From: Hydrotalea sandarakina
Lineage (GTDB): Bacteria; Bacteroidota; Bacteroidia; Chitinophagales; Chitinophagaceae
DNA length: 64,000 nt
Assembly: GCF_003254115.1 (NCBI RefSeq)
Contig: NZ_QKZV01000004.1
Location: 186,001 to 250,000, forward strand
Direction: 5' to 3'
Notes under the pieces: model-generated
Told to the model about the DNA's origin: nothing
Seen by the model: the letters and a program-made list of their open reading frames with translations, nothing else
The model's database searches: none
Program-made: the position numbers and the translations under genes
Shown: positions 1 to 64,000 of the stretch, in pieces
Layout of the letters: each line of letters starts with the position of its first letter
Numbering within the stretch: position 1 is the first letter of the stretch

Positions 1-563
1 TGCAAACATTCTTTACCCAAATAAACTTTACCTGATTCAATGTTGGTGACTGCTTTGCCCCAAATAAATTTTACTTCTAAAAACTCGGATAAATATTGTG
101 GAATTGCAGCAATAGCTTCCCGTGGATCAACAATCATTTCTGTAGCACTATACAAACCTCCTAATAAACCGTTTTCTACTACACCTTCAAATTCTTCTAT
201 AATATCTTTTTTCCGCATTAATTCAACGGGCCGGCCGTCAGCATGAAAAGCATCATACAACTCTTCTAATACTTGCATTTCATCATCGTAATAAGCAACA
301 TGTAAACTACCCGATTCCCTGTACCATAAACCTATACTGTCCGCAACCTCTTTCCAAATAGCTTTACTGCGCAAAGCACGGTTGTATAAAGTACCCGATG
401 GCTGTCCAATTGGCCATATCATTCCAAAATTTCGAACAGAAGCTCCAACAGCTCTTTCACTTCGTTCAATTATGGTAACACTAAATCCTTTTAAACTCAA
501 TGCCCTTGCCGTAGCTAATCCTACAATGCCGGCACCAATAACAATTGCTGATTGCTTATGCAT
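1..563 (-). CDS. FAD-dependent oxidoreductase of phosphonate loci (TIGR03364/HpnW type), C-terminal part outside window
   Basis: Reading from an ATG at 563, the protein begins MHKQSAIVIGAGIVGLATA, a textbook Rossmann GxGxxG FAD-binding motif. It continues through SVRNFGMIWPIGQ and runs off the left edge after about 187 codons; DAO-family oxidases are usually about 370 residues, so roughly half is seen. The family resembles D-amino acid oxidases. TIGR03364 members are known to sit beside PhnX-like hydrolases and were proposed to deaminate oxidatively an aminophosphonate such as 1-hydroxy-2-aminoethylphosphonate or N-methylated 2-aminoethylphosphonate. The start overlaps the end of the DUF5690 gene by 8 bp, which implies translational coupling at the distal end of the phosphonate operon. 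The family call is strong from context; the exact substrate is inference. Confidence 0.85.
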   Translation of the reverse strand, partial: MHKQSAIVIGAGIVGLATARALSLKGFSVTIIERSERAVGASVRNFGMIWPIGQPSGTLYNRALRSKAIWKEVADSIGLWYRESGSLHVAYYDDEMQVLEELYDAFHADGRPVELMRKKDIIEEFEGVVENGLLGGLYSATEMIVDPREAIAAIPQYLSEFLEVKFIWGKAVTNIESGKVYLGKECL

Positions 564-1842
564 ATTGAATACTTGTTTGCGAATACTTTAATCTGAAATA
601 ATACAAAGCCATTGCCGTTCCAATAATGCCAATTACTGAAAAAACCATTACGCCCAGCCCATATAATTGCGACCATTGCATTTGTGCATTTGAAAATGTT
701 TTAACCATAATTACAGCAACACTTCCCAAGTAACCAAACGAATCGGCTACGTACATTAAAAAACCAACATTGCCGGTTTGACGATACGTGCCAATCATTC
801 TATCAAACAACATACAATTAAAAGGAATATAACCAATGTATAAGCCTAAACCAACCAGTGTTATCCAATAAACAGGAGGTAATATTTCTTGCAAAAACAA
901 CCACGAACAAATACCGGAAATTAAAAAACCGATAATAATTAAGTAATGGGTAATAAAAAATGCTTTGGCATTATTCTTAATTAGTATCATGGAACCAATG
1001 AGTAATAATACCATTAATGAAATAGGTATTTCTGTTTCAGTAAAAATAGCGGCATTTTTACCCAAGCCCATTTCGCGAAACATATCAGCGGCGAAATTGT
1101 CGCGTATATCACGAAATACCGTTAAAATAACATACACAGCAATTAGCAAAACCAAACCAACACTAAATTGCTTAAAAAAGTGTTTACGTTGTTGTTTGTC
1201 TAATACAGTTCTGATAACCCGTTGCGCTTTATCTTCATCAGTGGGGGGTGGAATTTTTTCTAATAAAAAAACCAACCCCACCATTGGTATAGCAAAAACA
1301 AGACCTGTTACAAATGGCATCCAAAGTTCATTCACATGGAATTCAACCAATAAAGTTTTTCCTACAGATTTCACAAAACCTGATGAAAAAATAAAACTAA
1401 CAGCTAAGGCTGCACCTATGAAATCGGTAGCCTTTCTGCCTTCTACAAATGAAAATACAATTCCCCATATAATTCCCAACGGAAACCCATTGATGAATAA
1501 AAAAATAATATTGTAGGGTGAAGGTGTAATTGCAAAAAATAAAAGAGCTATCCAGGCAATGGCCACCAACAACAAAATAACCTTACCACGACCTACTTGT
1601 TTTAATTCAGCAATGAATTTGATACCATAAAATTTACTAAACATGTATCCTAAAACCTGGGCAATTACTAAGGCATCTTTGTATGGCAATCCAAATACAT
1701 TGGGCATATCATGAAAAGTTCCCGCAGTAAAAGGCTTTCGGAAAGCATATACCGTTGCATACGTTAAAAATGTAATAACGGCAGCATACAAAGCCACTTT
1801 TATATCATTAATCTTTTTGTATGACAAATTCTTTAATGACAT
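556..1842 (-). CDS. DUF5690 family MFS-like membrane carrier
   Basis: This is a 428-residue polytopic membrane protein with about 12 hydrophobic segments, starting near residue 16 (VALYAAVITFLTYATVYAF). A charged central loop around residues 200-225 fits the six-plus-six layout of a major-facilitator carrier. The family is catalogued as DUF5690 with no proven substrate. It lies between the PhnX-like hydrolase (10-bp overlap at its start) and the FAD oxidase (8-bp overlap at its end), so it is almost certainly co-translated with phosphonate catabolic enzymes. I infer that it moves an aminophosphonate, or a hydrolysis product, across the inner membrane, because no phosphonate ABC transporter is visible in the operon. 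A role as a sugar-phosphate or phosphate-ester antiporter remains possible. Confidence 0.8.
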   Translation of the reverse strand: MSLKNLSYKKINDIKVALYAAVITFLTYATVYAFRKPFTAGTFHDMPNVFGLPYKDALVIAQVLGYMFSKFYGIKFIAELKQVGRGKVILLLVAIAWIALLFFAITPSPYNIIFLFINGFPLGIIWGIVFSFVEGRKATDFIGAALAVSFIFSSGFVKSVGKTLLVEFHVNELWMPFVTGLVFAIPMVGLVFLLEKIPPPTDEDKAQRVIRTVLDKQQRKHFFKQFSVGLVLLIAVYVILTVFRDIRDNFAADMFREMGLGKNAAIFTETEIPISLMVLLLIGSMILIKNNAKAFFITHYLIIIGFLISGICSWLFLQEILPPVYWITLVGLGLYIGYIPFNCMLFDRMIGTYRQTGNVGFLMYVADSFGYLGSVAVIMVKTFSNAQMQWSQLYGLGVMVFSVIGIIGTAMALYYFRLKYSQTSIQYA

Positions 1843-2516
1843 TCAATAATGGCTTTCAGTTGTTCTAAAGAGTGTATAACATAATCCGGCGAAAGCACAT
1901 TTAATTGTTCTTCACTACAAGCACCTGTTGTAATGGCTATTACCAAACCACAATCAGCATTTCTCCCTTCTAAAATATCAACTTCTGTATCACCCACTTT
2001 AGCAATATGCTTTGTATTTTGAACACCCGTTTGTTGCATAATTGCTTCAATCATATATTTAGCCGGTCTACCTTCCGGCACCTCATCACTGCATACTACA
2101 CAACTAATATAAGGATGATTAAACCAGTTTAACCTATGTAAAATAGCATTGGTAATTGGGCGAGTAAATCCGGTATCTAATGCAACTTTAATACCTAAAC
2201 CTTGCAACCATTCAAATATTTTTTCGGCATAAGGCAATGGTTGTAAAGTTGGAGTTGTTTCGTAAAAGTGTACCATTCTTTTTGTAAAATCATCATGTAT
2301 GGTATTAGCCGAATTACCGGGCAACAATGGCTTTTGATACTGTTGCAAAATAATTTCAATAGCTTCTATTTTTTTGTAGCCCATTACTTTGTCAACATCT
2401 TCCGGTGCAACAGATAATCCTGCTTTTGAAAATGCATCGCGAAACGTTTGATTAATATTTCCATTATCGGCAACTGTTGTTCCGGCTATATCAAAAACCA
2501 CTAATTCTATTGGCAT
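1833..2516 (-). CDS. PhnX-like HAD hydrolase (phosphonatase-like, TIGR03351)
   Basis: This 227-residue HAD enzyme carries the phosphonatase version of motif I, FDIAGTT with nucleophile D9, in place of the usual DxDx(T/V). The cap segment VMGYKKIEAI aligns with the PMGLLKI segment of phosphonoacetaldehyde hydrolase, so K49 matches the Schiff-base lysine and M45 the conserved Met. EGRPAKYM carries the arginine that replaces the standard HAD lysine, and KVGDTEVDILEGRNA is the acidic motif that binds Mg. The Schiff-base lysine suggests C-P cleavage of phosphonoacetaldehyde or a close aldehyde, releasing phosphate. It starts 1 bp after the PhnZ-like gene and overlaps the DUF5690 gene by 10 bp. True PhnX (TIGR01422) is longer, so I call it PhnX-like. 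Confidence 0.88.
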   Translation of the reverse strand: MPIELVVFDIAGTTVADNGNINQTFRDAFSKAGLSVAPEDVDKVMGYKKIEAIEIILQQYQKPLLPGNSANTIHDDFTKRMVHFYETTPTLQPLPYAEKIFEWLQGLGIKVALDTGFTRPITNAILHRLNWFNHPYISCVVCSDEVPEGRPAKYMIEAIMQQTGVQNTKHIAKVGDTEVDILEGRNADCGLVIAITTGACSEEQLNVLSPDYVIHSLEQLKAIIECH

Positions 2517-2517
2517 A

Positions 2518-3108
2518 TTACTGTTGTTGTGTTAAATGTTGAATAATACGTTGGTAATAAGTTGACAATGATGGCAACGGTTTATGCGTTTGCTTTGCTT
2601 GTTCGTCCCATTTACGTAAAACAATATATAATGGGAATAAAGGGTCTGCTTCAAACAAAGCGGCTTCCTCTGCTTTCATTTTCCCACCTTGAAATGCTAA
2701 GGTTTGCTTACTAGCTTCGGATAGCTGATTGTAATATTCAGGATATTTATAGGTCAGATATCTTTTTGCATTCACATGCGACTCAATCAATTTGGCAATT
2801 TTTAATGAGAATCCTTTTTCCAGCACAAAGGCTGCGCCCAGTTTTTCATGATCAACCATACCATATTTGTCCATGTGTGCGGTTGCACTTACATCATTAG
2901 GCAATACATGCTCATATAAATGCCCTACATCGTGCAAAAAAGCTGCTAATACCACATCATTGTCATAGCCTGCATCCTCGGCTAATTGTGCACATTGACA
3001 CATATGTTCTATTTGCGAAACCGGCTCTCCAATATAATCTTCGTGTCCAAATTTTTCATAAAGACCTATAATTTCCTGTGCTGTTTTTTCAATATTACCG
3101 GGTACCAT
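2518..3108 (-). CDS. PhnZ-like HD-domain oxygenase (TIGR03276)
   Basis: This HD-domain protein matches the mixed-valence di-iron oxygenase PhnZ, which cleaves (R)-1-hydroxy-2-aminoethylphosphonate to glycine and phosphate. Numbered from the chosen ATG at 3108, it shows the lid segment DYIGE (Y25, E28), H35 in QIEHM, LHDVGH (H59, D60), later H87 and H111, and D168 in RKWDEQ. These correspond in order to the PhnZ metal and substrate ligands. An earlier in-frame ATG at 3147 would overlap the upstream gene by 35 bp; the 3108 start puts Y and E at almost the PhnZ positions and leaves only 4 bp after the upstream stop. A PhnY-type hydroxylase, needed to make the substrate from 2-AEP, is not in the window. 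Confidence 0.85.
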   Translation of the reverse strand: MVPGNIEKTAQEIIGLYEKFGHEDYIGEPVSQIEHMCQCAQLAEDAGYDNDVVLAAFLHDVGHLYEHVLPNDVSATAHMDKYGMVDHEKLGAAFVLEKGFSLKIAKLIESHVNAKRYLTYKYPEYYNQLSEASKQTLAFQGGKMKAEEAALFEADPLFPLYIVLRKWDEQAKQTHKPLPSLSTYYQRIIQHLTQQQ

Positions 3109-3112
3109 ACCA

Positions 3113-4195
3113 TTAATTTTGAAACAGTTGTTGAATTGGCTTTGCAACAGGGTGATTAGCCTTAAATGTAAAACCTAAAAGTTCTGCAATAGTTGCTGCA
3201 ATTTGATCTTGGTAAATCTGCATGGGTTTTTTAATTTCTCCCTCAGGAGTTATATCGGGCCCCATTACCGCCATCCATATTTGTGAAGATTCGGGAATAC
3301 GGGTACCATGACTGCGCCAATTTTCTTTATTGACATCACCTCGACCATGATCGCAGGTTACTATTAAGGTAGTTTTGTTTTTATATTTCGGGTTACTTTG
3401 AATATAATTCCACAAATCGTGTATCATAGCATCTTCAGCATGTGCACTCTTCAAATATTGATCATATAAACCACCATGTGCAAAATCATCGGTTTCATCA
3501 AATGCAATGTATAATACTCGTGGTGCATAAGCTTTCATGTACTCACGAGCAGCAGTATAGGTAAATATATCAGGACGAACATTTAAAGGTTGTGCTGTTA
3601 AAAACTGCATATCATTAATTAATGATAAAGCGGCATTGTTAAAATGCAAAGTATCTGTATCTGCGTTTACAAATATTCCGCTTTCCCATTTATTTAAGAT
3701 GTAAGGAAACACATCCCAGGTAGTAAAGGCAGCCACTTTTCCCGTAAAACCTTTTTGTTTATTTAAAAAACCCAATACATTTTCATTTTTGTTTTTTATT
3801 TTATCATTCGAATTAACAGCAGTATCGGGATAACCGGTAAATATTTCATTATATCCGGGGTAAGAAAAATTATATGGGTTGGCAACATTCATATCGTTTT
3901 CATACAAACGATTGCCATACAAACGACCATGTTGCTGTACGATAGACCATAAAAAAGGAAATAATTTGGCTCTACTTGCTTCAGGTGTTGGGGCTGTAAA
4001 TTTTTCAGCAATAAAACTGCTGTCGCGGGTAAATTCTTTGTTGGCTAATAATGCTGCATCAACCCCTTTAAAAACTTCTTGCCAACGCATACCATCTAAT
4101 GTAACAATTACTACGTTTTCTGTTTTATGTTGTGCATGTAGTTTATTTTGGGTAAATACGATTGCTACAACAAGAAATAACATTATTTTTTTCAT
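3113..4195 (-). CDS. secreted alkaline-phosphatase-superfamily hydrolase (sulfatase/phosphodiesterase-like)
   Basis: A signal peptide (MKKIMLFLVVAIVF, ending near HAQ at 20-22) precedes an alkaline-phosphatase-superfamily core. The first metal-binding strand is VVIVTLDGMRWQEVF (Asp about residue 34). A segment APTPEASRAKLFPFLW follows, and the C-terminal metal site is TLIVTCDHGRGD with a later His in RSHGTR. The superfamily hydrolyses phosphate, phosphonate or sulfate esters with two divalent metals. The protein should act in the periplasm or at the cell surface. It sits 23 bp after the GDPD and 4 bp before the PhnZ-like gene. The context suggests release of phosphonate or phosphate from an ester before uptake; substrate and nucleophile cannot be fixed from sequence alone. 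Confidence 0.8.
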   Translation of the reverse strand: MKKIMLFLVVAIVFTQNKLHAQHKTENVVIVTLDGMRWQEVFKGVDAALLANKEFTRDSSFIAEKFTAPTPEASRAKLFPFLWSIVQQHGRLYGNRLYENDMNVANPYNFSYPGYNEIFTGYPDTAVNSNDKIKNKNENVLGFLNKQKGFTGKVAAFTTWDVFPYILNKWESGIFVNADTDTLHFNNAALSLINDMQFLTAQPLNVRPDIFTYTAAREYMKAYAPRVLYIAFDETDDFAHGGLYDQYLKSAHAEDAMIHDLWNYIQSNPKYKNKTTLIVTCDHGRGDVNKENWRSHGTRIPESSQIWMAVMGPDITPEGEIKKPMQIYQDQIAATIAELLGFTFKANHPVAKPIQQLFQN

Positions 4196-4218
4196 AAATT
4201 TATTTTGCTGTTTTGAAA

Positions 4219-5049
4219 TTAGTTCATTTTGTTAGTTCTTACATATTTTTTTAAATAGCTAATTAACTGCTCGGGTTTATCTGTTTGCAAGCCATTAACA
4301 CCCATTTTCAAGTACTTATTCCAAATATTTTCATTTTCATTAGCGCTTTCTACATCTAACCAAACTTTTATACCCAATTGTTGGGCTATTTTAATTAGTT
4401 TGGGTTGATATAAATTATCAACAACCGCTAGTTTTGTGTCAGAAAAAAATTGTGCAAGCTTATCTTCGGATAAATACGATTCCGGAACACTGGTTATAAT
4501 GGGTATTTGTGGAGCCATTTGTTGCCATTGCTTATATTGTTGAATATTATTGGGATACACAATAACTTGATGTTGCATGCCGTTTTTTTGTATTTGTTCC
4601 CACACTTTTTTAACCGATGCCATTTTAAAATCAAGGTAGATATTTATTTTGTTCTTACACAATTGCAACACTTCTTCTAAAGTTGGTATCTGATATTGCT
4701 TGCCATCAAGTGATTTTACAGATAAATTTTTTAGTTCATCATACATCAATGCATTAACGTTACCTATTCCATTTGTAGTTCTATTAACAGTAACATCATG
4801 CATTAATATGGGAACACTATCCTTTGTTTCTCTAACATCTATTTCAACATAGGCAGCACCTGCTTCAATGGCCGCTTTAATGGCCGCCAATGTGTTTTCA
4901 GGATAAACAGTATGATTACCTCTGTGTGCAATTACTACAAAAGCATTGGAGGAATGAGGCAAAACCCCATTCCCCTGCTGTGCATCAACTGAAACTGAAC
5001 ATAAACAAGTAAGCCAAAAAATTAGAATAAATACACAATGCTTTTGCAT
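4219..5049 (-). CDS. secreted glycerophosphodiester phosphodiesterase (GDPD)
   Basis: The 276-residue protein starts with a signal peptide (MQKHCVFILIFWLTCLCSVS, with VDAQ as the likely cleavage region). The TIM-barrel GDPD signature is complete: VIAHRG with H42 and R43, PENTLAA with E51, YVEIDV with E69 and D71, and the second catalytic His in ILMHD at about 84. The C-terminal GVNGLQTDKPEQL is also typical. The family hydrolyses glycerophosphodiesters to glycerol-3-phosphate and an alcohol. Placed directly after SusD (13-bp gap) in a phosphonate operon, it may open glycerophospho- or glycerophosphono-esters derived from lipids. The enzymatic call is firm; the phosphonolipid link is inference. 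Confidence 0.92.
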   Translation of the reverse strand: MQKHCVFILIFWLTCLCSVSVDAQQGNGVLPHSSNAFVVIAHRGNHTVYPENTLAAIKAAIEAGAAYVEIDVRETKDSVPILMHDVTVNRTTNGIGNVNALMYDELKNLSVKSLDGKQYQIPTLEEVLQLCKNKINIYLDFKMASVKKVWEQIQKNGMQHQVIVYPNNIQQYKQWQQMAPQIPIITSVPESYLSEDKLAQFFSDTKLAVVDNLYQPKLIKIAQQLGIKVWLDVESANENENIWNKYLKMGVNGLQTDKPEQLISYLKKYVRTNKMN

Positions 5050-5062
5050 AATGCAAACTTTA

Positions 5063-6673
5063 TTATTTTAACAACCATATTTTCTGGTTAAGATCATCTG
5101 CACTGAATTGCTGATTTTGTAATGCGGCATTCCAATTAGCTGCATTCTGTGCTTGTTCGGAAACGGGATAAGCCCAACGAATAGGAATTACACCATTATT
5201 TCCAACACCACTTCCACCCTGAAAAGCAGGCACACCTGTTCTTCTCCAATTGTAATAAGCCTCATAGCCTGAATTTTGAAACATAGCTATATATTTTTGT
5301 AAAACGATTTGCTGGATGGCCATAACCGGATTGGTTGACAATTGCACTGCTGTTTGAGCATAGTAGCTATTAAAATTAAAGCTTACCGGATAAGGGGTTA
5401 CTTGTGTAGTTGATGTTTTGCCGGGAGGCAAGAAATATGCCGTAAAACCGGGCTGTGTCACATCTATTCCATAAAACTTCATCGATTCAATGATACCGGT
5501 TTTGTAAAAGTTTTCAGCATTACCTGAAATCCATCCTCTTTCAATTCCTTCAGCAATATTGAAGCATTGCTCTTTATAACCAACTATAACATCGGGTTCA
5601 CCAACAAAAGTGGAATAATATCTTTTCCTGTTAGGGAAAGAATATAAATTGGCAGAAGCATTACCATACATTATAGATAATGGCAAACCTGTACTGGCAC
5701 CAACAAAGTATTGAAATTTAGCAGGCTGCAAAGTATCGCTTCCTACTAATGCCCAAGCCGGTTCACAGGTTACAAAAACACGAGGGTCGTTAATTGAAGT
5801 TAATGCACTTACATAAGTACTTGCCATGTTATTGCGTTGGGCAATAGAACCAAAGTTTGTTGGGTTAAATGGATACTGTAAGTAAGTAGCATCGTACTGA
5901 GCTGCCATATCATCTGCCTGACTTGTAAATAATGGATATTTTGACGGATTATTCACAATATTGGCAAATTGTGCAGGCACATTCAATGTAGCATCATTGG
6001 CTTTATTGCTTAGTTGTATTAACACCCTAAGCTTAAATGCATTCACTGCTTTTTGCCATTTAGTTAAGTTACCTTGATAAAACAAATCTTGCGATGCTAA
6101 TAATGATTGGTCGTTATTAGCTATTAATGCAGCAAAATGTGTATTAGCCGTATCTAATTGGTTCAATACGTATGCAAAAACCTGTTGTTGTGGTGTATAT
6201 GACGGTGTAGGATTGCCGGAACCCAATAAAGCTTGAGTTAATGGCACATCACCAAACAACATCGTTAAATTATAAAAATAATAAGCACGAATAAATCTTC
6301 CTACCGCTTCATAAGGATTAACAGCACCTGCACCCTTAGCAGTGGCTTCATGCTCCATTTGTACTACATTTTTCAACACTAAATAAGGATCAAACGAACC
6401 ATTGGTCCATGAGTAAATATTATTGCCATAATAATCGTAGTTATTACAGAAATACTGGTTCCAATTTTGCACATTATTCCAAGAGCTTAGCCCGCCAAGC
6501 GTGCCATAACTGCCATTACCGGCCACTGCTGTTAATACATTTCCCAGTATTAAGCCGGGAGGAACATTTGTAGGTCTATTTGGGTCGGCTTGCAAATCAT
6601 CAATTTTTTTTGAGCATGATGCCAGCATTAGAATACCAACCAGTATAATAGCTATATTTTTAAGATGTTTCAT
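5063..6673 (-). CDS. SusD/RagB-like outer-membrane lipoprotein (SusD-like_2)
   Basis: A lipoprotein signal, MKHLKNIAIILVGILMLASC, gives a lipidated Cys just before SKKIDDLQADPNRP, a classic SusD-like N-terminus. The rest is an alpha-helical TPR-rich substrate-binding protein of about 536 residues, with the C-terminal YYNWRRTGVPAF segment typical of the SusD-like_2 group. SusD proteins cap the SusC channel and bind the nutrient at the cell surface. An alternative ATG at 6691 overlaps the SusC stop (TAATG) and would add six residues. I prefer 6673, which gives a standard lipoprotein signal and a 17-bp gap. The downstream genes suggest the ligand is an organophosphonate or phosphodiester and not a simple glycan. 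Confidence 0.93.
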   Translation of the reverse strand: MKHLKNIAIILVGILMLASCSKKIDDLQADPNRPTNVPPGLILGNVLTAVAGNGSYGTLGGLSSWNNVQNWNQYFCNNYDYYGNNIYSWTNGSFDPYLVLKNVVQMEHEATAKGAGAVNPYEAVGRFIRAYYFYNLTMLFGDVPLTQALLGSGNPTPSYTPQQQVFAYVLNQLDTANTHFAALIANNDQSLLASQDLFYQGNLTKWQKAVNAFKLRVLIQLSNKANDATLNVPAQFANIVNNPSKYPLFTSQADDMAAQYDATYLQYPFNPTNFGSIAQRNNMASTYVSALTSINDPRVFVTCEPAWALVGSDTLQPAKFQYFVGASTGLPLSIMYGNASANLYSFPNRKRYYSTFVGEPDVIVGYKEQCFNIAEGIERGWISGNAENFYKTGIIESMKFYGIDVTQPGFTAYFLPPGKTSTTQVTPYPVSFNFNSYYAQTAVQLSTNPVMAIQQIVLQKYIAMFQNSGYEAYYNWRRTGVPAFQGGSGVGNNGVIPIRWAYPVSEQAQNAANWNAALQNQQFSADDLNQKIWLLK

Positions 6674-6690
6674 ACTGAATATTTTTAACA

Positions 6691-9600
6691 TTAAAATGAT
6701 AGGTTTAAGTTAAACCCATAACTGCGGGTTGTTGGAGTTTGAAGGCCTGATCCGCTGTCTTGTGTATATTGATCAACATCCAAATCCTTATAACGATTGG
6801 GGAAAAAGTATAATAAATTTCTACCCACCAGTGAAACACTTGCACCGCGTATAAAAGCAGTTGACTTTAATTTGTTCACCGGAATATTATAAGTAATGAC
6901 CACTTCGCGCAGCTTAGCATATGTTTTCTTTATAATATCTAAATCAGGTATAGAAGCCATGCGTGTTACAAAAGGTTGCACCTGACTTTTAGTTGTATTT
7001 GTTGTTTCGGTTAATGATTTCATGTTCGTAATTTGCCCGGTAATGGGATCAAGATTAATAGGTGCGCCTGTTAAGTTTACACCTTGCCCGGTATAAGCTG
7101 CAATGTTTGCTTCATCAAAAGGCCTTGCTGCACCAAAAGCTCCGGTTGCGCTTTCAATATGGCGACCACCTTGCAATGTTTTTTTACGAACATAATCTTC
7201 CATTACACCGCCCACCATACCATCGAACTGAAAACGAAGTGCAAAATTTTTATAACTGAAAGTGTTAATAGCTGCCCAAATGAAATCCGGATCAGAATGG
7301 CCATAAATTTTTTGTGCGGATGATCCTAAATCAGAAAATCTTAAATACAATCCTGATGCCGGGTCAATGACCATTTTTCCATCGGGTGTACGCACAAAGG
7401 CATTACCGTAAACAAGATCAACACGTGTACCATTTTTTGAATAATTATTGGGATTGGAATTGTTTACCCATTTTCTAACGTAAGTGGAAACATTGGCTGT
7501 TACATGCCAACTAAATCCGTTAGCATTGCTTATTGGGTTTGCATTCATGGTAAATTCCCAGCCATCATTGGTATAAGTATTACCATTGGTTAAAAAGCTG
7601 GAATAACCCGATGCAGATGATGTTCCCTGATTAACAATTCCGGTATTTAAATAGTGGTAATGCGTAATGTCTATACCCAGTTTATTGTCTAAGAAACGAA
7701 TATCCATGCCAAACTCGGTAGCTTTTCTTTCTGCAGTTTGAATATTAGCACTGACAGTTTGATTCGTATAACTGGCACTGTTGGTAAATTGATTGGTGAA
7801 TGTTGGACTTAAAGTATAAACCTGAGCGAATTGATAACTAGGCCCATTATAAGGCGACATCCAATTATATCCGTAGCCGGCAGCCGGTGTTCCGCTTATA
7901 TCTGGTGTAAAAAAGGCATTTGTTCCTCCACTCTTACTTTCAGCATAAGATGCACGTAATTTTAAAAAGCTAATGGCATGTGGCAAATGCAAATAATCGG
8001 ATAATACTGAAGCCACATTGAATGAAGGATAAAAATAACTATTGTTATTGGCCGGTAATGCGCTTGACTTATCTACCCGTCCGGTAACGTTGGCAATTAA
8101 ATAAGATTTATAACCTAAATCAACAGAATAATATGCACTTAACACCTTCATGGAAGAACGGAAAGTGCTGCCCGTTAGTGGGTATAAAGAATTGGAAAAT
8201 GCGTAAATACCCGGAACATTTAAATAGTTGGTTGAGGTAAAATTCGAATTGAAATTAAAACTACGTACTGTTCCTCCGCCTAGCGCTTCCATATCTAACC
8301 ATCCAAACAAACTTTTTTTATACCTAACCTGACCATCTACATAAGAATCAAAGAGAGATCTTCTGTCTTCTCTGTAATCACCCATACGTAATTCACGACC
8401 ATAAGCACCTGCAGAATAAGGCATTTTTTCATAATTGAACATATCATAAGTTGATATACTTGGCCTTAATTGAAATTCCAAATTAGAAGTTGGCTTATAA
8501 TTCAATGACACATATCCATACACGTTATTTTGATAATGACCTCTCAACCATTCATATGACATGAAATAAGGGTTGTTATAGCGATAATACTCTTCATATT
8601 TCTGCTGTATTCCAGCTAATCCGGGTTGCCAGTAATTACGCATATCGCTCATAGCCCAATCAGCACCGCCCCAAAGAATAATATTATAAATTATACTATT
8701 AGGTCCATACTGTACATCAGGAATATTTGGAGTGGATTGGCGGCTGTAATTAATGTAACTGCTTAAAGTAAGTTTGGGATTAAAGCGTTGCGTTACATTT
8801 CCTGTTACATTAAAATTATTCAACTGTGTATTCGGTACAATTCCTTTTTGATAAGTATTACCAAATGAAAAACGAACATCGGTTTTTTCAGTTGAAGAAG
8901 ATAATGATATACTATTTGTTGAAAGTAATCCCGCTTGTATAAACTTTCTTAAATTATCTTTTCCGCGTGCTATCCAAGGAGTAGGTTGCACATGGCCAAT
9001 ATAAGTTGATCCGTCAGCAAAAGTGGTAGTATAAGTTTGTGATGGATCATATTTACCATCGTATTGAGGTAATAATTGCCCCTTGAACTGTGGACCCCAA
9101 ACATCATAATCATAATCGTTTACGCCAACACCAATTGCGCCGGTACCTCTATAATTGGCGGGTCCTGAACCACCACCTCCAAAAGCATATTTACCATTAT
9201 CACCGGGACCATATAAATCTTGATATTTAGGTAATGCTATAAATCCTTTATTGATTTGAGTACTGGAATTAAAATCAACATGCAGCCCTTTACTTTTAGC
9301 GCCTTTCTTGGTAGTTATAATAATGGCTCCATTCTTTCCCTGAAAACCATACAAAGATGCAGCATTAGGTCCTTTTAATATGGTAATGGTTTCAATATCA
9401 TCGGGATTAATATTATAAGTATCCGACGTAAATGGCACACCGTCAACCACATAAATAGGTTGATCGTTAGCACCATTTTCCCCGCGAACAATAATTCCCG
9501 GTGAATGGCCAATTTCTGAATTGATATTGATGGTTAAACCTGCTGCATTTCCTTTCAAAGCGTTGATGGGGTCGGCCTCACGGGCTTTGGTTAATTTAGT

Positions 9601-10002
9601 TGCATCAATGGTTTGCACTGCATAGCCTAAACGCTTCGATTCTTTTTTAATACCTGTTGCTGTAACCACTACTGCACTTAAATCGGCATTTTGAGGGTTT
9701 AATGCCACCGCAACATTTTCTGCATTGTGAACAACCAGTCGCTTACTTTCAAAGCCAACATAGGTAAACTCAAGTACATCATTTTTTTCAACAGAAATAC
9801 TAAAATCACCATTTGCATTGGTAGTTGTACCTCTATTGGTTTTTTTAACGGCAATAGAAACACCTTCAATAGGGGCTTGCGTTACAGCATCTACCACACG
9901 CCCTTTTAGCACAATTGCTTGTGCCTGAACGGAAGCAGTTGCCAATAAGCCTACTGCTAATAATAACAGAAGCTTAAATAGATTGGGGAGAATTTGCTTC
10001 AT
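6691..10002 (-). CDS. SusC/RagA-family TonB-dependent outer-membrane transporter
   Basis: This 1103-residue protein has a signal peptide (LLLLLAVGLLATASVQAQA), a carboxypeptidase-regulatory-like beta-sandwich (residues about 30-110, LKGRVVDAVTQAPIEGVSI), and a TonB plug. The SusC signature DDIETITILKGPNAASLYG is followed by a long beta-barrel ending in the aromatic YGFNLNLSF. It imports large nutrients using TonB energy, in complex with the adjacent SusD. The start is the ATG at 10002; a TTG six bases upstream is less likely. A TAnnTTTG box lies at 10020-10027. As the first gene of a run that ends in C-P bond cleavage enzymes, it is the probable uptake gate for the operon's substrate. Confidence 0.96.
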   Translation of the reverse strand: MKQILPNLFKLLLLLAVGLLATASVQAQAIVLKGRVVDAVTQAPIEGVSIAVKKTNRGTTTNANGDFSISVEKNDVLEFTYVGFESKRLVVHNAENVAVALNPQNADLSAVVVTATGIKKESKRLGYAVQTIDATKLTKAREADPINALKGNAAGLTININSEIGHSPGIIVRGENGANDQPIYVVDGVPFTSDTYNINPDDIETITILKGPNAASLYGFQGKNGAIIITTKKGAKSKGLHVDFNSSTQINKGFIALPKYQDLYGPGDNGKYAFGGGGSGPANYRGTGAIGVGVNDYDYDVWGPQFKGQLLPQYDGKYDPSQTYTTTFADGSTYIGHVQPTPWIARGKDNLRKFIQAGLLSTNSISLSSSTEKTDVRFSFGNTYQKGIVPNTQLNNFNVTGNVTQRFNPKLTLSSYINYSRQSTPNIPDVQYGPNSIIYNIILWGGADWAMSDMRNYWQPGLAGIQQKYEEYYRYNNPYFMSYEWLRGHYQNNVYGYVSLNYKPTSNLEFQLRPSISTYDMFNYEKMPYSAGAYGRELRMGDYREDRRSLFDSYVDGQVRYKKSLFGWLDMEALGGGTVRSFNFNSNFTSTNYLNVPGIYAFSNSLYPLTGSTFRSSMKVLSAYYSVDLGYKSYLIANVTGRVDKSSALPANNNSYFYPSFNVASVLSDYLHLPHAISFLKLRASYAESKSGGTNAFFTPDISGTPAAGYGYNWMSPYNGPSYQFAQVYTLSPTFTNQFTNSASYTNQTVSANIQTAERKATEFGMDIRFLDNKLGIDITHYHYLNTGIVNQGTSSASGYSSFLTNGNTYTNDGWEFTMNANPISNANGFSWHVTANVSTYVRKWVNNSNPNNYSKNGTRVDLVYGNAFVRTPDGKMVIDPASGLYLRFSDLGSSAQKIYGHSDPDFIWAAINTFSYKNFALRFQFDGMVGGVMEDYVRKKTLQGGRHIESATGAFGAARPFDEANIAAYTGQGVNLTGAPINLDPITGQITNMKSLTETTNTTKSQVQPFVTRMASIPDLDIIKKTYAKLREVVITYNIPVNKLKSTAFIRGASVSLVGRNLLYFFPNRYKDLDVDQYTQDSGSGLQTPTTRSYGFNLNLSF

Positions 10003-10019
10003 AAACAATTATTTTGAAG

Positions 10020-10027
10020 CAAAACTA
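10020..10027 (-). promoter_or_regulatory. Bacteroidota -7 box upstream of susC-like gene
   Basis: The minus strand reads TAGTTTTG, an exact match to the Bacteroidota -7 consensus TAnnTTTG, 17 bp upstream of the SusC ATG. No convincing -33 TTG element is seen at the usual 19-21 bp spacing, so the promoter may need an activator. Confidence 0.5.
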
Positions 10028-10104
10028 TCCGGCCAGTGTTACGGAATTATTGCGCAAAGATTAACAAATGGTAAAGCAATAGTTAACAAAATGAGTAATA
10101 AAAG

Positions 10105-10124
10105 AATATTTGTTTACAAATATT
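10105..10124. promoter_or_regulatory. perfect 9-bp inverted repeat, operator candidate
   Basis: The arms AATATTTGT and ACAAATATT are exact reverse complements separated by TT. The site lies in the 155-bp gap between the XRE-cupin regulator and the SusC-like gene, about 78 bp upstream of the -7 box. Copies of GTTAACA surround it. An operator for the adjacent regulator is the simplest reading. Confidence 0.4.
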
Positions 10125-10157
10125 AAACTTTTATGAAAAAATTGTTAACAGAATTCC

Positions 10158-10742
10158 TCAATCATTATTGTGAGGTTGAAAAAAATAAACTACCAACAAA
10201 ACAGCATCAGTAGTTCCTGTATTTTCCGGATTATGCCATTCATTCGCATCAAAAAATAAGGAATCACCGGCTTCCATTTCATAAACTTCTTCGCCAATAG
10301 TATAGCGTAAGTTTCCTTGCAATAAATATTTAAATTCAAATGCTCGGGTTATAACCGGTTCGCGTTTGGCATTGGGTGTAATGCGTAATAAAACAAAATC
10401 TAAATGATATTCTTCAAATGTGGTAGTAAAAATGCGCTGGTAATAAAAACCTTCCGCATTTTCTTTTTCAAATTTCTGATAGTCGTTCTTTTTTTTAAAT
10501 ACAACTTTACTTCCGCTTTGTTGCAGATTTATATTTTTAAAAAAATCATTCAAATCAATTTCCAAGCCTTTAATTAAATTAAGCAGTACATTTAAAGATG
10601 GAATTGTTCGGCTGTTTTCAACCTGGCTAAGCATACTTTTAGTAATACCTGCCTTATCAGCTAGTTCCTGAAGTGTAATATTTTTGTCTTTCCGAATTTC
10701 TTTCAAGCGGTTGCTTATTTGTATAATAATATCTTCCTGCAT
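10158..10742 (-). CDS. XRE-family transcriptional regulator with C-terminal cupin
   Basis: This 194-residue protein has an N-terminal helix-turn-helix (residues about 8-65) of the XRE/SinR type, with ELADKAGITKSMLSQVEN as the recognition region. The C-terminal cupin (about 115-190) contains MEAGDSLFFDANEWHNPENTG. Such XRE-cupin proteins sense small ligands through the cupin and control adjacent catabolic genes. It is on the same strand as, and 155 bp upstream of, the SusC-like gene, with a palindrome between them. I infer that it is the local regulator of the phosphonate operon, sensing an aminophosphonate or its product. It also lies divergently from the cysteine/YHS cluster and could in principle act there. 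Confidence 0.9.
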   Translation of the reverse strand: MQEDIIIQISNRLKEIRKDKNITLQELADKAGITKSMLSQVENSRTIPSLNVLLNLIKGLEIDLNDFFKNINLQQSGSKVVFKKKNDYQKFEKENAEGFYYQRIFTTTFEEYHLDFVLLRITPNAKREPVITRAFEFKYLLQGNLRYTIGEEVYEMEAGDSLFFDANEWHNPENTGTTDAVLLVVYFFQPHNND

Positions 10743-10857
10743 AAAAATTCATTGGGTTGTAATATACATTCGCAAAAGCAAATTATGGAACATTCCAAAA
10801 AGCTTAACCTCTTATTAAAATATGCTTATGCGCATATTATTTTGTTTTTAGAGTAGC

Positions 10858-10865
10858 TACTTTTG
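10858..10865 (+). promoter_or_regulatory. -7 box (TAnnTTTG) for the cysteine/YHS cluster
   Basis: TACTTTTG matches the Bacteroidota -7 consensus and ends 9 bp before the ATG at 10875, which predicts a very short leader. No well-spaced -33 element was found. Confidence 0.4.
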
Positions 10866-10874
10866 CAAAACAAT

Positions 10875-11252
10875 ATGTTAAAAAAGCTGGTTATATTACT
10901 CATGTTGGCCGGAATTGGCGGGGAAACTTTTCAAACCAATTTTATTGAATTGTATTACCGACTCAATACTGCTGCAATAACCCAACAATATTGTATTAAT
11001 AAAGATAAACCGCAAATGCATTGCAATGGCCAATGCCATTTAGCTAAACAATTAAAAAAAGCAACCCAACCCGAAAGCTCAAATTCAAGCAACAGTAAAA
11101 GCTTCAAATTAATAGATTTATTTGCAAATACTTACAATGGTTATACCTACACTTCTTTGCAAGTACATCAAAAATATTATATCGTAAAAAGTGCTTTCAT
11201 TCCTACCGGTTACTATAATCTCTGCTTTCATCCCCCCACCATTTATGCATAA
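10875..11252 (+). CDS. small secreted cysteine-motif protein, probable metal-related
   Basis: This protein of about 125 residues starts with a hydrophobic leader (MLKKLVILLMLAGIGGETFQ). It carries a cysteine cluster, QQYCINKDKPQMHCNGQCHLAKQL, with C40, C50 and C54. A variant of this N-terminal motif (C-x-NxDKPxMxCNGxCxLxKQL) recurs in small Bacteroidota proteins next to metal-handling genes, by my recollection. No catalytic domain is recognised. The ATG at 10875 is preferred over a TTG at 10863. The gene is followed by an outer-membrane protein with a cysteine-rich mature N-terminus and a YHS lipoprotein, so copper or another soft metal is a reasonable guess; the function is unproven. Confidence 0.7.
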   Translation: MLKKLVILLMLAGIGGETFQTNFIELYYRLNTAAITQQYCINKDKPQMHCNGQCHLAKQLKKATQPESSNSSNSKSFKLIDLFANTYNGYTYTSLQVHQKYYIVKSAFIPTGYYNLCFHPPTIYA

Positions 11253-11336
11253 TTTTTAAAATGTAAAGTTTTCTGCGCGGTAGTTTTCAATTACTGTAGC
11301 AAACCTGTATTCACATATTATATTTAAAATAAATTT

Positions 11337-12248
11337 ATGCATAAAAAAATATACCTTACACTTGTATTATTAAGTGTAACCTATATCACATTTGCCTGTG
11401 CTATTTGCGGCTGCGGTGGCAGTAATTTTTACCTTGGTTTAATGCCTCATTTCAGAACAAAATTTATCGGCATTCGGTACGACTATAGTAATTACAATAC
11501 TGTATTAGCCAACGACCCAACACAATTCAGTCATAATTACTATAATTCAATACAATTATGGGGTGGTTTAAATATTGCCAAGCGTTGGCAATTATTGTAC
11601 ATAGTGCCCTTTCATTTAAACAAACAAATAGATGATGATGGCATTACCAACCAAAACGGCTTGGGCGATGCTTCGGTAATGGCGAATTATTTATTGTTTC
11701 ATAAAACAAAAACTTACGAACACAAAGCAGGCATTGAACAACAGCTTTGGGTAGGCGGAGGTGTAAAATTACCCACAGGGAAAATGAATTTGAATCTCAA
11801 AGATCCCAACATTACCGTTGCCGATGTAAATGCACAATTAGGCACAGGTAGTATTGATTTTATTATGAATACTATGTATAATATACGCATTGGCAATTGG
11901 GGCATCAATACCTCATTAATGTATAAAATAAATACTGCTAAAAATGGCTACATATTTGGCAATAAATTTACCGGTAGTACTATTGGTTATTACAATATTG
12001 CCATGAAGCAAATAAACATTATGCCTAATGCCGGAATGATGTATGAAGATGTAGCTGCCAATAAATTAGATGGTACAAGCATTTCAGCAACCGGTGGCCA
12101 TATTGCCAGTATAATTTCAGGAGTTGAGGTTGGCATTAAAAAAATAAATGTTGGAATTAGTGCAATGGCACCATTTAACCAATATTATGCTATGGGGCAA
12201 ACAAAATTAAATTGGCGCGGTAATGTACATGTAAGTTTTAGTTTTTAA
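11337..12248 (+). CDS. outer-membrane beta-barrel protein with CxxCxCGG mature N-terminus
   Basis: A signal sequence (MHKKIYLTLVLLSVTYITFA) is followed directly by CAICGCGGSN, so the mature protein may start at C21, with C24 and C26 close by. The remainder, about 270 residues, alternates short hydrophobic and aromatic strands (IRYDYSNYN, QLWGGLNIAKRWQLLYIVPF) and ends in HVSFSF, the terminal aromatic signature of outer-membrane barrels. It resembles proteins loosely labelled 'transporter' in Bacteroidota. The three cysteines at the exported N-terminus suggest metal capture. It lies 84 bp after the cysteine-motif gene and 14 bp before the YHS lipoprotein. Confidence 0.75.
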   Translation: MHKKIYLTLVLLSVTYITFACAICGCGGSNFYLGLMPHFRTKFIGIRYDYSNYNTVLANDPTQFSHNYYNSIQLWGGLNIAKRWQLLYIVPFHLNKQIDDDGITNQNGLGDASVMANYLLFHKTKTYEHKAGIEQQLWVGGGVKLPTGKMNLNLKDPNITVADVNAQLGTGSIDFIMNTMYNIRIGNWGINTSLMYKINTAKNGYIFGNKFTGSTIGYYNIAMKQINIMPNAGMMYEDVAANKLDGTSISATGGHIASIISGVEVGIKKINVGISAMAPFNQYYAMGQTKLNWRGNVHVSFSF

Positions 12249-12262
12249 CTTTACACAAAACC

Positions 12263-12583
12263 ATGTATATGAAGCAAATTATCGTATCGGCATCAGCCCT
12301 GCTTATTTTAGCAGCCTGTGCCGGCAACAGTAACAAAACGGATGCAAAAAAAGATAGCACCGCAACCACTAGTGCCCCAATGGCTATGCAGGCAAAATTT
12401 ACTGCTGATATGGTTGATAATCAACGCGACCCTTCATGTGGTATGCCCGCAAAAGCCGGGTTAGAAGATACCATTCACTATAAAGGTTATGTAATTGGCT
12501 TTTGTAGCAAAGAATGTAAAGATGAGTTTTTAAAAGACCCCGAAAAGGGTTTAACTGCAGCCGATTTAAAAAAGAAGCAATAA
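12263..12583 (+). CDS. YHS-domain lipoprotein
   Basis: This 106-residue protein has a lipoprotein signal whose lipobox LAAC places the modified cysteine at residue 19. A low-complexity linker follows, then a YHS-type metal-binding domain: NQRDPSCGMPAK supplies one cysteine and GFCSKECKDEFL two more. YHS domains occur in copper and other heavy-metal handling proteins. A second ATG at 12269 gives the same mature protein. It is the last gene of the three-gene unit, which ends at a strong palindromic terminator. The domain call is firm; the metal is not known. Confidence 0.88.
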   Translation: MYMKQIIVSASALLILAACAGNSNKTDAKKDSTATTSAPMAMQAKFTADMVDNQRDPSCGMPAKAGLEDTIHYKGYVIGFCSKECKDEFLKDPEKGLTAADLKKKQ

Positions 12584-12585
12584 CT

Positions 12586-12617
12586 AAAAAGCCGCTTTAA
12601 ATTTAAAGCGGCTTTTT
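12586..12617. terminator. bidirectional palindromic terminator
   Basis: A perfect 22-bp palindrome (12591-12612, half-site GCCGCTTTAAA) is flanked by A5 and T5, so it can end transcription both ways. It separates the convergent YHS gene and FGGY kinase gene. The last codons and stop of the kinase lie inside the stem. Confidence 0.9.
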
Positions 12618-14051
12618 AATAAGTTCTAATTGACCTAAAATTCGCTGATATCTCATCCAAACTTCTTGGTAGAGTTGATGCGTAGTAACATTAGGTTCAT
12701 AAGTAATGATGTTATTTGAATTCACATCTAATTGTGCATTGATTGCCTTAGCACCAATTATAGCTGCACCTAATGCCGAGGTTTCAATAGTATTGGGCAA
12801 TATAACTTTCATATTGGTTATATCTGCCAACATTTGAACCCAGATGGTGCTTTCAGCAAAACCGCCACCGGCAAATAGGGTATATTCAGTATTATCATCC
12901 GTAATCAACTGCTTTATGATGGCATAAACATTTAGCAAAACACCTTCCATAACAGCTTTCATACAATGCGCTTGTGTGTGTTGCCGAGTTAAACCAACAA
13001 AAGCTGCGGTGGCTTCAGCATTCCATAAGGGTGCACGTTCCCCGGCTATATAAGGCAACACAACCAACCCATCACTGCCGGGTTCAATATTTACCGTTTC
13101 ATTGAACAAATTTTCAAAACTGCTATTGGTTTTTAAAATCTCATTTTTAAACCATTGTATTACACTAGCACCATTATTGGAAGCTCCTCCCATAACATAG
13201 GATTGTTGATGCAAAAAATAACAAAAAGTTTGAGCAGATGCATTTAATATGGGTTGATGAATAGTGCGCCTTGCAGCAGCACTGGTACCAATTGTAACGG
13301 CAATTTGATGTGGCGCTGACACACCCATGCCCAAGTTGGCTAATGGACCATCGCCACCACCAATTACTAATGGAACCTTACTTATCCAATCAGGTAATAA
13401 TGTATGAGTTCCATGAAATACTGTTTCCGGTGCAACAATGGTACTGAGTTGTTGTTCACTAATTTGAAGTTTATTCAATAGGTTAGTTTCCCATTGTAAC
13501 TTGTGAATATTACACAAACCCGTTGCCGTTGCTATAGATGTATCAATTACATACTGTTGTGTTAGTGCAAAAAATACATATTCCTTCAAACTGATAAACT
13601 TTGCCGCCTTATTAAAAAGTTTGGGTTCATTTTTTTGCAACCATAAAATTTTACAAGCAGGTGTCATGGCATGTACCGGCACACCTGTAATTGTATAAAA
13701 TTCAGCAGCGCTTTTATTTTGGTACAATTCCTCAGCTTCAGCATTAGCTCGGGTATCATTCCATAAAATACAATTTGTTAGTGCATTTCCATCCGCATCC
13801 ATCACAATTAAACCATGCAAAGCTGCACTAAAGCTTATACACATGGGGGGGTGTTGCAAATAAGCTGTTACAGCATTTATACATTCAATTACCGCTAATA
13901 AAATAGTGTATGGTTCTTGTTCGGCATAACCGGCTTGGGGTTGAAGGGTTGTATTATTAACAGAATAACGATATAGCATTTCTGCTGAACCGGAAAAAGC
14001 CACTGCTTTTACCGATGTAGTACCCATATCAATAGCCAAAAAATAGCCCAT
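12603..14051 (-). CDS. FGGY-family carbohydrate kinase, probable gluconokinase
   Basis: This 482-residue cytosolic kinase has the N-terminal phosphate loop YFLAIDMGTTSVKAV. Its substrate region, SFSAALHGLIVMDADGNALT followed by NCILWNDTRA, resembles FGGY gluconokinases more than xylulokinases. GGGFAESTIWVQMLADI is the C-terminal ATP-site signature. It phosphorylates a sugar acid or sugar with ATP. A GntP-type gluconate permease is encoded at 27108-28421, which supports gluconate, although the two are not adjacent. The gene appears monocistronic, with terminators on both sides. Xylulose or another sugar cannot be excluded. Confidence 0.85.
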   Translation of the reverse strand: MGYFLAIDMGTTSVKAVAFSGSAEMLYRYSVNNTTLQPQAGYAEQEPYTILLAVIECINAVTAYLQHPPMCISFSAALHGLIVMDADGNALTNCILWNDTRANAEAEELYQNKSAAEFYTITGVPVHAMTPACKILWLQKNEPKLFNKAAKFISLKEYVFFALTQQYVIDTSIATATGLCNIHKLQWETNLLNKLQISEQQLSTIVAPETVFHGTHTLLPDWISKVPLVIGGGDGPLANLGMGVSAPHQIAVTIGTSAAARRTIHQPILNASAQTFCYFLHQQSYVMGGASNNGASVIQWFKNEILKTNSSFENLFNETVNIEPGSDGLVVLPYIAGERAPLWNAEATAAFVGLTRQHTQAHCMKAVMEGVLLNVYAIIKQLITDDNTEYTLFAGGGFAESTIWVQMLADITNMKVILPNTIETSALGAAIIGAKAINAQLDVNSNNIITYEPNVTTHQLYQEVWMRYQRILGQLELIKKPL

Positions 14052-14140
14052 AGTATCTGCTGCTTATAGTAAAAGTGAAAATAAAATAGGAACAAGTTAC
14101 AGGATATATTTTTTTTTGCAACAACAAAACTTATAAAAAA

Positions 14141-14166
14141 CAAAAAGCGCCAAATGAATGGCGCCT
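14141..14166 (-). terminator. terminator downstream of the GH20 gene
   Basis: On the minus strand the arms GGCGC and GCGCC (plus strand 14147-14151 and 14160-14164) enclose an 8-nt loop and are followed by TTTTTG. Confidence 0.7.
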
Positions 14167-14193
14167 TTGTTGGTTTGGATGGTTGGTGATAAG

Positions 14194-16113
14194 CTATTTG
14201 ATTCCTGCTCTTTTCTTTAGTTCGCTAATGGGCATTGCTATCATTCTGCCCATGGGTTTGTCACCTCTATAAGTAATTACTTTTAACATAACAGCATCTT
14301 CCGGCGGTGTTAATGGTGTAGTATAAACGGGATAATATTGATCGGGGAATGAGTTATCGAAACTGTAGTGTATTTGCAAGTCAGGCACTTCCGTACTCAT
14401 TTCAATTTTTAAAGTGCCATCCTCATTTTTAGAAGCATTAAAAATTGGGTCATACATGCTGGGTGCATATTTTACTTGCTCAATATCTAAGCGTTTAAAT
14501 TGGTGTTCAACCCTACTAACAAAATCATTCCAATTTTTATTACCTTTTGGCGACCATACAGTTTCAGAAACAGCAAATGCTCTGGGCCAAGTCATATATT
14601 GCAAATGCCTGGTATTATACACCTGTTCAGTCCATAAGTTGGCTTGACCACCTAAAATGTATTTACTATCAACACTATCAGGTACAGGTTCAAATTCATA
14701 GGCTTTCTGCAAACGTAATGTAGCATAAACTCTTGGTTCAATAATTGAATCACCTTGCATATAATCTAAATATGCAAAAGTAGTTGGGCTCATTACAACC
14801 TGGTGTTTCATTTTAGCCGCTTCAATGCCACCTTTCATACCACGCCAGCTCATTACAACTGCATTGGGTGCCAAACCACCTTCTAAAATTTCATCCCAAC
14901 CCATAAATTTCTTCCCTTTAGACTCTACAATTTTCTCTATGCGTTTTTCAAAATAACTTTGAACCTCTTCCATTGTTTTCAATCCCTCTTTTTTCATCAA
15001 CTGTTTTATTTCAGGACTTTTTTCCCAAAAGTTTTTCGGACACTCATCACCGCCTACATGTATGTAAGGGAAAGGGAACAACTTCGCTACTTGCGAAAAA
15101 ACAGTATCTAAGAAGGTATATACTTTGGGATTAGCCGGACACAATGTATTATCAATTAAAGCAATGGGTGGTGCACCATGTGACCAATCCATAATTTCTT
15201 CACCTGACCTTACTTGGTATTTATCTGCTCCAACGGTACAGGATAAATCAGGGTAGGAAACAATGGCGGCTAAACTATGCCCCGGCACATCTATTTCAGG
15301 AAGTATATTTACGTAATGTTGTTGTGCATAAGCAACCATTTCTTTAATATCATCTTGTGTATAATAGCCACCATAATTACGTGGCTCATCGGGTCGCGGT
15401 GCCTTAAATGTTCCAAAATAACCCACCTTTTTTACATTCCAGGCTCCTACCTCTGTTAAACGGGGTAATCCTTTAATTTCAATACGCCAACCCTCATCAT
15501 CTGTTAAATGTAAATGCAGAATATTGAATTTGTATTTAGCCATTTCATCAATATAATCCATTACCTGTTGTTTGGTAAAGAAGTGGCGAGCTACATCAAA
15601 CATCAATCCTCTCCATTCAAACCGAGGATAATCTGTAATATTAACTTCGGGCACTTGCCATTTTATATGATTCACTATACTTTTACTTTCAATAGCGGCG
15701 GGTAGCAGTTGCCAAAACGATTGTACGCCATAATAAATTCCGGCAGGCGCATTCGCTTGTATCAAAACATTAGTAGGCGTAACGTTTAAACGATACCCCT
15801 CTTTTCCCAACAAGGTATCCCAATTATTGAGCAACTGTAATTGAATGGTAGCATCTTTTATATTTTTACTTTCAGCCAAAGAATAACCGGTTGAACGTGC
15901 AATTTTTTGCTGCATTTGTTGGGCAATAGCCTGAACTTGTTTATTGTTGGTGTAACCAATTTTAGCAGTAGGCTGCAACAAAAAACTACCCATGCCCTGC
16001 TGTACCGACACAGGTATTGGAATAATATTAATACTTGCAGAATGTTGTGTTTGTTGGGCTTTTGCTTGAAGCATTGCAATGCCCAAAAATAAAATAGCAA
16101 TCGTTTTTTTCAT
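14194..16113 (-). CDS. secreted beta-N-acetylhexosaminidase (GH20)
   Basis: The 639-residue enzyme starts with a signal peptide (MKKTIAILFLGIAMLQAKAQ) and an N-terminal GH20b-like domain to about residue 160. The catalytic TIM barrel follows, with ILHLHLTDDEGWRIEI. HVGGDECPKNFWE gives the Asp-Glu catalytic pair D356 and E357 used in substrate-assisted cleavage of beta-linked N-acetylhexosamine. The last 70 residues (LQIHYSFDN to MPISELKKRAGIK) form a C-terminal beta-sandwich (CHB_HEX_C-like). It likely works in the periplasm on chitin- or glycoprotein-derived oligosaccharides. NagA, which handles the resulting GlcNAc-6-phosphate, is encoded separately at 48158. Confidence 0.95.
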   Translation of the reverse strand: MKKTIAILFLGIAMLQAKAQQTQHSASINIIPIPVSVQQGMGSFLLQPTAKIGYTNNKQVQAIAQQMQQKIARSTGYSLAESKNIKDATIQLQLLNNWDTLLGKEGYRLNVTPTNVLIQANAPAGIYYGVQSFWQLLPAAIESKSIVNHIKWQVPEVNITDYPRFEWRGLMFDVARHFFTKQQVMDYIDEMAKYKFNILHLHLTDDEGWRIEIKGLPRLTEVGAWNVKKVGYFGTFKAPRPDEPRNYGGYYTQDDIKEMVAYAQQHYVNILPEIDVPGHSLAAIVSYPDLSCTVGADKYQVRSGEEIMDWSHGAPPIALIDNTLCPANPKVYTFLDTVFSQVAKLFPFPYIHVGGDECPKNFWEKSPEIKQLMKKEGLKTMEEVQSYFEKRIEKIVESKGKKFMGWDEILEGGLAPNAVVMSWRGMKGGIEAAKMKHQVVMSPTTFAYLDYMQGDSIIEPRVYATLRLQKAYEFEPVPDSVDSKYILGGQANLWTEQVYNTRHLQYMTWPRAFAVSETVWSPKGNKNWNDFVSRVEHQFKRLDIEQVKYAPSMYDPIFNASKNEDGTLKIEMSTEVPDLQIHYSFDNSFPDQYYPVYTTPLTPPEDAVMLKVITYRGDKPMGRMIAMPISELKKRAGIK

Positions 16114-16280
16114 GTATCAAGGTTTTGATGGGGATTAGAAGCAGTTTTATCTAATTGAATTGAATAAATACTGCATCAATTGGCACAAGTTATAAAATAA
16201 ACACTACTACTGCAATTTAACGCAGCATATTTGTAAGGAAATTCTGATTATTTGATGAAAATCAATATGCATTTTTTTTA

Positions 16281-17540
16281 TTACAATAACCAACCCAACA
16301 CTAAGCAAACTAATACAATAACAGGCGGCGGAATTTTAGTGTAGTACAAAACGATGAAAGTAGCAATGACAACCGAAATATCTAAAAAACCATTTATTTG
16401 TAAATTCCATAATTCAACAAATAAAATATCTTTAATCAAATAAAAAGTGGCACCTGCAATAATACCAACTACCGAGGCATTGATTCCCTCTAACGAACGA
16501 TAAATAACTGCGTATTTTTTTAAATTATGCCATACGGGGAAAAAGAATAATACCAACAATGCACTTGGAATAAACAAACCAATAGCACCTAAAACACAAC
16601 CTACCACTTGTAGCGTAGGATCATTTTCACTTTTTAATACCATTCCACCCACAAAAGCACCGATTGAAAAAACAGGACCCGGAATAGCACGCACAATTCC
16701 TGAGCCGGTTAAAAACTCATCTCGATTCATTTTCAATACATCAGGTCTTTTTTGTAAAACCCTTTTAGTTTCGGGGCGTGTAACATATTGCTCATACATC
16801 ATGGGTATTAATACATCGCCACCCCCAAATACCAAGCTGCCATTCCTATACGTGTTTTCAAACAAGTTAAATGCTTTTCGGTATTTCCAATTTTGACGAG
16901 TAGCAGTTTCAGATAAATAACCGGCAATAGCAAAAATGAGTAAAAATATTAATAAATTTCCCCATTTGGTTTGTTTAGGCGGTTCGCCTTGTTGCGGAAT
17001 TCGTTTATCGCTGAAATTAGTAACAATACCTCCTAATACAATTAATGTGGGAAATATCCATGGAGTTTTAAAAGCCAAAAATGTTGCAATTGCTGCAACC
17101 ACCATTATAACACGGGTTATGGTATTGTGTATGGCCACATGAAACATTCGAACAGCAGAAAACGCCACAAAACCAATTGCCATTGGTCGTATAAATTTAA
17201 ACAAGGCTATATTAATACCTATTCCGTCTAAATAATTCAATAAAAATGACAGTGAACCCATTAAAATACTGGCAGGTGCAATCCATACCAACAAGGTTAA
17301 AATAGCCAATGGAATTCCACCCCGCTTATAACCGATTAAAGTAATAGTTTGAGTAGAAGACGCGCCGGGCAGCATATTGCAAAAACTCAGCAAGTCTAAT
17401 AACTCATGTTCTGTTATATCTTTTCGTTTTTGCACAAAGGTTTTTAACATCATGGCATAGTGACCTTGCGGGCCGCCAAATGCCGTAATGCTATAAAAAA
17501 ATACGGCCCTTAAAAAAGCCAAATGCCGTAAAAGTAACAT
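16281..17540 (-). CDS. chrA: chromate-transporter (CHR) family membrane protein
   Basis: This 419-residue two-domain CHR protein repeats the same signature in each half. The first half has [19 protein letters not shown] and [20 protein letters not shown]; the second has [16 protein letters not shown] and [18 protein letters not shown]. Family members export chromate with the membrane potential, though many environmental homologues have unknown anion substrates. About ten membrane segments are visible. A -7 box lies 42 bp upstream of the ATG. No chrB-type regulator or chromate reductase is nearby, so chromate specificity is assumed from the family only. Confidence 0.88.
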
Positions 17541-17581
17541 GTGTTATAATAAGGGTGTAAAAATTAAGGCCATAAATTAAG

Positions 17582-17589
17582 CAAATTTA
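17582..17589 (-). promoter_or_regulatory. -7 box for the chromate-type transporter
   Basis: The minus strand reads TAAATTTG, matching TAnnTTTG, 42 bp upstream of the ATG at 17540. Confidence 0.4.
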
Positions 17590-17719
17590 TGTTTGCATAG
17601 TTACATAAAGGCATGATAGTTAGTTGAATTGTACATATTTTTAGCAATTAAGGGTTTTAAAGACGACACAACAAGCTGTTTTATTAACACATTTGTTTAC
17701 TTTTAAACAAAACAAACTT

Positions 17720-18760
17720 ATGCGGTATAGCATTATAATATTCGCAATATTTGTAATATCCTGTAATCATAGTTACTATCGATTAGCCAAAAACTATAGC
17801 GTAAATAATAACACAAATGCTACTGAAAGTCCAGACTATAGTCATTTAGATAATTGGGCTGCCATTCCATTAAAACACAACCCTTCAGATAGTGTACCCA
17901 AGCCTTTAAGGAATAATTATTTTGCTGATACTTTGGCCGATGTTTTTTTTATTCATCCAACTACCTACACAGACGCATCCAAAGCATTTGGTTGGAATGC
18001 ACCTGTTAATGATGCTTTGCTAAACGCCAAAACTGATTACAGCACTATTTTATACCAAGCCAGCATTTTTAATGCAATTGGAAGAATTTATGCACCCCGA
18101 TACAGACAGGCACATTTAAGTGCCTATTTCCCAAAAACACAAGCAGATAGTTTACATGCTTTGGCTGCATTTAATGAGGCTTACAATGATATAAAAAAGG
18201 CATTTGAATTTTATTTGCAACATTATAATCATGGACGCCCGATTATTATTGCTTCACATAGTCAGGGCTCAACTCATGCCATTCGATTAATAAAAGAGTT
18301 TTTTGACGGTAAACCATTACAACAACAATTGGTAGTAGCTTATGTATTGGGCATGCCCGTTCCGCAGCACAGCTTTCAAAACATCAGTGCATGCAATTCA
18401 CCACAACAAACAGGTTGTATTTGCAGTTGGCGAAGTTTTAAAGAAGGATATTTACCTTCCTATGTACAAAAAGAAAAGTTCCATGCTATTGTAACAAACC
18501 CTCTTACCTGGAAAGCAAGCGAGCCTGATACAAACAGATTAGCCAATAAAGGTGCTGTACTAAGAAATTTTAATGCTGTAATACCACATGTTGTTAATGC
18601 AGTAATTGAAAAAAATGTGCTTTGGATGGATAAGCCCCATTTTTTTGGCAGTATTTTCTTACGCACCAAAAATTATCATATTGCCGACTTTAACTTTTTT
18701 TATGTGAATATTCGCGAAAATGTTGCAGAAAGAACTAAAATTTTTCTGGAAAAAAAATAG
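17720..18760 (+). CDS. DUF3089 alpha/beta-hydrolase-like lipoprotein
   Basis: From the ATG at 17720 the product has a lipoprotein signal, MRYSIIIFAIFVISC, with the lipidated Cys at residue 15. A DUF3089 domain follows: DVFFIHPTTYTDASKAFGWN, then IYAPRYRQAHLSAYF. The nucleophile elbow ASHSQGSTHA has the Ser of an alpha/beta-hydrolase fold. The later cysteines in SACNSPQQTGCICSWRSF are typical of the family. It is a membrane-anchored hydrolase of unknown substrate. The gene stands alone between divergent and convergent neighbours. A TTG start at 17693 is unlikely because it spoils the lipoprotein signal. Confidence 0.88.
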   Translation: MRYSIIIFAIFVISCNHSYYRLAKNYSVNNNTNATESPDYSHLDNWAAIPLKHNPSDSVPKPLRNNYFADTLADVFFIHPTTYTDASKAFGWNAPVNDALLNAKTDYSTILYQASIFNAIGRIYAPRYRQAHLSAYFPKTQADSLHALAAFNEAYNDIKKAFEFYLQHYNHGRPIIIASHSQGSTHAIRLIKEFFDGKPLQQQLVVAYVLGMPVPQHSFQNISACNSPQQTGCICSWRSFKEGYLPSYVQKEKFHAIVTNPLTWKASEPDTNRLANKGAVLRNFNAVIPHVVNAVIEKNVLWMDKPHFFGSIFLRTKNYHIADFNFFYVNIRENVAERTKIFLEKK

Positions 18761-19089
18761 GCCCTGCTAAACAACAAGGCCATTTTTTGATACATACCCC
18801 CAATTGAAAAAAATGTATAACGAGTTTTGTTTTTTCTTTTTAGTAGACACCGATTTCAAAAAAACTGTTGCTTATGGATAGAAAAAAGATTGTTAAGTTT
18901 AACGACTTCTCTAAAAAAATTGAAGTTATTACAGTTGAAAGCAAAAACTTTCACCCGAAAGTGTGACTTTTAACATTCCTTTTTGAAGATAATAGAAATA
19001 TTTTTATTTTTTTAATTCGACTATTATCATAAAAAAAGCAGCTTCTGAAAAGCTGCTTTCCTGTTAATTGTTGAATGCGTTATGAAACA
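18761..19089. other. 329-bp intergenic region with a possible 30-codon ORF
   Basis: This gap holds the 3' side of the DUF3089 gene, a GGCC...GGCC hairpin with a short T-run near 18762-18787, and an ATG-initiated 30-codon frame (18874-18966, MDRKKIVKFNDFSKK...). No RBS or promoter supports the frame, and it may be chance. The recQ terminator occupies the right end. Confidence 0.3.
19030..19058 (-). terminator. recQ terminator
   Basis: On the minus strand AGCAGCTT and AAGCTGCT form an 8-bp stem with a 5-nt loop, followed by a run of seven T, 30 bp after the recQ stop. Confidence 0.85.
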
Positions 19090-21390
19090 TTACATTCCAT
19101 AAACATTCAAAAATTTAATGCGCATAATTTTTAGTTGTTCCCAAGTAAAATCAAACTCACTTAATTCTTGTTGTGCAATTTGTAAGGAAGCCGTTTCACA
19201 ACTTTTAAAATAATCTAATATTTCTTCTTGTTCATCTTCATCTAACCATTCATCAATGGCATAATCTAAATTTAATTTAGTACCGCTGGCAGCAATGGTT
19301 TCCATTTCTTCCAACAATTCATGCAATTGTAAATTTTTATTTTTTGCTATGGTTTCAAGCGGAATTTTTTTATCAACGTTTTGAATAATATAAATTTTGT
19401 TACTATTTTTATTGGCCACACTCTTCACCACAAAATCGTCGGGCTTAATAATATCATTATCCTCAACATACTTTGCAATTAGCTCAACAAATGGTTTTCC
19501 GAATTTTAACGCTTTTCCTTTACTAACACCCTGACATTTCTCTAATTCTGTTAAGGTAGTAGGGTAAAGAGTAGCCATATCTAATAATGAGTTTTCCAAG
19601 AAAATTACGAAAGGTGGTAATCCTTTCTTCTTGGCTTCTTTCTGCCTTAAATCCTTTAGCATTTCAAATAAAACGCTATCGGTAGCTGCGCCGGACTGAC
19701 CTGCTGAATCATTATCATCGTCATCATCTGCACCTTCTTCAAACAAACGATTTAACACAATTTTGAATGATACCGGTTTTTTCAAAAACTGTAATCCTTT
19801 GTCGGTAAACTTCAATAATCCATATTCTTCAATATCTTTACGAATAACATTTTCTAATAATGCTTGCCGAATTAAGCTGTTCCAATAATGACTGTCTTCT
19901 TCTTTACCAATACCAAACTCCGCTAAATTTTCGTGGCGGAACATGGTAACTTGTGGGGTCAGCTTTCCGGTTAAAATATTTACAATATAATCTGCAGCAA
20001 ATTGTTCATCTAATGCTTTAATAACTTTTAATAGTTTCACCAGGTTGTCCTTAGCTTCAATTTTTTCTTTAGGATGTTTACAATTATCGCAGTTATTACA
20101 GTTTTCTTCCGGCCAATGTTCGCCAAAATAATGCAACAATAATTTACGGCGGCAAACGCTACTTTCGGCATAAGCCACGGTTTCATCAATTAATTGTGCA
20201 CCCACCTCGCGTTCGCTTAAGGGCTTATCGCGCATTAAATGCTCTAATTTAGAAACATCTTTGTGCGAATAATACAACAAACAAAGCCCTTCCATGCCAT
20301 CGCGTCCGGCACGGCCGGTTTCCTGGTAGTAATTTTCAATGGATTTGGGTATGTTATAATGTATAACAAATCGAATATCGGGCTTATCAATACCCATTCC
20401 AAAAGCTATGGTAGCTACAATTACCTGTACCTCTTCGTTTAAAAATTTGTCTTGCCGTTCCGCTCTCAACTTTTGGTCTAAACCTGCATGGTAAGCCACT
20501 GCTTTTATATTATTAGCCACCAATAATTCAGCCAACTCTTCAGTTGTTTTCCGGTTTAGAGTGTAAATTATTCCGCTTTTTCCTTTGTGACTGGTAATAA
20601 ATTTTACAATGCTTTTAATGGTTTGCTCTTTACTGATTTTAGGTACCACCTCATAATAGAGGTTGGCCCTGTTAAATGATGACAGAAAAATATTCGGTTC
20701 ACGCAAGCCCAAATTTTTTACAATATCACTTTGTACTTTGGGGGTTGCAGTTGCAGTTAATGCAATAACAGGTACAGTAGCATTAATAGCATCCATCATT
20801 TCGCGTAACCGCCTGTATTCCGGCCTAAAATCATGTCCCCATTCCGAAATACAATGCGCTTCATCTACGGCAAAAAACGAAATCTGCAAGTCGGAAAAGA
20901 AATCAATATGCTCTTGCTTTGTAAGCGTTTCGGGTGCTACATATAATAATTTTGTTTTACCGGCTAACAAATCTTCTTTAACCGCTTTTATTTGCCCTTT
21001 ATTTAATGATGAGTTGAGGAAATGCGCTACATGATCTTTTTCACTGTAACCTCTTATCAAATCCACTTGATTTTTCATTAATGCAATTAGTGGCGATACC
21101 ACAATGGCACATCCCGGTTGCATTAAAGCAGGTAATTGATAGCATAAGCTTTTTCCGCCACCGGTGGGCATAATTACAAAAGTATCTTTACCACTTAACA
21201 AACTTTGTATGGCTTTAAGTTGGGTTCCTTTAAATTCCGAAAACCCAAAATGCTCTTGTAAAGCCTCTTGTAATTGGGATAATGAAACAGTATGATTGCT
21301 TTCTTTAGTTGTGGTTGAAGCAGGAGATTTGGATTTTACAGTTTTTTTGGCAGTTGCACCAGCCTCAGTTTTTTTCTTTGTCGTTGCCAT
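19090..21390 (-). CDS. recQ: ATP-dependent DNA helicase RecQ
   Basis: The 766-residue helicase has a Lys/Thr-rich basic N-terminal tail (residues 1-33), then Walker A MPTGGGKS (K80), DEAH box at 176-179 within [19 protein letters not shown], and motif VI region [14 protein letters not shown]. The RQC zinc site [12 protein letters not shown] is followed by NCNNCDNC. An acidic linker (GADDDDDND) leads to an HRDC domain ([17 protein letters not shown]), and a further C-terminal domain ends the protein. It unwinds DNA 3' to 5' in recombination and replication repair. The length and tail are typical of the Bacteroidota RecQ with an extended C-terminus. The gene appears to be a single transcription unit. 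Confidence 0.97.
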
Positions 21391-21555
21391 GTATGGAAAT
21401 AATTTATTCTATGTTTTTAAATTTCTGCATTTATTAAATTACAACTTTTTTCTGAATTAGCAGGTTAAATTTTATTGGGAAAAAAATTGTTTTGTAAAAA
21501 GGTGGGCGAAGTTAATAAAGCAGAAGGGGAAACGCAAGAGTTTGTTGTTAAAGTT

Positions 21556-21563
21556 TACCTTTG
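21556..21563 (+). promoter_or_regulatory. -7 box immediately before kdsD
   Basis: TACCTTTG matches TAnnTTTG exactly and ends 6 bp before the ATG at 21570, so the transcript is predicted to be leaderless or nearly so. Confidence 0.5.
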
Positions 21564-21569
21564 CGCTGC

Positions 21570-22532
21570 ATGAACCATCAAATTACTGAAAAAGCAAAAG
21601 AAACCATAGCCATTGAAGCTGCCGCTATTCAGCAATTAACCGGCTTTGTTAATGAACAGTTTGCAGCTGCCGTTCAGGCTATTTATAATGCCAAAGGAAG
21701 GCTGGTAGTTACCGGTATTGGGAAAAGTGCTATTGTAGGTCAAAAAATTGTTGCTACTCTTAATTCAACAGGTACACCCGCCCTGTTTATGCATGCTGCC
21801 GATGCCATTCATGGCGACTTAGGCATGGTACAACAAGATGATTTGGTAATGGTGATTAGTAAAAGCGGCGAAAGTCCTGAAATTAAAGTATTGGTACCTT
21901 TTATTCAACAATTAGGTAACCCCATCATTGCTTTAGTGGGCAATACCCAAAGTTTTTTAGCGCAAACCGCACAATATGTAATTGCTTGTACTGTTGAAAA
22001 AGAAGCCTGCCCCAATAATTTAGCACCAACAACCAGTACAACTGCCCAAATGGTAATGGGCGATGCATTGGCCATTGCCTTAATGACTTTAAATGGATTT
22101 GATGGAAAAGATTTTGCGAAATACCACCCCGGTGGTAATTTGGGCAAACGGCTTTACTTAAAAGTTGCCGACTTGTATGTGCATAACGCTATGCCTAAAG
22201 TAATGCCCAACGCTTCATTAAAAGAAGTAATTGTGGAAATTACGCAGAATAGACTTGGCGTAACCGCTGTGGTTGAAAAAAATAACGATTTATGCGGTAT
22301 TATAACGGATGGCGATTTACGCAGAATGCTAAACAAGACTGATGTATTAACCAACATTACGGCAGCGGATATTTTTACCCCCAACCCCAAAACCATTACA
22401 CCACAAGCATTAGCCGTAGAAGCTTTGGAAGTATTAAAAAAATACGATATTAGCCAACTGGTAGTGGCAGAAAACAACCAATACCTGGGCATTATACATT
22501 TGCACGACTTAATTCGTGAAGGCATTATTTAA
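21570..22532 (+). CDS. kdsD: arabinose-5-phosphate isomerase (KpsF/GutQ family)
   Basis: This 320-residue cytosolic enzyme interconverts D-ribulose-5-phosphate and D-arabinose-5-phosphate, the first step of Kdo synthesis for LPS. The SIS sugar-isomerase domain (about 1-190) has GIGKSAIVGQKIVATLNSTG, SKSGESPE, and YHPGGNLGKRL at its end. Two CBS domains follow (about 205-320), with GIITDGDLRRML and GIIHLHDLIREG. The ATG at 21570 is preferred to a TTG at 21561 because a -7 box lies just upstream. It is followed after 19 bp by a mannose-1-phosphate guanylyltransferase, so a two-gene nucleotide-sugar/LPS unit is likely. KdsB is encoded at 42998-43732. Confidence 0.95.
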   Translation: MNHQITEKAKETIAIEAAAIQQLTGFVNEQFAAAVQAIYNAKGRLVVTGIGKSAIVGQKIVATLNSTGTPALFMHAADAIHGDLGMVQQDDLVMVISKSGESPEIKVLVPFIQQLGNPIIALVGNTQSFLAQTAQYVIACTVEKEACPNNLAPTTSTTAQMVMGDALAIALMTLNGFDGKDFAKYHPGGNLGKRLYLKVADLYVHNAMPKVMPNASLKEVIVEITQNRLGVTAVVEKNNDLCGIITDGDLRRMLNKTDVLTNITAADIFTPNPKTITPQALAVEALEVLKKYDISQLVVAENNQYLGIIHLHDLIREGII

Positions 22533-22551
22533 CCACACAAACTTTTTGATT

Positions 22552-23634
22552 GTGAATAAAAATTACTATGTAGCTATTATGGCCGGCGGAATTGGCAGCC
22601 GCTTTTGGCCTAAAAGCAGAACCGCTTACCCTAAACAATTTTTAGATATTTTAAATACCGGCAAAACATTAATTCAATGGACATATGAACGCTTTGCCAA
22701 TTTTATTCCGACAGAAAATATTTTTGTTGTAACCTCTAATGAATACACCTCGATTGTAAAGGCGCAATTGCCACAATTAAATGAAGCCAATATATTAGCA
22801 GAACCCAGCAGGAAAAATACAGCACCTTGTATTGCTTATATGGCTTTTAAGCTGCAAAAAGAAAATCCTAATGCCGCATTAATTGTTGCACCCAGCGACC
22901 ATATGATTTTGGATAGTGATACTTTTCAACAAATAGCGTTAAAGGCACTAAAATTTGTATCGGACCATAAAGCATTATTAACCTTGGGCATCAAACCCAC
23001 CTATCCCAATACCGGCTATGGTTATATTCAACATGAAGTACAGGAGTTTAAACCGGGTATTTATAAAGTAAAAACATTTACAGAAAAGCCCAATCTTGAA
23101 TTGGCTAAAACCTTTTTAAGCAGTGGCGATTTTTTATGGAATGCCGGAATTTTTGTTTGGAAAGTGAGCAGTATTTTAGAAGCTTTTGAAAAATACCAAC
23201 CCGAAATGTATGAATTGTTTGATGCAGAAAAACAACAATTTAATACACCGGAAGAGAATAATGCACTCAACCGCATTTATCCGCTTTGCACCAACATTTC
23301 AATAGATTTTGCCATTATGGAAAAAGCGGATAACGTGTATGTATTACCGGCAGCATTTGGTTGGAGTGATTTGGGTACATGGAACAGTGCCTATGAAAAT
23401 TTAGACAAAGATTATTTAGGCAATGCTGTAGCTAGCGACAATATTATTGTAATTGATGCCACTAAATGCATGATTAGTGCCGAACAAGATAAACTTGTTG
23501 TTGTACAAGGCATTGATGATTGCATTATTGTTGACACCGACGATGTGCTATTAATTTGCAAAAAAGATAAAGAGCAAGCCATTAAAGAATACGTTGCTGA
23601 AATTAAACGTAACAAAGGCGATAAATACTTGTAA
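22552..23634 (+). CDS. mannose-1-phosphate guanylyltransferase (GDP-mannose synthase)
   Basis: The 360-residue enzyme shows the nucleotidyltransferase signature VAIMAGGIGSRFWPKSR followed by YPKQFLDIL. The GDP-mannose group motif ENIFVVTSNEY and FTEKPNLELAKTFL with FLWNAGIFVWK are also present. It makes GDP-mannose from GTP and mannose-1-phosphate. No ATG lies before the conserved glycine loop, so the GTG at 22552 (protein start NKNYYVAIMAGG) is the best start; an upstream GTG at 22516 would overlap kdsD. It lacks the C-terminal isomerase domain of long ManC types. A clear terminator follows at 23658, which separates it from the GpgS-type fusion gene. Confidence 0.93.
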   Translation: MNKNYYVAIMAGGIGSRFWPKSRTAYPKQFLDILNTGKTLIQWTYERFANFIPTENIFVVTSNEYTSIVKAQLPQLNEANILAEPSRKNTAPCIAYMAFKLQKENPNAALIVAPSDHMILDSDTFQQIALKALKFVSDHKALLTLGIKPTYPNTGYGYIQHEVQEFKPGIYKVKTFTEKPNLELAKTFLSSGDFLWNAGIFVWKVSSILEAFEKYQPEMYELFDAEKQQFNTPEENNALNRIYPLCTNISIDFAIMEKADNVYVLPAAFGWSDLGTWNSAYENLDKDYLGNAVASDNIIVIDATKCMISAEQDKLVVVQGIDDCIIVDTDDVLLICKKDKEQAIKEYVAEIKRNKGDKYL

Positions 23635-23657
23635 AATTTTTTAACATCAACTATATG

Positions 23658-23694
23658 CCCCTTTGATAAGTTGAAATCAAAGGGGTTTTTCTTT
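23658..23694 (+). terminator. terminator after the GDP-mannose synthase gene
   Basis: CCCCTTTGAT (23658-23667) pairs perfectly with ATCAAAGGGG (23676-23685), followed by TTTTTCTTTT. Confidence 0.92.
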
Positions 23695-23802
23695 TCAATT
23701 TTGTTGCTTTAATCCAATTAATTGGTTTTTAATCCATAACTTACCACACCATTCCCACAAAGCCCGACTTATATTTTTTTATTCACCCTTAAAAGCTTTG
23801 TT

Positions 23803-25182
23803 ATGGTAACTGTAATTATACCTACACTGAATGAAGCCGAAAATATAACTGCGGTTGTAAATTTTGCCCAATCAGACAAATTAGTTTCGGAAGTAATTGT
23901 AGTTGATGATAAATCGACTGACAACACTGTTATATTGGCCCAAAAAGCCGGGGCTAAAGTAATTACCAGTACCAAATTGGGGAAAGGCGCTTCCATGAAA
24001 GATGGTGTTTTATGTGCAACCAATGATGTGATTTTATTTTTAGATGGCGATATTGACCCATACCCGCATTTCACCATTCCTTTACTTACACAGCCTATTT
24101 TGCAAAATGAAGTTGATTTTACTAAATCATCCTTTAATCGCAATGCCGGAAGAGTAACCGAATTAGTTGCTAAACCATTATTAAGTATTTTTTTTCCGGA
24201 ATTAATGCGCTTTAGCCAACCATTAAGCGGTATGATTGCCGGAAAGAAATCTCTATTCCAACAAATTGATTTTAGAGACGACTATGGTGTTGACATTGGC
24301 ATATTGATAGATATGTATTTAATGCATGTGCGCATGAAAGAAGTGGAAATTGGCTACATTGAAAATAAAAGTAAACCTTGGCATGCTTTAGGGAAAATGA
24401 GTAAAGAAGTAGCACAAACCATTATTTTAAAAGCAGCTACATCAAAAAATGCGCATTATAATTTAGAAGAATTATCAGTAATGAACGAAATACGTTCGCA
24501 AATGGAATTTGCCTTAACCGAACATATTCCGGAAACCAACAAATTAGTTGTGTTTGACATGGACAATACCTTGCTGCGTGGCCGATTTATTGATACCTAT
24601 GCTGCAGTGAATAACATGACCAAAGAATTAATGAATATACGCGCAACAGAAACAGACCCACTAATTGTTACCAAAAAAATGGCCACATTATTAAAAGGAA
24701 AATCATTAGCCGATTTGTTGAAAATTGTTGATGCCATCCCAATTGTTGATGATGCGCAGCGTGTTATTCAAGAATTAAAGAAAAGAGGCTATTTAATTGG
24801 CATTGTTTCCAACAGTTTTGATTGTATTACCAATCATATAAAAAACAAATTAGGCATGCACTTTTCCTTAGGGAATGAACTTGAATTTTCAAAAAGCATC
24901 TGCACCGGTGAAGTAAAAATCCCTTCATTTTGGTTTAGCCGCAAAGACAGTTTATGCCGACACACCATTTGCAAAACCAATGCCATGTTGGGTATTTTAG
25001 AAAAACATCAAATTAAAAGAGAAAATACCATTGCTATTGGCGATAGCCTAAATGATATGTGTATGATTAAAGAAGCAGGGGTAGGTGTAGCTTTTTGTTC
25101 AAAAGATGAATTAGTAAACCATCATGCCGATATTATTATACAAGATTACAGTTTTGAAGAATTGCTTAAGTTGGCTAAGTAG
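23803..25182 (+). CDS. GpgS-type glycosyltransferase fused to a HAD phosphatase (probable glucosylglycerate synthase)
   Basis: Residues 1-230 are a GT-A glycosyltransferase close to glucosyl-3-phosphoglycerate synthase (GT81). They have VTVIIPTLNEAENI, VVDDKSTDNT, the metal-binding DGD at 81-83, and GRVTELVAKPLLSIF then FPELMRFSQPLSG, which follow the mycobacterial GpgS pattern. Residues 245-459 are a SerB-like HAD phosphatase with FDMDNTLL (D252, D254), SNS at 335-337 and GDSLND (D414, D418). Known GpgS transfers glucose from an NDP-sugar to 3-phosphoglycerate, and a phosphatase then gives glucosylglycerate, a compatible solute. Fusing both steps in one chain fits that pathway. The upstream GDP-mannose gene leaves mannosylglycerate open. 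A terminator upstream and a 168-bp gap give it its own promoter region. Confidence 0.82.
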   Translation: MVTVIIPTLNEAENITAVVNFAQSDKLVSEVIVVDDKSTDNTVILAQKAGAKVITSTKLGKGASMKDGVLCATNDVILFLDGDIDPYPHFTIPLLTQPILQNEVDFTKSSFNRNAGRVTELVAKPLLSIFFPELMRFSQPLSGMIAGKKSLFQQIDFRDDYGVDIGILIDMYLMHVRMKEVEIGYIENKSKPWHALGKMSKEVAQTIILKAATSKNAHYNLEELSVMNEIRSQMEFALTEHIPETNKLVVFDMDNTLLRGRFIDTYAAVNNMTKELMNIRATETDPLIVTKKMATLLKGKSLADLLKIVDAIPIVDDAQRVIQELKKRGYLIGIVSNSFDCITNHIKNKLGMHFSLGNELEFSKSICTGEVKIPSFWFSRKDSLCRHTICKTNAMLGILEKHQIKRENTIAIGDSLNDMCMIKEAGVGVAFCSKDELVNHHADIIIQDYSFEELLKLAK

Positions 25183-25240
25183 CTATATCTTCCATAAATA
25201 TTCATGCTTTCAACAAAACACAATTTCATAAAATACTTAG

Positions 25241-25966
25241 TTGGAAAATTTATACCTATTTATTTTACTCGCCTTATTGGCTGAAATTGCCGGAACAGTA
25301 GGTGGTTTTGGTTCTTCACTATTTTTTGTACCTATTGCTTCCTATTTTTTGGATTTTCATTCTGTGCTAGGGATAACTGCTTTATTTCATGTATCCAGCA
25401 ACCTATCTAAAATTGCTTTCTTTAGAAAAGGGGTCAACGTTATGTTAATTATTTATTTGGGTATTCCGGCAGTACTATTTGTGTTGGCTGGTGCATGGCT
25501 AACGCAATTTATTGCTACCAAAACATTAGAAATTGTATTATCAATATTTTTAATAGTCATTAGTCTGGTATTTTTATACTTCAACAATATTTTTATTCAG
25601 CCATCCAAACTAAATGCCATAACAGGAGGTACGTTATCAGGTTTTATTGCCGGATTAGTAGGAACCGGTGGTGCCATCAGAGCGCTTGTATTTAGTGCCT
25701 TTCAATTAAAAACAGAAGTATTCATTGCCACATCTGCTGTTGTTGATTTAGCTATTGATGCATCGAGAAGTTTTGTTTATTGGCATAACGGCTTTGTACA
25801 TGCGCACGATTTATATTTAATTCCCATATTATTATTGGTGAGCATTGCCGGTACCTTTATCGGGAAAAAAATTTTGCAGTACATATCTGAATCATTATTT
25901 AAAAAAATAGTGCTTTTTTTAATATTACTCACCGGAGTTTTTACACTTTTCAAATTACTGTATTAA
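25241..25966 (+). CDS. TauE/SafE-family membrane exporter, TTG start
   Basis: This 241-residue protein has about eight hydrophobic segments. The family motif GGFGSSLFFVPI is in the first half and GLVGTGGAIRALVF in the second, as in sulfite/organosulfur exporters of the TauE/SafE (TSUP) family. A stop codon (TAG) lies immediately before the TTG at 25241, and the first in-frame ATG is about 66 codons later inside the fold, so TTG must be the start. It follows the GpgS-type fusion gene by 58 bp and may share its transcript. Substrate is unknown; sulfite, sulfoacetate or another small anion is usual for the family. Confidence 0.85.
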   Translation: MENLYLFILLALLAEIAGTVGGFGSSLFFVPIASYFLDFHSVLGITALFHVSSNLSKIAFFRKGVNVMLIIYLGIPAVLFVLAGAWLTQFIATKTLEIVLSIFLIVISLVFLYFNNIFIQPSKLNAITGGTLSGFIAGLVGTGGAIRALVFSAFQLKTEVFIATSAVVDLAIDASRSFVYWHNGFVHAHDLYLIPILLLVSIAGTFIGKKILQYISESLFKKIVLFLILLTGVFTLFKLLY

Positions 25967-26103
25967 TACCATTGCAAAATAAACCTTAGAATTTTATCAA
26001 TAATCGTCTAGCCATCTTGCTATATTCTGCCCATTTATTTTTGTTCATTGCATGCATTACTGCATTTTATCTTTACTTTTAATTTTTTATACAATCCCTT
26101 TAT

Positions 26104-27093
26104 ATGCATGTAGTTATTGTTCATAACTCAAAAATTCCGGTGCTAAAATATGGTGGCATTGAAAGGGTTATTTGGTATCTTGGTAAAGTATTGAAACAAA
26201 GGGGACATAAAGTTAGTTTTCTTGTTCCTAAAGATTCTTCTTGTTCTTTTGGGAATGTAATTATATATGATTCGAAGAAACAGTTTAATGAACAAATTCC
26301 ATCTTCAGCAGATGTAGTTCATTTTAACATGTTACCAAGAGAAAAAATTGATAAGCCATACATTTTCACCATGCATGGCAATGTTGATGATAACACATTA
26401 CTTGACATAAACACTGTTTTTGTATCACAAAACCATGCAGCACGTTTTGGTTCTTCATCCTATGTATACAACGGCATGGATTGGGATGATTATGGCCAAC
26501 CGGATTTAAACAATGAAAGAAGCCGCTTTCATTTTCTAGGTGATGCATCATGGCGCATCAAAAATGTAAAAGGCGCCATTCAATCAATATTACGTACACC
26601 CAACGAAGAATTAATGGTATTGGGCGGTAAACGTTTAAATTTTAGAATGGGCTTCCGTTTCACACCCAGCAAACGCATTCATTTTTATGGCATGGTTGGC
26701 GGTGAAAAAAAATTAAGCTTACTCAACACTTCCAAAGGCCTGGTATTTCCCGTTCGTTGGCATGAACCTTTTGGTATTGCCATAACAGAAAGTTTATATT
26801 TTGGTTGTCCGGTTTTTGGTACACCATACGGCTCTTTACCTGAAATTGTTCAGTCGGATGTTGGTTTTTTAAGTACACATGCCGGTGAATTGGCCAACGC
26901 TATTGTTAATAGCAATGCATACAGTCGCAAAAGATGTTATGAATATGCTCGTGATGTATTTAATGCAGAAAAGATGACAGATGCTTACCTATTGAAATAT
27001 GAAAAAGTAATGAATGGTGAAACGTTGAACGAAAAGCCACCACAACTACTAAAAATTCAAGAAGAAAAATTTTTACCTTGGTTTTCCTCATGA
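26104..27093 (+). CDS. glycosyltransferase family 4 protein
   Basis: This 329-residue GT-B enzyme begins with MHVVIVHNSKIPVLKYGGIERV and carries the GT4 donor-site segment VFPVRWHEPFGIAITESL followed by YFGCPVFGTPYGSLPEIV. The N-terminal half is short (about 130 residues), so the enzyme is compact for the family. It would transfer a sugar from a nucleotide donor to an unknown acceptor in the cytosol, in envelope polysaccharide or glycolipid work. The gene is followed after 14 bp by the GntP permease, with which it may be co-transcribed, and is flanked by compatible-solute genes. No acceptor can be named. Confidence 0.88.
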   Translation: MHVVIVHNSKIPVLKYGGIERVIWYLGKVLKQRGHKVSFLVPKDSSCSFGNVIIYDSKKQFNEQIPSSADVVHFNMLPREKIDKPYIFTMHGNVDDNTLLDINTVFVSQNHAARFGSSSYVYNGMDWDDYGQPDLNNERSRFHFLGDASWRIKNVKGAIQSILRTPNEELMVLGGKRLNFRMGFRFTPSKRIHFYGMVGGEKKLSLLNTSKGLVFPVRWHEPFGIAITESLYFGCPVFGTPYGSLPEIVQSDVGFLSTHAGELANAIVNSNAYSRKRCYEYARDVFNAEKMTDAYLLKYEKVMNGETLNEKPPQLLKIQEEKFLPWFSS

Positions 27094-27107
27094 AATAACA
27101 AACATAT

Positions 27108-28421
27108 ATGTCGCTAATTATTGTTGCCATTGCCATATTGGTCTTAATACTTCTCATTAGCTGGGCTAAAGTAAATGCGTTTTTGGCGTTTCTCATTGTT
27201 TGTTTGTTAGCTGGAGTAGCCTTACAATTACCGTCACAAACCATTATCAGCTCCATTGAAAAAGGCATGGGCGACATGTTGGGTTCATTGGTTATCATTA
27301 TTGCATTAGGCGCTATGTTGGGTAAGCAAGTGGCAGCAAGTGGTGCTGCACAGCAAATTGCACAAACATTAGTTCAGGCCTTTGGTAAAAAATATATTGC
27401 ATGGGCCTTAACATTAACGGGTTTTGTAGTAGGCATTCCATTGTTTTACGGAGTGGGCTTTGTGTTAATGGTGCCGCTAATATTTTCTGTAACATTTCGC
27501 TATCAGCTTCCGGCAGTTGCAACAGGTTTACCATTGCTAGCAGCATTATCTGTAACACATGGTTTCTTACCACCGCATCCATCACCTTCTGCACTTGTGG
27601 CTTTATTTCATGCCAACATGGGTATAACTTTGTTATACGGTTTAATCATTGCCATTCCTACCGTTATTATTGCAGGTCCCTTATTTTCAAATACATTAAA
27701 AAAAATTAATTCAACACCGTTAAAAGCATTTCAAATTGAACTAATTCCAACAGAAAAATTACCCGGAGTATTTGTTAGTTTCTTCGTTCCTTTAATTCCG
27801 GTTATATTAATTGGCCTATCTACACTTATTCAAACATTTACAACCAACTCACAATGGTTATATCAGTTTGCTGCATTTGTAGGTAACCCTTCAGTAGCTT
27901 TATTAATTGCGTTAATCACTGCAACTTTTTTGCTTACAGGTTCAGATAGAGAAAGTATGACAATAATTATGAACCGATATGGCGATGCCGTGAAAGATGT
28001 GGTAATGATTTTATTAATTATTGGCGGAGCAGGTGCATTAAAAGAAATTTTAACACAAAGTGGTGTCAGCGACCAAATTGCACATGCATTAGAGGGCACT
28101 TCAATACATCCATTAATATTAGGATGGCTCATTGCTGCATTAATAAGGGTATGTGTTGGTTCATCAACCGTTGCAGGATTAACCACTGCAGGTATTTTAC
28201 TGCCTTACATTAATGCCAATGGTGTAAATAGTAATTTAATGGTGCTTTCCATTGGTGCAGGAAGTTTGTTTTTTTCGCATGTAAACGATCCCGGCTTTTG
28301 GATGTTCAAAGAATACTTTAATGTTAGTATCAAAAACACCTTTAAATCATGGTCGGTTATGGAAACAATAGTTTCTGTACTTGGTTTAGTGGGTGTGCTA
28401 CTAATTCAATTATTTGTTTAA
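27108..28421 (+). CDS. GntP-family gluconate:H+ symporter
   Basis: A 437-residue inner-membrane permease with about 12 hydrophobic segments. It has the GntP features GVGFVLMVPLIFSVTFRYQLP, ALSVTHGFLPPHPSP (the conserved HGxxPPHP motif) and IGAGSLFFSHVNDPGFWMFKEYF near the C-terminus. The family takes up gluconate or related sugar acids such as glycerate derivatives and idonate, using protons. Gluconate is supported by the FGGY kinase at 12603. In this place, however, it is surrounded by glucosylglycerate and glucosylglycerol biosynthesis genes, so uptake of a related organic acid such as glycerate is an alternative worth testing. Confidence 0.9.
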   Translation: MSLIIVAIAILVLILLISWAKVNAFLAFLIVCLLAGVALQLPSQTIISSIEKGMGDMLGSLVIIIALGAMLGKQVAASGAAQQIAQTLVQAFGKKYIAWALTLTGFVVGIPLFYGVGFVLMVPLIFSVTFRYQLPAVATGLPLLAALSVTHGFLPPHPSPSALVALFHANMGITLLYGLIIAIPTVIIAGPLFSNTLKKINSTPLKAFQIELIPTEKLPGVFVSFFVPLIPVILIGLSTLIQTFTTNSQWLYQFAAFVGNPSVALLIALITATFLLTGSDRESMTIIMNRYGDAVKDVVMILLIIGGAGALKEILTQSGVSDQIAHALEGTSIHPLILGWLIAALIRVCVGSSTVAGLTTAGILLPYINANGVNSNLMVLSIGAGSLFFSHVNDPGFWMFKEYFNVSIKNTFKSWSVMETIVSVLGLVGVLLIQLFV

Positions 28422-28461
28422 AATGTTAAGTACAAAAGGCCCGATGCATGGGCATTCTATC

Positions 28462-28505
28462 GCTTCAAATTTTAATTCTAATTTAATTCTAATTTTCGCT
28501 TCAAG
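28462..28505. repeat. short direct repeats upstream of gpsA-like gene
   Basis: CGCTTCAA occurs at 28462-28469 and 28498-28505 and encloses two copies of the A/T-rich unit TTAATTCTAATTT. A TAnnTTTA-type box follows near 28516. The arrangement could be a regulatory element or a slipped tandem duplication. Confidence 0.35.
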
Positions 28506-28560
28506 GTAAAGGCGCTAACTTTACAAAATCTTATAGAGTATTTTATTAATTTATTAAGCA

Positions 28561-29550
28561 ATGCCAGAAAAAATTGCCGTAATTGGAAGCGGCAGTTGGG
28601 CAACAGCACTTGTAAAAATTTTTTCAGAAAGCGGAAACAAGGTATCATGGCTGGTTCGAAATAAAAAGCAAGCCGATTATATTGTTACCAATAAAAGAAA
28701 TCCGCGTTACCTTAGTCAGGCCGAATTAGACCTCACTTTCATTCAACCCACCACACAGCCGGCTGATGCCTTGTTGCAGGCTAATTGGGTTATTTTTGCT
28801 GTTCCCGCTGCTTATGTTCAAACCACTGTTCAACAGTTAAAAAACGAGTGGATGCAACAGGCACAAATAATTGTGTCAATAAAAGGTTTTGTTCCGGGCA
28901 CGGGAAAAATACCCGGCCAATACATTACTGATACTTTACACTTAAGCAATGATTATATTGTATTAAGTGGTCCTTGTCATGCAGAAGAAATTGCTTTACA
29001 CAAATACACATACGTTACTTTATCTGGCCAGGATGAAAGTAAACTTATACAATTACAAAAAAATATTACATCCCCATATATCAAAACTATTTTGAACAAT
29101 GATGCGGTAGGTGTAGAATATGTAGCAATTTTAAAAAACATCATTGCGATTGCCAATGGCATTGCCGATAGTTTACAATATGGCGATAATTTTAAAGCTG
29201 TACTTACCAGCAATGCCATGCGTGAGGTGCAGCAAATAGTAAACAAAGTAGCACCACAGCAACGCGATTTTTTTGACTCGGTTTACTTCGGTGATTTATT
29301 AGCCACAGCCTATTCTGACTTTAGCCGCAACAGAACACTGGGAAAATTAGTAGGAAGAGGTATTCAGGTGCGTAAAGCGTTACAAATGATGGAAATGGTA
29401 ACAGAGGGATATTATGCATCGAAAGAATTACACAGCATTTTACAATCACCTCGTTTAAACGTACCTGTTATTAATAGTGTATATAGAATTTTACACGCCC
29501 ATGCTAACCCATACTATGAAATGAAATTATTAGAACAACAACTTCAATAA
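28561..29550 (+). CDS. gpsA: NAD(P)H-dependent glycerol-3-phosphate dehydrogenase
   Basis: This 329-residue enzyme carries the nucleotide-binding start KIAVIGSGSWATALVKIF, SIKGFVPG, the segment YIVLSGPCHAEEIALH, the catalytic lysine region YVAILKNIIAIANG (Lys in LKN), and DLLATAYSDFSRNRTLGKLVGRG. It reduces dihydroxyacetone phosphate to sn-glycerol-3-phosphate, normally for phospholipid synthesis. The next gene starts 12 bp later and encodes a glucosylglycerol-phosphate synthase-phosphatase, whose acceptor is glycerol-3-phosphate. I therefore infer that this copy feeds solute synthesis as well as, or instead of, lipid synthesis. Confidence 0.94.
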   Translation: MPEKIAVIGSGSWATALVKIFSESGNKVSWLVRNKKQADYIVTNKRNPRYLSQAELDLTFIQPTTQPADALLQANWVIFAVPAAYVQTTVQQLKNEWMQQAQIIVSIKGFVPGTGKIPGQYITDTLHLSNDYIVLSGPCHAEEIALHKYTYVTLSGQDESKLIQLQKNITSPYIKTILNNDAVGVEYVAILKNIIAIANGIADSLQYGDNFKAVLTSNAMREVQQIVNKVAPQQRDFFDSVYFGDLLATAYSDFSRNRTLGKLVGRGIQVRKALQMMEMVTEGYYASKELHSILQSPRLNVPVINSVYRILHAHANPYYEMKLLEQQLQ

Positions 29551-29562
29551 AATTAATTAATC

Positions 29563-31788
29563 ATGATTTTAGCAACTGATTTAGATGGGACTTTCTTAGG
29601 CGGAAAAAGTATTGATAAACAAAAATTGTATCGCCTTATCCGAAAGAACAAAACCGTAAAACTTGTTTTTGTAACGGGAAGAGGTTTGGAAACGGTTATA
29701 CCATTATTGAACGACCCCATTATTCCTAACCCCGATTTCATTATTTGTGATGTGGGTGCTACCATCGTAAACGGATATACGTTAGAGCCTATTGATCCCA
29801 TTCAAAACCCGATTGAACAGATATGGCCCGGTGAATTAAAAATACTGGAACATTTTAAACATGTAACCAACTTACAACACCAGGAAGTTCCACAACAAAG
29901 GCGTTGTTCATTTTATTTAGATGATGAAAATTTAATAGCACAACTTTCAACATTGGCCGAACAATTAGGATGCGATGTATTACACTCTGCAGGTAAATAT
30001 TTAGATGTATTGCCCAAAGGCATTAATAAAGGAAGCACACTTACCAAATTAATTAACTACTTAAATGAAGATACAGAAAAGGTTTTAGTGGCAGGTGACA
30101 CTTTAAACGATTTAGCCATGTATGAATGTGGTTTTAAAGGTGTTGTTGTGGGTAATGCAGAAACCGCATTGAAAAAAGAAGTAGCCAATAAACCTAATAT
30201 TTATACAGCCAAAAATGCCGGTGCAGGGGGTATTATTGAAGCTATTGAACATTTTGAAAATTTAGCAGCAGAAATGGAAGCTTTAGATGAAATTTCTATT
30301 CATAAGGAAAGCAGTAATGTACCCCAACTGTTAATGCTGTATCATCGCTTCCCCTATGAAACCATTGAAGTAAATGGTGAAAAACAACATATACCGCCTA
30401 AAAGTCCTAATGGTATATTACCAACTCTACAAGGCTTTTTTGCAAATGGCCGATCCGGTGTGTGGATTGCTTGGGAAGAAGTGAATAAAAATAATGCGCC
30501 TTTACGCAATATTTATATTGATAAAGAAAAATATCCCAACTTGATGGCCGCCAGAATTGGGCTAACGAAAAAAGAAATTGAAATTTTTTACAAACTATTT
30601 TCCAAAGAAGCATTTTGGCCTACCATTTTTGCATTTATTGATAGAGCGAAATTCAATCATCATCATTGGGACCATTATGTAAACATCAACAAATTGTTTG
30701 CTCAAAAAGCTGCTGAGCAGGCCGATTATAATGCTATTGTTTGGATTCACGATTATAATCTGTGGTTGGTACCGGGCTTTTTACGTGAATTAAGGCCTGA
30801 TGTTACTATTGCTTTTTTCCACCATACAGCCTTCCCTTCTGCCAACTCGTTCAATATTTTACCATGGCGTGGCGAAATTATTGGTAGTTTATTGCAGTGT
30901 AATTACATTGGCTTTCACATTCCCCGCTATGTTGAAAATTTTGTGGATGTTGCCAAAAGCTTATTCCCGGTAAAGGAATTAGAAAAAGTAAATTGTGCGC
31001 CACGCTATTTAACTTATAGCACTGCATTGGGCGTGCAACAAATGACTACGTTAATTGATACAGGTCAAAACAAAGTAAAATTAGGTGCCAACCCCGTGGG
31101 CATTAATGTGCAATACATTAAAACACTCATGCAGCAAGCAGAAACTCAAAAACAAATTGCTGACATAAAACAATTATTTGCAAATAAAAAAATGATAATA
31201 AGTGTTGAAAGATTGGATTATGTAAAAGGCCCATTGGAAAAGGTAATGGCGTATGAACAATTTTTAAATGATTATCCGGAATATCATGGCAAAGTTGAGC
31301 TGGTAAATATTTGCACGCCACCGGCGCAAGGAATGAAAATTTATGAAAAAACGCAGCACGATTTAGAGCAAGCTGTTGGCAGAATAAATGGGCGTTATGC
31401 AAATATGCATTGGGTACCTATTCGTTTGTTTTTCCGTTCGTTTCCTTTTGAAGAGATTATATCTTATTATGCAGCAGCAGATATTGCTTGGATAACGCCT
31501 TTGCGTGATGGATTGAATTTGGTGGCCAAAGAATACATTGCAGTTCAGGGCGAAATGCCAAATGCAAGGGGAGTGCTTGTTTTAAGCGAATTTGCTGGAG
31601 CTGCTGTTGAACTGCCTTATGCCATTCATACCAATCCGTACGATGGGCTTTCTTTAAAAGAAGGTTTAGTGCAAGCCTTATCAATGAATGAAGAAGATGC
31701 AAAAATGCGCTTGCAACGATTGTATGAACAGGTAAGCTACTACGATATTGATTATTGGGCGAAAGATTTTTTACAGCAACTCAACTAA
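29563..31788 (+). CDS. bifunctional glucosylglycerol-phosphate phosphatase-synthase (HAD + GT20)
   Basis: Residues 1-245 form a HAD phosphatase of the sucrose-phosphatase type: LATDLDGTFLGG (D6, D8), FVTGRG, and KGSTLTKL with VLVAGDTLNDLAMYE. Residues about 255-741 are a GT20 synthase. Its MLYHRFPYETIEVNGEK, SPNGILPTLQGFFANG, VWIHDYNLWLVPGF and IAWITPLRDGLNLVAKEY closely follow cyanobacterial GgpS, and it lacks the usual N-terminal OtsA start. GgpS joins ADP-glucose to glycerol-3-phosphate, and the phosphatase then releases glucosylglycerol, an osmolyte. The HAD-first domain order matches, as I recall, the GgpPS fusion of Azotobacter. Trehalose-6-phosphate synthase is the main alternative. 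It is co-transcribed with gpsA (12-bp gap). Confidence 0.88.
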   Translation: MILATDLDGTFLGGKSIDKQKLYRLIRKNKTVKLVFVTGRGLETVIPLLNDPIIPNPDFIICDVGATIVNGYTLEPIDPIQNPIEQIWPGELKILEHFKHVTNLQHQEVPQQRRCSFYLDDENLIAQLSTLAEQLGCDVLHSAGKYLDVLPKGINKGSTLTKLINYLNEDTEKVLVAGDTLNDLAMYECGFKGVVVGNAETALKKEVANKPNIYTAKNAGAGGIIEAIEHFENLAAEMEALDEISIHKESSNVPQLLMLYHRFPYETIEVNGEKQHIPPKSPNGILPTLQGFFANGRSGVWIAWEEVNKNNAPLRNIYIDKEKYPNLMAARIGLTKKEIEIFYKLFSKEAFWPTIFAFIDRAKFNHHHWDHYVNINKLFAQKAAEQADYNAIVWIHDYNLWLVPGFLRELRPDVTIAFFHHTAFPSANSFNILPWRGEIIGSLLQCNYIGFHIPRYVENFVDVAKSLFPVKELEKVNCAPRYLTYSTALGVQQMTTLIDTGQNKVKLGANPVGINVQYIKTLMQQAETQKQIADIKQLFANKKMIISVERLDYVKGPLEKVMAYEQFLNDYPEYHGKVELVNICTPPAQGMKIYEKTQHDLEQAVGRINGRYANMHWVPIRLFFRSFPFEEIISYYAAADIAWITPLRDGLNLVAKEYIAVQGEMPNARGVLVLSEFAGAAVELPYAIHTNPYDGLSLKEGLVQALSMNEEDAKMRLQRLYEQVSYYDIDYWAKDFLQQLN

Positions 31789-31844
31789 GTTTATACCGGA
31801 ATGCCATTTTTGTCACTCATTCTATCTTCAGCACAAATCAATGC

Positions 31845-31863
31845 AATACACGGTTGTATTTTT
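31845..31863 (+). terminator. weak terminator after the glucosylglycerol synthase gene
   Basis: AATACA pairs with TGTATT around a CGGT loop and is followed by TTT. The stem has only 6 bp, so confidence is modest. Confidence 0.4.
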
Positions 31864-31913
31864 GATGGAAAACAGACACTCAAAAAGCAGGAATGAAATA
31901 GTTTTTATTGCAT

Positions 31914-31948
31914 AAAAAAACGGATGTTATAAAATAACATCCGTTTTT
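31914..31948 (-). terminator. strong terminator downstream of tRNA-Phe
   Basis: A perfect 15-bp stem (31916-31930 with 31934-31948, 3-nt loop) contains ACGGATGTTAT and is followed by a run of seven T on the minus strand. It lies 2 bp beyond the tRNA CCA end. Confidence 0.93.
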
Positions 31949-31950
31949 AG

Positions 31951-32026
31951 TGGTGGTGTGGGGCGGGATCGAACCGCCGACACAAGGATTTTCAGTCCTT
32001 TGCTCTACCGACTGAGCTACCGCACC
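31951..32026 (-). tRNA. tRNA-Phe (GAA anticodon)
   Basis: The minus strand gives a 76-nt cloverleaf with encoded CCA. Acceptor GGTGCGG pairs with CCACACC, the D arm is GCTC/GAGC, the anticodon arm AAGGA-CTGAAAA-TCCTT gives anticodon GAA, and the T arm is GGCGG-TTCGATC-CCGCC. The discriminator base is A. The acceptor stem has a C-A mismatch at position 5:68. The gene is followed at once by a strong terminator and is not part of a tRNA cluster. Confidence 0.96.
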
Positions 32027-32146
32027 ATCCTTTCCCCTTCGGGGCAGCAAATATAGGGAAGTACAGTTATTTTCCGGCAAGTTTAGCCAAAAAATATTTT
32101 AAATTCTACTTTTTCACTATATAACTTCTGCCCATTATAATGAAAA

Positions 32147-33595
32147 TTAGAAATTACAGTTTTTAGGTGTGCGTGCAAAAGGGATTACATCACGAATGTT
32201 AGTCATACCGGTAACAAATTGCACCATTCTTTCAAAACCCAATCCGAATCCGGCATGTGGCACAGTTCCAAAACGACGGGTATCTAAATACCAATTCATT
32301 TCTTCCACCGGTATGTGCATGTTTTCCATACGTTGCAGCAATTTTTCTAACCGTTCTTCCCTTTGTGATCCACCAACAATTTCACCGATTCCCGGTGCTA
32401 AAATATCCATAGCAGCAACGGTTTGTTTACCGGGTTCACAACCATCATTTAGGCGCATGTAGAATGCCTTAATATCAGCAGGATAATTGGTTACAATTAC
32501 CGGCTTTTTAAAATGCTTTTCTACCAAATAACGTTCGTGCTCGCTTTGCATATCAATACCCCAGCTTACTTCATATTTAAATTTTTTCTTTTTGTATGCA
32601 GGGCTATCCAACAAAATTTGTATAGCTTCCGTATAAGTTATTCGCTCAAAACGGTTGTTTACTACAAAATTCAACTTTTCAATCAAACCCATTTCACTGC
32701 GCTCATTGGCCGGCTTCTGTTTTTCTTCTTCCGCCAAACGTTGGTCTAAAAATGCCAAATCATCGGCATTGTTTTTCATTACATATTGTATAATGTATTG
32801 AATGAACTCTTCGGCTAAATTCATGTTGTCTTCTAAATCACAAAAAGCCATTTCTGGTTCAATCATCCAAAACTCGGCTAAATGGCGGGTTGTATTTGAA
32901 TTTTCGGCGCGGAAAGTAGGTCCGAATGTATAAATTTCGCTAAAAGCCATAGCACCCAATTCACCTTCCAGTTGACCACTTACCGTTAAATTGGTCGATT
33001 TTCCAAAAAAATCTTCTTTAAAGTTTACAGAACCATCTTCGTTTCTTGGAGTACCATCAAATGGTAATGTTGTAACCCTAAACATTTCACCGGCACCTTC
33101 TGCATCGCTGGCCGTAATAATGGGTGTATGTAAATAAATAAAACCACGTTCATTAAAAAACTGGTGTATGGCAAAAGCCAAAGCATGACGAATTCTAAAA
33201 ACAGTACCAAATGTATTGGTTCTAAAACGGAGGTGTGCTATTTCACGTAAAAATTCCAGACTATGTTTTTTGGGTTGCAAAGGATATTTTTCTGCATCAC
33301 AATCACCCAATATTTCTACATTTTCAGCCAATAATTCAATTGTTTGTCCTTTTCCCACACTTTTTGCAATGGTTCCGGCAATTTTCAAGGAAGCACCGGT
33401 AGTTATGCGTTTTAAAATATCTTCCCCTAACATACCTAAAGGCACAACAATTTGTAAGTTAAGATTGGTACTGCCATCATTTAATGCAATAAATTGATTA
33501 TTCCTAAAAGTACGTACCCAACCCATTACCGTAACCTTGGCATCAATGGGTGTTGTTTGTAACAAAGCTTTAATTTTTGTGCGCTGGTTGAACAT
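32147..33595 (-). CDS. asnS: asparaginyl-tRNA synthetase
   Basis: This 482-residue class IIb synthetase has an OB-fold anticodon-binding domain (about 15-105, [21 protein letters not shown]) and the class II catalytic core. Motif 2 is [20 protein letters not shown] and motif 3 is [16 protein letters not shown]. The YLDTRRFG segment near the end and [10 protein letters not shown] at the C-terminus are AsnRS features that separate it from AspRS. It charges tRNA-Asn with asparagine. It lies on the same strand as tRNA-Phe (120-bp gap) and is divergent from rho. Confidence 0.97.
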
Positions 33596-33935
33596 TTGGC
33601 CGCTTTTAAAGTTTTAATTGATAATGAAATAAGGGGTAGCAAAAATACAGTAATAATGTGCATGGTTACCCGTTTGTAGTTGACATTGGCTTAAAAAGAC
33701 ATTGGTTTTACTGAAAATGCAGTAAATTTGAGTGGTTTTTAAAGAAATTTTTCGTGATTTTGAAGTTTTTACAGTATCATTGCAGCGGAAACAAACTGGT
33801 TTGACACGAATTTCAATCCCGCAGACATATCAGTTTATCTCTTTTCCACCTTTACCAATCATTTTCAAGTTTCATTACATTATTTAAAAAGAGATTGAGA
33901 ACGCTAAAGAAACATTTTTCTATTTAACACATTCT
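33596..33935. other. 340-bp divergent intergenic region, asnS/rho promoters
   Basis: The region must hold promoters for asnS (leftward) and rho (rightward). It is A/T-rich and contains no ORF, hairpin terminator or tRNA that I can support. The long leader before rho could carry rho autoregulation, as is known in enterobacteria, but no specific element is visible. Confidence 0.4.
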
Positions 33936-35702
33936 ATGTACGACATCTTACAACTGAACGACATGCTAGTTCCAGAATTACTGGACATTGCCGAAAACCT
34001 GAAAATTAGCAACGCAAAAAAATTAGACAAGCAGGAATTGATTTATAAAATCCTGGATAGTCAGGCTGTTGAAGCCAGTGAAAAGCAAGAAAAAAAAGGA
34101 AATAAAAAAACTTCGGCACGTGGCAAAAAAGCTGCAACTGTGAAAGCAACTACCGGCAACAGTACGGAAGAAGCGATTGTTATGCAAGATGAACCCGAGT
34201 TAGAAGCTGAAACAACAACTCATCATAAAAAAGAAGCAGAACGTCCTAACTTGCGTCATCGCAAAACTAAAAAAACAGAAGAGGAACCGCCGGCAGAACA
34301 ACTGGAATTAATTCCTACCAGCTTAGATGAAAAAACGGCTTTATTGGCTCAACAAATGCTAAAAGCTACCGAAGAAAAAGAAAAAGCTGCTCGCGAAAAA
34401 GAAAAAAAATCAGGAAGAGAGCATCACCACACCTCTAAATCAGAAAATATTACACCGGAAATTACTGATTTAGAAAATGAAACCGACGCATTAATAAAAG
34501 AACCGCAGGAAGAAGCTGCTATTTTACCCGTTGAACCTATTGCGCCACAACCTAAACCACAACGCCAACCGGTTTTTAATATAGAATTTGATGGTGTTAT
34601 TAATGGCGAAGGTGTTTTAGAAATGATGCCCGATGGATATGGATTTTTAAGAAGCAGCGATTATAACTATTTAAGCTCACCCGATGATGTGTACGTTTCG
34701 CCTTCACAAATAAAATTGTTTGGTTTAAAAACCGGTGATACGGTTACCGGCTCTGTTCGTCCGCCTAAAGAAGGGGAGAAATATTTTGCTTTATTAAAAG
34801 TAGATGCCATAAATGGTAAACGCCCCGATGAAGTACGCGACCGTGTACCATTTGATTACTTAACACCACTTTTCCCATACGAAAAGCTAAACCTGTTTAC
34901 CAACCCCAACGATTATAGTACCCGCATCATGGATTTATTTACGCCCATTGGTAAAGGGCAACGGGGATTAATTGTTGCTCAACCCAAAGTTGGTAAAACC
35001 ATGTTGTTGAAAGCCGTAGCAAATGCTATAGCTGCTAACCACCCGGAATGTTATTTAATGGTGGTTTTAATTGATGAGCGCCCTGAAGAGGTAACTGATA
35101 TGGAACGCAGCGTAAAAGCAGAAGTAATTGCTTCTACCTTTGATGAACCTGCTGAAAAGCATGTAAAAGTTTCAACCATTGCTTTACAAAAAGCCAAACG
35201 TTTGGTTGAATGTGGGCACGATGTTGTTATATTGTTAGATAGTATTACCCGTTTAGCCCGTGCACACAATACGGTTGCCCCCTCAAGCGGTAAAGTATTA
35301 AGTGGTGGTGTTGAAGCAAATGCCATGCAAAAACCCAAACAGTTTTTTGGCGCTGCCCGTAAAATTGAACACGGAGGTTCATTAACCATTTTGGCTACTG
35401 CTCTTATTGATACCGGCAGTAAAATGGATGAAGTAATTTTTGAAGAATTTAAAGGAACCGGTAACATGGAATTGGTATTAGATCGCAAACTGGCCAACCG
35501 TCGTATTTATCCGGCTATTGATTTAGTAGGCTCATCAACCCGCCGCGATGATTTATTATTAGATAAGGAAACTTTACAACGTATGAATATTCTTCGTCTA
35601 TTCTTAAATGACATGAATACCGAAGAAGCAATGACAGAATTACTAAAAAGAATGCGTGGTACTAAAAACAATGAAGAGTTTTTAGCCAGCATGAATCGAT
35701 AA
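33936..35702 (+). CDS. rho: transcription termination factor Rho with a long charged insertion
   Basis: At 588 residues this Rho is well above the E. coli length of 419. A short Rho_N domain (about 1-50, [20 protein letters not shown]) is followed by a Lys/Glu-rich low-complexity insertion (about 55-205). The RNA-binding cold-shock-like domain ([20 protein letters not shown]) and the ATPase follow, with Walker [14 protein letters not shown] around residue 354, then [13 protein letters not shown] and [13 protein letters not shown]. It ends transcription of untranslated RNA. Insertions of this type are known in Rho of Bacteroidota and Actinobacteria and may change RNA binding or phase behaviour. 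A clean terminator follows at 35727. Confidence 0.97.
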
Positions 35703-35726
35703 ATCCTATGCCTAATGATGAAGTTA

Positions 35727-35756
35727 AACCCGTACCAATTCGTACGGGTTTTTTTA
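35727..35756. terminator. terminator between rho and rmuC
   Basis: AAACCCGTAC pairs with GTACGGGTTT across a 6-nt loop, followed by T6 on the plus strand. The flanking A's make it partly bidirectional between the two convergent genes. Confidence 0.9.
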
Positions 35757-35773
35757 TGAATGAATACTAATTA

Positions 35774-37300
35774 TTATTCCGCATTGTCTTCAACACTATC
35801 ATTCTTGTCAGTATCGTTTAAAGCGGGTGTATCTAAAATAGCATTTGCCTGATTTGCCGGCAATGCCTCTACGTTGCGCAACTTTCTTTCAATAGCCCTG
35901 GTTCTTACTTCCGATTTGTCAATTACATCAGTTGCTTCAATTAATTTCTTTTTGGTTTTAGCTAACACATCACCAAATTGTTTAAAATCAGTTTTAACTG
36001 CACCTAATAAATCCCAAACCTCACTGCTTCTTTTTTCAATAGCCAATGTTCTAAAACCCATTTGTAAACTGTTCAGCAAGGCGCTAAGTGTTGTAGGCCC
36101 TGTAATGGTTATTTTATATTCTTTTTGCAATAACTCAAATAAGCCGGGTACACGTAATACTTCACCAAATAAACTTTCAAATGGCAAAAACATAATTCCA
36201 TATTCGGTAGTATTTGGTGGATCAATATACTTTTCTTTGATTTCTTTTGCACTGCGCTTAATAGCATTAATAAACGATTTTCGGCTTTCTTCAATTTTTT
36301 CTGCATCACCCTTTTCATAAGCATCGGTTAAAGCCTCATAATCTTCTTTCGGAAATTTTGAATCGATGGGTAACCAAACAATTTTTTCAAAATTGCGGCC
36401 ATGTGGCATTTTAATTGCAAATTCAACCAGCGCACCACTGCCGGATTTGGTTTTTACATTTCGTTCATATTGTTCTGTGGTTAATAAATCTTCAATAATA
36501 TTTTGTAATTGATACTCACCTAATACACCTCGTTGCTTCACATTGGTCATTACTTTTTTTAAGTCGCCTACACTTGTGGCTAATGTTTGCATTTCACCCA
36601 AGCCCTTATGCACTGCTTCGAGCCGATCACTTACCAATTTAAACGATTCACCTAATCGTTTTTCTAGGGTATCATTTAATTTTTCATCCACGGTTTTACG
36701 CATTTCTTCCAATTTCTTTTCGTTTCCTTCTTGTAAATTTTTTACCGAAGTTTCAAGGGCTTGTTTCAGTTCACGCATTTTTTCAGTATTGCCCGCATGC
36801 TGGTTTTGAATATTGTTTTCAAATAAGGCAAACTGTTCCAACATTCGGTTTTTATATTCCTTTAAAGCCTCATTTAAGTTGGTTTGAAATAAAGCTAAAT
36901 TTTGCTGCAATGCAGTAATACCTGCTTGGCCATTTGCATCAATACGTTGCTGAAAATTATTGAAAGAATTTTCAAGCGTAACCCGAATGGCATTTAGTTT
37001 TTCTTCGTTAGCATTAGAAAGTTGGGTTAATTGTAATGTAATGGTTTGTGCAAAATTGTTCAACTGTAAATTAGTTTCAGTGCGTAATGCAGCCGATGCT
37101 TCAGCATTTTCTTTACGATTAATGACAAATTCCTCTTTCAAATTTTTTTCAATATCCTTTACGGTAATAAGCCATTGATTTAGCAAAAGTTTTATCTCAT
37201 TCAATGCTTCATTATTTTTTTGACCGCCAATTTTGCTGAACAATAAAAATTGAACAAGCAAAACCACAATTACAATTACCAAAATAATTAAGGTTAACAT
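35774..37300 (-). CDS. rmuC: DNA recombination protein RmuC
   Basis: This 508-residue protein begins with one membrane-spanning helix (LTLIILVIVIVVLLVQFLLF), then a long coiled coil (about 35-235), then the RmuC nuclease-like domain. That domain includes VKQRGVLGEYQLQNIIEDLL, WLPIDSKFPKEDYEAL and GPTTLSALLNSLQMGFRTL. RmuC limits DNA rearrangement at inverted repeats. The acidic C-terminal tail (NDTDKNDSVEDNAE) is variable in the family. It is convergent with rho and divergent from mnmH, so it is probably monocistronic. Confidence 0.95.
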   Translation of the reverse strand: MLTLIILVIVIVVLLVQFLLFSKIGGQKNNEALNEIKLLLNQWLITVKDIEKNLKEEFVINRKENAEASAALRTETNLQLNNFAQTITLQLTQLSNANEEKLNAIRVTLENSFNNFQQRIDANGQAGITALQQNLALFQTNLNEALKEYKNRMLEQFALFENNIQNQHAGNTEKMRELKQALETSVKNLQEGNEKKLEEMRKTVDEKLNDTLEKRLGESFKLVSDRLEAVHKGLGEMQTLATSVGDLKKVMTNVKQRGVLGEYQLQNIIEDLLTTEQYERNVKTKSGSGALVEFAIKMPHGRNFEKIVWLPIDSKFPKEDYEALTDAYEKGDAEKIEESRKSFINAIKRSAKEIKEKYIDPPNTTEYGIMFLPFESLFGEVLRVPGLFELLQKEYKITITGPTTLSALLNSLQMGFRTLAIEKRSSEVWDLLGAVKTDFKQFGDVLAKTKKKLIEATDVIDKSEVRTRAIERKLRNVEALPANQANAILDTPALNDTDKNDSVEDNAE

Positions 37301-37508
37301 GGTTACTTTTTAATTAGCAGTGAGAAAATAGATAGAAAACCATCAGCAGGTAGTTTTTAAAACTTGAATTACCCGCCTGTTTTAATAGCGTACGAATTTA
37401 GCCAAATGTGTTATTAATTTTGAATGATGAATTGGTGAAATATATTTTGCCGTGTTGATTTAATTACAATTTTTTACTGAATACTACTGCTGCCATTGCA
37501 GTTGCATG

Positions 37509-37516
37509 TACATTTG
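37509..37516 (+). promoter_or_regulatory. -7 box immediately before mnmH
   Basis: TACATTTG fits TAnnTTTG and ends 5 bp before the ATG at 37522. A near-leaderless transcript for the mnmH-selD pair is predicted. Confidence 0.45.
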
Positions 37517-37521
37517 TATAA

Positions 37522-38589
37522 ATGGCTATTGAAGTAATAAATATTGAAACTTTTTTACAATTAAGGCAACAATTGCCGGTTTTTGATGTTCGTAGCCCGG
37601 GTGAATTTGAACATGCCCATATACCCAATGCCATTTCATTACCATTATTTACAAATGAGGAGCGAGCCATTGTAGGAACACAGTATAAGCAAGTAGGCAA
37701 ACAACCGGCAATTAAAACGGCTTTACCATTTTTTGCAGAAAAAATGGTACCGATGATTGAAACCGTTGAAAAGGTGATAACTAAAAACAAATTACCCAAC
37801 GAAATAATAGTGCATTGTTGGAGAGGCGGTATGCGAAGTGCCGGCGTGGCCTGGTTATTAAATTTATACGGATTTAAAGTTTACACCCTACAAGGTGGTT
37901 ACAAAGCTTTTAGAAACTGGGCATTGCAGCAATTTGAAAAAAACTATCGCTTAAATATTATTGGTGGATATACAGGCAGTGGCAAAACAGAAATTTTAAA
38001 AGTTTTACAACAGCAAGGCCATAACGTTATTGATTTAGAAGCATTAGCCCATCATAAAGGTTCTGCTTTTGGTGGAATTGATATGCCTGCTCAACCCTCA
38101 CAAGAAATGTTTGAAAATAGCTTGGCTTTGCAATTATATCAGCATACAACTTTAGTGAATAATGCATCGCCCATTTGGTTAGAAGATGAAAGCCAACGTA
38201 TTGGCACCGTTAATATTCCAATAAAACTATTTGAACAAATGCGGCAATCGCCTGTTTATTTTTTCGATATCCCATTTGAAGAAAGATTGAAACACATTAT
38301 GGAAGGCTATGGTAAGGCCCCTAAGGAAAAATTAATTAGCGCTATTATGCGCATTAAAAAAAGATTGGGTGGCTTGGCAACTAAAAATGCCATTAATTTT
38401 TTATTGGAAGAGGATGTAAGCAATTGCTTTTCTGAATTGCTTATTTATTATGATAAACTTTATTGGAAAGGCTTACACAATCGCAACAATGTTTTGGAAC
38501 TGGTGAAAACCATTCCGGCACTGAATACAAATGCACAGAACAATGCCCAATTACTACAAGAATATTTAAATAGTACAGAACATGATTGA
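37522..38589 (+). CDS. mnmH: tRNA 2-selenouridine synthase (MnmH/SelU)
   Basis: The 355-residue enzyme has an N-terminal rhodanese domain with the catalytic Cys C99 in IVHCWRGGMRSAG. The C-terminal P-loop domain has GGYTGSGKT at 148-156, and LEDESQRIG follows. It replaces sulfur by selenium at the wobble 2-thiouridine of tRNA-Lys, tRNA-Glu and tRNA-Gln, using selenophosphate. The stop codon overlaps the start of selD by 8 bp, so the selenium donor enzyme is translationally coupled to it. The length matches the family. Confidence 0.96.
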   Translation: MAIEVINIETFLQLRQQLPVFDVRSPGEFEHAHIPNAISLPLFTNEERAIVGTQYKQVGKQPAIKTALPFFAEKMVPMIETVEKVITKNKLPNEIIVHCWRGGMRSAGVAWLLNLYGFKVYTLQGGYKAFRNWALQQFEKNYRLNIIGGYTGSGKTEILKVLQQQGHNVIDLEALAHHKGSAFGGIDMPAQPSQEMFENSLALQLYQHTTLVNNASPIWLEDESQRIGTVNIPIKLFEQMRQSPVYFFDIPFEERLKHIMEGYGKAPKEKLISAIMRIKKRLGGLATKNAINFLLEEDVSNCFSELLIYYDKLYWKGLHNRNNVLELVKTIPALNTNAQNNAQLLQEYLNSTEHD

Positions 38590-39637
38590 TTCAACACCTA
38601 TAAAATTAACGGCCTATTCGCATGGTGCCGGATGCGGATGCAAAATTGCACCCAAAGTATTAGATGAAATTTTGCAACACAATACTGCAGCACCAAACTA
38701 TGCACAATTATTAGTAGGCAATCATTTGAAAGATGACGCAGCAGCATATGACTTGGGAAATGGAACTGCATTAATTAGTACTACTGACTTTTTTATGCCC
38801 ATTGTGGATGATGCATTTACATTTGGCAAAATTGCAGGTGCCAACGCTATTAGCGATGTATATGCTATGGGGGGAAAACCCATTTTGGCTATTGCTATTT
38901 TAGGATGGCCCGTTGATAAAATTCCGGCTGCTGTTGCAGGGCAAGTAATTGAAGGCGCAAAAGCCATTTGCTTAGAAGCCGGTATTCCATTAGCCGGTGG
39001 GCACAGTATTGACAGCCCCGAACCTATTTTTGGTTTGGCGGTTAATGGTATAGTTCCCATTCAACATTTAAAAAGAAATAGTACAGCTAATGAAGGCGAT
39101 GTAATTTTATTTACCAAACCTTTGGGCATTGGTATTCTGTCCACTTCACAAAAAAGAGGAATACTAACGGAACCCCATTTACAATTAATGATTAAGCAAT
39201 TAACACAATTAAATAAAGTAGGCGAGCAACTTGGCAGCATAAGTAATGTACATGCCATGACCGATGTTACCGGATTTGGTTTATTAGGCCACTTAACAGA
39301 AATGTGCGAAGGCGCATCACTTTCAGCAGAAGTTTTTTATAGCAAAGTGCCTGTTTTAGCTGAAGCAAAACAATATTTGTTACAAAAAGCAATTCCGGGA
39401 GGTACGAAACGCAATCAAGACAGTTACGGACATAAAATTAGTTGGAATGGAAACTATGATAAAGAAGAGGCAATGAATTTTTTAACTGATCCGCAAACCA
39501 ATGGGGGATTATTGATTGCTGTTTCGCAGGAAGGTTTATCATTAGTGCAAGATGTGCTAAGAACAAACCACTTATATGCTGAAGTAATTGGAAAATTTGT
39601 TCCTAAGCAATCAACAGCAGTAGTAGTAAAAGACTAA
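38582..39637 (+). CDS. selD: selenide, water dikinase (selenophosphate synthetase)
   Basis: This 351-residue AIR-synthase-fold enzyme makes selenophosphate from selenide and ATP. The N-terminal catalytic loop YSHGAGCGCKIAPKVL has a Cys (C18) and Lys (K21) in the positions of E. coli C17 and K20, so no selenocysteine is needed to make it. ISTTDFFMPIVDDAFTFG and LAGGHSIDSPEPIFGLAVNG are the ATP and metal segments. It overlaps mnmH by 8 bp. No SelA, SelB or tRNA-Sec is in the window, so here it serves tRNA selenation. A terminator follows. Confidence 0.97.
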   Translation: MIDSTPIKLTAYSHGAGCGCKIAPKVLDEILQHNTAAPNYAQLLVGNHLKDDAAAYDLGNGTALISTTDFFMPIVDDAFTFGKIAGANAISDVYAMGGKPILAIAILGWPVDKIPAAVAGQVIEGAKAICLEAGIPLAGGHSIDSPEPIFGLAVNGIVPIQHLKRNSTANEGDVILFTKPLGIGILSTSQKRGILTEPHLQLMIKQLTQLNKVGEQLGSISNVHAMTDVTGFGLLGHLTEMCEGASLSAEVFYSKVPVLAEAKQYLLQKAIPGGTKRNQDSYGHKISWNGNYDKEEAMNFLTDPQTNGGLLIAVSQEGLSLVQDVLRTNHLYAEVIGKFVPKQSTAVVVKD

Positions 39638-39660
39638 TTAGTACCTTATTCCGAATACAA

Positions 39661-39691
39661 AAAAGGCAACACGTTAACGGTGTTGCCTTTA
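39661..39691. terminator. bidirectional terminator between selD and the KdnB-like gene
   Basis: AAAGGCAACAC (39662-39672) pairs perfectly with GTGTTGCCTTT (39680-39690) around a 7-nt loop, with A and T runs at both ends. It separates convergent genes. Confidence 0.92.
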
Positions 39692-39693
39692 TG

Positions 39694-40767
39694 TTATAGT
39701 TTTTCGTACAATTTTCTAAGTTTATCGCGAGTCATTATTTTTTCCCAATCTTTTCCTAAAGCATTTTCCCAAAGCGGTTTCATGCCTAATGATACATTCA
39801 TCATTGTTTCAAATTGTTCATCGGTAAGGCCTTTACAAATACCCGTAGGAATTTCAACCTTATTTTTTTCAACCATGCGTTTAAATTCTGCAACACCTTC
39901 CGGGTAATATTCTTCTAAATGATTCATTACAATACAATTACCAATACCGTGTTTGGTTCCTAATAAATAACTCAACCCATAACTTACTGCATGCGCTACA
40001 CCTACTTGCGAATATGCTATACTCATTCCGCCGGCATAAGAAGCCATCATAAGTTGGTTATCGCTTTCATCATCCCAAACATCTTTTTCTAAAAATACGC
40101 GTTGACAAAGTTGCAAAGCTTTTTCGCCATAACTTTTACTAAACTCATTCAAATAAGTACCTTGTAAACTTTCAATACAATGAATGTAACAATCCATTCC
40201 TGTATAAAAACGTTGGTTTACAGGTGCATCTTTAATCAATTCGGGGTCCAATACAATTTGATCGAAAGGTGTAAAATCAGAATTCATTCCAAGTTTTCGG
40301 GTAGGCCCGGTTAGCACGGTAGTGCGAGATACTTCGGCACCTGTACCACTTAATGTAGGAATACCTACTTTATAAACACCGGGAAATTTTACCAAGTCCC
40401 ATCCCTGATAATCGGCTGAAGATCCCGGATTTGTCATCATTAACGATACCGCCTTTGCTAAGTCCATTGTGCTACCGCCGCCAATGCCAATAATACCACT
40501 AATGGTACCAAATTCATTTTTAAGTTGTTGAGCTAAAGCATCAACCTGCGAAGTTTTAGGCTCATTAGTTACATCAGCATAAATAATAATATCTTTACCC
40601 CGTAATGGAATTCTATTAACTAATGGTTTCCCATTGAAAAAATGGTCAATTAAAAAAATCATAGGTGCATCGCCCTTGCGTTGTGGCGATAAAATTTCAT
40701 CTAACTGGTTAAAACAACCACGTCCATACACCACATAACCAATCATTTTAAAATTTCTAAATTGCAT
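39694..40767 (-). CDS. iron-containing alcohol dehydrogenase, KdnB-like (Kdo 8-oxidase family)
   Basis: This 357-residue group III dehydrogenase has the NAD loop IIGIGGGSTMDLAKAVSLM, and YQGWDLVKFPGVYKVGIPTL followed by GTGAEVSRT. Metal-binding residues lie in DCYIHCIESLQGTYLNEFSK, VGVAHAVSYGLSYLLGTKHG and GNCIVMNHLEEYYPEGVAEF. From memory these segments follow the Shewanella KdnB sequence very closely. KdnB oxidises Kdo at C8 so that KdnA can aminate it to Kdo8N, an LPS sugar. No KdnA-type aminotransferase is in the window, but KdsB is 2.2 kb away. The family call is strong; the biological role here is inference. Confidence 0.83.
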   Translation of the reverse strand: MQFRNFKMIGYVVYGRGCFNQLDEILSPQRKGDAPMIFLIDHFFNGKPLVNRIPLRGKDIIIYADVTNEPKTSQVDALAQQLKNEFGTISGIIGIGGGSTMDLAKAVSLMMTNPGSSADYQGWDLVKFPGVYKVGIPTLSGTGAEVSRTTVLTGPTRKLGMNSDFTPFDQIVLDPELIKDAPVNQRFYTGMDCYIHCIESLQGTYLNEFSKSYGEKALQLCQRVFLEKDVWDDESDNQLMMASYAGGMSIAYSQVGVAHAVSYGLSYLLGTKHGIGNCIVMNHLEEYYPEGVAEFKRMVEKNKVEIPTGICKGLTDEQFETMMNVSLGMKPLWENALGKDWEKIMTRDKLRKLYEKL

Positions 40768-40845
40768 AGTAAAAGTGCTTTGGGTTTTAGTACAGGTTTA
40801 ATTGCTGCCGAAAGCATTACAAATATATTACCGTATTTAGTTTCT

Positions 40846-42333
40846 TTACCAAATTGATTTCATAGGCCAAAAAGTTACACGCTTAAATAAAGCATTTTCA
40901 CCGGTGCTGTATAGAGCTACGCCATTATTTTCCTCTGCCGGAAATACTTGTACGGTAAGCACTTGTTCACCATTATTTACAAATACTTCTACAATACTTT
41001 TATCAAAAAACACCTGCAGCTTAAGTTCATTATTCAATAAACGAACCGGGGCAATACTGGTAGGCCTGGCAGCGAAAGCTGCACTAAAATAGTCGGGTGT
41101 ATTGTTGCGATTAATAACGAGTTGCTTAGCAGCAGCATTGTAACTAATGTTTAATGCAAGACCGTTACCTACTGCAAGTTGTAATCCGGTTTCGCCCGTA
41201 GTGGCGGGTTGCATAATAATTTCACCTTCCCATACATTTCCTTTAAAAGGAAGCAGCTCAGTAGTTTTATTTATTTTTTTGTTGGCATAAATAACCGGCT
41301 GTTTTCTTAAAGTTGCCAAAGCAGCAACAGGTTGTTGAATGAGTTGCCAAACATCATTAATTTTTTTTAATTGCAAAGTGCGCGGTAATGATGCGGCGCC
41401 CTTCCAGGGATAAGTAGGAATTTGATTGGCATAATACCAGTTATTTACCCAACCTATACTTACCGGTTTTCCGATGGGATTACTATGATAGGCAATGGCA
41501 GCATAATAATCAGTTCCATAATCAGGTTTTAAAGTAGTGCCATTGGGTGTTTCACTGGTAAAATTTTTACCATCGAAATTGCCCACAAAATACTGCATGG
41601 TTGCATTTTGTGAAGTTAATAAAACCCATTTATAACTTCCCGGCTGGTCATATATAGGCACACGCATTAAATCGGGACATTCCCAAACACCTGTTGTATC
41701 GCCGGCAGGACCGAATATGCCAACCTGTTTCCAATCGCGTAAATTAACAGAACTATAAAATGCTATTTGATGGGTTGTAGGATACGACAAACTCATTATC
41801 CATTTTTTTTCCGGCGCATACCAAAAAACATTAGGATCGCGAAAATCTTTTTTGTTTTCATTCAACACCGGATTGCTTTTGTATTTTGCCCATTGTAAGC
41901 CATTGTCGGTACTATAAGCTAAGTTTTGTGTTTGCAAAGTATCCGTGCTACCTGTATAAATAGCCACTAACGGCGGATTTTGAATAGAGCCTAAGCCACT
42001 GGAATTTTTTGTATCAACTACAGCAGATCCCGAAAAAATCATAATTCCATTTTCTTCTTCTAAAGCTACCGGCAATTGTTTCCAATGAATCAAATCTTTA
42101 CTAACTGCATGCCCCCATGACATGTGCCCCCACACGTTTGCAAAGGGATTGTATTGGTAAAACAAATGATATTGACCTTTATAAAACACCAGCCCGTTGG
42201 GGTCATTCATCCAATTGCGTTCAGGCGTAAAGTGAAATTGCGGACGATAATTTTCACCATATAATTTTAATTGTGCCATTACTGTTCCATTTAACATACA
42301 GCATAAGAACAAATAGAGTAAATGTTTTTTCAT
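40846..42333 (-). CDS. secreted GH32 fructanase/invertase (levanase-like)
   Basis: From the ATG at 42333 the protein starts with a signal peptide (MKKHLLYLFLCCMLNGTVMA) and has 495 residues. The GH32 nucleophile is D44 in ERNWMNDPNGLVFYKGQYHL. The transition-state RDP motif is in DFRDPNVFW, and the acid/base Glu is in GVWECPDLMRV. A C-terminal beta-sandwich (from about residue 370) ends with KLQVFFDKSIVEVFVNNGE. It hydrolyses beta-fructosidic bonds in fructans or sucrose, outside the inner membrane. Upstream in-frame codons to 42495 have no signal-like or conserved content. No SusCD pair is adjacent. Confidence 0.93.
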   Translation of the reverse strand: MKKHLLYLFLCCMLNGTVMAQLKLYGENYRPQFHFTPERNWMNDPNGLVFYKGQYHLFYQYNPFANVWGHMSWGHAVSKDLIHWKQLPVALEEENGIMIFSGSAVVDTKNSSGLGSIQNPPLVAIYTGSTDTLQTQNLAYSTDNGLQWAKYKSNPVLNENKKDFRDPNVFWYAPEKKWIMSLSYPTTHQIAFYSSVNLRDWKQVGIFGPAGDTTGVWECPDLMRVPIYDQPGSYKWVLLTSQNATMQYFVGNFDGKNFTSETPNGTTLKPDYGTDYYAAIAYHSNPIGKPVSIGWVNNWYYANQIPTYPWKGAASLPRTLQLKKINDVWQLIQQPVAALATLRKQPVIYANKKINKTTELLPFKGNVWEGEIIMQPATTGETGLQLAVGNGLALNISYNAAAKQLVINRNNTPDYFSAAFAARPTSIAPVRLLNNELKLQVFFDKSIVEVFVNNGEQVLTVQVFPAEENNGVALYSTGENALFKRVTFWPMKSIW

Positions 42334-42469
42334 GCAACTTAATTTAATTGGCAAAGTAGGGGCAGCAAATGTGGTTGGTTTTAATGGATACCGGAAAAGT
42401 ATATAGTTATTTATTTCGCAAAAATATTGATTAATAAGCCGGCTGCGAGAGAAAAATAATATTAAATTT

Positions 42470-42512
42470 TTTTGAAAATAAAATAGCCTGCTCATTTCAG
42501 AAGCAGGCTATT
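42470..42512 (-). terminator. terminator downstream of the DUF5684 gene
   Basis: On the minus strand AATAGCCTGCT pairs with AGCAGGCTATT across a 9-nt loop, followed by a T-rich stretch (TTATTTTC). It lies just after the DUF5684 stop. Confidence 0.8.
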
Positions 42513-42525
42513 GATTAAACGATTT

Positions 42526-42909
42526 TTATGAAACGGATGGTACAAAATTATTACCTGCCGGTCCTTTGTATGTAGCATTTCCAAAACCTAAAATGGGATA
42601 AAAGATAAAGGGAAGAAAAATTAATCCAACGGTAAACCCTTCTTCTTTACCAAAGCTTTTTGAAAGCAAATTCAAAACCCAAATGCCCAACACAATATTT
42701 ACAATGGGAATAAACATGAGCAAGAACCACCACCAAGGTTTCCCTACTATTCTAAGTAATACGATTATGTTGTAAATGGGAATAATGCAAGCCCAACCCG
42801 GTTGATTAGCTTTTTGGAAAATTTGCCATTGCGCTATTAATACTAAAATAATGATTGCCAAATAAGCAAACATAAATGTGCCAAATAAGGCAAAGGGAAA
42901 ATCGTTCAT
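42526..42909 (-). CDS. DUF5684-type small membrane protein
   Basis: This 127-residue protein has at least three hydrophobic segments. The family hallmark is WQIFQKANQPGWACIIPIYN, followed by a Trp-rich turn GKPWWWFLLMFIPIVNI and LSKSFGKEEGFTVGLIFLPF. Proteins of this kind sit next to, or are fused with, signal peptidase I in some Bacteroidota, but no clear function is known. The ATG at 42909 gives the natural membrane start; in-frame codons upstream to 42954 look like leader. It lies 88 bp after kdsB on the same strand. Confidence 0.82.
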   Translation of the reverse strand: MNDFPFALFGTFMFAYLAIIILVLIAQWQIFQKANQPGWACIIPIYNIIVLLRIVGKPWWWFLLMFIPIVNIVLGIWVLNLLSKSFGKEEGFTVGLIFLPFIFYPILGFGNATYKGPAGNNFVPSVS

Positions 42910-42997
42910 AAGCAATTTTTTTTGAATGAAAGTTTTAAAATGGTTTAAGAACAAAATAATTCATTCAAACAACATTTGCAACAAATTCAAAAAATAA

Positions 42998-43732
42998 TTA
43001 TTGCATATTTTGTTGTAATAATTGCCCGGCTCTTTCCAAATCTGCGGGTGTATCAATTTCAACCCCCATGTATTCAGTAACCACCATTCTTAATGGCACA
43101 CCATTTTCCAAATACCGCAAGCACTCAATTTTTTCAGCAGCTTCCAAAGGTGTAATCGGCCATTTTGTAAATTGAAGTAATGCTTGCTTTTTAAAAGCAT
43201 ATACGCCTATATGTTCGTAATAAACCGGATTCACATTTTTATCGCGTTGATATGGAATAACACTTCTACTAAAAAACAAAGCGTCCATTTTATTATTCAC
43301 GGCCACCTTTACATAATTAGGGTCGGCAATTAATTTTTCATCGGTTAATACCTGCATTAATGAAGCTACTTGAACACTTTCATCATTTCTAAAAGCATCT
43401 AACAATTTTTGTAGTGGTTGTTTTTGTACAAAAGGCTCATCGCCTTGAACATTTACAATGATATCAACATCTAATTGTTCAGCAGCTTCAGCAATACGAT
43501 CGCTTCCGCTTTCATGTTCTTTTTTACTCATCAACGCTTTACCACCATGTTGTGTAATTTCATTAAAAATGATAGGACTATCGGTTACTACCCACACATC
43601 ATTAAATAAACCTGTAGCTAAAGTATTATCATAGGTATGGCGAATAACCGTTTTATTACCCAGTTGTTGCATTAACTTGGCAGGATAACGAGTAGCAGCA
43701 TAACGGGCAGGGATTAGCGCAACAATATTCAT
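42998..43732 (-). CDS. kdsB: 3-deoxy-manno-octulosonate cytidylyltransferase (CMP-Kdo synthetase)
   Basis: This 244-residue enzyme has the nucleotide-binding ALIPARYAATRYPAKLMQQL, KKEHESGSDRIAEAAEQL, the metal motif VDIIVNVQGDEPFV, and the sugar-site segment FFSRSVIPYQRDKN. It ends with VEIDTPADLERAGQLL. It activates Kdo (or, in some organisms, Kdo8N) with CTP before transfer to lipid A. A KdnB-like dehydrogenase lies 2.2 kb downstream on the same strand, beyond GH32 and DUF5684. It starts 34 bp after the fatty acid hydroxylase gene. Confidence 0.96.
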   Translation of the reverse strand: MNIVALIPARYAATRYPAKLMQQLGNKTVIRHTYDNTLATGLFNDVWVVTDSPIIFNEITQHGGKALMSKKEHESGSDRIAEAAEQLDVDIIVNVQGDEPFVQKQPLQKLLDAFRNDESVQVASLMQVLTDEKLIADPNYVKVAVNNKMDALFFSRSVIPYQRDKNVNPVYYEHIGVYAFKKQALLQFTKWPITPLEAAEKIECLRYLENGVPLRMVVTEYMGVEIDTPADLERAGQLLQQNMQ

Positions 43733-43766
43733 GTGTTTTTTTTACAAAGATGGCAGATTTCCGGCA

Positions 43767-44594
43767 CTACTTATTGGTTTTTTGAAAAGGGAATTTTAAC
43801 AAACGCATAAAATTCTCGTCATCGGCGTTGGAATAGTATTTATCTAATCCATACTTAATTTTTTGAGGGGACAAATGCCTGAAAGTACCCAATAGCCGAT
43901 CCCAAATGGATAATATTGCACCATAATTACTATCGGTATAAGGCTGTTGCCAATGATGGTGAACTTTGTGCATGTTAGGCGAAACAAATACAAAACTTAA
44001 TGTATTATCAATCCATTTAGGCAAACTAATATTAGCATGTGTAAAGGCAGTGATGGCTACCAATATGGTTTGAAAAATCATTACCGAATACATAGGTGCC
44101 CCACTTAACCAAATACCAATAAAGAAAAATAAACCACGTAAAATACTTTCTATGGGGTGATGGCGTAACCCGGTAGTTACATCTACATTATTATCGGCAT
44201 GATGAATAATATGAAACCGCCAAAGCCAGGCATTTTTATGTTGCACAAAATGCACTAACCATCCACCAAAAAAATCGAGCGTAATAAAGGCAATTATAAT
44301 AGTGCCCACAATACCTGCATGCAACCAATAAACTAAACCAAAACCGCTTACTTTACACCAATCACTTAAAGCCACAATGCCAATGGCTAAAAACGTATGT
44401 ATAATTAAATGAATGAGTGTGAATAATAAATTTACCCCTGCATGACGCACTTTAGTTTTTTTATAATGCATGGGCAATAAAGGAATTGCACCTTCTAAAA
44501 TCCAAAAAAACAATAAACCCGATACTAAAATTATCATCCTTTCTACCGGGTGTTTATCTAAGGTTTGAAAATATTGCACCAGATTTTCAAGCAT
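43767..44594 (-). CDS. sterol desaturase / fatty acid hydroxylase superfamily protein
   Basis: This 275-residue membrane protein has four to five hydrophobic segments and the eight-histidine di-iron pattern: HFVQHKNAWLWRFHIIHHAD, then GLRHHPIES, then FVSPNMHKVHHHWQQPYTDSN. The superfamily hydroxylates or desaturates lipids such as sterols, carotenoids, alkylglycerols and fatty acids. In Bacteroidota it often modifies fatty acids or sphingolipids, but the substrate cannot be fixed here. It precedes kdsB by 34 bp on the same strand, which suggests an envelope lipid role. A terminator separates it from dnaN upstream. Confidence 0.88.
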   Translation of the reverse strand: MLENLVQYFQTLDKHPVERMIILVSGLLFFWILEGAIPLLPMHYKKTKVRHAGVNLLFTLIHLIIHTFLAIGIVALSDWCKVSGFGLVYWLHAGIVGTIIIAFITLDFFGGWLVHFVQHKNAWLWRFHIIHHADNNVDVTTGLRHHPIESILRGLFFFIGIWLSGAPMYSVMIFQTILVAITAFTHANISLPKWIDNTLSFVFVSPNMHKVHHHWQQPYTDSNYGAILSIWDRLLGTFRHLSPQKIKYGLDKYYSNADDENFMRLLKFPFQKTNK

Positions 44595-44641
44595 GGCAAG
44601 ACTGTTTTAGCATCAATTTACTAAAATTTTAAAAAGGGCAC

Positions 44642-44673
44642 AAAAAAGCCCCGTCTTACAAAGAAGACAGGGC
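44642..44673 (-). terminator. dnaN terminator
   Basis: On the minus strand GCCCTGTCTT pairs with AAGACGGGGC (one T-G wobble) around a 6-nt loop and is followed by TTTTTTG, 22 bp after the dnaN stop. Confidence 0.87.
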
Positions 44674-44695
44674 CAACAATTATGTAAATATTATA

Positions 44696-45811
44696 TTAAT
44701 TATTCAGCATTAAAGGCATTACCAGCATAATTAATTCCTCATTTTCAGCTTGCTCGGCGGGTTTAATAATACCGGCTTTAGTAGGCGTTGATAATTCAAT
44801 GACCACTTCAGGAGTTTCGGCGGCATTCAACATCTCAATCATAAATTTAGCATTGAATGCAATTTGCAATTCACCCCCGTCAAATGTACAAGCCATTCTT
44901 TCATTACCCTCAAAGCTAAAATCAACATCTTGTGCAGTTAAATGCAGTTCATTACTGGTAATGTTTAAAGCTACCTGATTGGTGCTTTTATTTGAAAATA
45001 CGCTTACACGGCGCAGTGCATTTTGAAAATCGGTTTTATTAACTACTAATTTGTACGGATTATCAACGGGTATAACCACTTTATAATCGGGGAAACGAGC
45101 ATCAATTAACCTACAAGTCATTTGAATTTGGCCATGACTTACAAACAAGTGGCTATTGTTGTAGCTAAGGCTAATTTCATCATCATTATCGGGTAAGGCA
45201 TTCTTAAGCAGATTCAGCGGTTTTTTGGGAACAATAAACGAATCATTGGATGTGGCTTTGGCATCGGTGCGTTTGTACTTCACCAAGCGGTGTGCGTCAG
45301 TTGACACGAACTGAACAGCATCGGTAGTTAATTCAAAAAACACACCGGTCATTGCAGGACGCAAATCATCATTACTAACAGCAAATAAAGTTTTATTGAT
45401 TGCAGTTACCAAAGCACTGCTGGTCATTTTAAATGCGGTAGCGTCATCAGCAACGGGTTCCTTGGGGAAATTATCCGGATTTTCGCCCATTACCTTGTAC
45501 TTACCATTTTCACTGGTAATTTCTACTGCATGGTTTTTATCAATATCAAAAGTTAAAGGCTGTTCAGGAATATTTTTTAGGGTATCCATTAATATTTTAG
45601 CAGGAATACAAACTTTTCCATTGGTTTTACTTTCTACTTCTAATTGCACCCGCATTACAGTTTCTAAATCGGTAGCCACCACATGTAGTTTTTTTCCTTC
45701 AATTTCAAACAAAAAATCTTCTAAAATGGGCAGTACGGTATTGGCACTAATAACGCCACTAATGTGTTGCAGTTGTTTTAAAAGGGAAGATGAGGATACA
45801 ATAAACTTCAT
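44696..45811 (-). CDS. dnaN: DNA polymerase III beta subunit (sliding clamp)
   Basis: The 371-residue clamp begins MKFIVSSSSLLKQLQHISGV at the ATG at 45811; the in-frame codons upstream to 45871 are not conserved. The three repeated clamp domains are visible, with FLFEIEGKKLHVVATDLETV in the first, FFELTTDAVQFVSTDAHRLV in the second and FAALINE-like hydrophobic binding pocket residues towards the C-terminus. It ends in LIMLVMPLMLN, as in other Bacteroidota clamps. The ring tethers DNA polymerase to DNA. It is not next to dnaA or recF, which is common in this phylum. Confidence 0.97.
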   Translation of the reverse strand: MKFIVSSSSLLKQLQHISGVISANTVLPILEDFLFEIEGKKLHVVATDLETVMRVQLEVESKTNGKVCIPAKILMDTLKNIPEQPLTFDIDKNHAVEITSENGKYKVMGENPDNFPKEPVADDATAFKMTSSALVTAINKTLFAVSNDDLRPAMTGVFFELTTDAVQFVSTDAHRLVKYKRTDAKATSNDSFIVPKKPLNLLKNALPDNDDEISLSYNNSHLFVSHGQIQMTCRLIDARFPDYKVVIPVDNPYKLVVNKTDFQNALRRVSVFSNKSTNQVALNITSNELHLTAQDVDFSFEGNERMACTFDGGELQIAFNAKFMIEMLNAAETPEVVIELSTPTKAGIIKPAEQAENEELIMLVMPLMLNN

Positions 45812-45921
45812 ATTTTTCTTAATTTTTGTAATGGCAACAAACCTACTGTAATTTGTTAATATTTCATACACAATTTATGCCCTATTTCAAACAGAATGAC
45901 CACATTTGACATAGAAAGGCA

Positions 45922-45929
45922 TAGATTTG
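45922..45929 (+). promoter_or_regulatory. -7 box upstream of recX
   Basis: TAGATTTG fits TAnnTTTG, 25 bp upstream of the ATG at 45955, in the divergent dnaN/recX gap. Confidence 0.4.
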
Positions 45930-45954
45930 AATAGCAAAGCATAAGTTTACAAGT

Positions 45955-46437
45955 ATGCCGCAACAACTAACATGGGAAAAAGCGCTACAAAAAATGAAAC
46001 ATTTTTGTGCTTATAGAGAGCGCAGTCATTATGAGGTTAAAGAAAAATTATATGCGTTAGGGCTACACAAACCCGAGGTAGAAAAAATGCTGAGTTTGTT
46101 AATTGAAGACAACTATTTAAATGAAACCAGATACGCTACACTTTTTGCCGGCGGTCATTTCAGGCAAAAAAAATGGGGTAGAAAAAAAATTGAATTTGAA
46201 TTGAAACAGCAAAAAATCAGCAGCTTCAACATTAAAAAAGCTTTAGCGGTAATTGACGAAACTGAATACAGGCAAACACTTCAACAACTGGCTTTAAAAA
46301 AATGGCAAACCTTACGTGGACAGCAGCCTATTAATAAAATGGCAAAAACACAAGCTTATTTAGTTCAAAAAGGTTATGAGCCCGGCTTAGTGCATCAGCA
46401 AATACAATGGTTAAAACAACAAACCACCGTTTCATGA
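45955..46437 (+). CDS. recX: regulatory protein RecX
   Basis: This 160-residue all-helical protein matches RecX. It has KMKHFCAYRERSHYEVKEKL, LSLLIEDNYLNETRYATLFA, and GRKKIEFELKQQKIS in the repeated three-helix modules. RecX modulates RecA filaments, inhibiting or restarting recombination. The start follows a -7 box by 25 bp. Its stop overlaps the next start by 4 bp (ATGA), so it is translationally coupled to an LpxR-like gene that has no functional link. The length is near the family average. Confidence 0.93.
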   Translation: MPQQLTWEKALQKMKHFCAYRERSHYEVKEKLYALGLHKPEVEKMLSLLIEDNYLNETRYATLFAGGHFRQKKWGRKKIEFELKQQKISSFNIKKALAVIDETEYRQTLQQLALKKWQTLRGQQPINKMAKTQAYLVQKGYEPGLVHQQIQWLKQQTTVS

Positions 46438-47366
46438 AAATCTGGGTCTGCTTATTATTCTGTTGTTCCATTTCACAAATTTTTGCCCAAAAAAATGGTC
46501 CTGCAAATTGGCAACATAGCATATCCATTACTACCGATAACGATGCATACTTGCTTCAGGATAATGATAAATATTACACCAACGGCTTATACTTTCAATA
46601 TAATTTCAGTCACCAAAAACAAAATGCTACAATAGTGCAAAGTATTGAAGCCGGACAAGCTTTATACACACCTCGTTTACTTACCTTTTACCCCGATAGT
46701 GTGGATAGACCTTATTGTGGTTATTTATTCTTAACCTACAAACACTTACGTTTACAACAGCATTATGGCCTACAATGGAATGTTTCTGTTGGAACAATTG
46801 GCAATAATTCTTTGGGCCAAAATTTTCAAAATGGATTACATCATTTGTTGGGGCTTTATCCGGTAACCGACTGGTATAAACAAGTACAAGTGCCTATTAC
46901 TATTAATGCAATGATTCAATACATGCCATTTATTCATGCATTAACACAATCAAATACAGCCAAAATTATTCCGGTATTTACGGCAAATGCAGGAAATGTT
47001 TATACTAACGCAAAAGCAGGTGCATTTTTTGTTTTGGGAAAATTAAACGCCAATACAAACAGTGCCTTATGGAATGTGCCGGCTTACAACCCGTCAAAAA
47101 GCCATCAAAGCCTGGAATGGTTTGTGTACTTTTATCCTGAAATTACTTTACAAGGATACAATGCTACCGTACAAGGCAGTAGCAGTAATACAAGCAGCAC
47201 AGTTGCCGGAACACCCGAAAAATGGATGTACCAACAAAATTGGGGAATAGTATTGGCGCAAGGCCATTGGATGGGAAAAATAGAAATTGTTTATCAAACA
47301 AAAGAATGTATTACACAATACTTGCCACAACGGTATGCATCCATTCAACTAACCTATTGTTTTTAA
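46434..47366 (+). CDS. LpxR-like lipid A deacylase (DUF2219 outer-membrane protein)
   Basis: From the ATG at 46434 the protein has a signal peptide (MKIWVCLLFCCSISQIFAQ) and about 310 residues. The family start SISITTDNDAYLLQDNDKYY followed by TNGLYFQYNF places the conserved Asn-Asp pair. GNNSLGQNFQNGLHHLLG holds the catalytic His region. The protein ends in a barrel-type strand RYASIQLTYCF. LpxR removes the 3'-acyloxyacyl chain of lipid A in the outer membrane. Many homologues are uncharacterised, so the activity is assumed. It overlaps recX by 4 bp and precedes the nitrilase gene by 10 bp. Confidence 0.87.
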   Translation: MKIWVCLLFCCSISQIFAQKNGPANWQHSISITTDNDAYLLQDNDKYYTNGLYFQYNFSHQKQNATIVQSIEAGQALYTPRLLTFYPDSVDRPYCGYLFLTYKHLRLQQHYGLQWNVSVGTIGNNSLGQNFQNGLHHLLGLYPVTDWYKQVQVPITINAMIQYMPFIHALTQSNTAKIIPVFTANAGNVYTNAKAGAFFVLGKLNANTNSALWNVPAYNPSKSHQSLEWFVYFYPEITLQGYNATVQGSSSNTSSTVAGTPEKWMYQQNWGIVLAQGHWMGKIEIVYQTKECITQYLPQRYASIQLTYCF

Positions 47367-47376
47367 AAACAGTGCA

Positions 47377-48165
47377 ATGAAAGACTTACGCATTAGTTTG
47401 GTACAAACCCATTTACAATGGGAAGATATTGCAGGAAACTTGCAACAATTGGAAGCCAAATTACAATCCATACCAATTGGTACACATATAGTTGTTTTAC
47501 CCGAAATGTTTAGTACGGGTTTTAGCATGCAACCCGAACGGCTTGCCGAAACCATGCAAGGCAACACTATTTTGTGGATGAAAAAAATGGCTGAATCAAA
47601 AAAGTGTATTATTACCGGCAGTTTAATTATTCAGGAAAACGACTGCTATTATAACCGATTAATTTGGATGTTACCGAACGGGCAAATGGGTTTTTATGAT
47701 AAACGCCATTGCTTTGCTTATGCGGGAGAAGATAAACATTACACACCGGGCAATAAACGATTAATTGCATCAGTAAACGGATGGAAAATTAATGTACAAA
47801 TTTGTTACGACTTGCGCTTCCCGGTTTGGGCTCGTCAGCAAGCCAATAACCCACCGGAATATGATGTTTTAATTTATGTTGCCAATTGGCCTGAAAAAAG
47901 AATACATGCCTGGAAAAGTTTGCTAATAGCAAGAGCCATAGAAAATCAATGTTATGTAATTGGTGTAAACAGAATAGGTAATGATGGCAATGGTATTGCC
48001 CATAGCGGTGATAGTATGGCTATAAACCCATTGGGCGAAATTTTATGGCATGAAGCCAATAAAGAAGCCATTGGAGATGTAACTTTAAGTAGCGATTTTT
48101 TAAACGAGGTAAGGTCCCGATTCCCCTTCTTGGCCGATGCCGATAAATTTTCCATTCATGCCTAA
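47377..48165 (+). CDS. nitrilase-family omega-amidase (YafV-like)
   Basis: This 262-residue cytosolic enzyme has the nitrilase triad: E43 in VVLPEMFSTGF, K109 in GFYDKRHCF, and C143 in QICYDLRFP. The MFSTGF and KRHCFAYAGEDKHYTPG segments are typical of omega-amidases of the YafV/Nit2 type, which hydrolyse alpha-ketoglutaramate or alpha-ketosuccinamate as metabolite repair in the methionine salvage and glutamine transaminase routes. The gene lies 10 bp after the LpxR-like gene and overlaps nagA by 8 bp. Confidence 0.93.
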   Translation: MKDLRISLVQTHLQWEDIAGNLQQLEAKLQSIPIGTHIVVLPEMFSTGFSMQPERLAETMQGNTILWMKKMAESKKCIITGSLIIQENDCYYNRLIWMLPNGQMGFYDKRHCFAYAGEDKHYTPGNKRLIASVNGWKINVQICYDLRFPVWARQQANNPPEYDVLIYVANWPEKRIHAWKSLLIARAIENQCYVIGVNRIGNDGNGIAHSGDSMAINPLGEILWHEANKEAIGDVTLSSDFLNEVRSRFPFLADADKFSIHA

Positions 48166-49249
48166 TGACTATGTTTTATACGGACGCCATGTTTTTACCG
48201 GCAATGCTTTATTAAACAACCAATCCATCCACATTCAAAATGGCATCATTAACAACATTGAACCATTTGATGATGCTCATTCACCCCAACAAATATTTGA
48301 CTATATAAGCCCCGCCTTTATTGATGCACAAATTTATGGTGCGAATGAGCTATTGCTTTCCGCATTTCCCAATAGCAAAAGTATATGGGCATTGCAAACG
48401 CATTGTAAACAATGGGGTACATTACATTTTTTACCCACTATTGCCACCAATACAAAAGAAATAATGTATGCCGGCATTGATGCAGTGAAGCAATACTGGC
48501 GCGAAGGAGGCAAAGGTTGTTTAGGCTTACATTTAGAAGGGCCATGGATTAACAAAGAAAAAAGAGGCGCACATATTGAAAGTATTGTACATAGCCCCAC
48601 CATTACTGAAGTAGAAGAACTATTAGCCTATGGCAAGGGTGTCATTAAAATGATAACCCTAGCGCCTGAAGTTTGCAATGAAACAATCATTGAAATAATA
48701 AAACAAGCAGGTATTATAATATCGGCAGGGCATAGTAATGCCAGCTTTGAAGAAGCGACCCATGCTTTTAACAATGGCATACCAACGGTTACCCATTTGT
48801 ATAATGCTATGAGTCCGTTATCGCATCGAGCACCGGGAATGGTGGGTGCAACATTTTTACATCCAACAGTTTATGCATCTATTATTCCGGACGGTTATCA
48901 TGTACATTTTGAGGCAGTAAAAATTGCCTGCAAACAAATGCCTAACCGCTTATTTGCTATTACCGATGCTGTTACTACTACGCATACAGGTCCATATCAA
49001 CACACATTAAACGGTAACAAGTATGAAAGTAATGGCATTTTAAGTGGCTCGGCATTAACAATGCATCAGGCATTTAAAAATTTAGTTAACCGGGTAAATA
49101 TAAATATTACGGATGCTTTGGCTATGTGTTCCACTATACCTGCTAAAGTCCTAAAGTTAGATGACGAGATAGGGTATATAAAAAAGAATTATAAAGCAAA
49201 CATAATAATGCTGAATTCCGAACTAAACATAATCAGTTGTCTTGATTAA
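48158..49249 (+). CDS. nagA: N-acetylglucosamine-6-phosphate deacetylase
   Basis: This amidohydrolase of about 363 residues has LGLHLEGPWINKEKRGAH (metal-binding Glu), ISAGHSNASFEEA and VTHLYNAMSPLSHRAPG (two metal-binding His), and FAITDAVTTT with the catalytic Asp. The first metal motif HxH is replaced by IDAQIYGA, with Gln as in the single-metal E. coli enzyme, so this is not a defect. It converts GlcNAc-6-phosphate to GlcN-6-phosphate. The ATG at 48158 overlaps the nitrilase stop by 8 bp; an ATG at 48137 would overlap by 29 bp. No nagB or GlcNAc transporter is adjacent. Confidence 0.94.
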   Translation: MPNDYVLYGRHVFTGNALLNNQSIHIQNGIINNIEPFDDAHSPQQIFDYISPAFIDAQIYGANELLLSAFPNSKSIWALQTHCKQWGTLHFLPTIATNTKEIMYAGIDAVKQYWREGGKGCLGLHLEGPWINKEKRGAHIESIVHSPTITEVEELLAYGKGVIKMITLAPEVCNETIIEIIKQAGIIISAGHSNASFEEATHAFNNGIPTVTHLYNAMSPLSHRAPGMVGATFLHPTVYASIIPDGYHVHFEAVKIACKQMPNRLFAITDAVTTTHTGPYQHTLNGNKYESNGILSGSALTMHQAFKNLVNRVNINITDALAMCSTIPAKVLKLDDEIGYIKKNYKANIIMLNSELNIISCLD

Positions 49250-49268
49250 ATAAGTTAAAAACCAAGTA

Positions 49269-49883
49269 CTATTTCACCTCACTTACCCCGGAAACACTAT
49301 AGCCCGTTGAATTAATAGTATGAATAATATCATCTAATGTTGTTTCTAGCATATTAAACTCAACTATTGCGGTTGATTCACTGAACGAAGTTTCAAAATT
49401 TACAACCCCCTTATGATTTGCTAAACTCATTTTTATCGTATTAGTACATGCCTCACATTCCATACCTTCTAACATTAATTTCACTTTCTTTACCACAGTT
49501 TTATCTAGATAAGCAGGTTTTTCAATATTTTTAATTTTCGGAATAAAAATGGAGGAATAAAAAGGAAAAGTAATTAATAACAAGGACAATAAAGTTATTG
49601 AGCTTAACAAGTAAAACTTCTTAGATAATGAAAATTTACTATTAATCTCAGTATTCTTATCTAATTTGGGTATAGAAAAAAATTGATACCAAGAAACTAC
49701 TAATGAAATGAAGGTGATACTAATTAAAGCCGGCCTATAGGGTTCCATCCATGAAAAAAAAGCAGTAACTGTATGATTTTTTGTTATTAGTGCAACAACA
49801 GGCATTATACAGCTCAATGAGGTAATGAATGCTAAGATTAAAGCAATCAATCCTAATTGAATTTTGGCATTCACTGTTCTCAT
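49269..49883 (-). CDS. MerTP-like membrane protein with HMA domain, reduced cysteine set
   Basis: This 204-residue protein has three membrane helices (about 8-33, 50-70, 90-112) and a C-terminal heavy-metal-associated domain (about 131-200) with GMECEACTNTI (C143, C146). The helix order, FFSWMEPYRPALISITFISL, SWYQFF, FPFYSSIFIPK and the ending INSTGYSVSG agree with Bacteroidota MerTP mercuric transport fusions. Standard MerT has a Cys-Cys pair in helix 1; here it is TSLSCIMPVV, with only C25. The loop between helices 2 and 3 has no cysteines either. It may move another metal or be decaying. It stands alone, without merR or merA, convergent with nagA. Confidence 0.8.
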   Translation of the reverse strand: MRTVNAKIQLGLIALILAFITSLSCIMPVVALITKNHTVTAFFSWMEPYRPALISITFISLVVSWYQFFSIPKLDKNTEINSKFSLSKKFYLLSSITLLSLLLITFPFYSSIFIPKIKNIEKPAYLDKTVVKKVKLMLEGMECEACTNTIKMSLANHKGVVNFETSFSESTAIVEFNMLETTLDDIIHTINSTGYSVSGVSEVK

Positions 49884-50185
49884 ACAGGGTCATTTATTTC
49901 TAAACAAATTCACCTTTCTAAGTTAATACCTTTGCAATTTTTTTTCACACTTTATTCAATAAAATTTTAATCACCTTTAACTCGTTTATGTATAAGTGAT
50001 GTATTTTATGCTTCTTTACCAATTGCAAGTAAATTCAATAACCATCATTTAATAACAAAAAAACATTCATTTCATATATGCATAACAGACATTATAAATA
50101 TTTATGGAAATACCACGATAGCAGCCTAATTTTAAACAATGAATAAAAATTGTTGTTAATGGAGCTAATTAAACGTTGTATCGGC
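49884..50185. other. 302-bp intergenic region before the ABC transporter operon
   Basis: This A/T-rich stretch contains a plus-strand TACCTTTG box at 49927-49934, about 250 bp from the substrate-binding-protein start, which matches TAnnTTTG. The MerTP-like gene must also be promoted from here, leftward. No ORF, hairpin terminator or RNA gene can be supported. Confidence 0.35.
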
Positions 50186-51154
50186 ATGAAGCCACTAAAA
50201 TATGTTCAGCTATTTGCATTAATATTTTTTTTAAGTGCCTGTACCAATAAAAGCAATGTTCCGGTAGTTGGTTTTGCCGATGCATTTGAAGACAATACCA
50301 TTGAACAAGCCAAAACAGGATTTATTGCCGCATTAAAAGCCAATGGTTTTGATGAACAGAAGGGTACCGTTAAAATTATTTATCGGAATGCACAAGGCAG
50401 TATTCCTACTTTAACTCAAATTATTCAGTATTTCATTACACAGCAGGTAACATTAATTGCAGCCAATGCTACATTACCAACTATTACTGCCATTCAAAAT
50501 ACCAAAACCATTCCGGTATTTATGATGGTAGCCGCAACACCCCAATTAATGAAATTGACCGACGCCCAAGGACATGCGCCAGCCAACTTATTTGGCGTTG
50601 GCGAAAATTTGAATTATATAGATACTTCATTTTTATTGATTCCGCAAATATTACACCCAAGCAATAACCAACCGCTTACTGTTGGAATGATATTTAATCA
50701 GTCGGAACCACAATCAGTAGAAGCCATTAACCGCATTCAACAATTGGCAAATGCAAACCATATTAATTTGGTTTCTTTACCTGTTAATAGTAGTGCCGAT
50801 GTGCCTTTGGTAACGCAATCCTTATTATCAAAACACATTGATGCATTTTTTGCCAATCCGGATAATACCGTTTTTGCTTCATTTGAAAATATTGTGCAGG
50901 CTTGTAACCGACAACATGTTCCTATTTTCACGAGCGAAGCCGGTTTAGTGGCTCGTGGTGCGGTTGCCGCTTTTGGCGCAAATATTTATGATTGGGGATA
51001 CCAGGCAGGTGAGCAAGCTGCCTTGTTCTTAAAACAAAAATCAACCAACGGTTTACATTGGGAAATGGTTAAAGTACGTAACAGTGTTTATAATCCTGCT
51101 GTTGCAAAAACTTATAACTTACATTTTCCATCCGATTATAAACCCATTCAATAA
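50186..51154 (+). CDS. ABC transporter substrate-binding lipoprotein (TrpX/ABC_sub_bind family)
   Basis: The lipoprotein signal MKPLKYVQLFALIFFLSAC puts the anchoring Cys at residue 19. The mature protein has the ABC_sub_bind fold: VPVVGFADAFEDNTIEQAKT, the periplasmic-binding hinge segments, and AAFGANIYDWGYQAGEQAALFL near the end. The family includes the predicted tryptophan binder TrpX of Firmicutes, but ligands differ. The start at 50186 gives a normal lipoprotein leader; an upstream ATG at 50159 is unlikely. The stop overlaps the permease start (TAATG), so the genes are coupled. Confidence 0.9.
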   Translation: MKPLKYVQLFALIFFLSACTNKSNVPVVGFADAFEDNTIEQAKTGFIAALKANGFDEQKGTVKIIYRNAQGSIPTLTQIIQYFITQQVTLIAANATLPTITAIQNTKTIPVFMMVAATPQLMKLTDAQGHAPANLFGVGENLNYIDTSFLLIPQILHPSNNQPLTVGMIFNQSEPQSVEAINRIQQLANANHINLVSLPVNSSADVPLVTQSLLSKHIDAFFANPDNTVFASFENIVQACNRQHVPIFTSEAGLVARGAVAAFGANIYDWGYQAGEQAALFLKQKSTNGLHWEMVKVRNSVYNPAVAKTYNLHFPSDYKPIQ

Positions 51155-52029
51155 TGGAATTTTATTTATCAGCTTTGGTATTGTCGCTTTGCTTAGGAGC
51201 TATGTCAATGGGGGTTTTTATTTCCATGCGCATTTTTAATATTCCCGATATTACCACCGATGGAAGCTACACATTAGGTGCAGCAGTAACTGCCCTTTTA
51301 TTAGTTCAACATTGGCCGGTATATATTGTGGTTTTAATTAGCATGCTGTCCGGTTCCTTGGCTGGTATATGCACCGCTTTCATTCATACTAAATTAAAAA
51401 TTGATGCCTTGTTGGCGGGCATTTTAGTAATGACCGGCTTGTATTCCATTAACCTAATCATTATGGGCCGCTCTAATATTCCATTGATTAATTTACATAC
51501 CTTATTTTCCTACATTCAAATTTTTCCGCATTCCATTTATAACACTTTGGCTACAGGTATCATTATTATTGGCGCCTTTGCAATATTGTTATGGTATATA
51601 TTGTTAACCGATTTTGGCATTGCGATGCGTGCAACCGGCAACAGTTCCAGCATGACACGTTCATTGGGTATTAATAACAATAAAATGAAAATTATTGGCT
51701 TAGCTATGGCTAACGCACTTACTGCTTTAAGCGGGTCATTGGTTGCCCAGTACCAAAATTTTACCGATATAAACATGGGCATTGGTATTGTTATTGTAGG
51801 CTTAGGTTCAGTATTAATTGCCGATGCACTGCGTATTTGGTTCAATATTGTGGCTATTGGTGCTCAAATTGCATTGGTAATTGCAGGCAGTTTTATTTTT
51901 CAAATGGTATTAGCTGTTACGCTTTCCTTAGGGGTTGACCCCAACATATTAAAGCTGGTAACAGCATTGTTTGTATTGCTTATTGTTGCCCTGCCAAGGG
52001 TTAAAAATGTTCTTAAACCAAATGAATAA
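51154..52029 (+). CDS. ABC transporter permease (BPD_transp_2, TrpY-like)
   Basis: This 291-residue inner-membrane permease has eight to nine hydrophobic segments. It has MRIFNIPDITTDGSYTLGAA, the family hallmark near the first helices, then FGIAMRATGNSSSMTRSLGI and IGIVIVGLGSVLIADAL. The branched-chain-amino-acid-type permease family (LivM/TrpY) forms the transmembrane part of an importer. It overlaps the binding-protein gene by 1 bp and precedes the ATPase gene by 7 bp. The three genes form one complete importer with a single permease that would dimerise. Confidence 0.92.
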   Translation: MEFYLSALVLSLCLGAMSMGVFISMRIFNIPDITTDGSYTLGAAVTALLLVQHWPVYIVVLISMLSGSLAGICTAFIHTKLKIDALLAGILVMTGLYSINLIIMGRSNIPLINLHTLFSYIQIFPHSIYNTLATGIIIIGAFAILLWYILLTDFGIAMRATGNSSSMTRSLGINNNKMKIIGLAMANALTALSGSLVAQYQNFTDINMGIGIVIVGLGSVLIADALRIWFNIVAIGAQIALVIAGSFIFQMVLAVTLSLGVDPNILKLVTALFVLLIVALPRVKNVLKPNE

Positions 52030-52036
52030 TAGGGCA

Positions 52037-52786
52037 ATGATTCAGTTAGAGCAAGTAACAAAAATATTTAATGCCGGAAGAGTAAATGAAATTACGGCAC
52101 TTAACAATGTTTCATTGCAAATTAATGAGGGGGAATTTGTAATTATTATTGGTGCCAATGGCTCAGGAAAAACAACTTTATTCAATACCATAGCAGGCAG
52201 CGTTATTCCCACTAAAGGGAAAGTATTCATTGCGGGTGAAAATGTTACTTTTTTGCCCGACTTTAAACGCAGCAAATATATTGCTCGTGTTTTTCAAAAT
52301 CCTTTTGATGGCACGGCGCCGGATTTAACCATCTTAGATAATTTTAGATTAGCAGCCCTGCGTACGCAACCCAAACATTTAACCATTGGCAATACTACAG
52401 CATTTAAAAAAAGAGTGAGAGAAGTAATTGCTCGCCTAAACTGGGGATTAGAAAATAAATTGAACCAACCCATGGGCACATTATCGGGCGGGCAACGACA
52501 AGCACTTACTTTATTGATGTGCATTATGGATAATACCAAAATTTTATTGCTGGATGAGCCTACAGCCGCATTAGATCCTAAATCTGCCGAAATTATTTTA
52601 AATACTGCACAACACCTCATTCAGGAATACCACTTAACTGCCATTTTTATTACGCATAATTTAAAAGATGCACAACAATACGGCAACCGGCTTTTACAAA
52701 TTCATGAAGGTAAACTGGTTCGCGATTTGGATGCAACAGCCAAACAAAAAGTGTTATTACAAAATATGTATGAATGGTTTGGTTAA
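52037..52786 (+). CDS. ABC transporter ATP-binding protein (TrpZ-like)
   Basis: This ATPase of about 249 residues has Walker A IIIGANGSGKTTLFNTIAG, the signature MGTLSGGQRQALTLLM, Walker B KILLLDEPTAALD and the switch histidine in IFITHNLKDAQQYG. It powers the importer encoded by the two genes upstream. The ATG at 52037 gives a usual family start, MIQLEQVTKIF, 7 bp after the permease stop. An ATG at 52022 would overlap the permease by 8 bp and is a possible alternative. It is convergent with the rhamnosidase-like gene, only 14 bp away, with no clear terminator between. Confidence 0.93.
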   Translation: MIQLEQVTKIFNAGRVNEITALNNVSLQINEGEFVIIIGANGSGKTTLFNTIAGSVIPTKGKVFIAGENVTFLPDFKRSKYIARVFQNPFDGTAPDLTILDNFRLAALRTQPKHLTIGNTTAFKKRVREVIARLNWGLENKLNQPMGTLSGGQRQALTLLMCIMDNTKILLLDEPTAALDPKSAEIILNTAQHLIQEYHLTAIFITHNLKDAQQYGNRLLQIHEGKLVRDLDATAKQKVLLQNMYEWFG

Positions 52787-52800
52787 TCTTTAATAAAAAA

Positions 52801-55191
52801 TCAGGGTAACGTAAACGCATTGCTGCCACCATGCAATGGGTATGAATGTTGCTTCCACTCTAGTTTTCCGCTTAACTTTTCAGGCAAATGAATGTTAACT
52901 TGCCATTGCCCATTTAGTTTTTTATAGGCCACTGCAATTGTACCATAGGGATGAGGAATTTGTCCACTTATGTTGGTAAGCTTACCCAAATGCGGACTAA
53001 TTTTTACGCTTTTAAAACCCGGTGCATCACTATCAATTCCCAAAACAGTTCTATAAATTTCAATATTCGGACTTGCACCCCATGCATGACAATCGGAACG
53101 TGAACCATTGATGTCAGAAGTTTCAGCCCAGGTTGTTAAACCCATTGCTAAATTTTGTTGCCAAATACTTAACCAATCTAAATAATCATTTCCCAAACCC
53201 GCTTTAATAAGTGCCTGATGCACATAGTACTTAAAATAAATGGAAGCCGGTGCCAATTGCTTATTATTCAAAAGTTGCCTTGCTATATTTTTAGCGGTAG
53301 TACCATCAACAGTATTGGTTAAAATAGCTAAAGCATTAGCATGCTGCGAAAACAAATTGCCATCATCAATATCTGACAACAAACCTACTTCGTTACGCCA
53401 ATACTTTTGCATAATGGTATGTTGTAACTGAGTGGCCTTTGTGTTATATAATTTTTCATAAGCAGGCATGCCTAATTGTTTCTCTAACTGCGAAGCAATT
53501 TGATAAGCCCAAAGCAGTTGTAGATCTAATATAGCCGAAGAGCCATTTTCAGAATAAGGTGCAGTACCACCATTCCATCCCGTGTGCCCATCTACCCAAT
53601 CAGTAAACATCCAGTAAGGAACATGTTGTAACGAGCCGTCTTTTTGTTGGTATTGCTGAAAAAACCATAAAATATTTCGTACCCCTTGCAGTTTTTGAGC
53701 AATGAAAATACTATCGCCCCTATATTTCCAATAATCAGCTAACATGCCAATATACCATAATGAAAAGGTTGGTATTTGTTGAGGCGTATAGGAAGGATGG
53801 CGACTTAAAGTAATACCTTCCGCCATTCTTGAATGGTCCATTTGGTTTAAAGCGTTTCTAACCAATCTGTCATCACCGCTATTGTATAAAGCAACTAAAG
53901 CCTGAATTCTGCTATCGCCAATGTATTGCAATTGCTCATAGTAAGGGCAATCCATAAACGTTTCAATAGCACATAAACGAGCTGTATGCCAGCCGGTTTG
54001 CAATATTTTATGCAGCATGGTATCCGATGTTTCAACAGCTGCATTTAGTTGATAGGGATAGCCAATAAATGTAGTATAAATATCTTGTACCGTTATAGGT
54101 TCATTTGTCGTAACTATCTGCAGTTGAATATAACGAAAGGTACGCCAGCTTAAACTTGTAAACAATTGATGCTGCTCACCGGAAGCTATAATACTATCTT
54201 TTCTACCTAAAATAACTTTATTTGCAATTTCATTTCGGTTGCCTTTTTGCAGTGTAGGTTTACCATTCGCATCTTTCTCAAATAAAGCTTCCGCATAGGT
54301 TAAAGTAAGCGTAGCATTATTACCACCGGAAAATAAAACATGAACAAAGGCATTGGTAAGTTGTGCATTATCTAATAACAAGGTTGCGGAACTGTGTGCA
54401 GGAATTTGTATAGGAGAATTGCCCAATAAAAAATTATTATTGGCTACTACACCAATGGCACTGCGTATGTTTTTAATTCTTGTATCAGTTAATTCCATTG
54501 GAGGTAAACTGCCGGGTACCAACATCCATTCATTAATATCGCCAACACCTTTTGGTTTAGCCCCTGACCAACCAATATTTACTGCAGAAGGCCATGAATC
54601 ATCATTAAAATCAATTTCTTTCCAATGCAAAGGCATATGGTGCATATTCACAATTTCACCAGGACCTGCAACATAATATCCTGCATACCCAATACCCGCA
54701 AGCGGTTGATAAGCTTTACAAATAAAACTTTTCCAACTGCTATTGGTATTAACTGCACTTTCATCCGCTGAATTACCTTGCATTAGCCAACCTGTACGAT
54801 GCGATATTTGTGCTTCAGGTCTGTAACTGCTTTCATTCCACACCTCAGCAGCAATAATATTAAAGCCCGTTTTTAAAAAAGGTTTTAAATCAATGGTTGT
54901 ATAATTCCAATAGTTCAAGTCACTTCGTGCCGGACCTAAGCTAACTAATTGGCCATTTACATAAAGTTTATAACGATTGTCTGCCGATACATGAACCCAA
55001 TATTGTTGTGGTAATTGAACAATGTTGATTTGTTTTCTAAAAAAATAAACACCATAATCATTGAGTGCGGTGTTGGGTGCTTGTATCCAATGAGCGGACC
55101 AGGTTTGGTTTTGTAATGCCACATTTATTGGTTGGGCAACAATGAAATTGCCAATCACAACACTTAAAAAAAAGCCTATTACCTTTCGCAT
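52801..55191 (-). CDS. secreted GH78-type alpha-L-rhamnosidase-like enzyme
   Basis: The product of about 796 residues has a signal peptide (MRKVIGFFLSVVIGNFIVAQ) and an N-terminal carbohydrate-binding sandwich (SAHWIQAPNTALNDYGVYFF, YKLYVNGQLVSLGPARSDL). The (alpha/alpha)6 catalytic barrel has DCPYYEQLQYIGDSRIQALV and FTDWVDGHTGWNGGTAPYSE. The GH78 C-terminal sandwich has TWAETSDINGSRSDCHAWGA followed by GIDSDAPGFKSVKISPHLG. The family cleaves terminal alpha-L-rhamnose. It starts 26 bp after the Gfo/Idh/MocA gene on the same strand and probably belongs to the same operon. Fine specificity is uncertain. Confidence 0.85.
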   Translation of the reverse strand: MRKVIGFFLSVVIGNFIVAQPINVALQNQTWSAHWIQAPNTALNDYGVYFFRKQINIVQLPQQYWVHVSADNRYKLYVNGQLVSLGPARSDLNYWNYTTIDLKPFLKTGFNIIAAEVWNESSYRPEAQISHRTGWLMQGNSADESAVNTNSSWKSFICKAYQPLAGIGYAGYYVAGPGEIVNMHHMPLHWKEIDFNDDSWPSAVNIGWSGAKPKGVGDINEWMLVPGSLPPMELTDTRIKNIRSAIGVVANNNFLLGNSPIQIPAHSSATLLLDNAQLTNAFVHVLFSGGNNATLTLTYAEALFEKDANGKPTLQKGNRNEIANKVILGRKDSIIASGEQHQLFTSLSWRTFRYIQLQIVTTNEPITVQDIYTTFIGYPYQLNAAVETSDTMLHKILQTGWHTARLCAIETFMDCPYYEQLQYIGDSRIQALVALYNSGDDRLVRNALNQMDHSRMAEGITLSRHPSYTPQQIPTFSLWYIGMLADYWKYRGDSIFIAQKLQGVRNILWFFQQYQQKDGSLQHVPYWMFTDWVDGHTGWNGGTAPYSENGSSAILDLQLLWAYQIASQLEKQLGMPAYEKLYNTKATQLQHTIMQKYWRNEVGLLSDIDDGNLFSQHANALAILTNTVDGTTAKNIARQLLNNKQLAPASIYFKYYVHQALIKAGLGNDYLDWLSIWQQNLAMGLTTWAETSDINGSRSDCHAWGASPNIEIYRTVLGIDSDAPGFKSVKISPHLGKLTNISGQIPHPYGTIAVAYKKLNGQWQVNIHLPEKLSGKLEWKQHSYPLHGGSNAFTLP

Positions 55192-55217
55192 AAACAAAAC
55201 ATTTTAAACCCACTCAT

Positions 55218-56531
55218 TTAAATTTCGGGTTGCCAACCCGGTTCATATGTTCTTCCCCATAATGCCATAGCCTCAGCATCATCAATAATATGTCCGTTAG
55301 CTGGATTGCAATACAATGTACGGCCTACCCTTTGTGCTATATTAGCTAAATGACAAAGTAGTACACTCTTGCTACCTTCTGTTACGGGAGAAGTAATTTT
55401 CGTTTCCCCTTTTACAGCATCAATAAAATTGCTGAAATGATAAAAATCTAAATTACCATTGGCACTTACAGGGTTAGAAGGATCAGCTACCACTTCGCTT
55501 TTTACTGCTTTAACTAAGTGATTGTCTTTATCGTATATAGCATAATCGCCACCCCCTTTATTTACCAAGGTGCCTTTATCACCATAAATAATAAATCCTC
55601 TACCGGCACCCTCTACAGGATAAATATTACAACTTCTACTTTCCCAGGTAATGGCTTTTTTATCACCGAACTCAAATCCGGCCACTTGCGTATCAGGTGT
55701 TTGCCAATCATCTTTAAATGCATAACGACCACCGGTTGACGTAACTTTACTGGGATAATCAACATTTAAAAACCAGCGGCAGCAATCAATTTCGTGTGTA
55801 CCATTGTTGCAAGCTTCGCCGGTTCCCCAATGCCAAAACCAATGCCAGTTATAATGTATTAAATTATCCTGGTAAGGTTTTCGTGGTGCAGGACCTTGCC
55901 ATAACTCGTAATTTAATGTAGCAGGTACCGGTACCACCTTGCCGTAGCCAATGCTAGTTCTATTGTTTGCATACCAGCCTTTTGCAAAATAAGTATTACC
56001 AATAATGCCATTGTGCACTAAATTAACCGCTTCAATTAAACTGGGAAATGAACGACGCTGATTACCCATTTGAATTAACTTGCCATATCGCTGCATAGCG
56101 GTTACAATCATTTCGCCCTCATGCGGATTTTGGCCGCAGGGCTTTTCAACATAAACATGTTTTCCGTTTTGCACACCTAATATTGCAGCAGGTGTGTGCC
56201 AATGATCAGGTGCTGCAATTACTAAAGCATCAAAATCTTTTTGGGTAACCAATTTCCGAATATCAGATACAACAATGGGTTTCCGTTGGGCATCTTTCAA
56301 TGCATCTAAACCATTTTTTATGGCGCCCTGCTCAACATCGCAAATGTAAGCCACTTCAACATTCGGCAACTGCGAAAAACTTTTAGCCAAATAAGCCCCT
56401 CGACTATTTACACCCATTACCGCAACAATTACTTTATTACTGGGTGCTAATTTTCCAAAAACCGGAAAATTTAAAATGGTTACACCGGCCGTAGCCAATG
56501 TAGCTTGTTGCAAAAATTTTCTTCTTTGCAT
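55218..56531 (-). CDS. Tat-exported Gfo/Idh/MocA oxidoreductase
   Basis: The 437-residue protein begins with a twin-arginine signal, MQRRKFLQQATLATAGVTIL. The Rossmann domain follows (VIVAVMGVNSRGAYLAKSF), then the catalytic Lys motif VYVEKPCGQNPHEGE and the sugar-site region HWFWHWGTGEACNNGTHEID. Exported members of this family with NAD(P) bound are known to oxidise sugars, including the C3 hydroxyl of glycosides. It lies between a double PF06439 (3-keto-disaccharide hydrolase) gene and the rhamnosidase-like gene on the same strand. I infer that it makes the 3-keto-glycoside that the PF06439 protein then cleaves. Confidence 0.9.
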   Translation of the reverse strand: MQRRKFLQQATLATAGVTILNFPVFGKLAPSNKVIVAVMGVNSRGAYLAKSFSQLPNVEVAYICDVEQGAIKNGLDALKDAQRKPIVVSDIRKLVTQKDFDALVIAAPDHWHTPAAILGVQNGKHVYVEKPCGQNPHEGEMIVTAMQRYGKLIQMGNQRRSFPSLIEAVNLVHNGIIGNTYFAKGWYANNRTSIGYGKVVPVPATLNYELWQGPAPRKPYQDNLIHYNWHWFWHWGTGEACNNGTHEIDCCRWFLNVDYPSKVTSTGGRYAFKDDWQTPDTQVAGFEFGDKKAITWESRSCNIYPVEGAGRGFIIYGDKGTLVNKGGGDYAIYDKDNHLVKAVKSEVVADPSNPVSANGNLDFYHFSNFIDAVKGETKITSPVTEGSKSVLLCHLANIAQRVGRTLYCNPANGHIIDDAEAMALWGRTYEPGWQPEI

Positions 56532-56591
56532 AAACTATTTTTTTGTACTTAACTGTATTGCTACTATGTAGCTTTTCTTGCGTCGCACACT

Positions 56592-56606
56592 TGTACTTTT
56601 AGTACA
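56592..56606. promoter_or_regulatory. 6-bp inverted repeat with 3-nt spacer
   Basis: TGTACT-TTT-AGTACA lies in the 83-bp gap between the PF06439 gene and the Gfo/Idh/MocA gene. It could be an operator or a weak processing hairpin; there is no T-run. Confidence 0.3.
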
Positions 56607-56614
56607 CTATTCGG

Positions 56615-57970
56615 CTATTGTAACGTTTTAATTTTAATGCTTCTAAAGCTAACCTCATTGCCGTGGTCTTGTAACAAAATATGTCCTTGCTTTGCCTCGC
56701 CAAAATTTTTCCAAATTTTAAATTTGCTAATAGCAACTAAAGCCCTGAATGCATCAGAACCTCTATCATATTCCAACACTTTTATACCATTTAAATAATG
56801 TTCTACATGGTTATTGGGGTACACCACAATTCTTCCGGTATTCCAACTACCAACAGGATGCACAAAGCGTGATTCTTTTTTGGCAGGTATTAAATCATAT
56901 AACGATGCTAGCGTTCTATCCCCATCTCTTCCCAGTTTAGCATCAGGGTGTAGTGCATCATCTAAAACTTGATATTCCAAACCAATAGCAGAACCTTCAT
57001 TATGTTCCGTTAAGGTTACAAAATATTTCACACCACTATTAGCGCCGGGTGTTAATTTAAACTCAAACGATAAATCAAAAGCGCTGTATTGTTTATCAGT
57101 TACTACATCACCGCCATTGCCACCTTCTTTTCCTTGCGATGCCAGCACCGTAATCATTCCATCTTTTATTTGCCAATCGGTTTTAGGAAAATGATCTTTA
57201 TAAGCACCACGCCATCCATCACTATTTTCGCCATTAAACAATAATTGCCAGCCCCATTGCTTTTCATAGGGGCACAAATAATTGGGAATATTATTAACAA
57301 CGTATATGGCTTTATGAAAAGGACTTGATTGAATATTTTTAGTTTGTATGCGAATATTTTTAAAATACACTTTTTCACCGGCTAATGCACTGTTATTTCC
57401 TATGCTATGTACTTGTAAAGCAATAAAACCCTCTTTATCCATCGTATCTACAACATATGCTGCGGGAACACCATTAATCCATGTTTTTATTTCATTTCCT
57501 ATGCATTCTACTTTTATGTGATTGAATTTAGCAGGCATATAGGCTTTTTGTGCATCGGGATTTAATGAAAGTGGATACAACCAATCGCGCCGAGCTTCAT
57601 CATATAAGCCACCTGTCCATTTGCGGGAAGATGGGTCTAATTCATATTGATAACCATATACCCTACCTGCTTCATTTACATGGCTGCGCAATTGCACACC
57701 GGAATTAGAGGTACTATCCGGCAACATAGCATCTAATTCTAAAACAAAATTTCCGTAAGTGTTTTTCGTTCTTAAAAAACTGTTGGGTGAACCTGCAACC
57801 GTTTCACCCACAATCATCCCATTCTGTACGCTAAACTTGGCCGTTCCTGCAGCTTGTTCCCAACCTGTTAAATCTTTCCCATTGAATAAGGATATCCAAT
57901 TTTGAGCAAATAAGTTATTACTAATGGTTGCGCTACATATTATTACAACCAGTGCAAATAAACGTTTCAT
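56615..57970 (-). CDS. two-domain PF06439 protein (DUF1080, 3-keto-disaccharide hydrolase type)
   Basis: From the ATG at 57970 a signal peptide (MKRLFALVVIICSATISNNL) precedes two PF06439 jelly-roll domains. The first (about 23-210) starts NWISLFNGKDLTGWEQAAG; the second (about 230-450) has WGWQLLFNGENSDGWRGAYK and ANSGVKYFVTLTEHNEGSAI. Pfam renamed this family 3-keto-disaccharide hydrolase, because members cleave 3-keto-glycosides by elimination. A single domain of about 200 residues is usual, so this is an internal duplication. It is the first gene of the leftward run with the oxidoreductase and rhamnosidase-like genes, and divergent from the TIM-barrel isomerase gene. Confidence 0.9.
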   Translation of the reverse strand: MKRLFALVVIICSATISNNLFAQNWISLFNGKDLTGWEQAAGTAKFSVQNGMIVGETVAGSPNSFLRTKNTYGNFVLELDAMLPDSTSNSGVQLRSHVNEAGRVYGYQYELDPSSRKWTGGLYDEARRDWLYPLSLNPDAQKAYMPAKFNHIKVECIGNEIKTWINGVPAAYVVDTMDKEGFIALQVHSIGNNSALAGEKVYFKNIRIQTKNIQSSPFHKAIYVVNNIPNYLCPYEKQWGWQLLFNGENSDGWRGAYKDHFPKTDWQIKDGMITVLASQGKEGGNGGDVVTDKQYSAFDLSFEFKLTPGANSGVKYFVTLTEHNEGSAIGLEYQVLDDALHPDAKLGRDGDRTLASLYDLIPAKKESRFVHPVGSWNTGRIVVYPNNHVEHYLNGIKVLEYDRGSDAFRALVAISKFKIWKNFGEAKQGHILLQDHGNEVSFRSIKIKTLQ

Positions 57971-58380
57971 GTGGCAGCAATTAAGGTATTGAAAAATTAC
58001 AACCTTCACTTAAAACCAACAATTAAATTATACTTATTACTTGCCTGTTTTTGCAGTCAATATGTATGCGTACTTCCATGCTGTTTCAAAATCGATAATT
58101 ATTCTGTTGCTATCACTACAAGCAATACTAATGCGGTAAAGCCTTTCAAAAGGTTGTACATCCGAAAATAATAGGAATGACATTCGTTTTCTATATCAGT
58201 TTGATATTTATCAAAAAAATGTAATCAAGCTATGATGCTAAAATGTTTCCATTCATTCTAAAATATAACAGTGAAGCCATTCACACAAAAAATTTATAAA
58301 CCAAAAGCCAAATTCAGGGCCTACTATAGTAGGACAACTTACAACAAACAACTAACTTTAAACACCTAAAACCTAACGAT
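57971..58380. other. 410-bp divergent promoter region
   Basis: This gap drives the PF06439 operon leftward and the isomerase operon rightward. It contains a perfect 14-bp palindrome CCTACTATAGTAGG at 58320-58333, 19 bp upstream of a TAACTTTA box (58353-58360, one mismatch from TAnnTTTG) on the plus strand. The isomerase ATG follows 20 bp later. A GTG-initiated frame at the left end has no support as a gene. Confidence 0.45.
58320..58333. promoter_or_regulatory. 14-bp perfect palindrome, operator candidate
   Basis: CCTACTATAGTAGG lies where a -33 element would be expected for the rightward promoter. A regulator binding here could repress or activate the isomerase-SDR genes and possibly the divergent operon. 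Confidence 0.4.
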
Positions 58381-59304
58381 ATGCTGAAAAGAAGAGATTT
58401 TTTAAAAACAACCGGAATGGCTGCATTAAGTGGCTTAGCTGTTTCCAAAGCGGTTGCCTCAGGCAGTTTTTGGGAAACAATGCCGCCTGCCGGAGTTCAG
58501 TTGTATACCTTTTTTAATGTAATTGATGCAGATGTACCGGGCACTTTGCAAAAAATTGCTGACATAGGTTATAAAAACATTGAATCGGCTTTTAGCAAAA
58601 AAGGCGGTTATTATGGCATGACCCCCAAAGCATTTGCAGCGTTGGTAAAGGATAAAGGACTTTCCTGGAAATCGCACCATGTATTAGGTGCGCCGTTTCA
58701 ATTGCCACCCGGTCGCAAAATGCCTAATGGGCCCGATGGGAAACCCATTGTTATTCCGCCTATGAAAAATTTACGCGACAATATGCAGGAGCTAGTTGAT
58801 GAAGCTGCTGAAGGCGGTATTCCTTATTTGGTTTGTGCCAGCATTCCACTCAATACAACAGATGAAATAAAATCGGCGATGAACACTTTGAACAAAACGG
58901 ATGAGGCTTGTAAAAAGGCCGGTATTCAGTTTGCTTACCATAACCATTACACCGAGTTTAAGCCGGTTGATGGAGTTTTGCCTTATGATATTATTTTAAA
59001 AGAAACACCTGTTGCATTGGAATTAGATTTGGCATGGGTTACCAAAGCCGGCGTAAATCCGGTTACGTTATTTGAACAAAACCCGGGGCGCTACAAATTA
59101 TGGCACGTAAAAGATATTGACAAGGATTTAAAACAACCACAGCCGGTAGGTACAGGTGTTGTAAATTTTAAAAATATTTTTGAGCACGCAAAAACCTCAG
59201 GCATGCAATATTATTTTGTTGAGCATGATAATCCTGCTGACCCATTTGCCAGCATTACCACCAGTATGCAAAATCTGAAAAAAATTTGGGGCAGCATTGC
59301 TTAA
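58381..59304 (+). CDS. Tat-exported sugar phosphate isomerase/epimerase (AP_endonuc_2 TIM barrel)
   Basis: The 307-residue protein has a twin-arginine signal, MLKRRDFLKTTGMAALSGLA, and an AP_endonuclease-2 TIM barrel: AGVQLYTFFNVIDADVPGTL, QKIADIGYKNIESAF, FAYHNHYTEFKPVDG and KLWHVKDIDKDLKQPQPVGT then GVVNFKNIF. The metal ligands Glu, Asp, His and Glu are consistent with the fold. Family members isomerise, epimerise or eliminate keto-sugars. Tat export together with the exported oxidoreductase next door argues for a periplasmic 3-keto-sugar step. The SDR gene follows after 70 bp. Confidence 0.9.
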   Translation: MLKRRDFLKTTGMAALSGLAVSKAVASGSFWETMPPAGVQLYTFFNVIDADVPGTLQKIADIGYKNIESAFSKKGGYYGMTPKAFAALVKDKGLSWKSHHVLGAPFQLPPGRKMPNGPDGKPIVIPPMKNLRDNMQELVDEAAEGGIPYLVCASIPLNTTDEIKSAMNTLNKTDEACKKAGIQFAYHNHYTEFKPVDGVLPYDIILKETPVALELDLAWVTKAGVNPVTLFEQNPGRYKLWHVKDIDKDLKQPQPVGTGVVNFKNIFEHAKTSGMQYYFVEHDNPADPFASITTSMQNLKKIWGSIA

Positions 59305-59374
59305 AAGTTGTTTAAAACAAAAGTTGGCGTAAACTAATTGCTTAGCATTATTGTTTGAACAAAAAACTCATAAC

Positions 59375-60136
59375 ATGAGCAGTACAAAAATAGCTTTAGT
59401 AACCGGTGGCAACAGGGGATTAGGAAAAGACATGGCTTTACAATTAGCACACAAAGGACATAACGTTATTATTACTTATCACCAAAACCGTGAGTTGGCC
59501 ATACAAACAGTTGCTGAATTAGAGCAATTAAAAGTTAAATCCGTTGCATTACATTTAAACCTTTCAGATGTTAAAAGTATTCCGGCATTCATTGTAACTT
59601 TAAAAGATACATTGCACAGCAATTTCAATGCTACCCATTTTGATTATTTAATTAACAATGCCGGCATGGGCGCAACTGTTCCATTTGAAGAAGTTACAGA
59701 AGCATTGTTTGATGAATTTTTGAACGTACATTTTAAATCGGTGTATTTTTTAACGCAACACTGCATACCTATTTTAAATAACGGAGGTTGTGTTATTAAT
59801 ATTTCCAGTGGCACCACCCGTTATTGTAATCCGGGTTATTCTGTTTATTCTTCCATGAAAGGAGCGGTTGAGGTATTTACGCGTTATGTAGCCAAAGAAT
59901 TAGGTCACAAAGGCATTAGAGCCAATGTGGTGGCACCGGGCCCTGTTGAAACCGATTTCAATCATGCTGCTATTCGCAGTAACCCTTTAATGAAAGAACG
60001 ATTGGCATCACTTTCGCCATTAGGCAGGGTTGGCGTTGCCGAGGATATAGGTAGTGTAGTAGCTTTTTTATGCAGTGATGAAGCACGTTGGATTAATGGT
60101 CAGCGTATAGAAGTGAGTGGCGGTATCAATATTTAA
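59375..60136 (+). CDS. short-chain dehydrogenase/reductase (SDR)
   Basis: This cytosolic classical SDR of about 253 residues has the NAD(P) loop ALVTGGNRGLGKDMALQLA, the structural NNAGMGA, the catalytic Ser in VINISSGTTRY, and YSVYSSMKGAVEVF with the Tyr-x-x-x-Lys pair. It ends in NGQRIEVSGGINI. It resembles 3-oxoacyl-ACP reductase and sugar dehydrogenases, with no certain substrate. The ATG at 59375 is preferred over a TTG at 59351. It follows the isomerase by 70 bp and ends at a strong terminator, so the pair may act on a keto-sugar. Confidence 0.92.
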   Translation: MSSTKIALVTGGNRGLGKDMALQLAHKGHNVIITYHQNRELAIQTVAELEQLKVKSVALHLNLSDVKSIPAFIVTLKDTLHSNFNATHFDYLINNAGMGATVPFEEVTEALFDEFLNVHFKSVYFLTQHCIPILNNGGCVINISSGTTRYCNPGYSVYSSMKGAVEVFTRYVAKELGHKGIRANVVAPGPVETDFNHAAIRSNPLMKERLASLSPLGRVGVAEDIGSVVAFLCSDEARWINGQRIEVSGGINI

Positions 60137-60146
60137 ATTATACAAG

Positions 60147-60183
60147 AAACGCCATAGTGAAAATACTATGGCGTTTATTTTTT
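60147..60183. terminator. terminator after the SDR gene
   Basis: AAACGCCATAGT pairs perfectly with ACTATGGCGTTT (12 bp) around a 6-nt loop, followed by ATTTTTTAG. It also serves the convergent GH36-like gene only weakly. Confidence 0.93.
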
Positions 60184-60196
60184 AGTTTACACAACA

Positions 60197-63061
60197 CTAT
60201 AGGTTTAATATGCCGGCTGCCAGCATATGTGTTTGTTGCAAGGCATTTTTTTCGTAGGGTGAAGGTAATTGAGGCACCTCTTGCATGGGTTGTAAAGTGA
60301 TCATTTTTACTTGCACGGGTTGTTGGGTTTGTTGGGCAATTGTCCATACCTCTATTTTTCCTTTCCACTGATTCGCCTTTTCATTTGGCAAAATTTTAAA
60401 TGTAGTTGTATTATTCATTGCTTTCATTATAACGGAATAGCTGCCCCAATGTCCATCTTGCTGTTGTGTATTAAAATTAACTGATTGACCATTTTGTACA
60501 ATTTGAATAGTAGGAAATGGCTTTCCTGTATACGCACTATCCGGCTGCATCATAACTACCAAACGGGTTTGTTGAATATTTTCATTTGTATTCAACTTTA
60601 CATCCAGGTGGTTTGATGAAAATTGTACTTCACCCTTAATAGCCTCATTAGCTTTAGGTTCATGAATAATTAGCTGATTGATGTTCTGCAACTCATTATT
60701 AACGGTAACAGATTTTACCATTTCGGGATTCAGAAGTTGTACTTTACCTGTGGTTGCTAAAACTGCAAAATTCAGGGCTTCATGATTCGTATTTGTTTCC
60801 TGCATAATGGCATTTGTTAATAAGGGTTTTACCGCTTTTTGTAAGGGATAAACCCGATAAACAGCCACTTCAAACCCCTGTAATTCAGGTAACACAATTG
60901 TTGCACCTGCTGCATATAAATTTGGCGATACCCAATGTGTTGGATAAATCCTTTCCAATACAAGTGAAGCGGCCGTATCAGCTATTCCATATTGTGTAGA
61001 AAGTTTTACAGTAAGTTGCTCAGACTGAATTTTTGGATTACGAACTGCAATGATACCTTCATTGTTTTTGAAATGCGAAAACCCATATGCGTTACCATTG
61101 GCAGGATTGCCACCCACCATAAAGGTTTTATCCATCAAGGAAAAATGTTGTTTAGCCCAATTCAAGGAAAGGCTTAATACTTTCCATTCATCATCATTTA
61201 ATAAATCGGGCGAAAGATATAATTCATACATGGTAACACCTCTGCTAAAATAAAAAACCACATCATCGGCAAACTTTGCTAACGGATCATCATTGCCGCC
61301 AACAGAAGCTAAATTCCCTTTAATAATTCCATGCGTCATCATATTACTCAAAGGAAACCATACATCTTGTCGATTAAAATCATCGTACAATACAATATCT
61401 TTATAAGTCATGGCTGCATCTCGGTCGTTAATTACCGGTGTGTTAGCATAACCATAATCAGCCCCTTGCATCCAAATTTGGTTGGCGTATTGTAACCACC
61501 ATGGACTTAACCATGTGCCTGAAGTAATATTCAAATATTCTTTAGGGTTAATAGCGCGAACAGCTTTGCATTTTTCAATAACACTTTCAACTGCAGCTCT
61601 GCGAGAATGGTAACCAATGGCGTGGCCATTACCGGATTCACTGGAAGAAAACTGAATGCCATCCCATTTAAAATATCCAACACCTTGTTTAGTAAAATCG
61701 GTTACGCGTTGTTCAAACAATTTACTGTAATTGGGCCCGGCAATGTCTAACATGGCATCATTAGGTGTTTTACCAACGGTTTCATAGCCATGCGCTTTCA
61801 TCCAATTTATACGTTTCATTCTAAACGAATAGCCGCCGGTAGGCCCTAACCAAATACCTAACGTGGTACCCATTGGCTTTAATGCATTTACAATAGGCTG
61901 TAATCCATTGGGAAAAGTTGTTTTATTCAACATCCAGTTACTTTCATACACATCCCATCCATCATCTAACACAAAAGCATTTAAATGAATGCCGTATTTG
62001 TCTGTCATGTTTTTCTTAAACAAATCAATAATGTGCAATATGTTTTTTTCATTCATTACATGATCGGGGGCAACTTTTGGATAAGAAGGTGAACGCAAAT
62101 CGTACCAGCTATTGTATAATGCATAAGGTTCATCGAGCATTACTTTTATTTCATTAACGTAATTATAAAACCAATCCTGCACTGCCTTATTAGGCGATAA
62201 TCCTTGTACTACCCAACTACTCTCTATCCATTTATCTTTTACAACAACGCCCATCAATTCCTTACATTTTAATTGCAAATCATTTTCATTAATACGCGTA
62301 AGCAACGAATTAGCTGCGGGATATTCCACCCCAAAAAATACACCGCCTTGTTGTAACTGTGCGGCACAAGGCTGACCAAATTCGCCCTTTTTCAAAATAG
62401 TAAATGATTCTGTTTGGTTGTGTTGTTGTAACGCCACATATTGAGCAGTGGTACTGCTTTCTTCACGCATACTGTAACCATCATACTTTTCATTGTTAAA
62501 ATACACTTTCCCTTTTCTGGCATTAAAAGCTTCAACCCATTGTTTTTGCAAAGTAGTATCAATCAATGCAATTTTTCGTTTTGCATAAAATGCATTTTCT
62601 AAAAGCAAATAGGTAATTCTAAGGCGTAATGTATTTTCTTTGTCAATGGGTTGAAAGTATAACTGTAATGCCTTGCCATTAGGCAAACTTGTCCATTCGT
62701 ATTGCTGAAAAACAAAATCTTTTTTGGATAAAGTAACTTGTAAATCGCCATTAAAATCTTTTCCCGGGGCACTCCAATCTGTCCACATCAATTCTACTGA
62801 AAAATCGGCATCGGTATAAACTGAATAAGGCTTTGAATTTTGATATTGTTGTAACCAATTCGCATTAGCCGAAAGTACATCGCTTTGAATTTGCTGATGC
62901 TGTACAACAATTTGCTGGCTAACTTTTGAGTTTGATAAAATAAATATTTGCTTATCACCATTTTGTTCAACATGCGATACTACTTGTGCGGAAGCATTTG
63001 TTAAACCAACTAAAGCAAAAAAAATAGATGCAAGAATAGCAGTTATTGGGTTATTGTGCAT
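60197..63061 (-). CDS. secreted GH36-like alpha-galactosidase
   Basis: From the ATG at 63061 the 954-residue protein has a signal peptide (MHNNPITAILASIFFALVGL, ASAQ). The central barrel has LNAFVLDDGWDVYESNWML, GIWLGPTGGYSFRMKRINWM and GVGYFKWDGIQFSSSESG, whose Asp is at the GH36/GH27 nucleophile position. It also has ITSGTWLSPWWLQYANQIWM. A beta-sandwich precedes the barrel and about 250 residues of C-terminal beta domains follow. Clan GH-D enzymes retain alpha-galactosyl or alpha-N-acetylgalactosaminyl specificity; plant Sip1/raffinose synthase forms are related. It is convergent with the SDR gene and has no SusCD pair nearby. Confidence 0.78.
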   Translation of the reverse strand: MHNNPITAILASIFFALVGLTNASAQVVSHVEQNGDKQIFILSNSKVSQQIVVQHQQIQSDVLSANANWLQQYQNSKPYSVYTDADFSVELMWTDWSAPGKDFNGDLQVTLSKKDFVFQQYEWTSLPNGKALQLYFQPIDKENTLRLRITYLLLENAFYAKRKIALIDTTLQKQWVEAFNARKGKVYFNNEKYDGYSMREESSTTAQYVALQQHNQTESFTILKKGEFGQPCAAQLQQGGVFFGVEYPAANSLLTRINENDLQLKCKELMGVVVKDKWIESSWVVQGLSPNKAVQDWFYNYVNEIKVMLDEPYALYNSWYDLRSPSYPKVAPDHVMNEKNILHIIDLFKKNMTDKYGIHLNAFVLDDGWDVYESNWMLNKTTFPNGLQPIVNALKPMGTTLGIWLGPTGGYSFRMKRINWMKAHGYETVGKTPNDAMLDIAGPNYSKLFEQRVTDFTKQGVGYFKWDGIQFSSSESGNGHAIGYHSRRAAVESVIEKCKAVRAINPKEYLNITSGTWLSPWWLQYANQIWMQGADYGYANTPVINDRDAAMTYKDIVLYDDFNRQDVWFPLSNMMTHGIIKGNLASVGGNDDPLAKFADDVVFYFSRGVTMYELYLSPDLLNDDEWKVLSLSLNWAKQHFSLMDKTFMVGGNPANGNAYGFSHFKNNEGIIAVRNPKIQSEQLTVKLSTQYGIADTAASLVLERIYPTHWVSPNLYAAGATIVLPELQGFEVAVYRVYPLQKAVKPLLTNAIMQETNTNHEALNFAVLATTGKVQLLNPEMVKSVTVNNELQNINQLIIHEPKANEAIKGEVQFSSNHLDVKLNTNENIQQTRLVVMMQPDSAYTGKPFPTIQIVQNGQSVNFNTQQQDGHWGSYSVIMKAMNNTTTFKILPNEKANQWKGKIEVWTIAQQTQQPVQVKMITLQPMQEVPQLPSPYEKNALQQTHMLAAGILNL

Positions 63062-63187
63062 AACTAAAATATTTTGAAAGAAATATGGCAATACCTCTTT
63101 CAAATATAAGCTATTCCGAACGTTTAATTTTTACACAAACGTTTGTGAAACTGCATGGGTGTTTAAAATGTTGTTGTGAATGTGGCT

Positions 63188-63577
63188 TTATTTCAGTTGC
63201 TGTATTACTTTTTTCAATTTATTACTTACTTCTTCCGCCAATTCACCCAATAAAGGATTCTGAATGGCTTGCATGGAAGCAATGGGATCAACCGCAGCAA
63301 CTTCAACTTTTCCCGGTGCAATTTCCTGCACCACCACATTACAGGGCAGCATTGTACCAATTTTTTCTTCGGCCTGTAATGCCCGATAGGCAAATGGCGG
63401 ATTGCAGGCACCTAAAATTGTATAAGGGGGAATATCTACATCTAATTTCTTCTTCATGGTTGCCCGCATATCAATTTCGGTAAGTACACCAAAGCCTTCC
63501 GTTTTCAATGCATCGGTTACTTTTTGAATGGCATTGGCAAAATTATCATGCACAATGGTTGAGAAATAATAAGACAT
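63188..63577 (-). CDS. DUF302 domain protein
   Basis: This 129-residue cytosolic protein matches DUF302: YYFSTIVHDNFANAIQKVTD, then GFGVLTEIDMRATMKKKL, YTILGACNPPFAYRALQAEE and MLPCNVVVQEIAPGKVEVAA. Cysteines occur in ACNPP and LPCNV. The family is often beside copper or sulfur redox genes and its function is unknown. It lies 74 bp downstream of a thioredoxin-like gene on the same strand, which fits a redox or metal role. Confidence 0.93.
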   Translation of the reverse strand: MSYYFSTIVHDNFANAIQKVTDALKTEGFGVLTEIDMRATMKKKLDVDIPPYTILGACNPPFAYRALQAEEKIGTMLPCNVVVQEIAPGKVEVAAVDPIASMQAIQNPLLGELAEEVSNKLKKVIQQLK

Positions 63578-63651
63578 AACCGTTAATTTAAGATGAAAGA
63601 ATACGTAAAATTATTTCTCAAAATCCACATTCACTGTGACAAAAGTCATAC

Positions 63652-64000
63652 CTACTTCGATTTTTGAACGGGTGGAATTACCCGAAGAAAATTGGGAAAT
63701 TTTTCGGGCTCGTCATAGTATAATAATAATTGTTGACGAGCATTGTATAAGAACATTGAGGGATACTTCCTTGGCGTAAACCGCTGAATAAATTCATTGT
63801 TTACATCGCGTAATAATGTAACATTGGGTTTACCAATTAAGTTAGGGGCAAAACGCGTTAAAAAATTAGCCATTGCTGCTTCAGAATCTAATGATACTAA
63901 ATACATGCCAACATTTTTAAAGGCAGCATAATGTGCATTGATTTGTTGAAAGGCATGTTGACAGTGATCACAAGTAACATCAAAAAACACAATGAACAAT
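63652..64000 (-). CDS. thioredoxin-like (redoxin/TlpA-type) protein, N-terminus outside window
   Basis: The visible 115 residues carry the active-site motif VFFDVTCDHCQHAFQQI (Cys-Asp-His-Cys), the strand VGMYLVSLDSEAAMANFL, and a cis-Pro region in TPRKYPSMFLYNARQQL. This is a thioredoxin fold of the TlpA/redoxin group. No ATG lies at the window edge, where the reading frame is open, so the N-terminus, probably with a membrane anchor or signal, is beyond the window. It may be exported and reduce disulfides. It is followed by the DUF302 gene after 74 bp. Confidence 0.85.
   Translation of the reverse strand, partial: LFIVFFDVTCDHCQHAFQQINAHYAAFKNVGMYLVSLDSEAAMANFLTRFAPNLIGKPNVTLLRDVNNEFIQRFTPRKYPSMFLYNARQQLLLYYDEPEKFPNFLRVIPPVQKSK

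Follow-up and report, generated by a model that had tools for sequence, protein, structure and literature searches.

SusC/SusD (SusCD) pairs usually serve glycans, and import by SusCD is established for the family. The combination of SusCD with phosphonate-degrading enzymes is, as a kind, already on record: such clusters were mentioned for Flavobacterium in 2020, in a source whose accessible part does not name the genes. Cell-surface decoration takes much of bacterial phosphonate synthesis, according to the accessible part of PMC6697681. The uptake systems AepXVW, AepP and AepSTU for 2-aminoethylphosphonate (AEP) are described, in the part of PMC8316502 available, as inner-membrane transporters of free AEP. 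PbfD enzymes make phosphonoacetaldehyde from AEP or N-methyl-AEP (PMC10590968, available in part).

The locus analyzed here lies in a 64,000-nt window of Hydrotalea sandarakina (GCF_003254115.1, NZ_QKZV01000004.1:186,001-250,000, forward strand; coordinates below are window-based). ORF coordinates and family matches bear out the description, given in an earlier note on this DNA, of eight packed same-strand genes behind an XRE-cupin regulator; their order on the - strand is SusC, SusD, glycerophosphodiester phosphodiesterase (GDPD), alkaline phosphatase (AP)-superfamily enzyme, PhnZ-like, PhnX-like, DUF5690, and TIGR03364 FAD oxidase (Table 1). The SusC ORF, separated by 149 bases from the XRE-cupin gene, opens at TTG 10008, with an ATG alternative at 10002 (start codons read). 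SusC and SusD overlap by 1 base, and gaps of 13 and 23 bases separate SusD from GDPD and GDPD from the AP-superfamily gene. Read from TTG 3147, the PhnZ-like gene overlaps the AP-superfamily gene by 35 bases; read from ATG 3108, more plausibly its start, it leaves a 4-base gap. The PhnZ-like/PhnX-like gap is 1 base, and overlaps of 10 and 8 bases join PhnX-like to DUF5690 and DUF5690 to the FAD gene, which runs past the window start by ca. 570 bases (L019:9430-10563, in a second stretch over this locus). An Rfam scan of positions 1-12000 matched no RNA element. Further downstream of the operon, L019 contains a GDSL esterase and, beyond a DUF6588 gene, a GH30 enzyme.

Table 1. Features of the Hydrotalea sandarakina locus, in window coordinates
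Feature	Position	Strand	Basis
XRE-cupin regulator, 194 aa	10158..10742	-	HTH_3 + Cupin_2 matches
Candidate operator, palindrome GTTTA-N7-TAAAC	10112..10128	.	motif from other loci, found here
SusC/RagA TonB-dependent outer-membrane channel	6691..10008	-	TIGR04056, TIGR04057 above cut-off
SusD-like surface lipoprotein, PF12771 type	5063..6691	-	PF12771 E 2.2e-64
GDPD-family enzyme, probably exported	4219..5049	-	PF03009 E 2.9e-37
AP-superfamily enzyme, probably exported; candidate phosphate-/phosphonate-ester hydrolase	3113..4195	-	PF01663
PhnZ-like HD-domain diiron oxygenase (putative)	2518..3147	-	nearest solved relative PhnZ 4MLM
PhnX-like HAD hydrolase, phosphonoacetaldehyde hydrolase candidate	1833..2516	-	TIGR03351 + PhnX 2IOF
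DUF5690 inner-membrane protein, predicted MFS fold, proposed phosphonate permease	556..1842	-	PF18943, predicted structure
TIGR03364 (PbfD-type) FAD amine oxidase, N-terminal part	1..563	-	full protein scored from L019

The full-length FAD enzyme belongs to TIGR03364 (418.9 bits, cut-off 285.1). The top-matching families of the PhnZ-like and PhnX-like proteins were TIGR03276 (204.8 bits, under its cut-off of 214.6) and TIGR03351 (191.1 bits, under its cut-off of 218.9); since both scores are sub-threshold, two of the four catabolic names are best-match names. The closest solved relatives of the PhnZ-like protein were PhnZ (4MLM, E 1.7e-66) and then TmpB (6NPA, E 2.4e-54). Its H48, H72, D73, H76, H100, H124, and D181, as well as Y38 and E41, did not vary among 17 sequences and have counterparts in the 4MLM alignment; these are putative active-site residues. 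The Tyr and Glu are common to PhnZ and TmpB, so the pocket residues give no choice between the two specificities. With the H..HD..H..H..D ligands, a motif named in the accessible part of PMC11203657, and the Tyr/Glu pair, the protein conforms to the PhnZ-type mixed-valent diiron oxygenases. The closest solved relative of the PhnX-like protein was PhnX (2IOF, E 1.9e-34), and its score against the PhnX model TIGR01422 was 115.1 bits (cut-off 220). K49, invariant in 18/18 sequences, falls opposite the Lys in the MGLLK stretch of PhnX and is presumably the Schiff-base Lys; the His located three residues after this Lys in PhnX is absent from the PhnX-like protein. No PhnY*-type 2-oxoglutarate oxygenase, the partner of PhnZ in the PhnY*/PhnZ oxidative pathway, was found in the window operon. 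The genome has a single PhyH match, located on a different contig, and this protein matched no NCBIfam model at E 1e-10. For PhnW, the transaminase of the PhnW-dependent AEP pathway, a search of the genome gave three weak matches, all of which fell short of the TIGR02326 cut-off.

PhnA and the PhnY-type dehydrogenase act on phosphonoacetate and phosphonoacetaldehyde. PhnX-like was present in 0/5 PhnA loci versus 71/92 others (p 0.001), and a PhnY-type dehydrogenase accompanied PhnA in four of the five. At locus L033, PhnW, PhnY, and PhnA all scored above equivalog cut-offs, and at L112 a TIGR03364 oxidase is accompanied by PhnA, which scored above its cut-off, and by a PhnY-type dehydrogenase truncated by the contig (TIGR03250 510 bits, under the cut-off of 635.65); in 21 loci, both PhnX-like and PhnA were absent from the stretch covered. 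As PhnA is found where PhnX-like is missing, the two routes would meet at phosphonoacetaldehyde, pointing to this compound as the probable intermediate and to substrates of the aminoethylphosphonate type. The five loci with PhnA for PhnX-like thus amount to a natural experiment that would place phosphonoacetaldehyde at the center of the pathway. They also argue against an oxidative scheme in which hydroxylated aminophosphonates (e.g., 1-hydroxy-AEP) are handled by the FAD enzyme and PhnZ-like in series, and the substrate of PhnX-like is an unusual aldehyde instead of phosphonoacetaldehyde. That scheme draws on the recurrence of these three enzymes together, on a genome with no PhnW above cut-off, on the difference between PhnX-like and PhnX at the His that follows the Lys, and on PhnHD and HpnW roles described as open in the accessible part of PMC11203657. 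Given the PhnA loci (4/5 with PhnY-type dehydrogenase) and the phosphonoacetaldehyde product of PbfD (PMC10590968, in part), we consider it improbable.

DUF5690 scored 536.9 bits against PF18943 (cut-off 25) and matched no solved chain by sequence at E 10. Its predicted model (pLDDT 90.5) has an MFS fold and aligned best with SLC37A4 (Z 31.8, 3.2 A, 362 residues); alignments to other MFS families came within 1-2 Z of this value. Comparison by hhalign with GlpT, one of the organophosphate:phosphate antiporters (GlpT/UhpT/AepP), returned E 0.051 and a probability of 1 percent, over a stretch that includes RKxF and SKF; on this value and the solved-chain result, DUF5690 is not a proven GlpT-family member. 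Outside PhnZ-like loci, 18 DUF5690 loci were taken from among a larger number listed: eight contained PhnX-like and/or the FAD enzyme, two a PhnW-like aminotransferase only, and eight none of these. DUF5690 was therefore rejected as a phosphonate-only marker, and the assignment of the last four operon genes to phosphonate families holds for PhnZ-like and PhnX-like (both sub-threshold) and for the FAD enzyme, but not for DUF5690. A likely function for DUF5690 in a phosphonate setting would follow from the SusCD-led locus.

SusC scored above both of its cut-offs (TIGR04056, 460.6 bits versus 368.25; TIGR04057, 48.2 bits versus 46.2) and adjoins a SusD-family lipoprotein (SusD-like_2, PF12771, 218.3 bits, cut-off 27) with a lipobox-like LASCSKK; the two thus form a SusC/SusD pair. 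Directly after SusD come the genes for GDPD (PF03009, 129.5 bits, cut-off 23.6; N-terminus hydrophobic as judged by eye) and the AP-superfamily enzyme (PF01663, 32.8 bits, cut-off 23), an arrangement of SusCD with phosphoesterases that is the mark of PusCD systems. The AP-superfamily enzyme matched no solved sequence at E 0.001, and fold comparison was used instead: its predicted model was nearest PafA (Z 28.1), with NPPs at about Z 24.5. Residues D34, S111, D236, H240, D282, H283, and H296 were invariant in 12 sequences, and their catalytic roles are presumed from NPP motifs. GDPD was less constant across SusCD loci (13/68) than the AP-superfamily enzyme (38/68). Phosphoesterases of usually exported families, export at other loci being assumed from family, occurred in 52/68 SusCD loci versus 0/40 controls, while in the other 16/68 none was matched by the queries used. 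This distribution suggests that the SusCD cargo may be phosphonate esters. PF01663 enzymes at the related loci L092, L094, and L095 bear lectin-like, PA14, or chitobiase C-terminal domains.

The same proteins allow a glycan locus to be weighed, in which the carbon source would be a glycan imported by SusCD, with the phosphonate genes either adjacent by chance or serving to strip its phosphonate decoration. The usual service of SusCD to glycans speaks for it, as do the GH30 and GDSL genes downstream and the C-terminal domains just named. Bacterial phosphonates are, moreover, mostly surface decorations (PMC6697681, in part). Against it, no carbohydrate-active enzyme, and no glycoside hydrolase family, was found among nine window proteins scanned (E 0.001), the extra enzymes scanned beside SusD at other loci (selected genes) were phosphoesterases, and the association described below holds against random-stretch controls. 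A glycan locus is therefore highly improbable; a simple glycan PUL was rejected, the operon having no CAZyme.

The partnership of SusCD with phosphonate genes recurred in other genomes, as the earlier note had led one to expect. With genes labeled by phmmer, which finds SusD only when it resembles the query sequences, an adjacent SusC-SusD pair was present at 16/17 phylum-sample PhnZ-like loci and at 42/53 named PhnZ-like loci of at least 18 kb (SusC at 45/53). Among 40 control stretches, taken from 12 PhnZ-positive genomes at round coordinates chosen by hand, the pair was found in none and any SusC in six (Fisher p 2e-16 and 8e-12, values that overstate independence because the loci are phylogenetically related). 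In the 11/53 long loci where the pair was missing, SusC lay at the stretch edge in three, two had a TonB receptor only, one had a weak TonB match, and five had nothing; several named loci are short contigs, where absences mean little. Of one locus with two entries (L021 = L116), the entry L116 was dropped in the phosphoesterase count (96 unique loci) and kept in the others. Co-distribution was scored on candidates, in some searches only the first 3-7 per genome. On this basis, this SusD (E 1e-80) occurred in 15/395 phylum-sample genomes, 14 of them among the 17 PhnZ-like-positive ones. Of 195 same-family genomes, 55 had this SusD, 53 had PhnZ-like, and 41 had both (within 15 kb in 36 of the 41), so that 14/55 SusD genomes were without PhnZ-like and 12/53 PhnZ-like genomes without this SusD. 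Chance neighborhood was rejected on the 0/40 controls and genome co-distribution.

The exceptions bear on another alternative, a general organophosphorus locus, in which phosphate esters, such as phospholipid head groups or polymers of the teichoic type, would be imported and split by SusCD together with exported phosphoesterases. The phosphonate genes would then be a cassette for using phosphonates as one of several contents. SusC-SusD-AP-superfamily occurs in one genome (G007, locus L081) with no phosphonate genes in 20 kb; a relative of a second SusD lineage (L242) adjoins a PhoD-like enzyme, again without phosphonate genes; and the 14 same-family genomes above and the nearness of the AP-superfamily model to PafA, then NPPs, fit as well. 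However, 14 of the 15 SusD-positive phylum-sample genomes were PhnZ-positive, and the common candidate operator described below links SusC to phnX/DUF5690/FAD transcripts. The SusD tree has two lineages with 42/44 and 28/43 rows from phosphonate loci, but these rows were gathered mostly via PhnZ and long branches were flagged, so the tree serves only to show two lineages. We regard the organophosphorus locus as unlikely, though the strongest of the alternatives.

XRE-cupin relatives were found at 9/17 and 31/80 PhnZ-like loci versus 0/40 random stretches, and the XRE-cupin protein is likely a ligand-sensing regulator of the operon. A candidate operator was first noticed on all 47 XRE-cupin loci and was re-derived on 16 of the 47 as the commonest dyad (7/16), the other 31 serving as a hold-out. 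GTTTA-N7-TAAAC was present in 24/31 hold-out loci versus a shuffle mean of 0.12 and maximum of 3. The window locus is outside the 47, since L019 ends short of its XRE gene; the site in Table 1 is the only exact GTTTA-N7-TAAAC in the 64-kb window and lies ca. 110 bases before the SusC ATG. In nine loci the candidate operator lies upstream of SusC and also of a catabolic transcript divergent from it, and the sequences thus support a common candidate operator that would tie SusC to the phnX/DUF5690/FAD genes even as divergent transcripts. The whole genome contains 16 such sites, the same number as for a reversed control pattern, i.e., no enrichment, and a genome-wide operator regulon was dropped. 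XRE-cupin and operator offer a candidate regulator-operator pair for testing the SusCD phosphonate idea.

By co-occurrence, co-distribution, and the common candidate operator, the part of the earlier proposal that stands is a phosphonate catabolic locus with SusCD belonging to it. We conclude, with a probability of about 0.72, that the window operon is a SusCD-type phosphonate utilization locus that would work as follows. XRE-cupin would sense a pathway compound and control the operon via GTTTA-N7-TAAAC. SusD would bind a phosphonate-bearing ester, for instance part of a phosphonolipid or of a phosphonoglycan, whose size or low concentration puts it beyond the reach of porins, and SusC would import it with TonB energy. 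Periplasmic GDPD and AP-superfamily enzymes would cleave the ester to yield AEP, N-methyl-AEP, or 1-hydroxy-AEP, and DUF5690, a predicted MFS carrier, may move the free phosphonate to the cytoplasm. There, by analogy with PbfD enzymes, the FAD oxidase would convert AEP or N-methyl-AEP to phosphonoacetaldehyde. Judging from relatives, PhnX-like would split the latter into acetaldehyde and phosphate, and PhnZ-like would convert 1-hydroxylated AEP to glycine and phosphate. The tight operon and a partnership recurring in many relatives suggest, at the level of sequence, dedicated feeding on large phosphonate-bearing molecules. Such a SusCD-led locus is a concrete, testable route by which bound phosphonates become mineralized. 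More tentatively, and with the odds somewhat against it, there may be a widespread Bacteroidota class, in which at least two SusCD lineages import intact phosphonate-ester macromolecules (phosphonolipids/phosphonoglycans), with locus-specific exported phosphoesterases, phospholipase C among them, for trimming, DUF5690 as aminophosphonate permease, and XRE-cupin with a dedicated GTTTA-N7-TAAAC operator; if true, phosphonates would have a TonB-driven route across the outer membrane.

Among known systems, the phosphate utilization system PusCD of Flavobacterium (PMC8115612) is likewise SusCD-led with periplasmic phosphoesterases, but was described for Flavobacterium under Pi depletion, and its main text, as far as accessible, mentions neither phn, phosphonoacet-, nor DUF5690. 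The PbfD/PhnX AEP clusters (PMC10590968) share with the window a TIGR03364-type FAD oxidase and phosphonatase, often without PhnW, whereas SusCD, DUF5690, and exported esterases go unmentioned in the accessible part of that source. The Achromobacter hpnW, phnX, phnSTU, phnHD cluster (PMC11203657, in part) also combines TIGR03364, phosphonatase, and TIGR03276 without PhnW, but has a LysR regulator and PhnSTU transport where the window has XRE-cupin, DUF5690, and SusCD. The AepP permease, whose substrate is AEP, is a major-facilitator carrier like that proposed for DUF5690; AepP is GlpT-related by sequence (PMC8316502, in part), whereas the DUF5690 match to GlpT was not significant. Finally, polysaccharide utilization loci resemble the window operon in having SusCD, exported hydrolases, an inner-membrane carrier, and a local regulator, but where they have glycoside hydrolases, the window operon has phosphoesterases and C-P cleaving enzymes.

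The operon occupies the first 10.7 kb of the window and lies on the minus strand throughout (table below). The tight packing claimed in the earlier note proved to be real; the parts of the operon are conserved together across loci and, judging from sequence evidence, may be under common control. In the window locus, which continues beyond the window start, the FAD oxidase gene is followed by a gap of ca. 170 bases and then by genes for a DUF6588 protein, GH30 and a GDSL esterase; these downstream genes lie outside the window start, at positions 6084-9261 of the locus (L019).

Features of the SusCD-phosphonate operon (window positions)
Feature	Position	Strand	Remark
XRE-cupin regulator	10158-10742	-	
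SusC	6691-10008	-	ATG at 10002
SusD	5063-6691	-	
GDPD	4219-5049	-	
Alkaline-phosphatase (AP)-superfamily enzyme	3113-4195	-	
PhnZ-like HD oxygenase	2518-3147	-	start probably ATG 3108
PhnX-like HAD hydrolase	1833-2516	-	
DUF5690	556-1842	-	
TIGR03364 FAD oxidase		-	truncated by window start, remainder in L019

Loci were compared using the PhnZ-like gene, present in 17 of 395 Bacteroidota genomes, as an anchor. An adjacent SusC-SusD pair was found in 16 of the 17 loci, so the co-occurrence of SusCD with phosphonate genes that the earlier note proposed to check holds in this sample; in the sole exception, genome G253, a SusCD pair is on another contig. Named genomes were scanned as well, and the 80 best of 505 relatives supplied 80 further PhnZ-like loci for comparison. 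Among the 53 of these that were at least 18 kb long, 42 contained an adjacent pair and 45 contained SusC; the 11 loci without a pair had SusC at the edge (3), a TonB receptor (2), a weak TonB match (1), or nothing similar (5). Random 20-kb stretches from 12 PhnZ-positive genomes contained pairs in 0 and SusC in 6 out of 40 cases (Fisher p 2e-16 and 8e-12, respectively). In the reverse direction, the SusD of the window operon (PF12771 type; E 1e-80) was found in 15 of the 395 genomes, 14 of them PhnZ-positive. In 195 genomes of the family to which the window genome belongs, this SusD was present in 55, the PhnZ-like gene in 53, and both in 41 (p 1.5e-19), leaving 14 with SusD alone and 12 with the PhnZ-like gene alone; in 36 of the 41, the two genes were no more than 15 kb apart on one contig. 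The five best matches of a second SusD lineage (the L022 type), the query itself counted, were all in phosphonate loci, and phosphonate genes were absent within 20 kb in both genomes inspected out of the next four. Both lineages are visible in the SusD tree. The most likely, though putative, function of this SusCD is the import of bound phosphonate.

Related SusCD genes were also observed next to other neighbours. A SusC-SusD-AP-superfamily trio of the same lineage (L081, G007:C2:1017501-1037500, positions 8160-14213), in whose 20-kb stretch nothing was labelled as a phosphonate gene, is possibly a phosphate-ester counterpart. The 20 kb around a second-lineage SusCD followed by a PhoD-like enzyme (L242, 8202-14128) were likewise free of labelled phosphonate genes. 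In L244 and L245, related pairs adjoin genes judged by eye to be ABC importer-like and nucleoside hydrolase-like, and these loci are perhaps another non-glycan SusCD nutrient locus.

With our queries, 52 of the 68 non-duplicate loci that have both SusC and SusD were found to contain one or more phosphoesterases from families that are usually exported, as against none of the 40 random stretches. AP-superfamily enzymes (38 loci) were the most frequent kind, followed by the PF04185 propeller type (16), GDPD (13), and others in smaller numbers. Among labelled genes that start no more than 300 bases after SusD, AP-superfamily enzymes account for 27, PhnZ-like proteins for 12, the propeller type for 10, GDPD for 3, TonB receptors for 2, and a metallophosphoesterase and PhoD for one each. 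A protein of ca. 420-440 residues recurs in phosphonate loci L102, L104, L109, L114, L115, L119 and L088, and in all of these except L119 its gene separates SusD from the AP-superfamily gene; for the L088 copy, the sole family match is a sub-threshold one to metallo-beta-lactamase. The structural model of the AP-superfamily enzyme was nearest to PafA (Z 28.1). Next came SPAP, a sulfatase and, at about Z 24.5, NPPs; phosphonate monoester hydrolase 2W8S scored Z 23.8. Since these scores are close together, they set the superfamily but not the substrate. The FAD gene adjoins one for an enzyme of the phospholipase C type in nine loci, of which eight bear the title Mucilaginibacter (Pfam was tested for the L151 copy only). 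By the established chemistry of this family, a phospholipase C acting on a phosphonolipid would release 2-aminoethylphosphonate (AEP) directly, and the enzymes of these loci may do so.

The nearest relative of the PhnZ-like protein is PhnZ (4MLM, E 1.7e-66), with TmpB second, and the ligand motif and the Tyr/Glu pair are retained. The PhnX-like protein is nearest to PhnX; the Lys is kept in 18 out of 18 sequences, while the His three residues on is not. The FAD enzyme belongs fully to TIGR03364. The same annotation is given to PbfD1, which according to PMC10590968 forms phosphonoacetaldehyde by oxidation of N-methyl-AEP and, with lower efficiency, of AEP. No PhnW above the cut-off was found in the window genome. 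One locus without a PhnX-like gene (L033) carries PhnW, PhnY and PhnA, each of which exceeds its equivalog cut-off; another (L112) carries the TIGR03364 oxidase, PhnA and a contig-cut PhnY-type dehydrogenase (best model TIGR03250, below cut-off); in a third (L106), the oxidase and PhnA are accompanied by a dehydrogenase whose label rests on similarity. These variants support the pathway order via phosphonoacetaldehyde. Overall, the PhnX-like gene was present in 0 of 5 PhnA loci versus 71 of 92 other loci, 21 having neither (some loci are short). The catabolic half fits well with a pathway of the AEP type that runs via phosphonoacetaldehyde and has an additional PhnZ-type branch.

The DUF5690 model has an MFS fold (pLDDT 90.5), with SLC37A4 at Z 31.8, other MFS families tied with it, and GlpT (1PW4) at Z 27.2; sequence comparison with GlpT gave no significant match. 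Outside PhnZ loci, DUF5690 accompanies the PhnX-like and FAD enzymes beside SusCD in L086, L088 and L092; in L094 (L095 and L096 are alike) their neighbours are a PF01663 enzyme and one TonB receptor. Eight of 18 DUF5690 loci sampled outside PhnZ loci were without phosphonate genes, and neither SusC nor SusD was found in those eight stretches. In L094, L095 and L096, the XRE-cupin, DUF5690, FAD oxidase and PhnX-like genes adjoin a gene for a large protein, which is the single TonB receptor in L094 (scanned) and was assigned by similar size and place in the other two; the PF01663 enzyme of L094 and L095 carries a laminin-G domain.

Intergenic stretches of other XRE-cupin loci contain a palindrome, GTTTA-N7-TAAAC, which was the commonest dyad (7 of 16) when re-derived from 16 loci. 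A hold-out test found it in 24 of 31 loci; across 200 dinucleotide shuffles the average was 0.12 and the highest count 3. Of the 47 phosphonate loci with an XRE-cupin gene, 35 contained it, as did 5 of 59 phosphonate loci where no XRE-cupin was labelled and 1 of 40 random stretches. It lay no more than 250 bases upstream of SusC in 20 loci, of a catabolic gene in 13, and of both on divergent strands in nine. The single exact copy in the window (10112-10128) is between the regulator and SusC. Genome-wide the palindrome is unenriched (16 sites versus 16 for a control pattern), and because of this the candidate operator carries weight by position only. We infer that the XRE-cupin protein binds this palindrome.

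Titles and abstract openings listed by searches of the open-licence literature revealed no description of this gene set, which is no proof of novelty, and no paper on DUF5690. No open-licence paper joining Bacteroidota, SusCD, phosphonate and TonB-dependent was found either, by a wording that misses "Bacteroidetes" papers such as PMC8115612. A similar catabolic trio is known from Achromobacter, where its partners are a LysR regulator and the transport proteins PhnSTU (PMC11203657). By analogy, SusCD, DUF5690 and the XRE-cupin protein would therefore be the Bacteroidota solution for such a trio.
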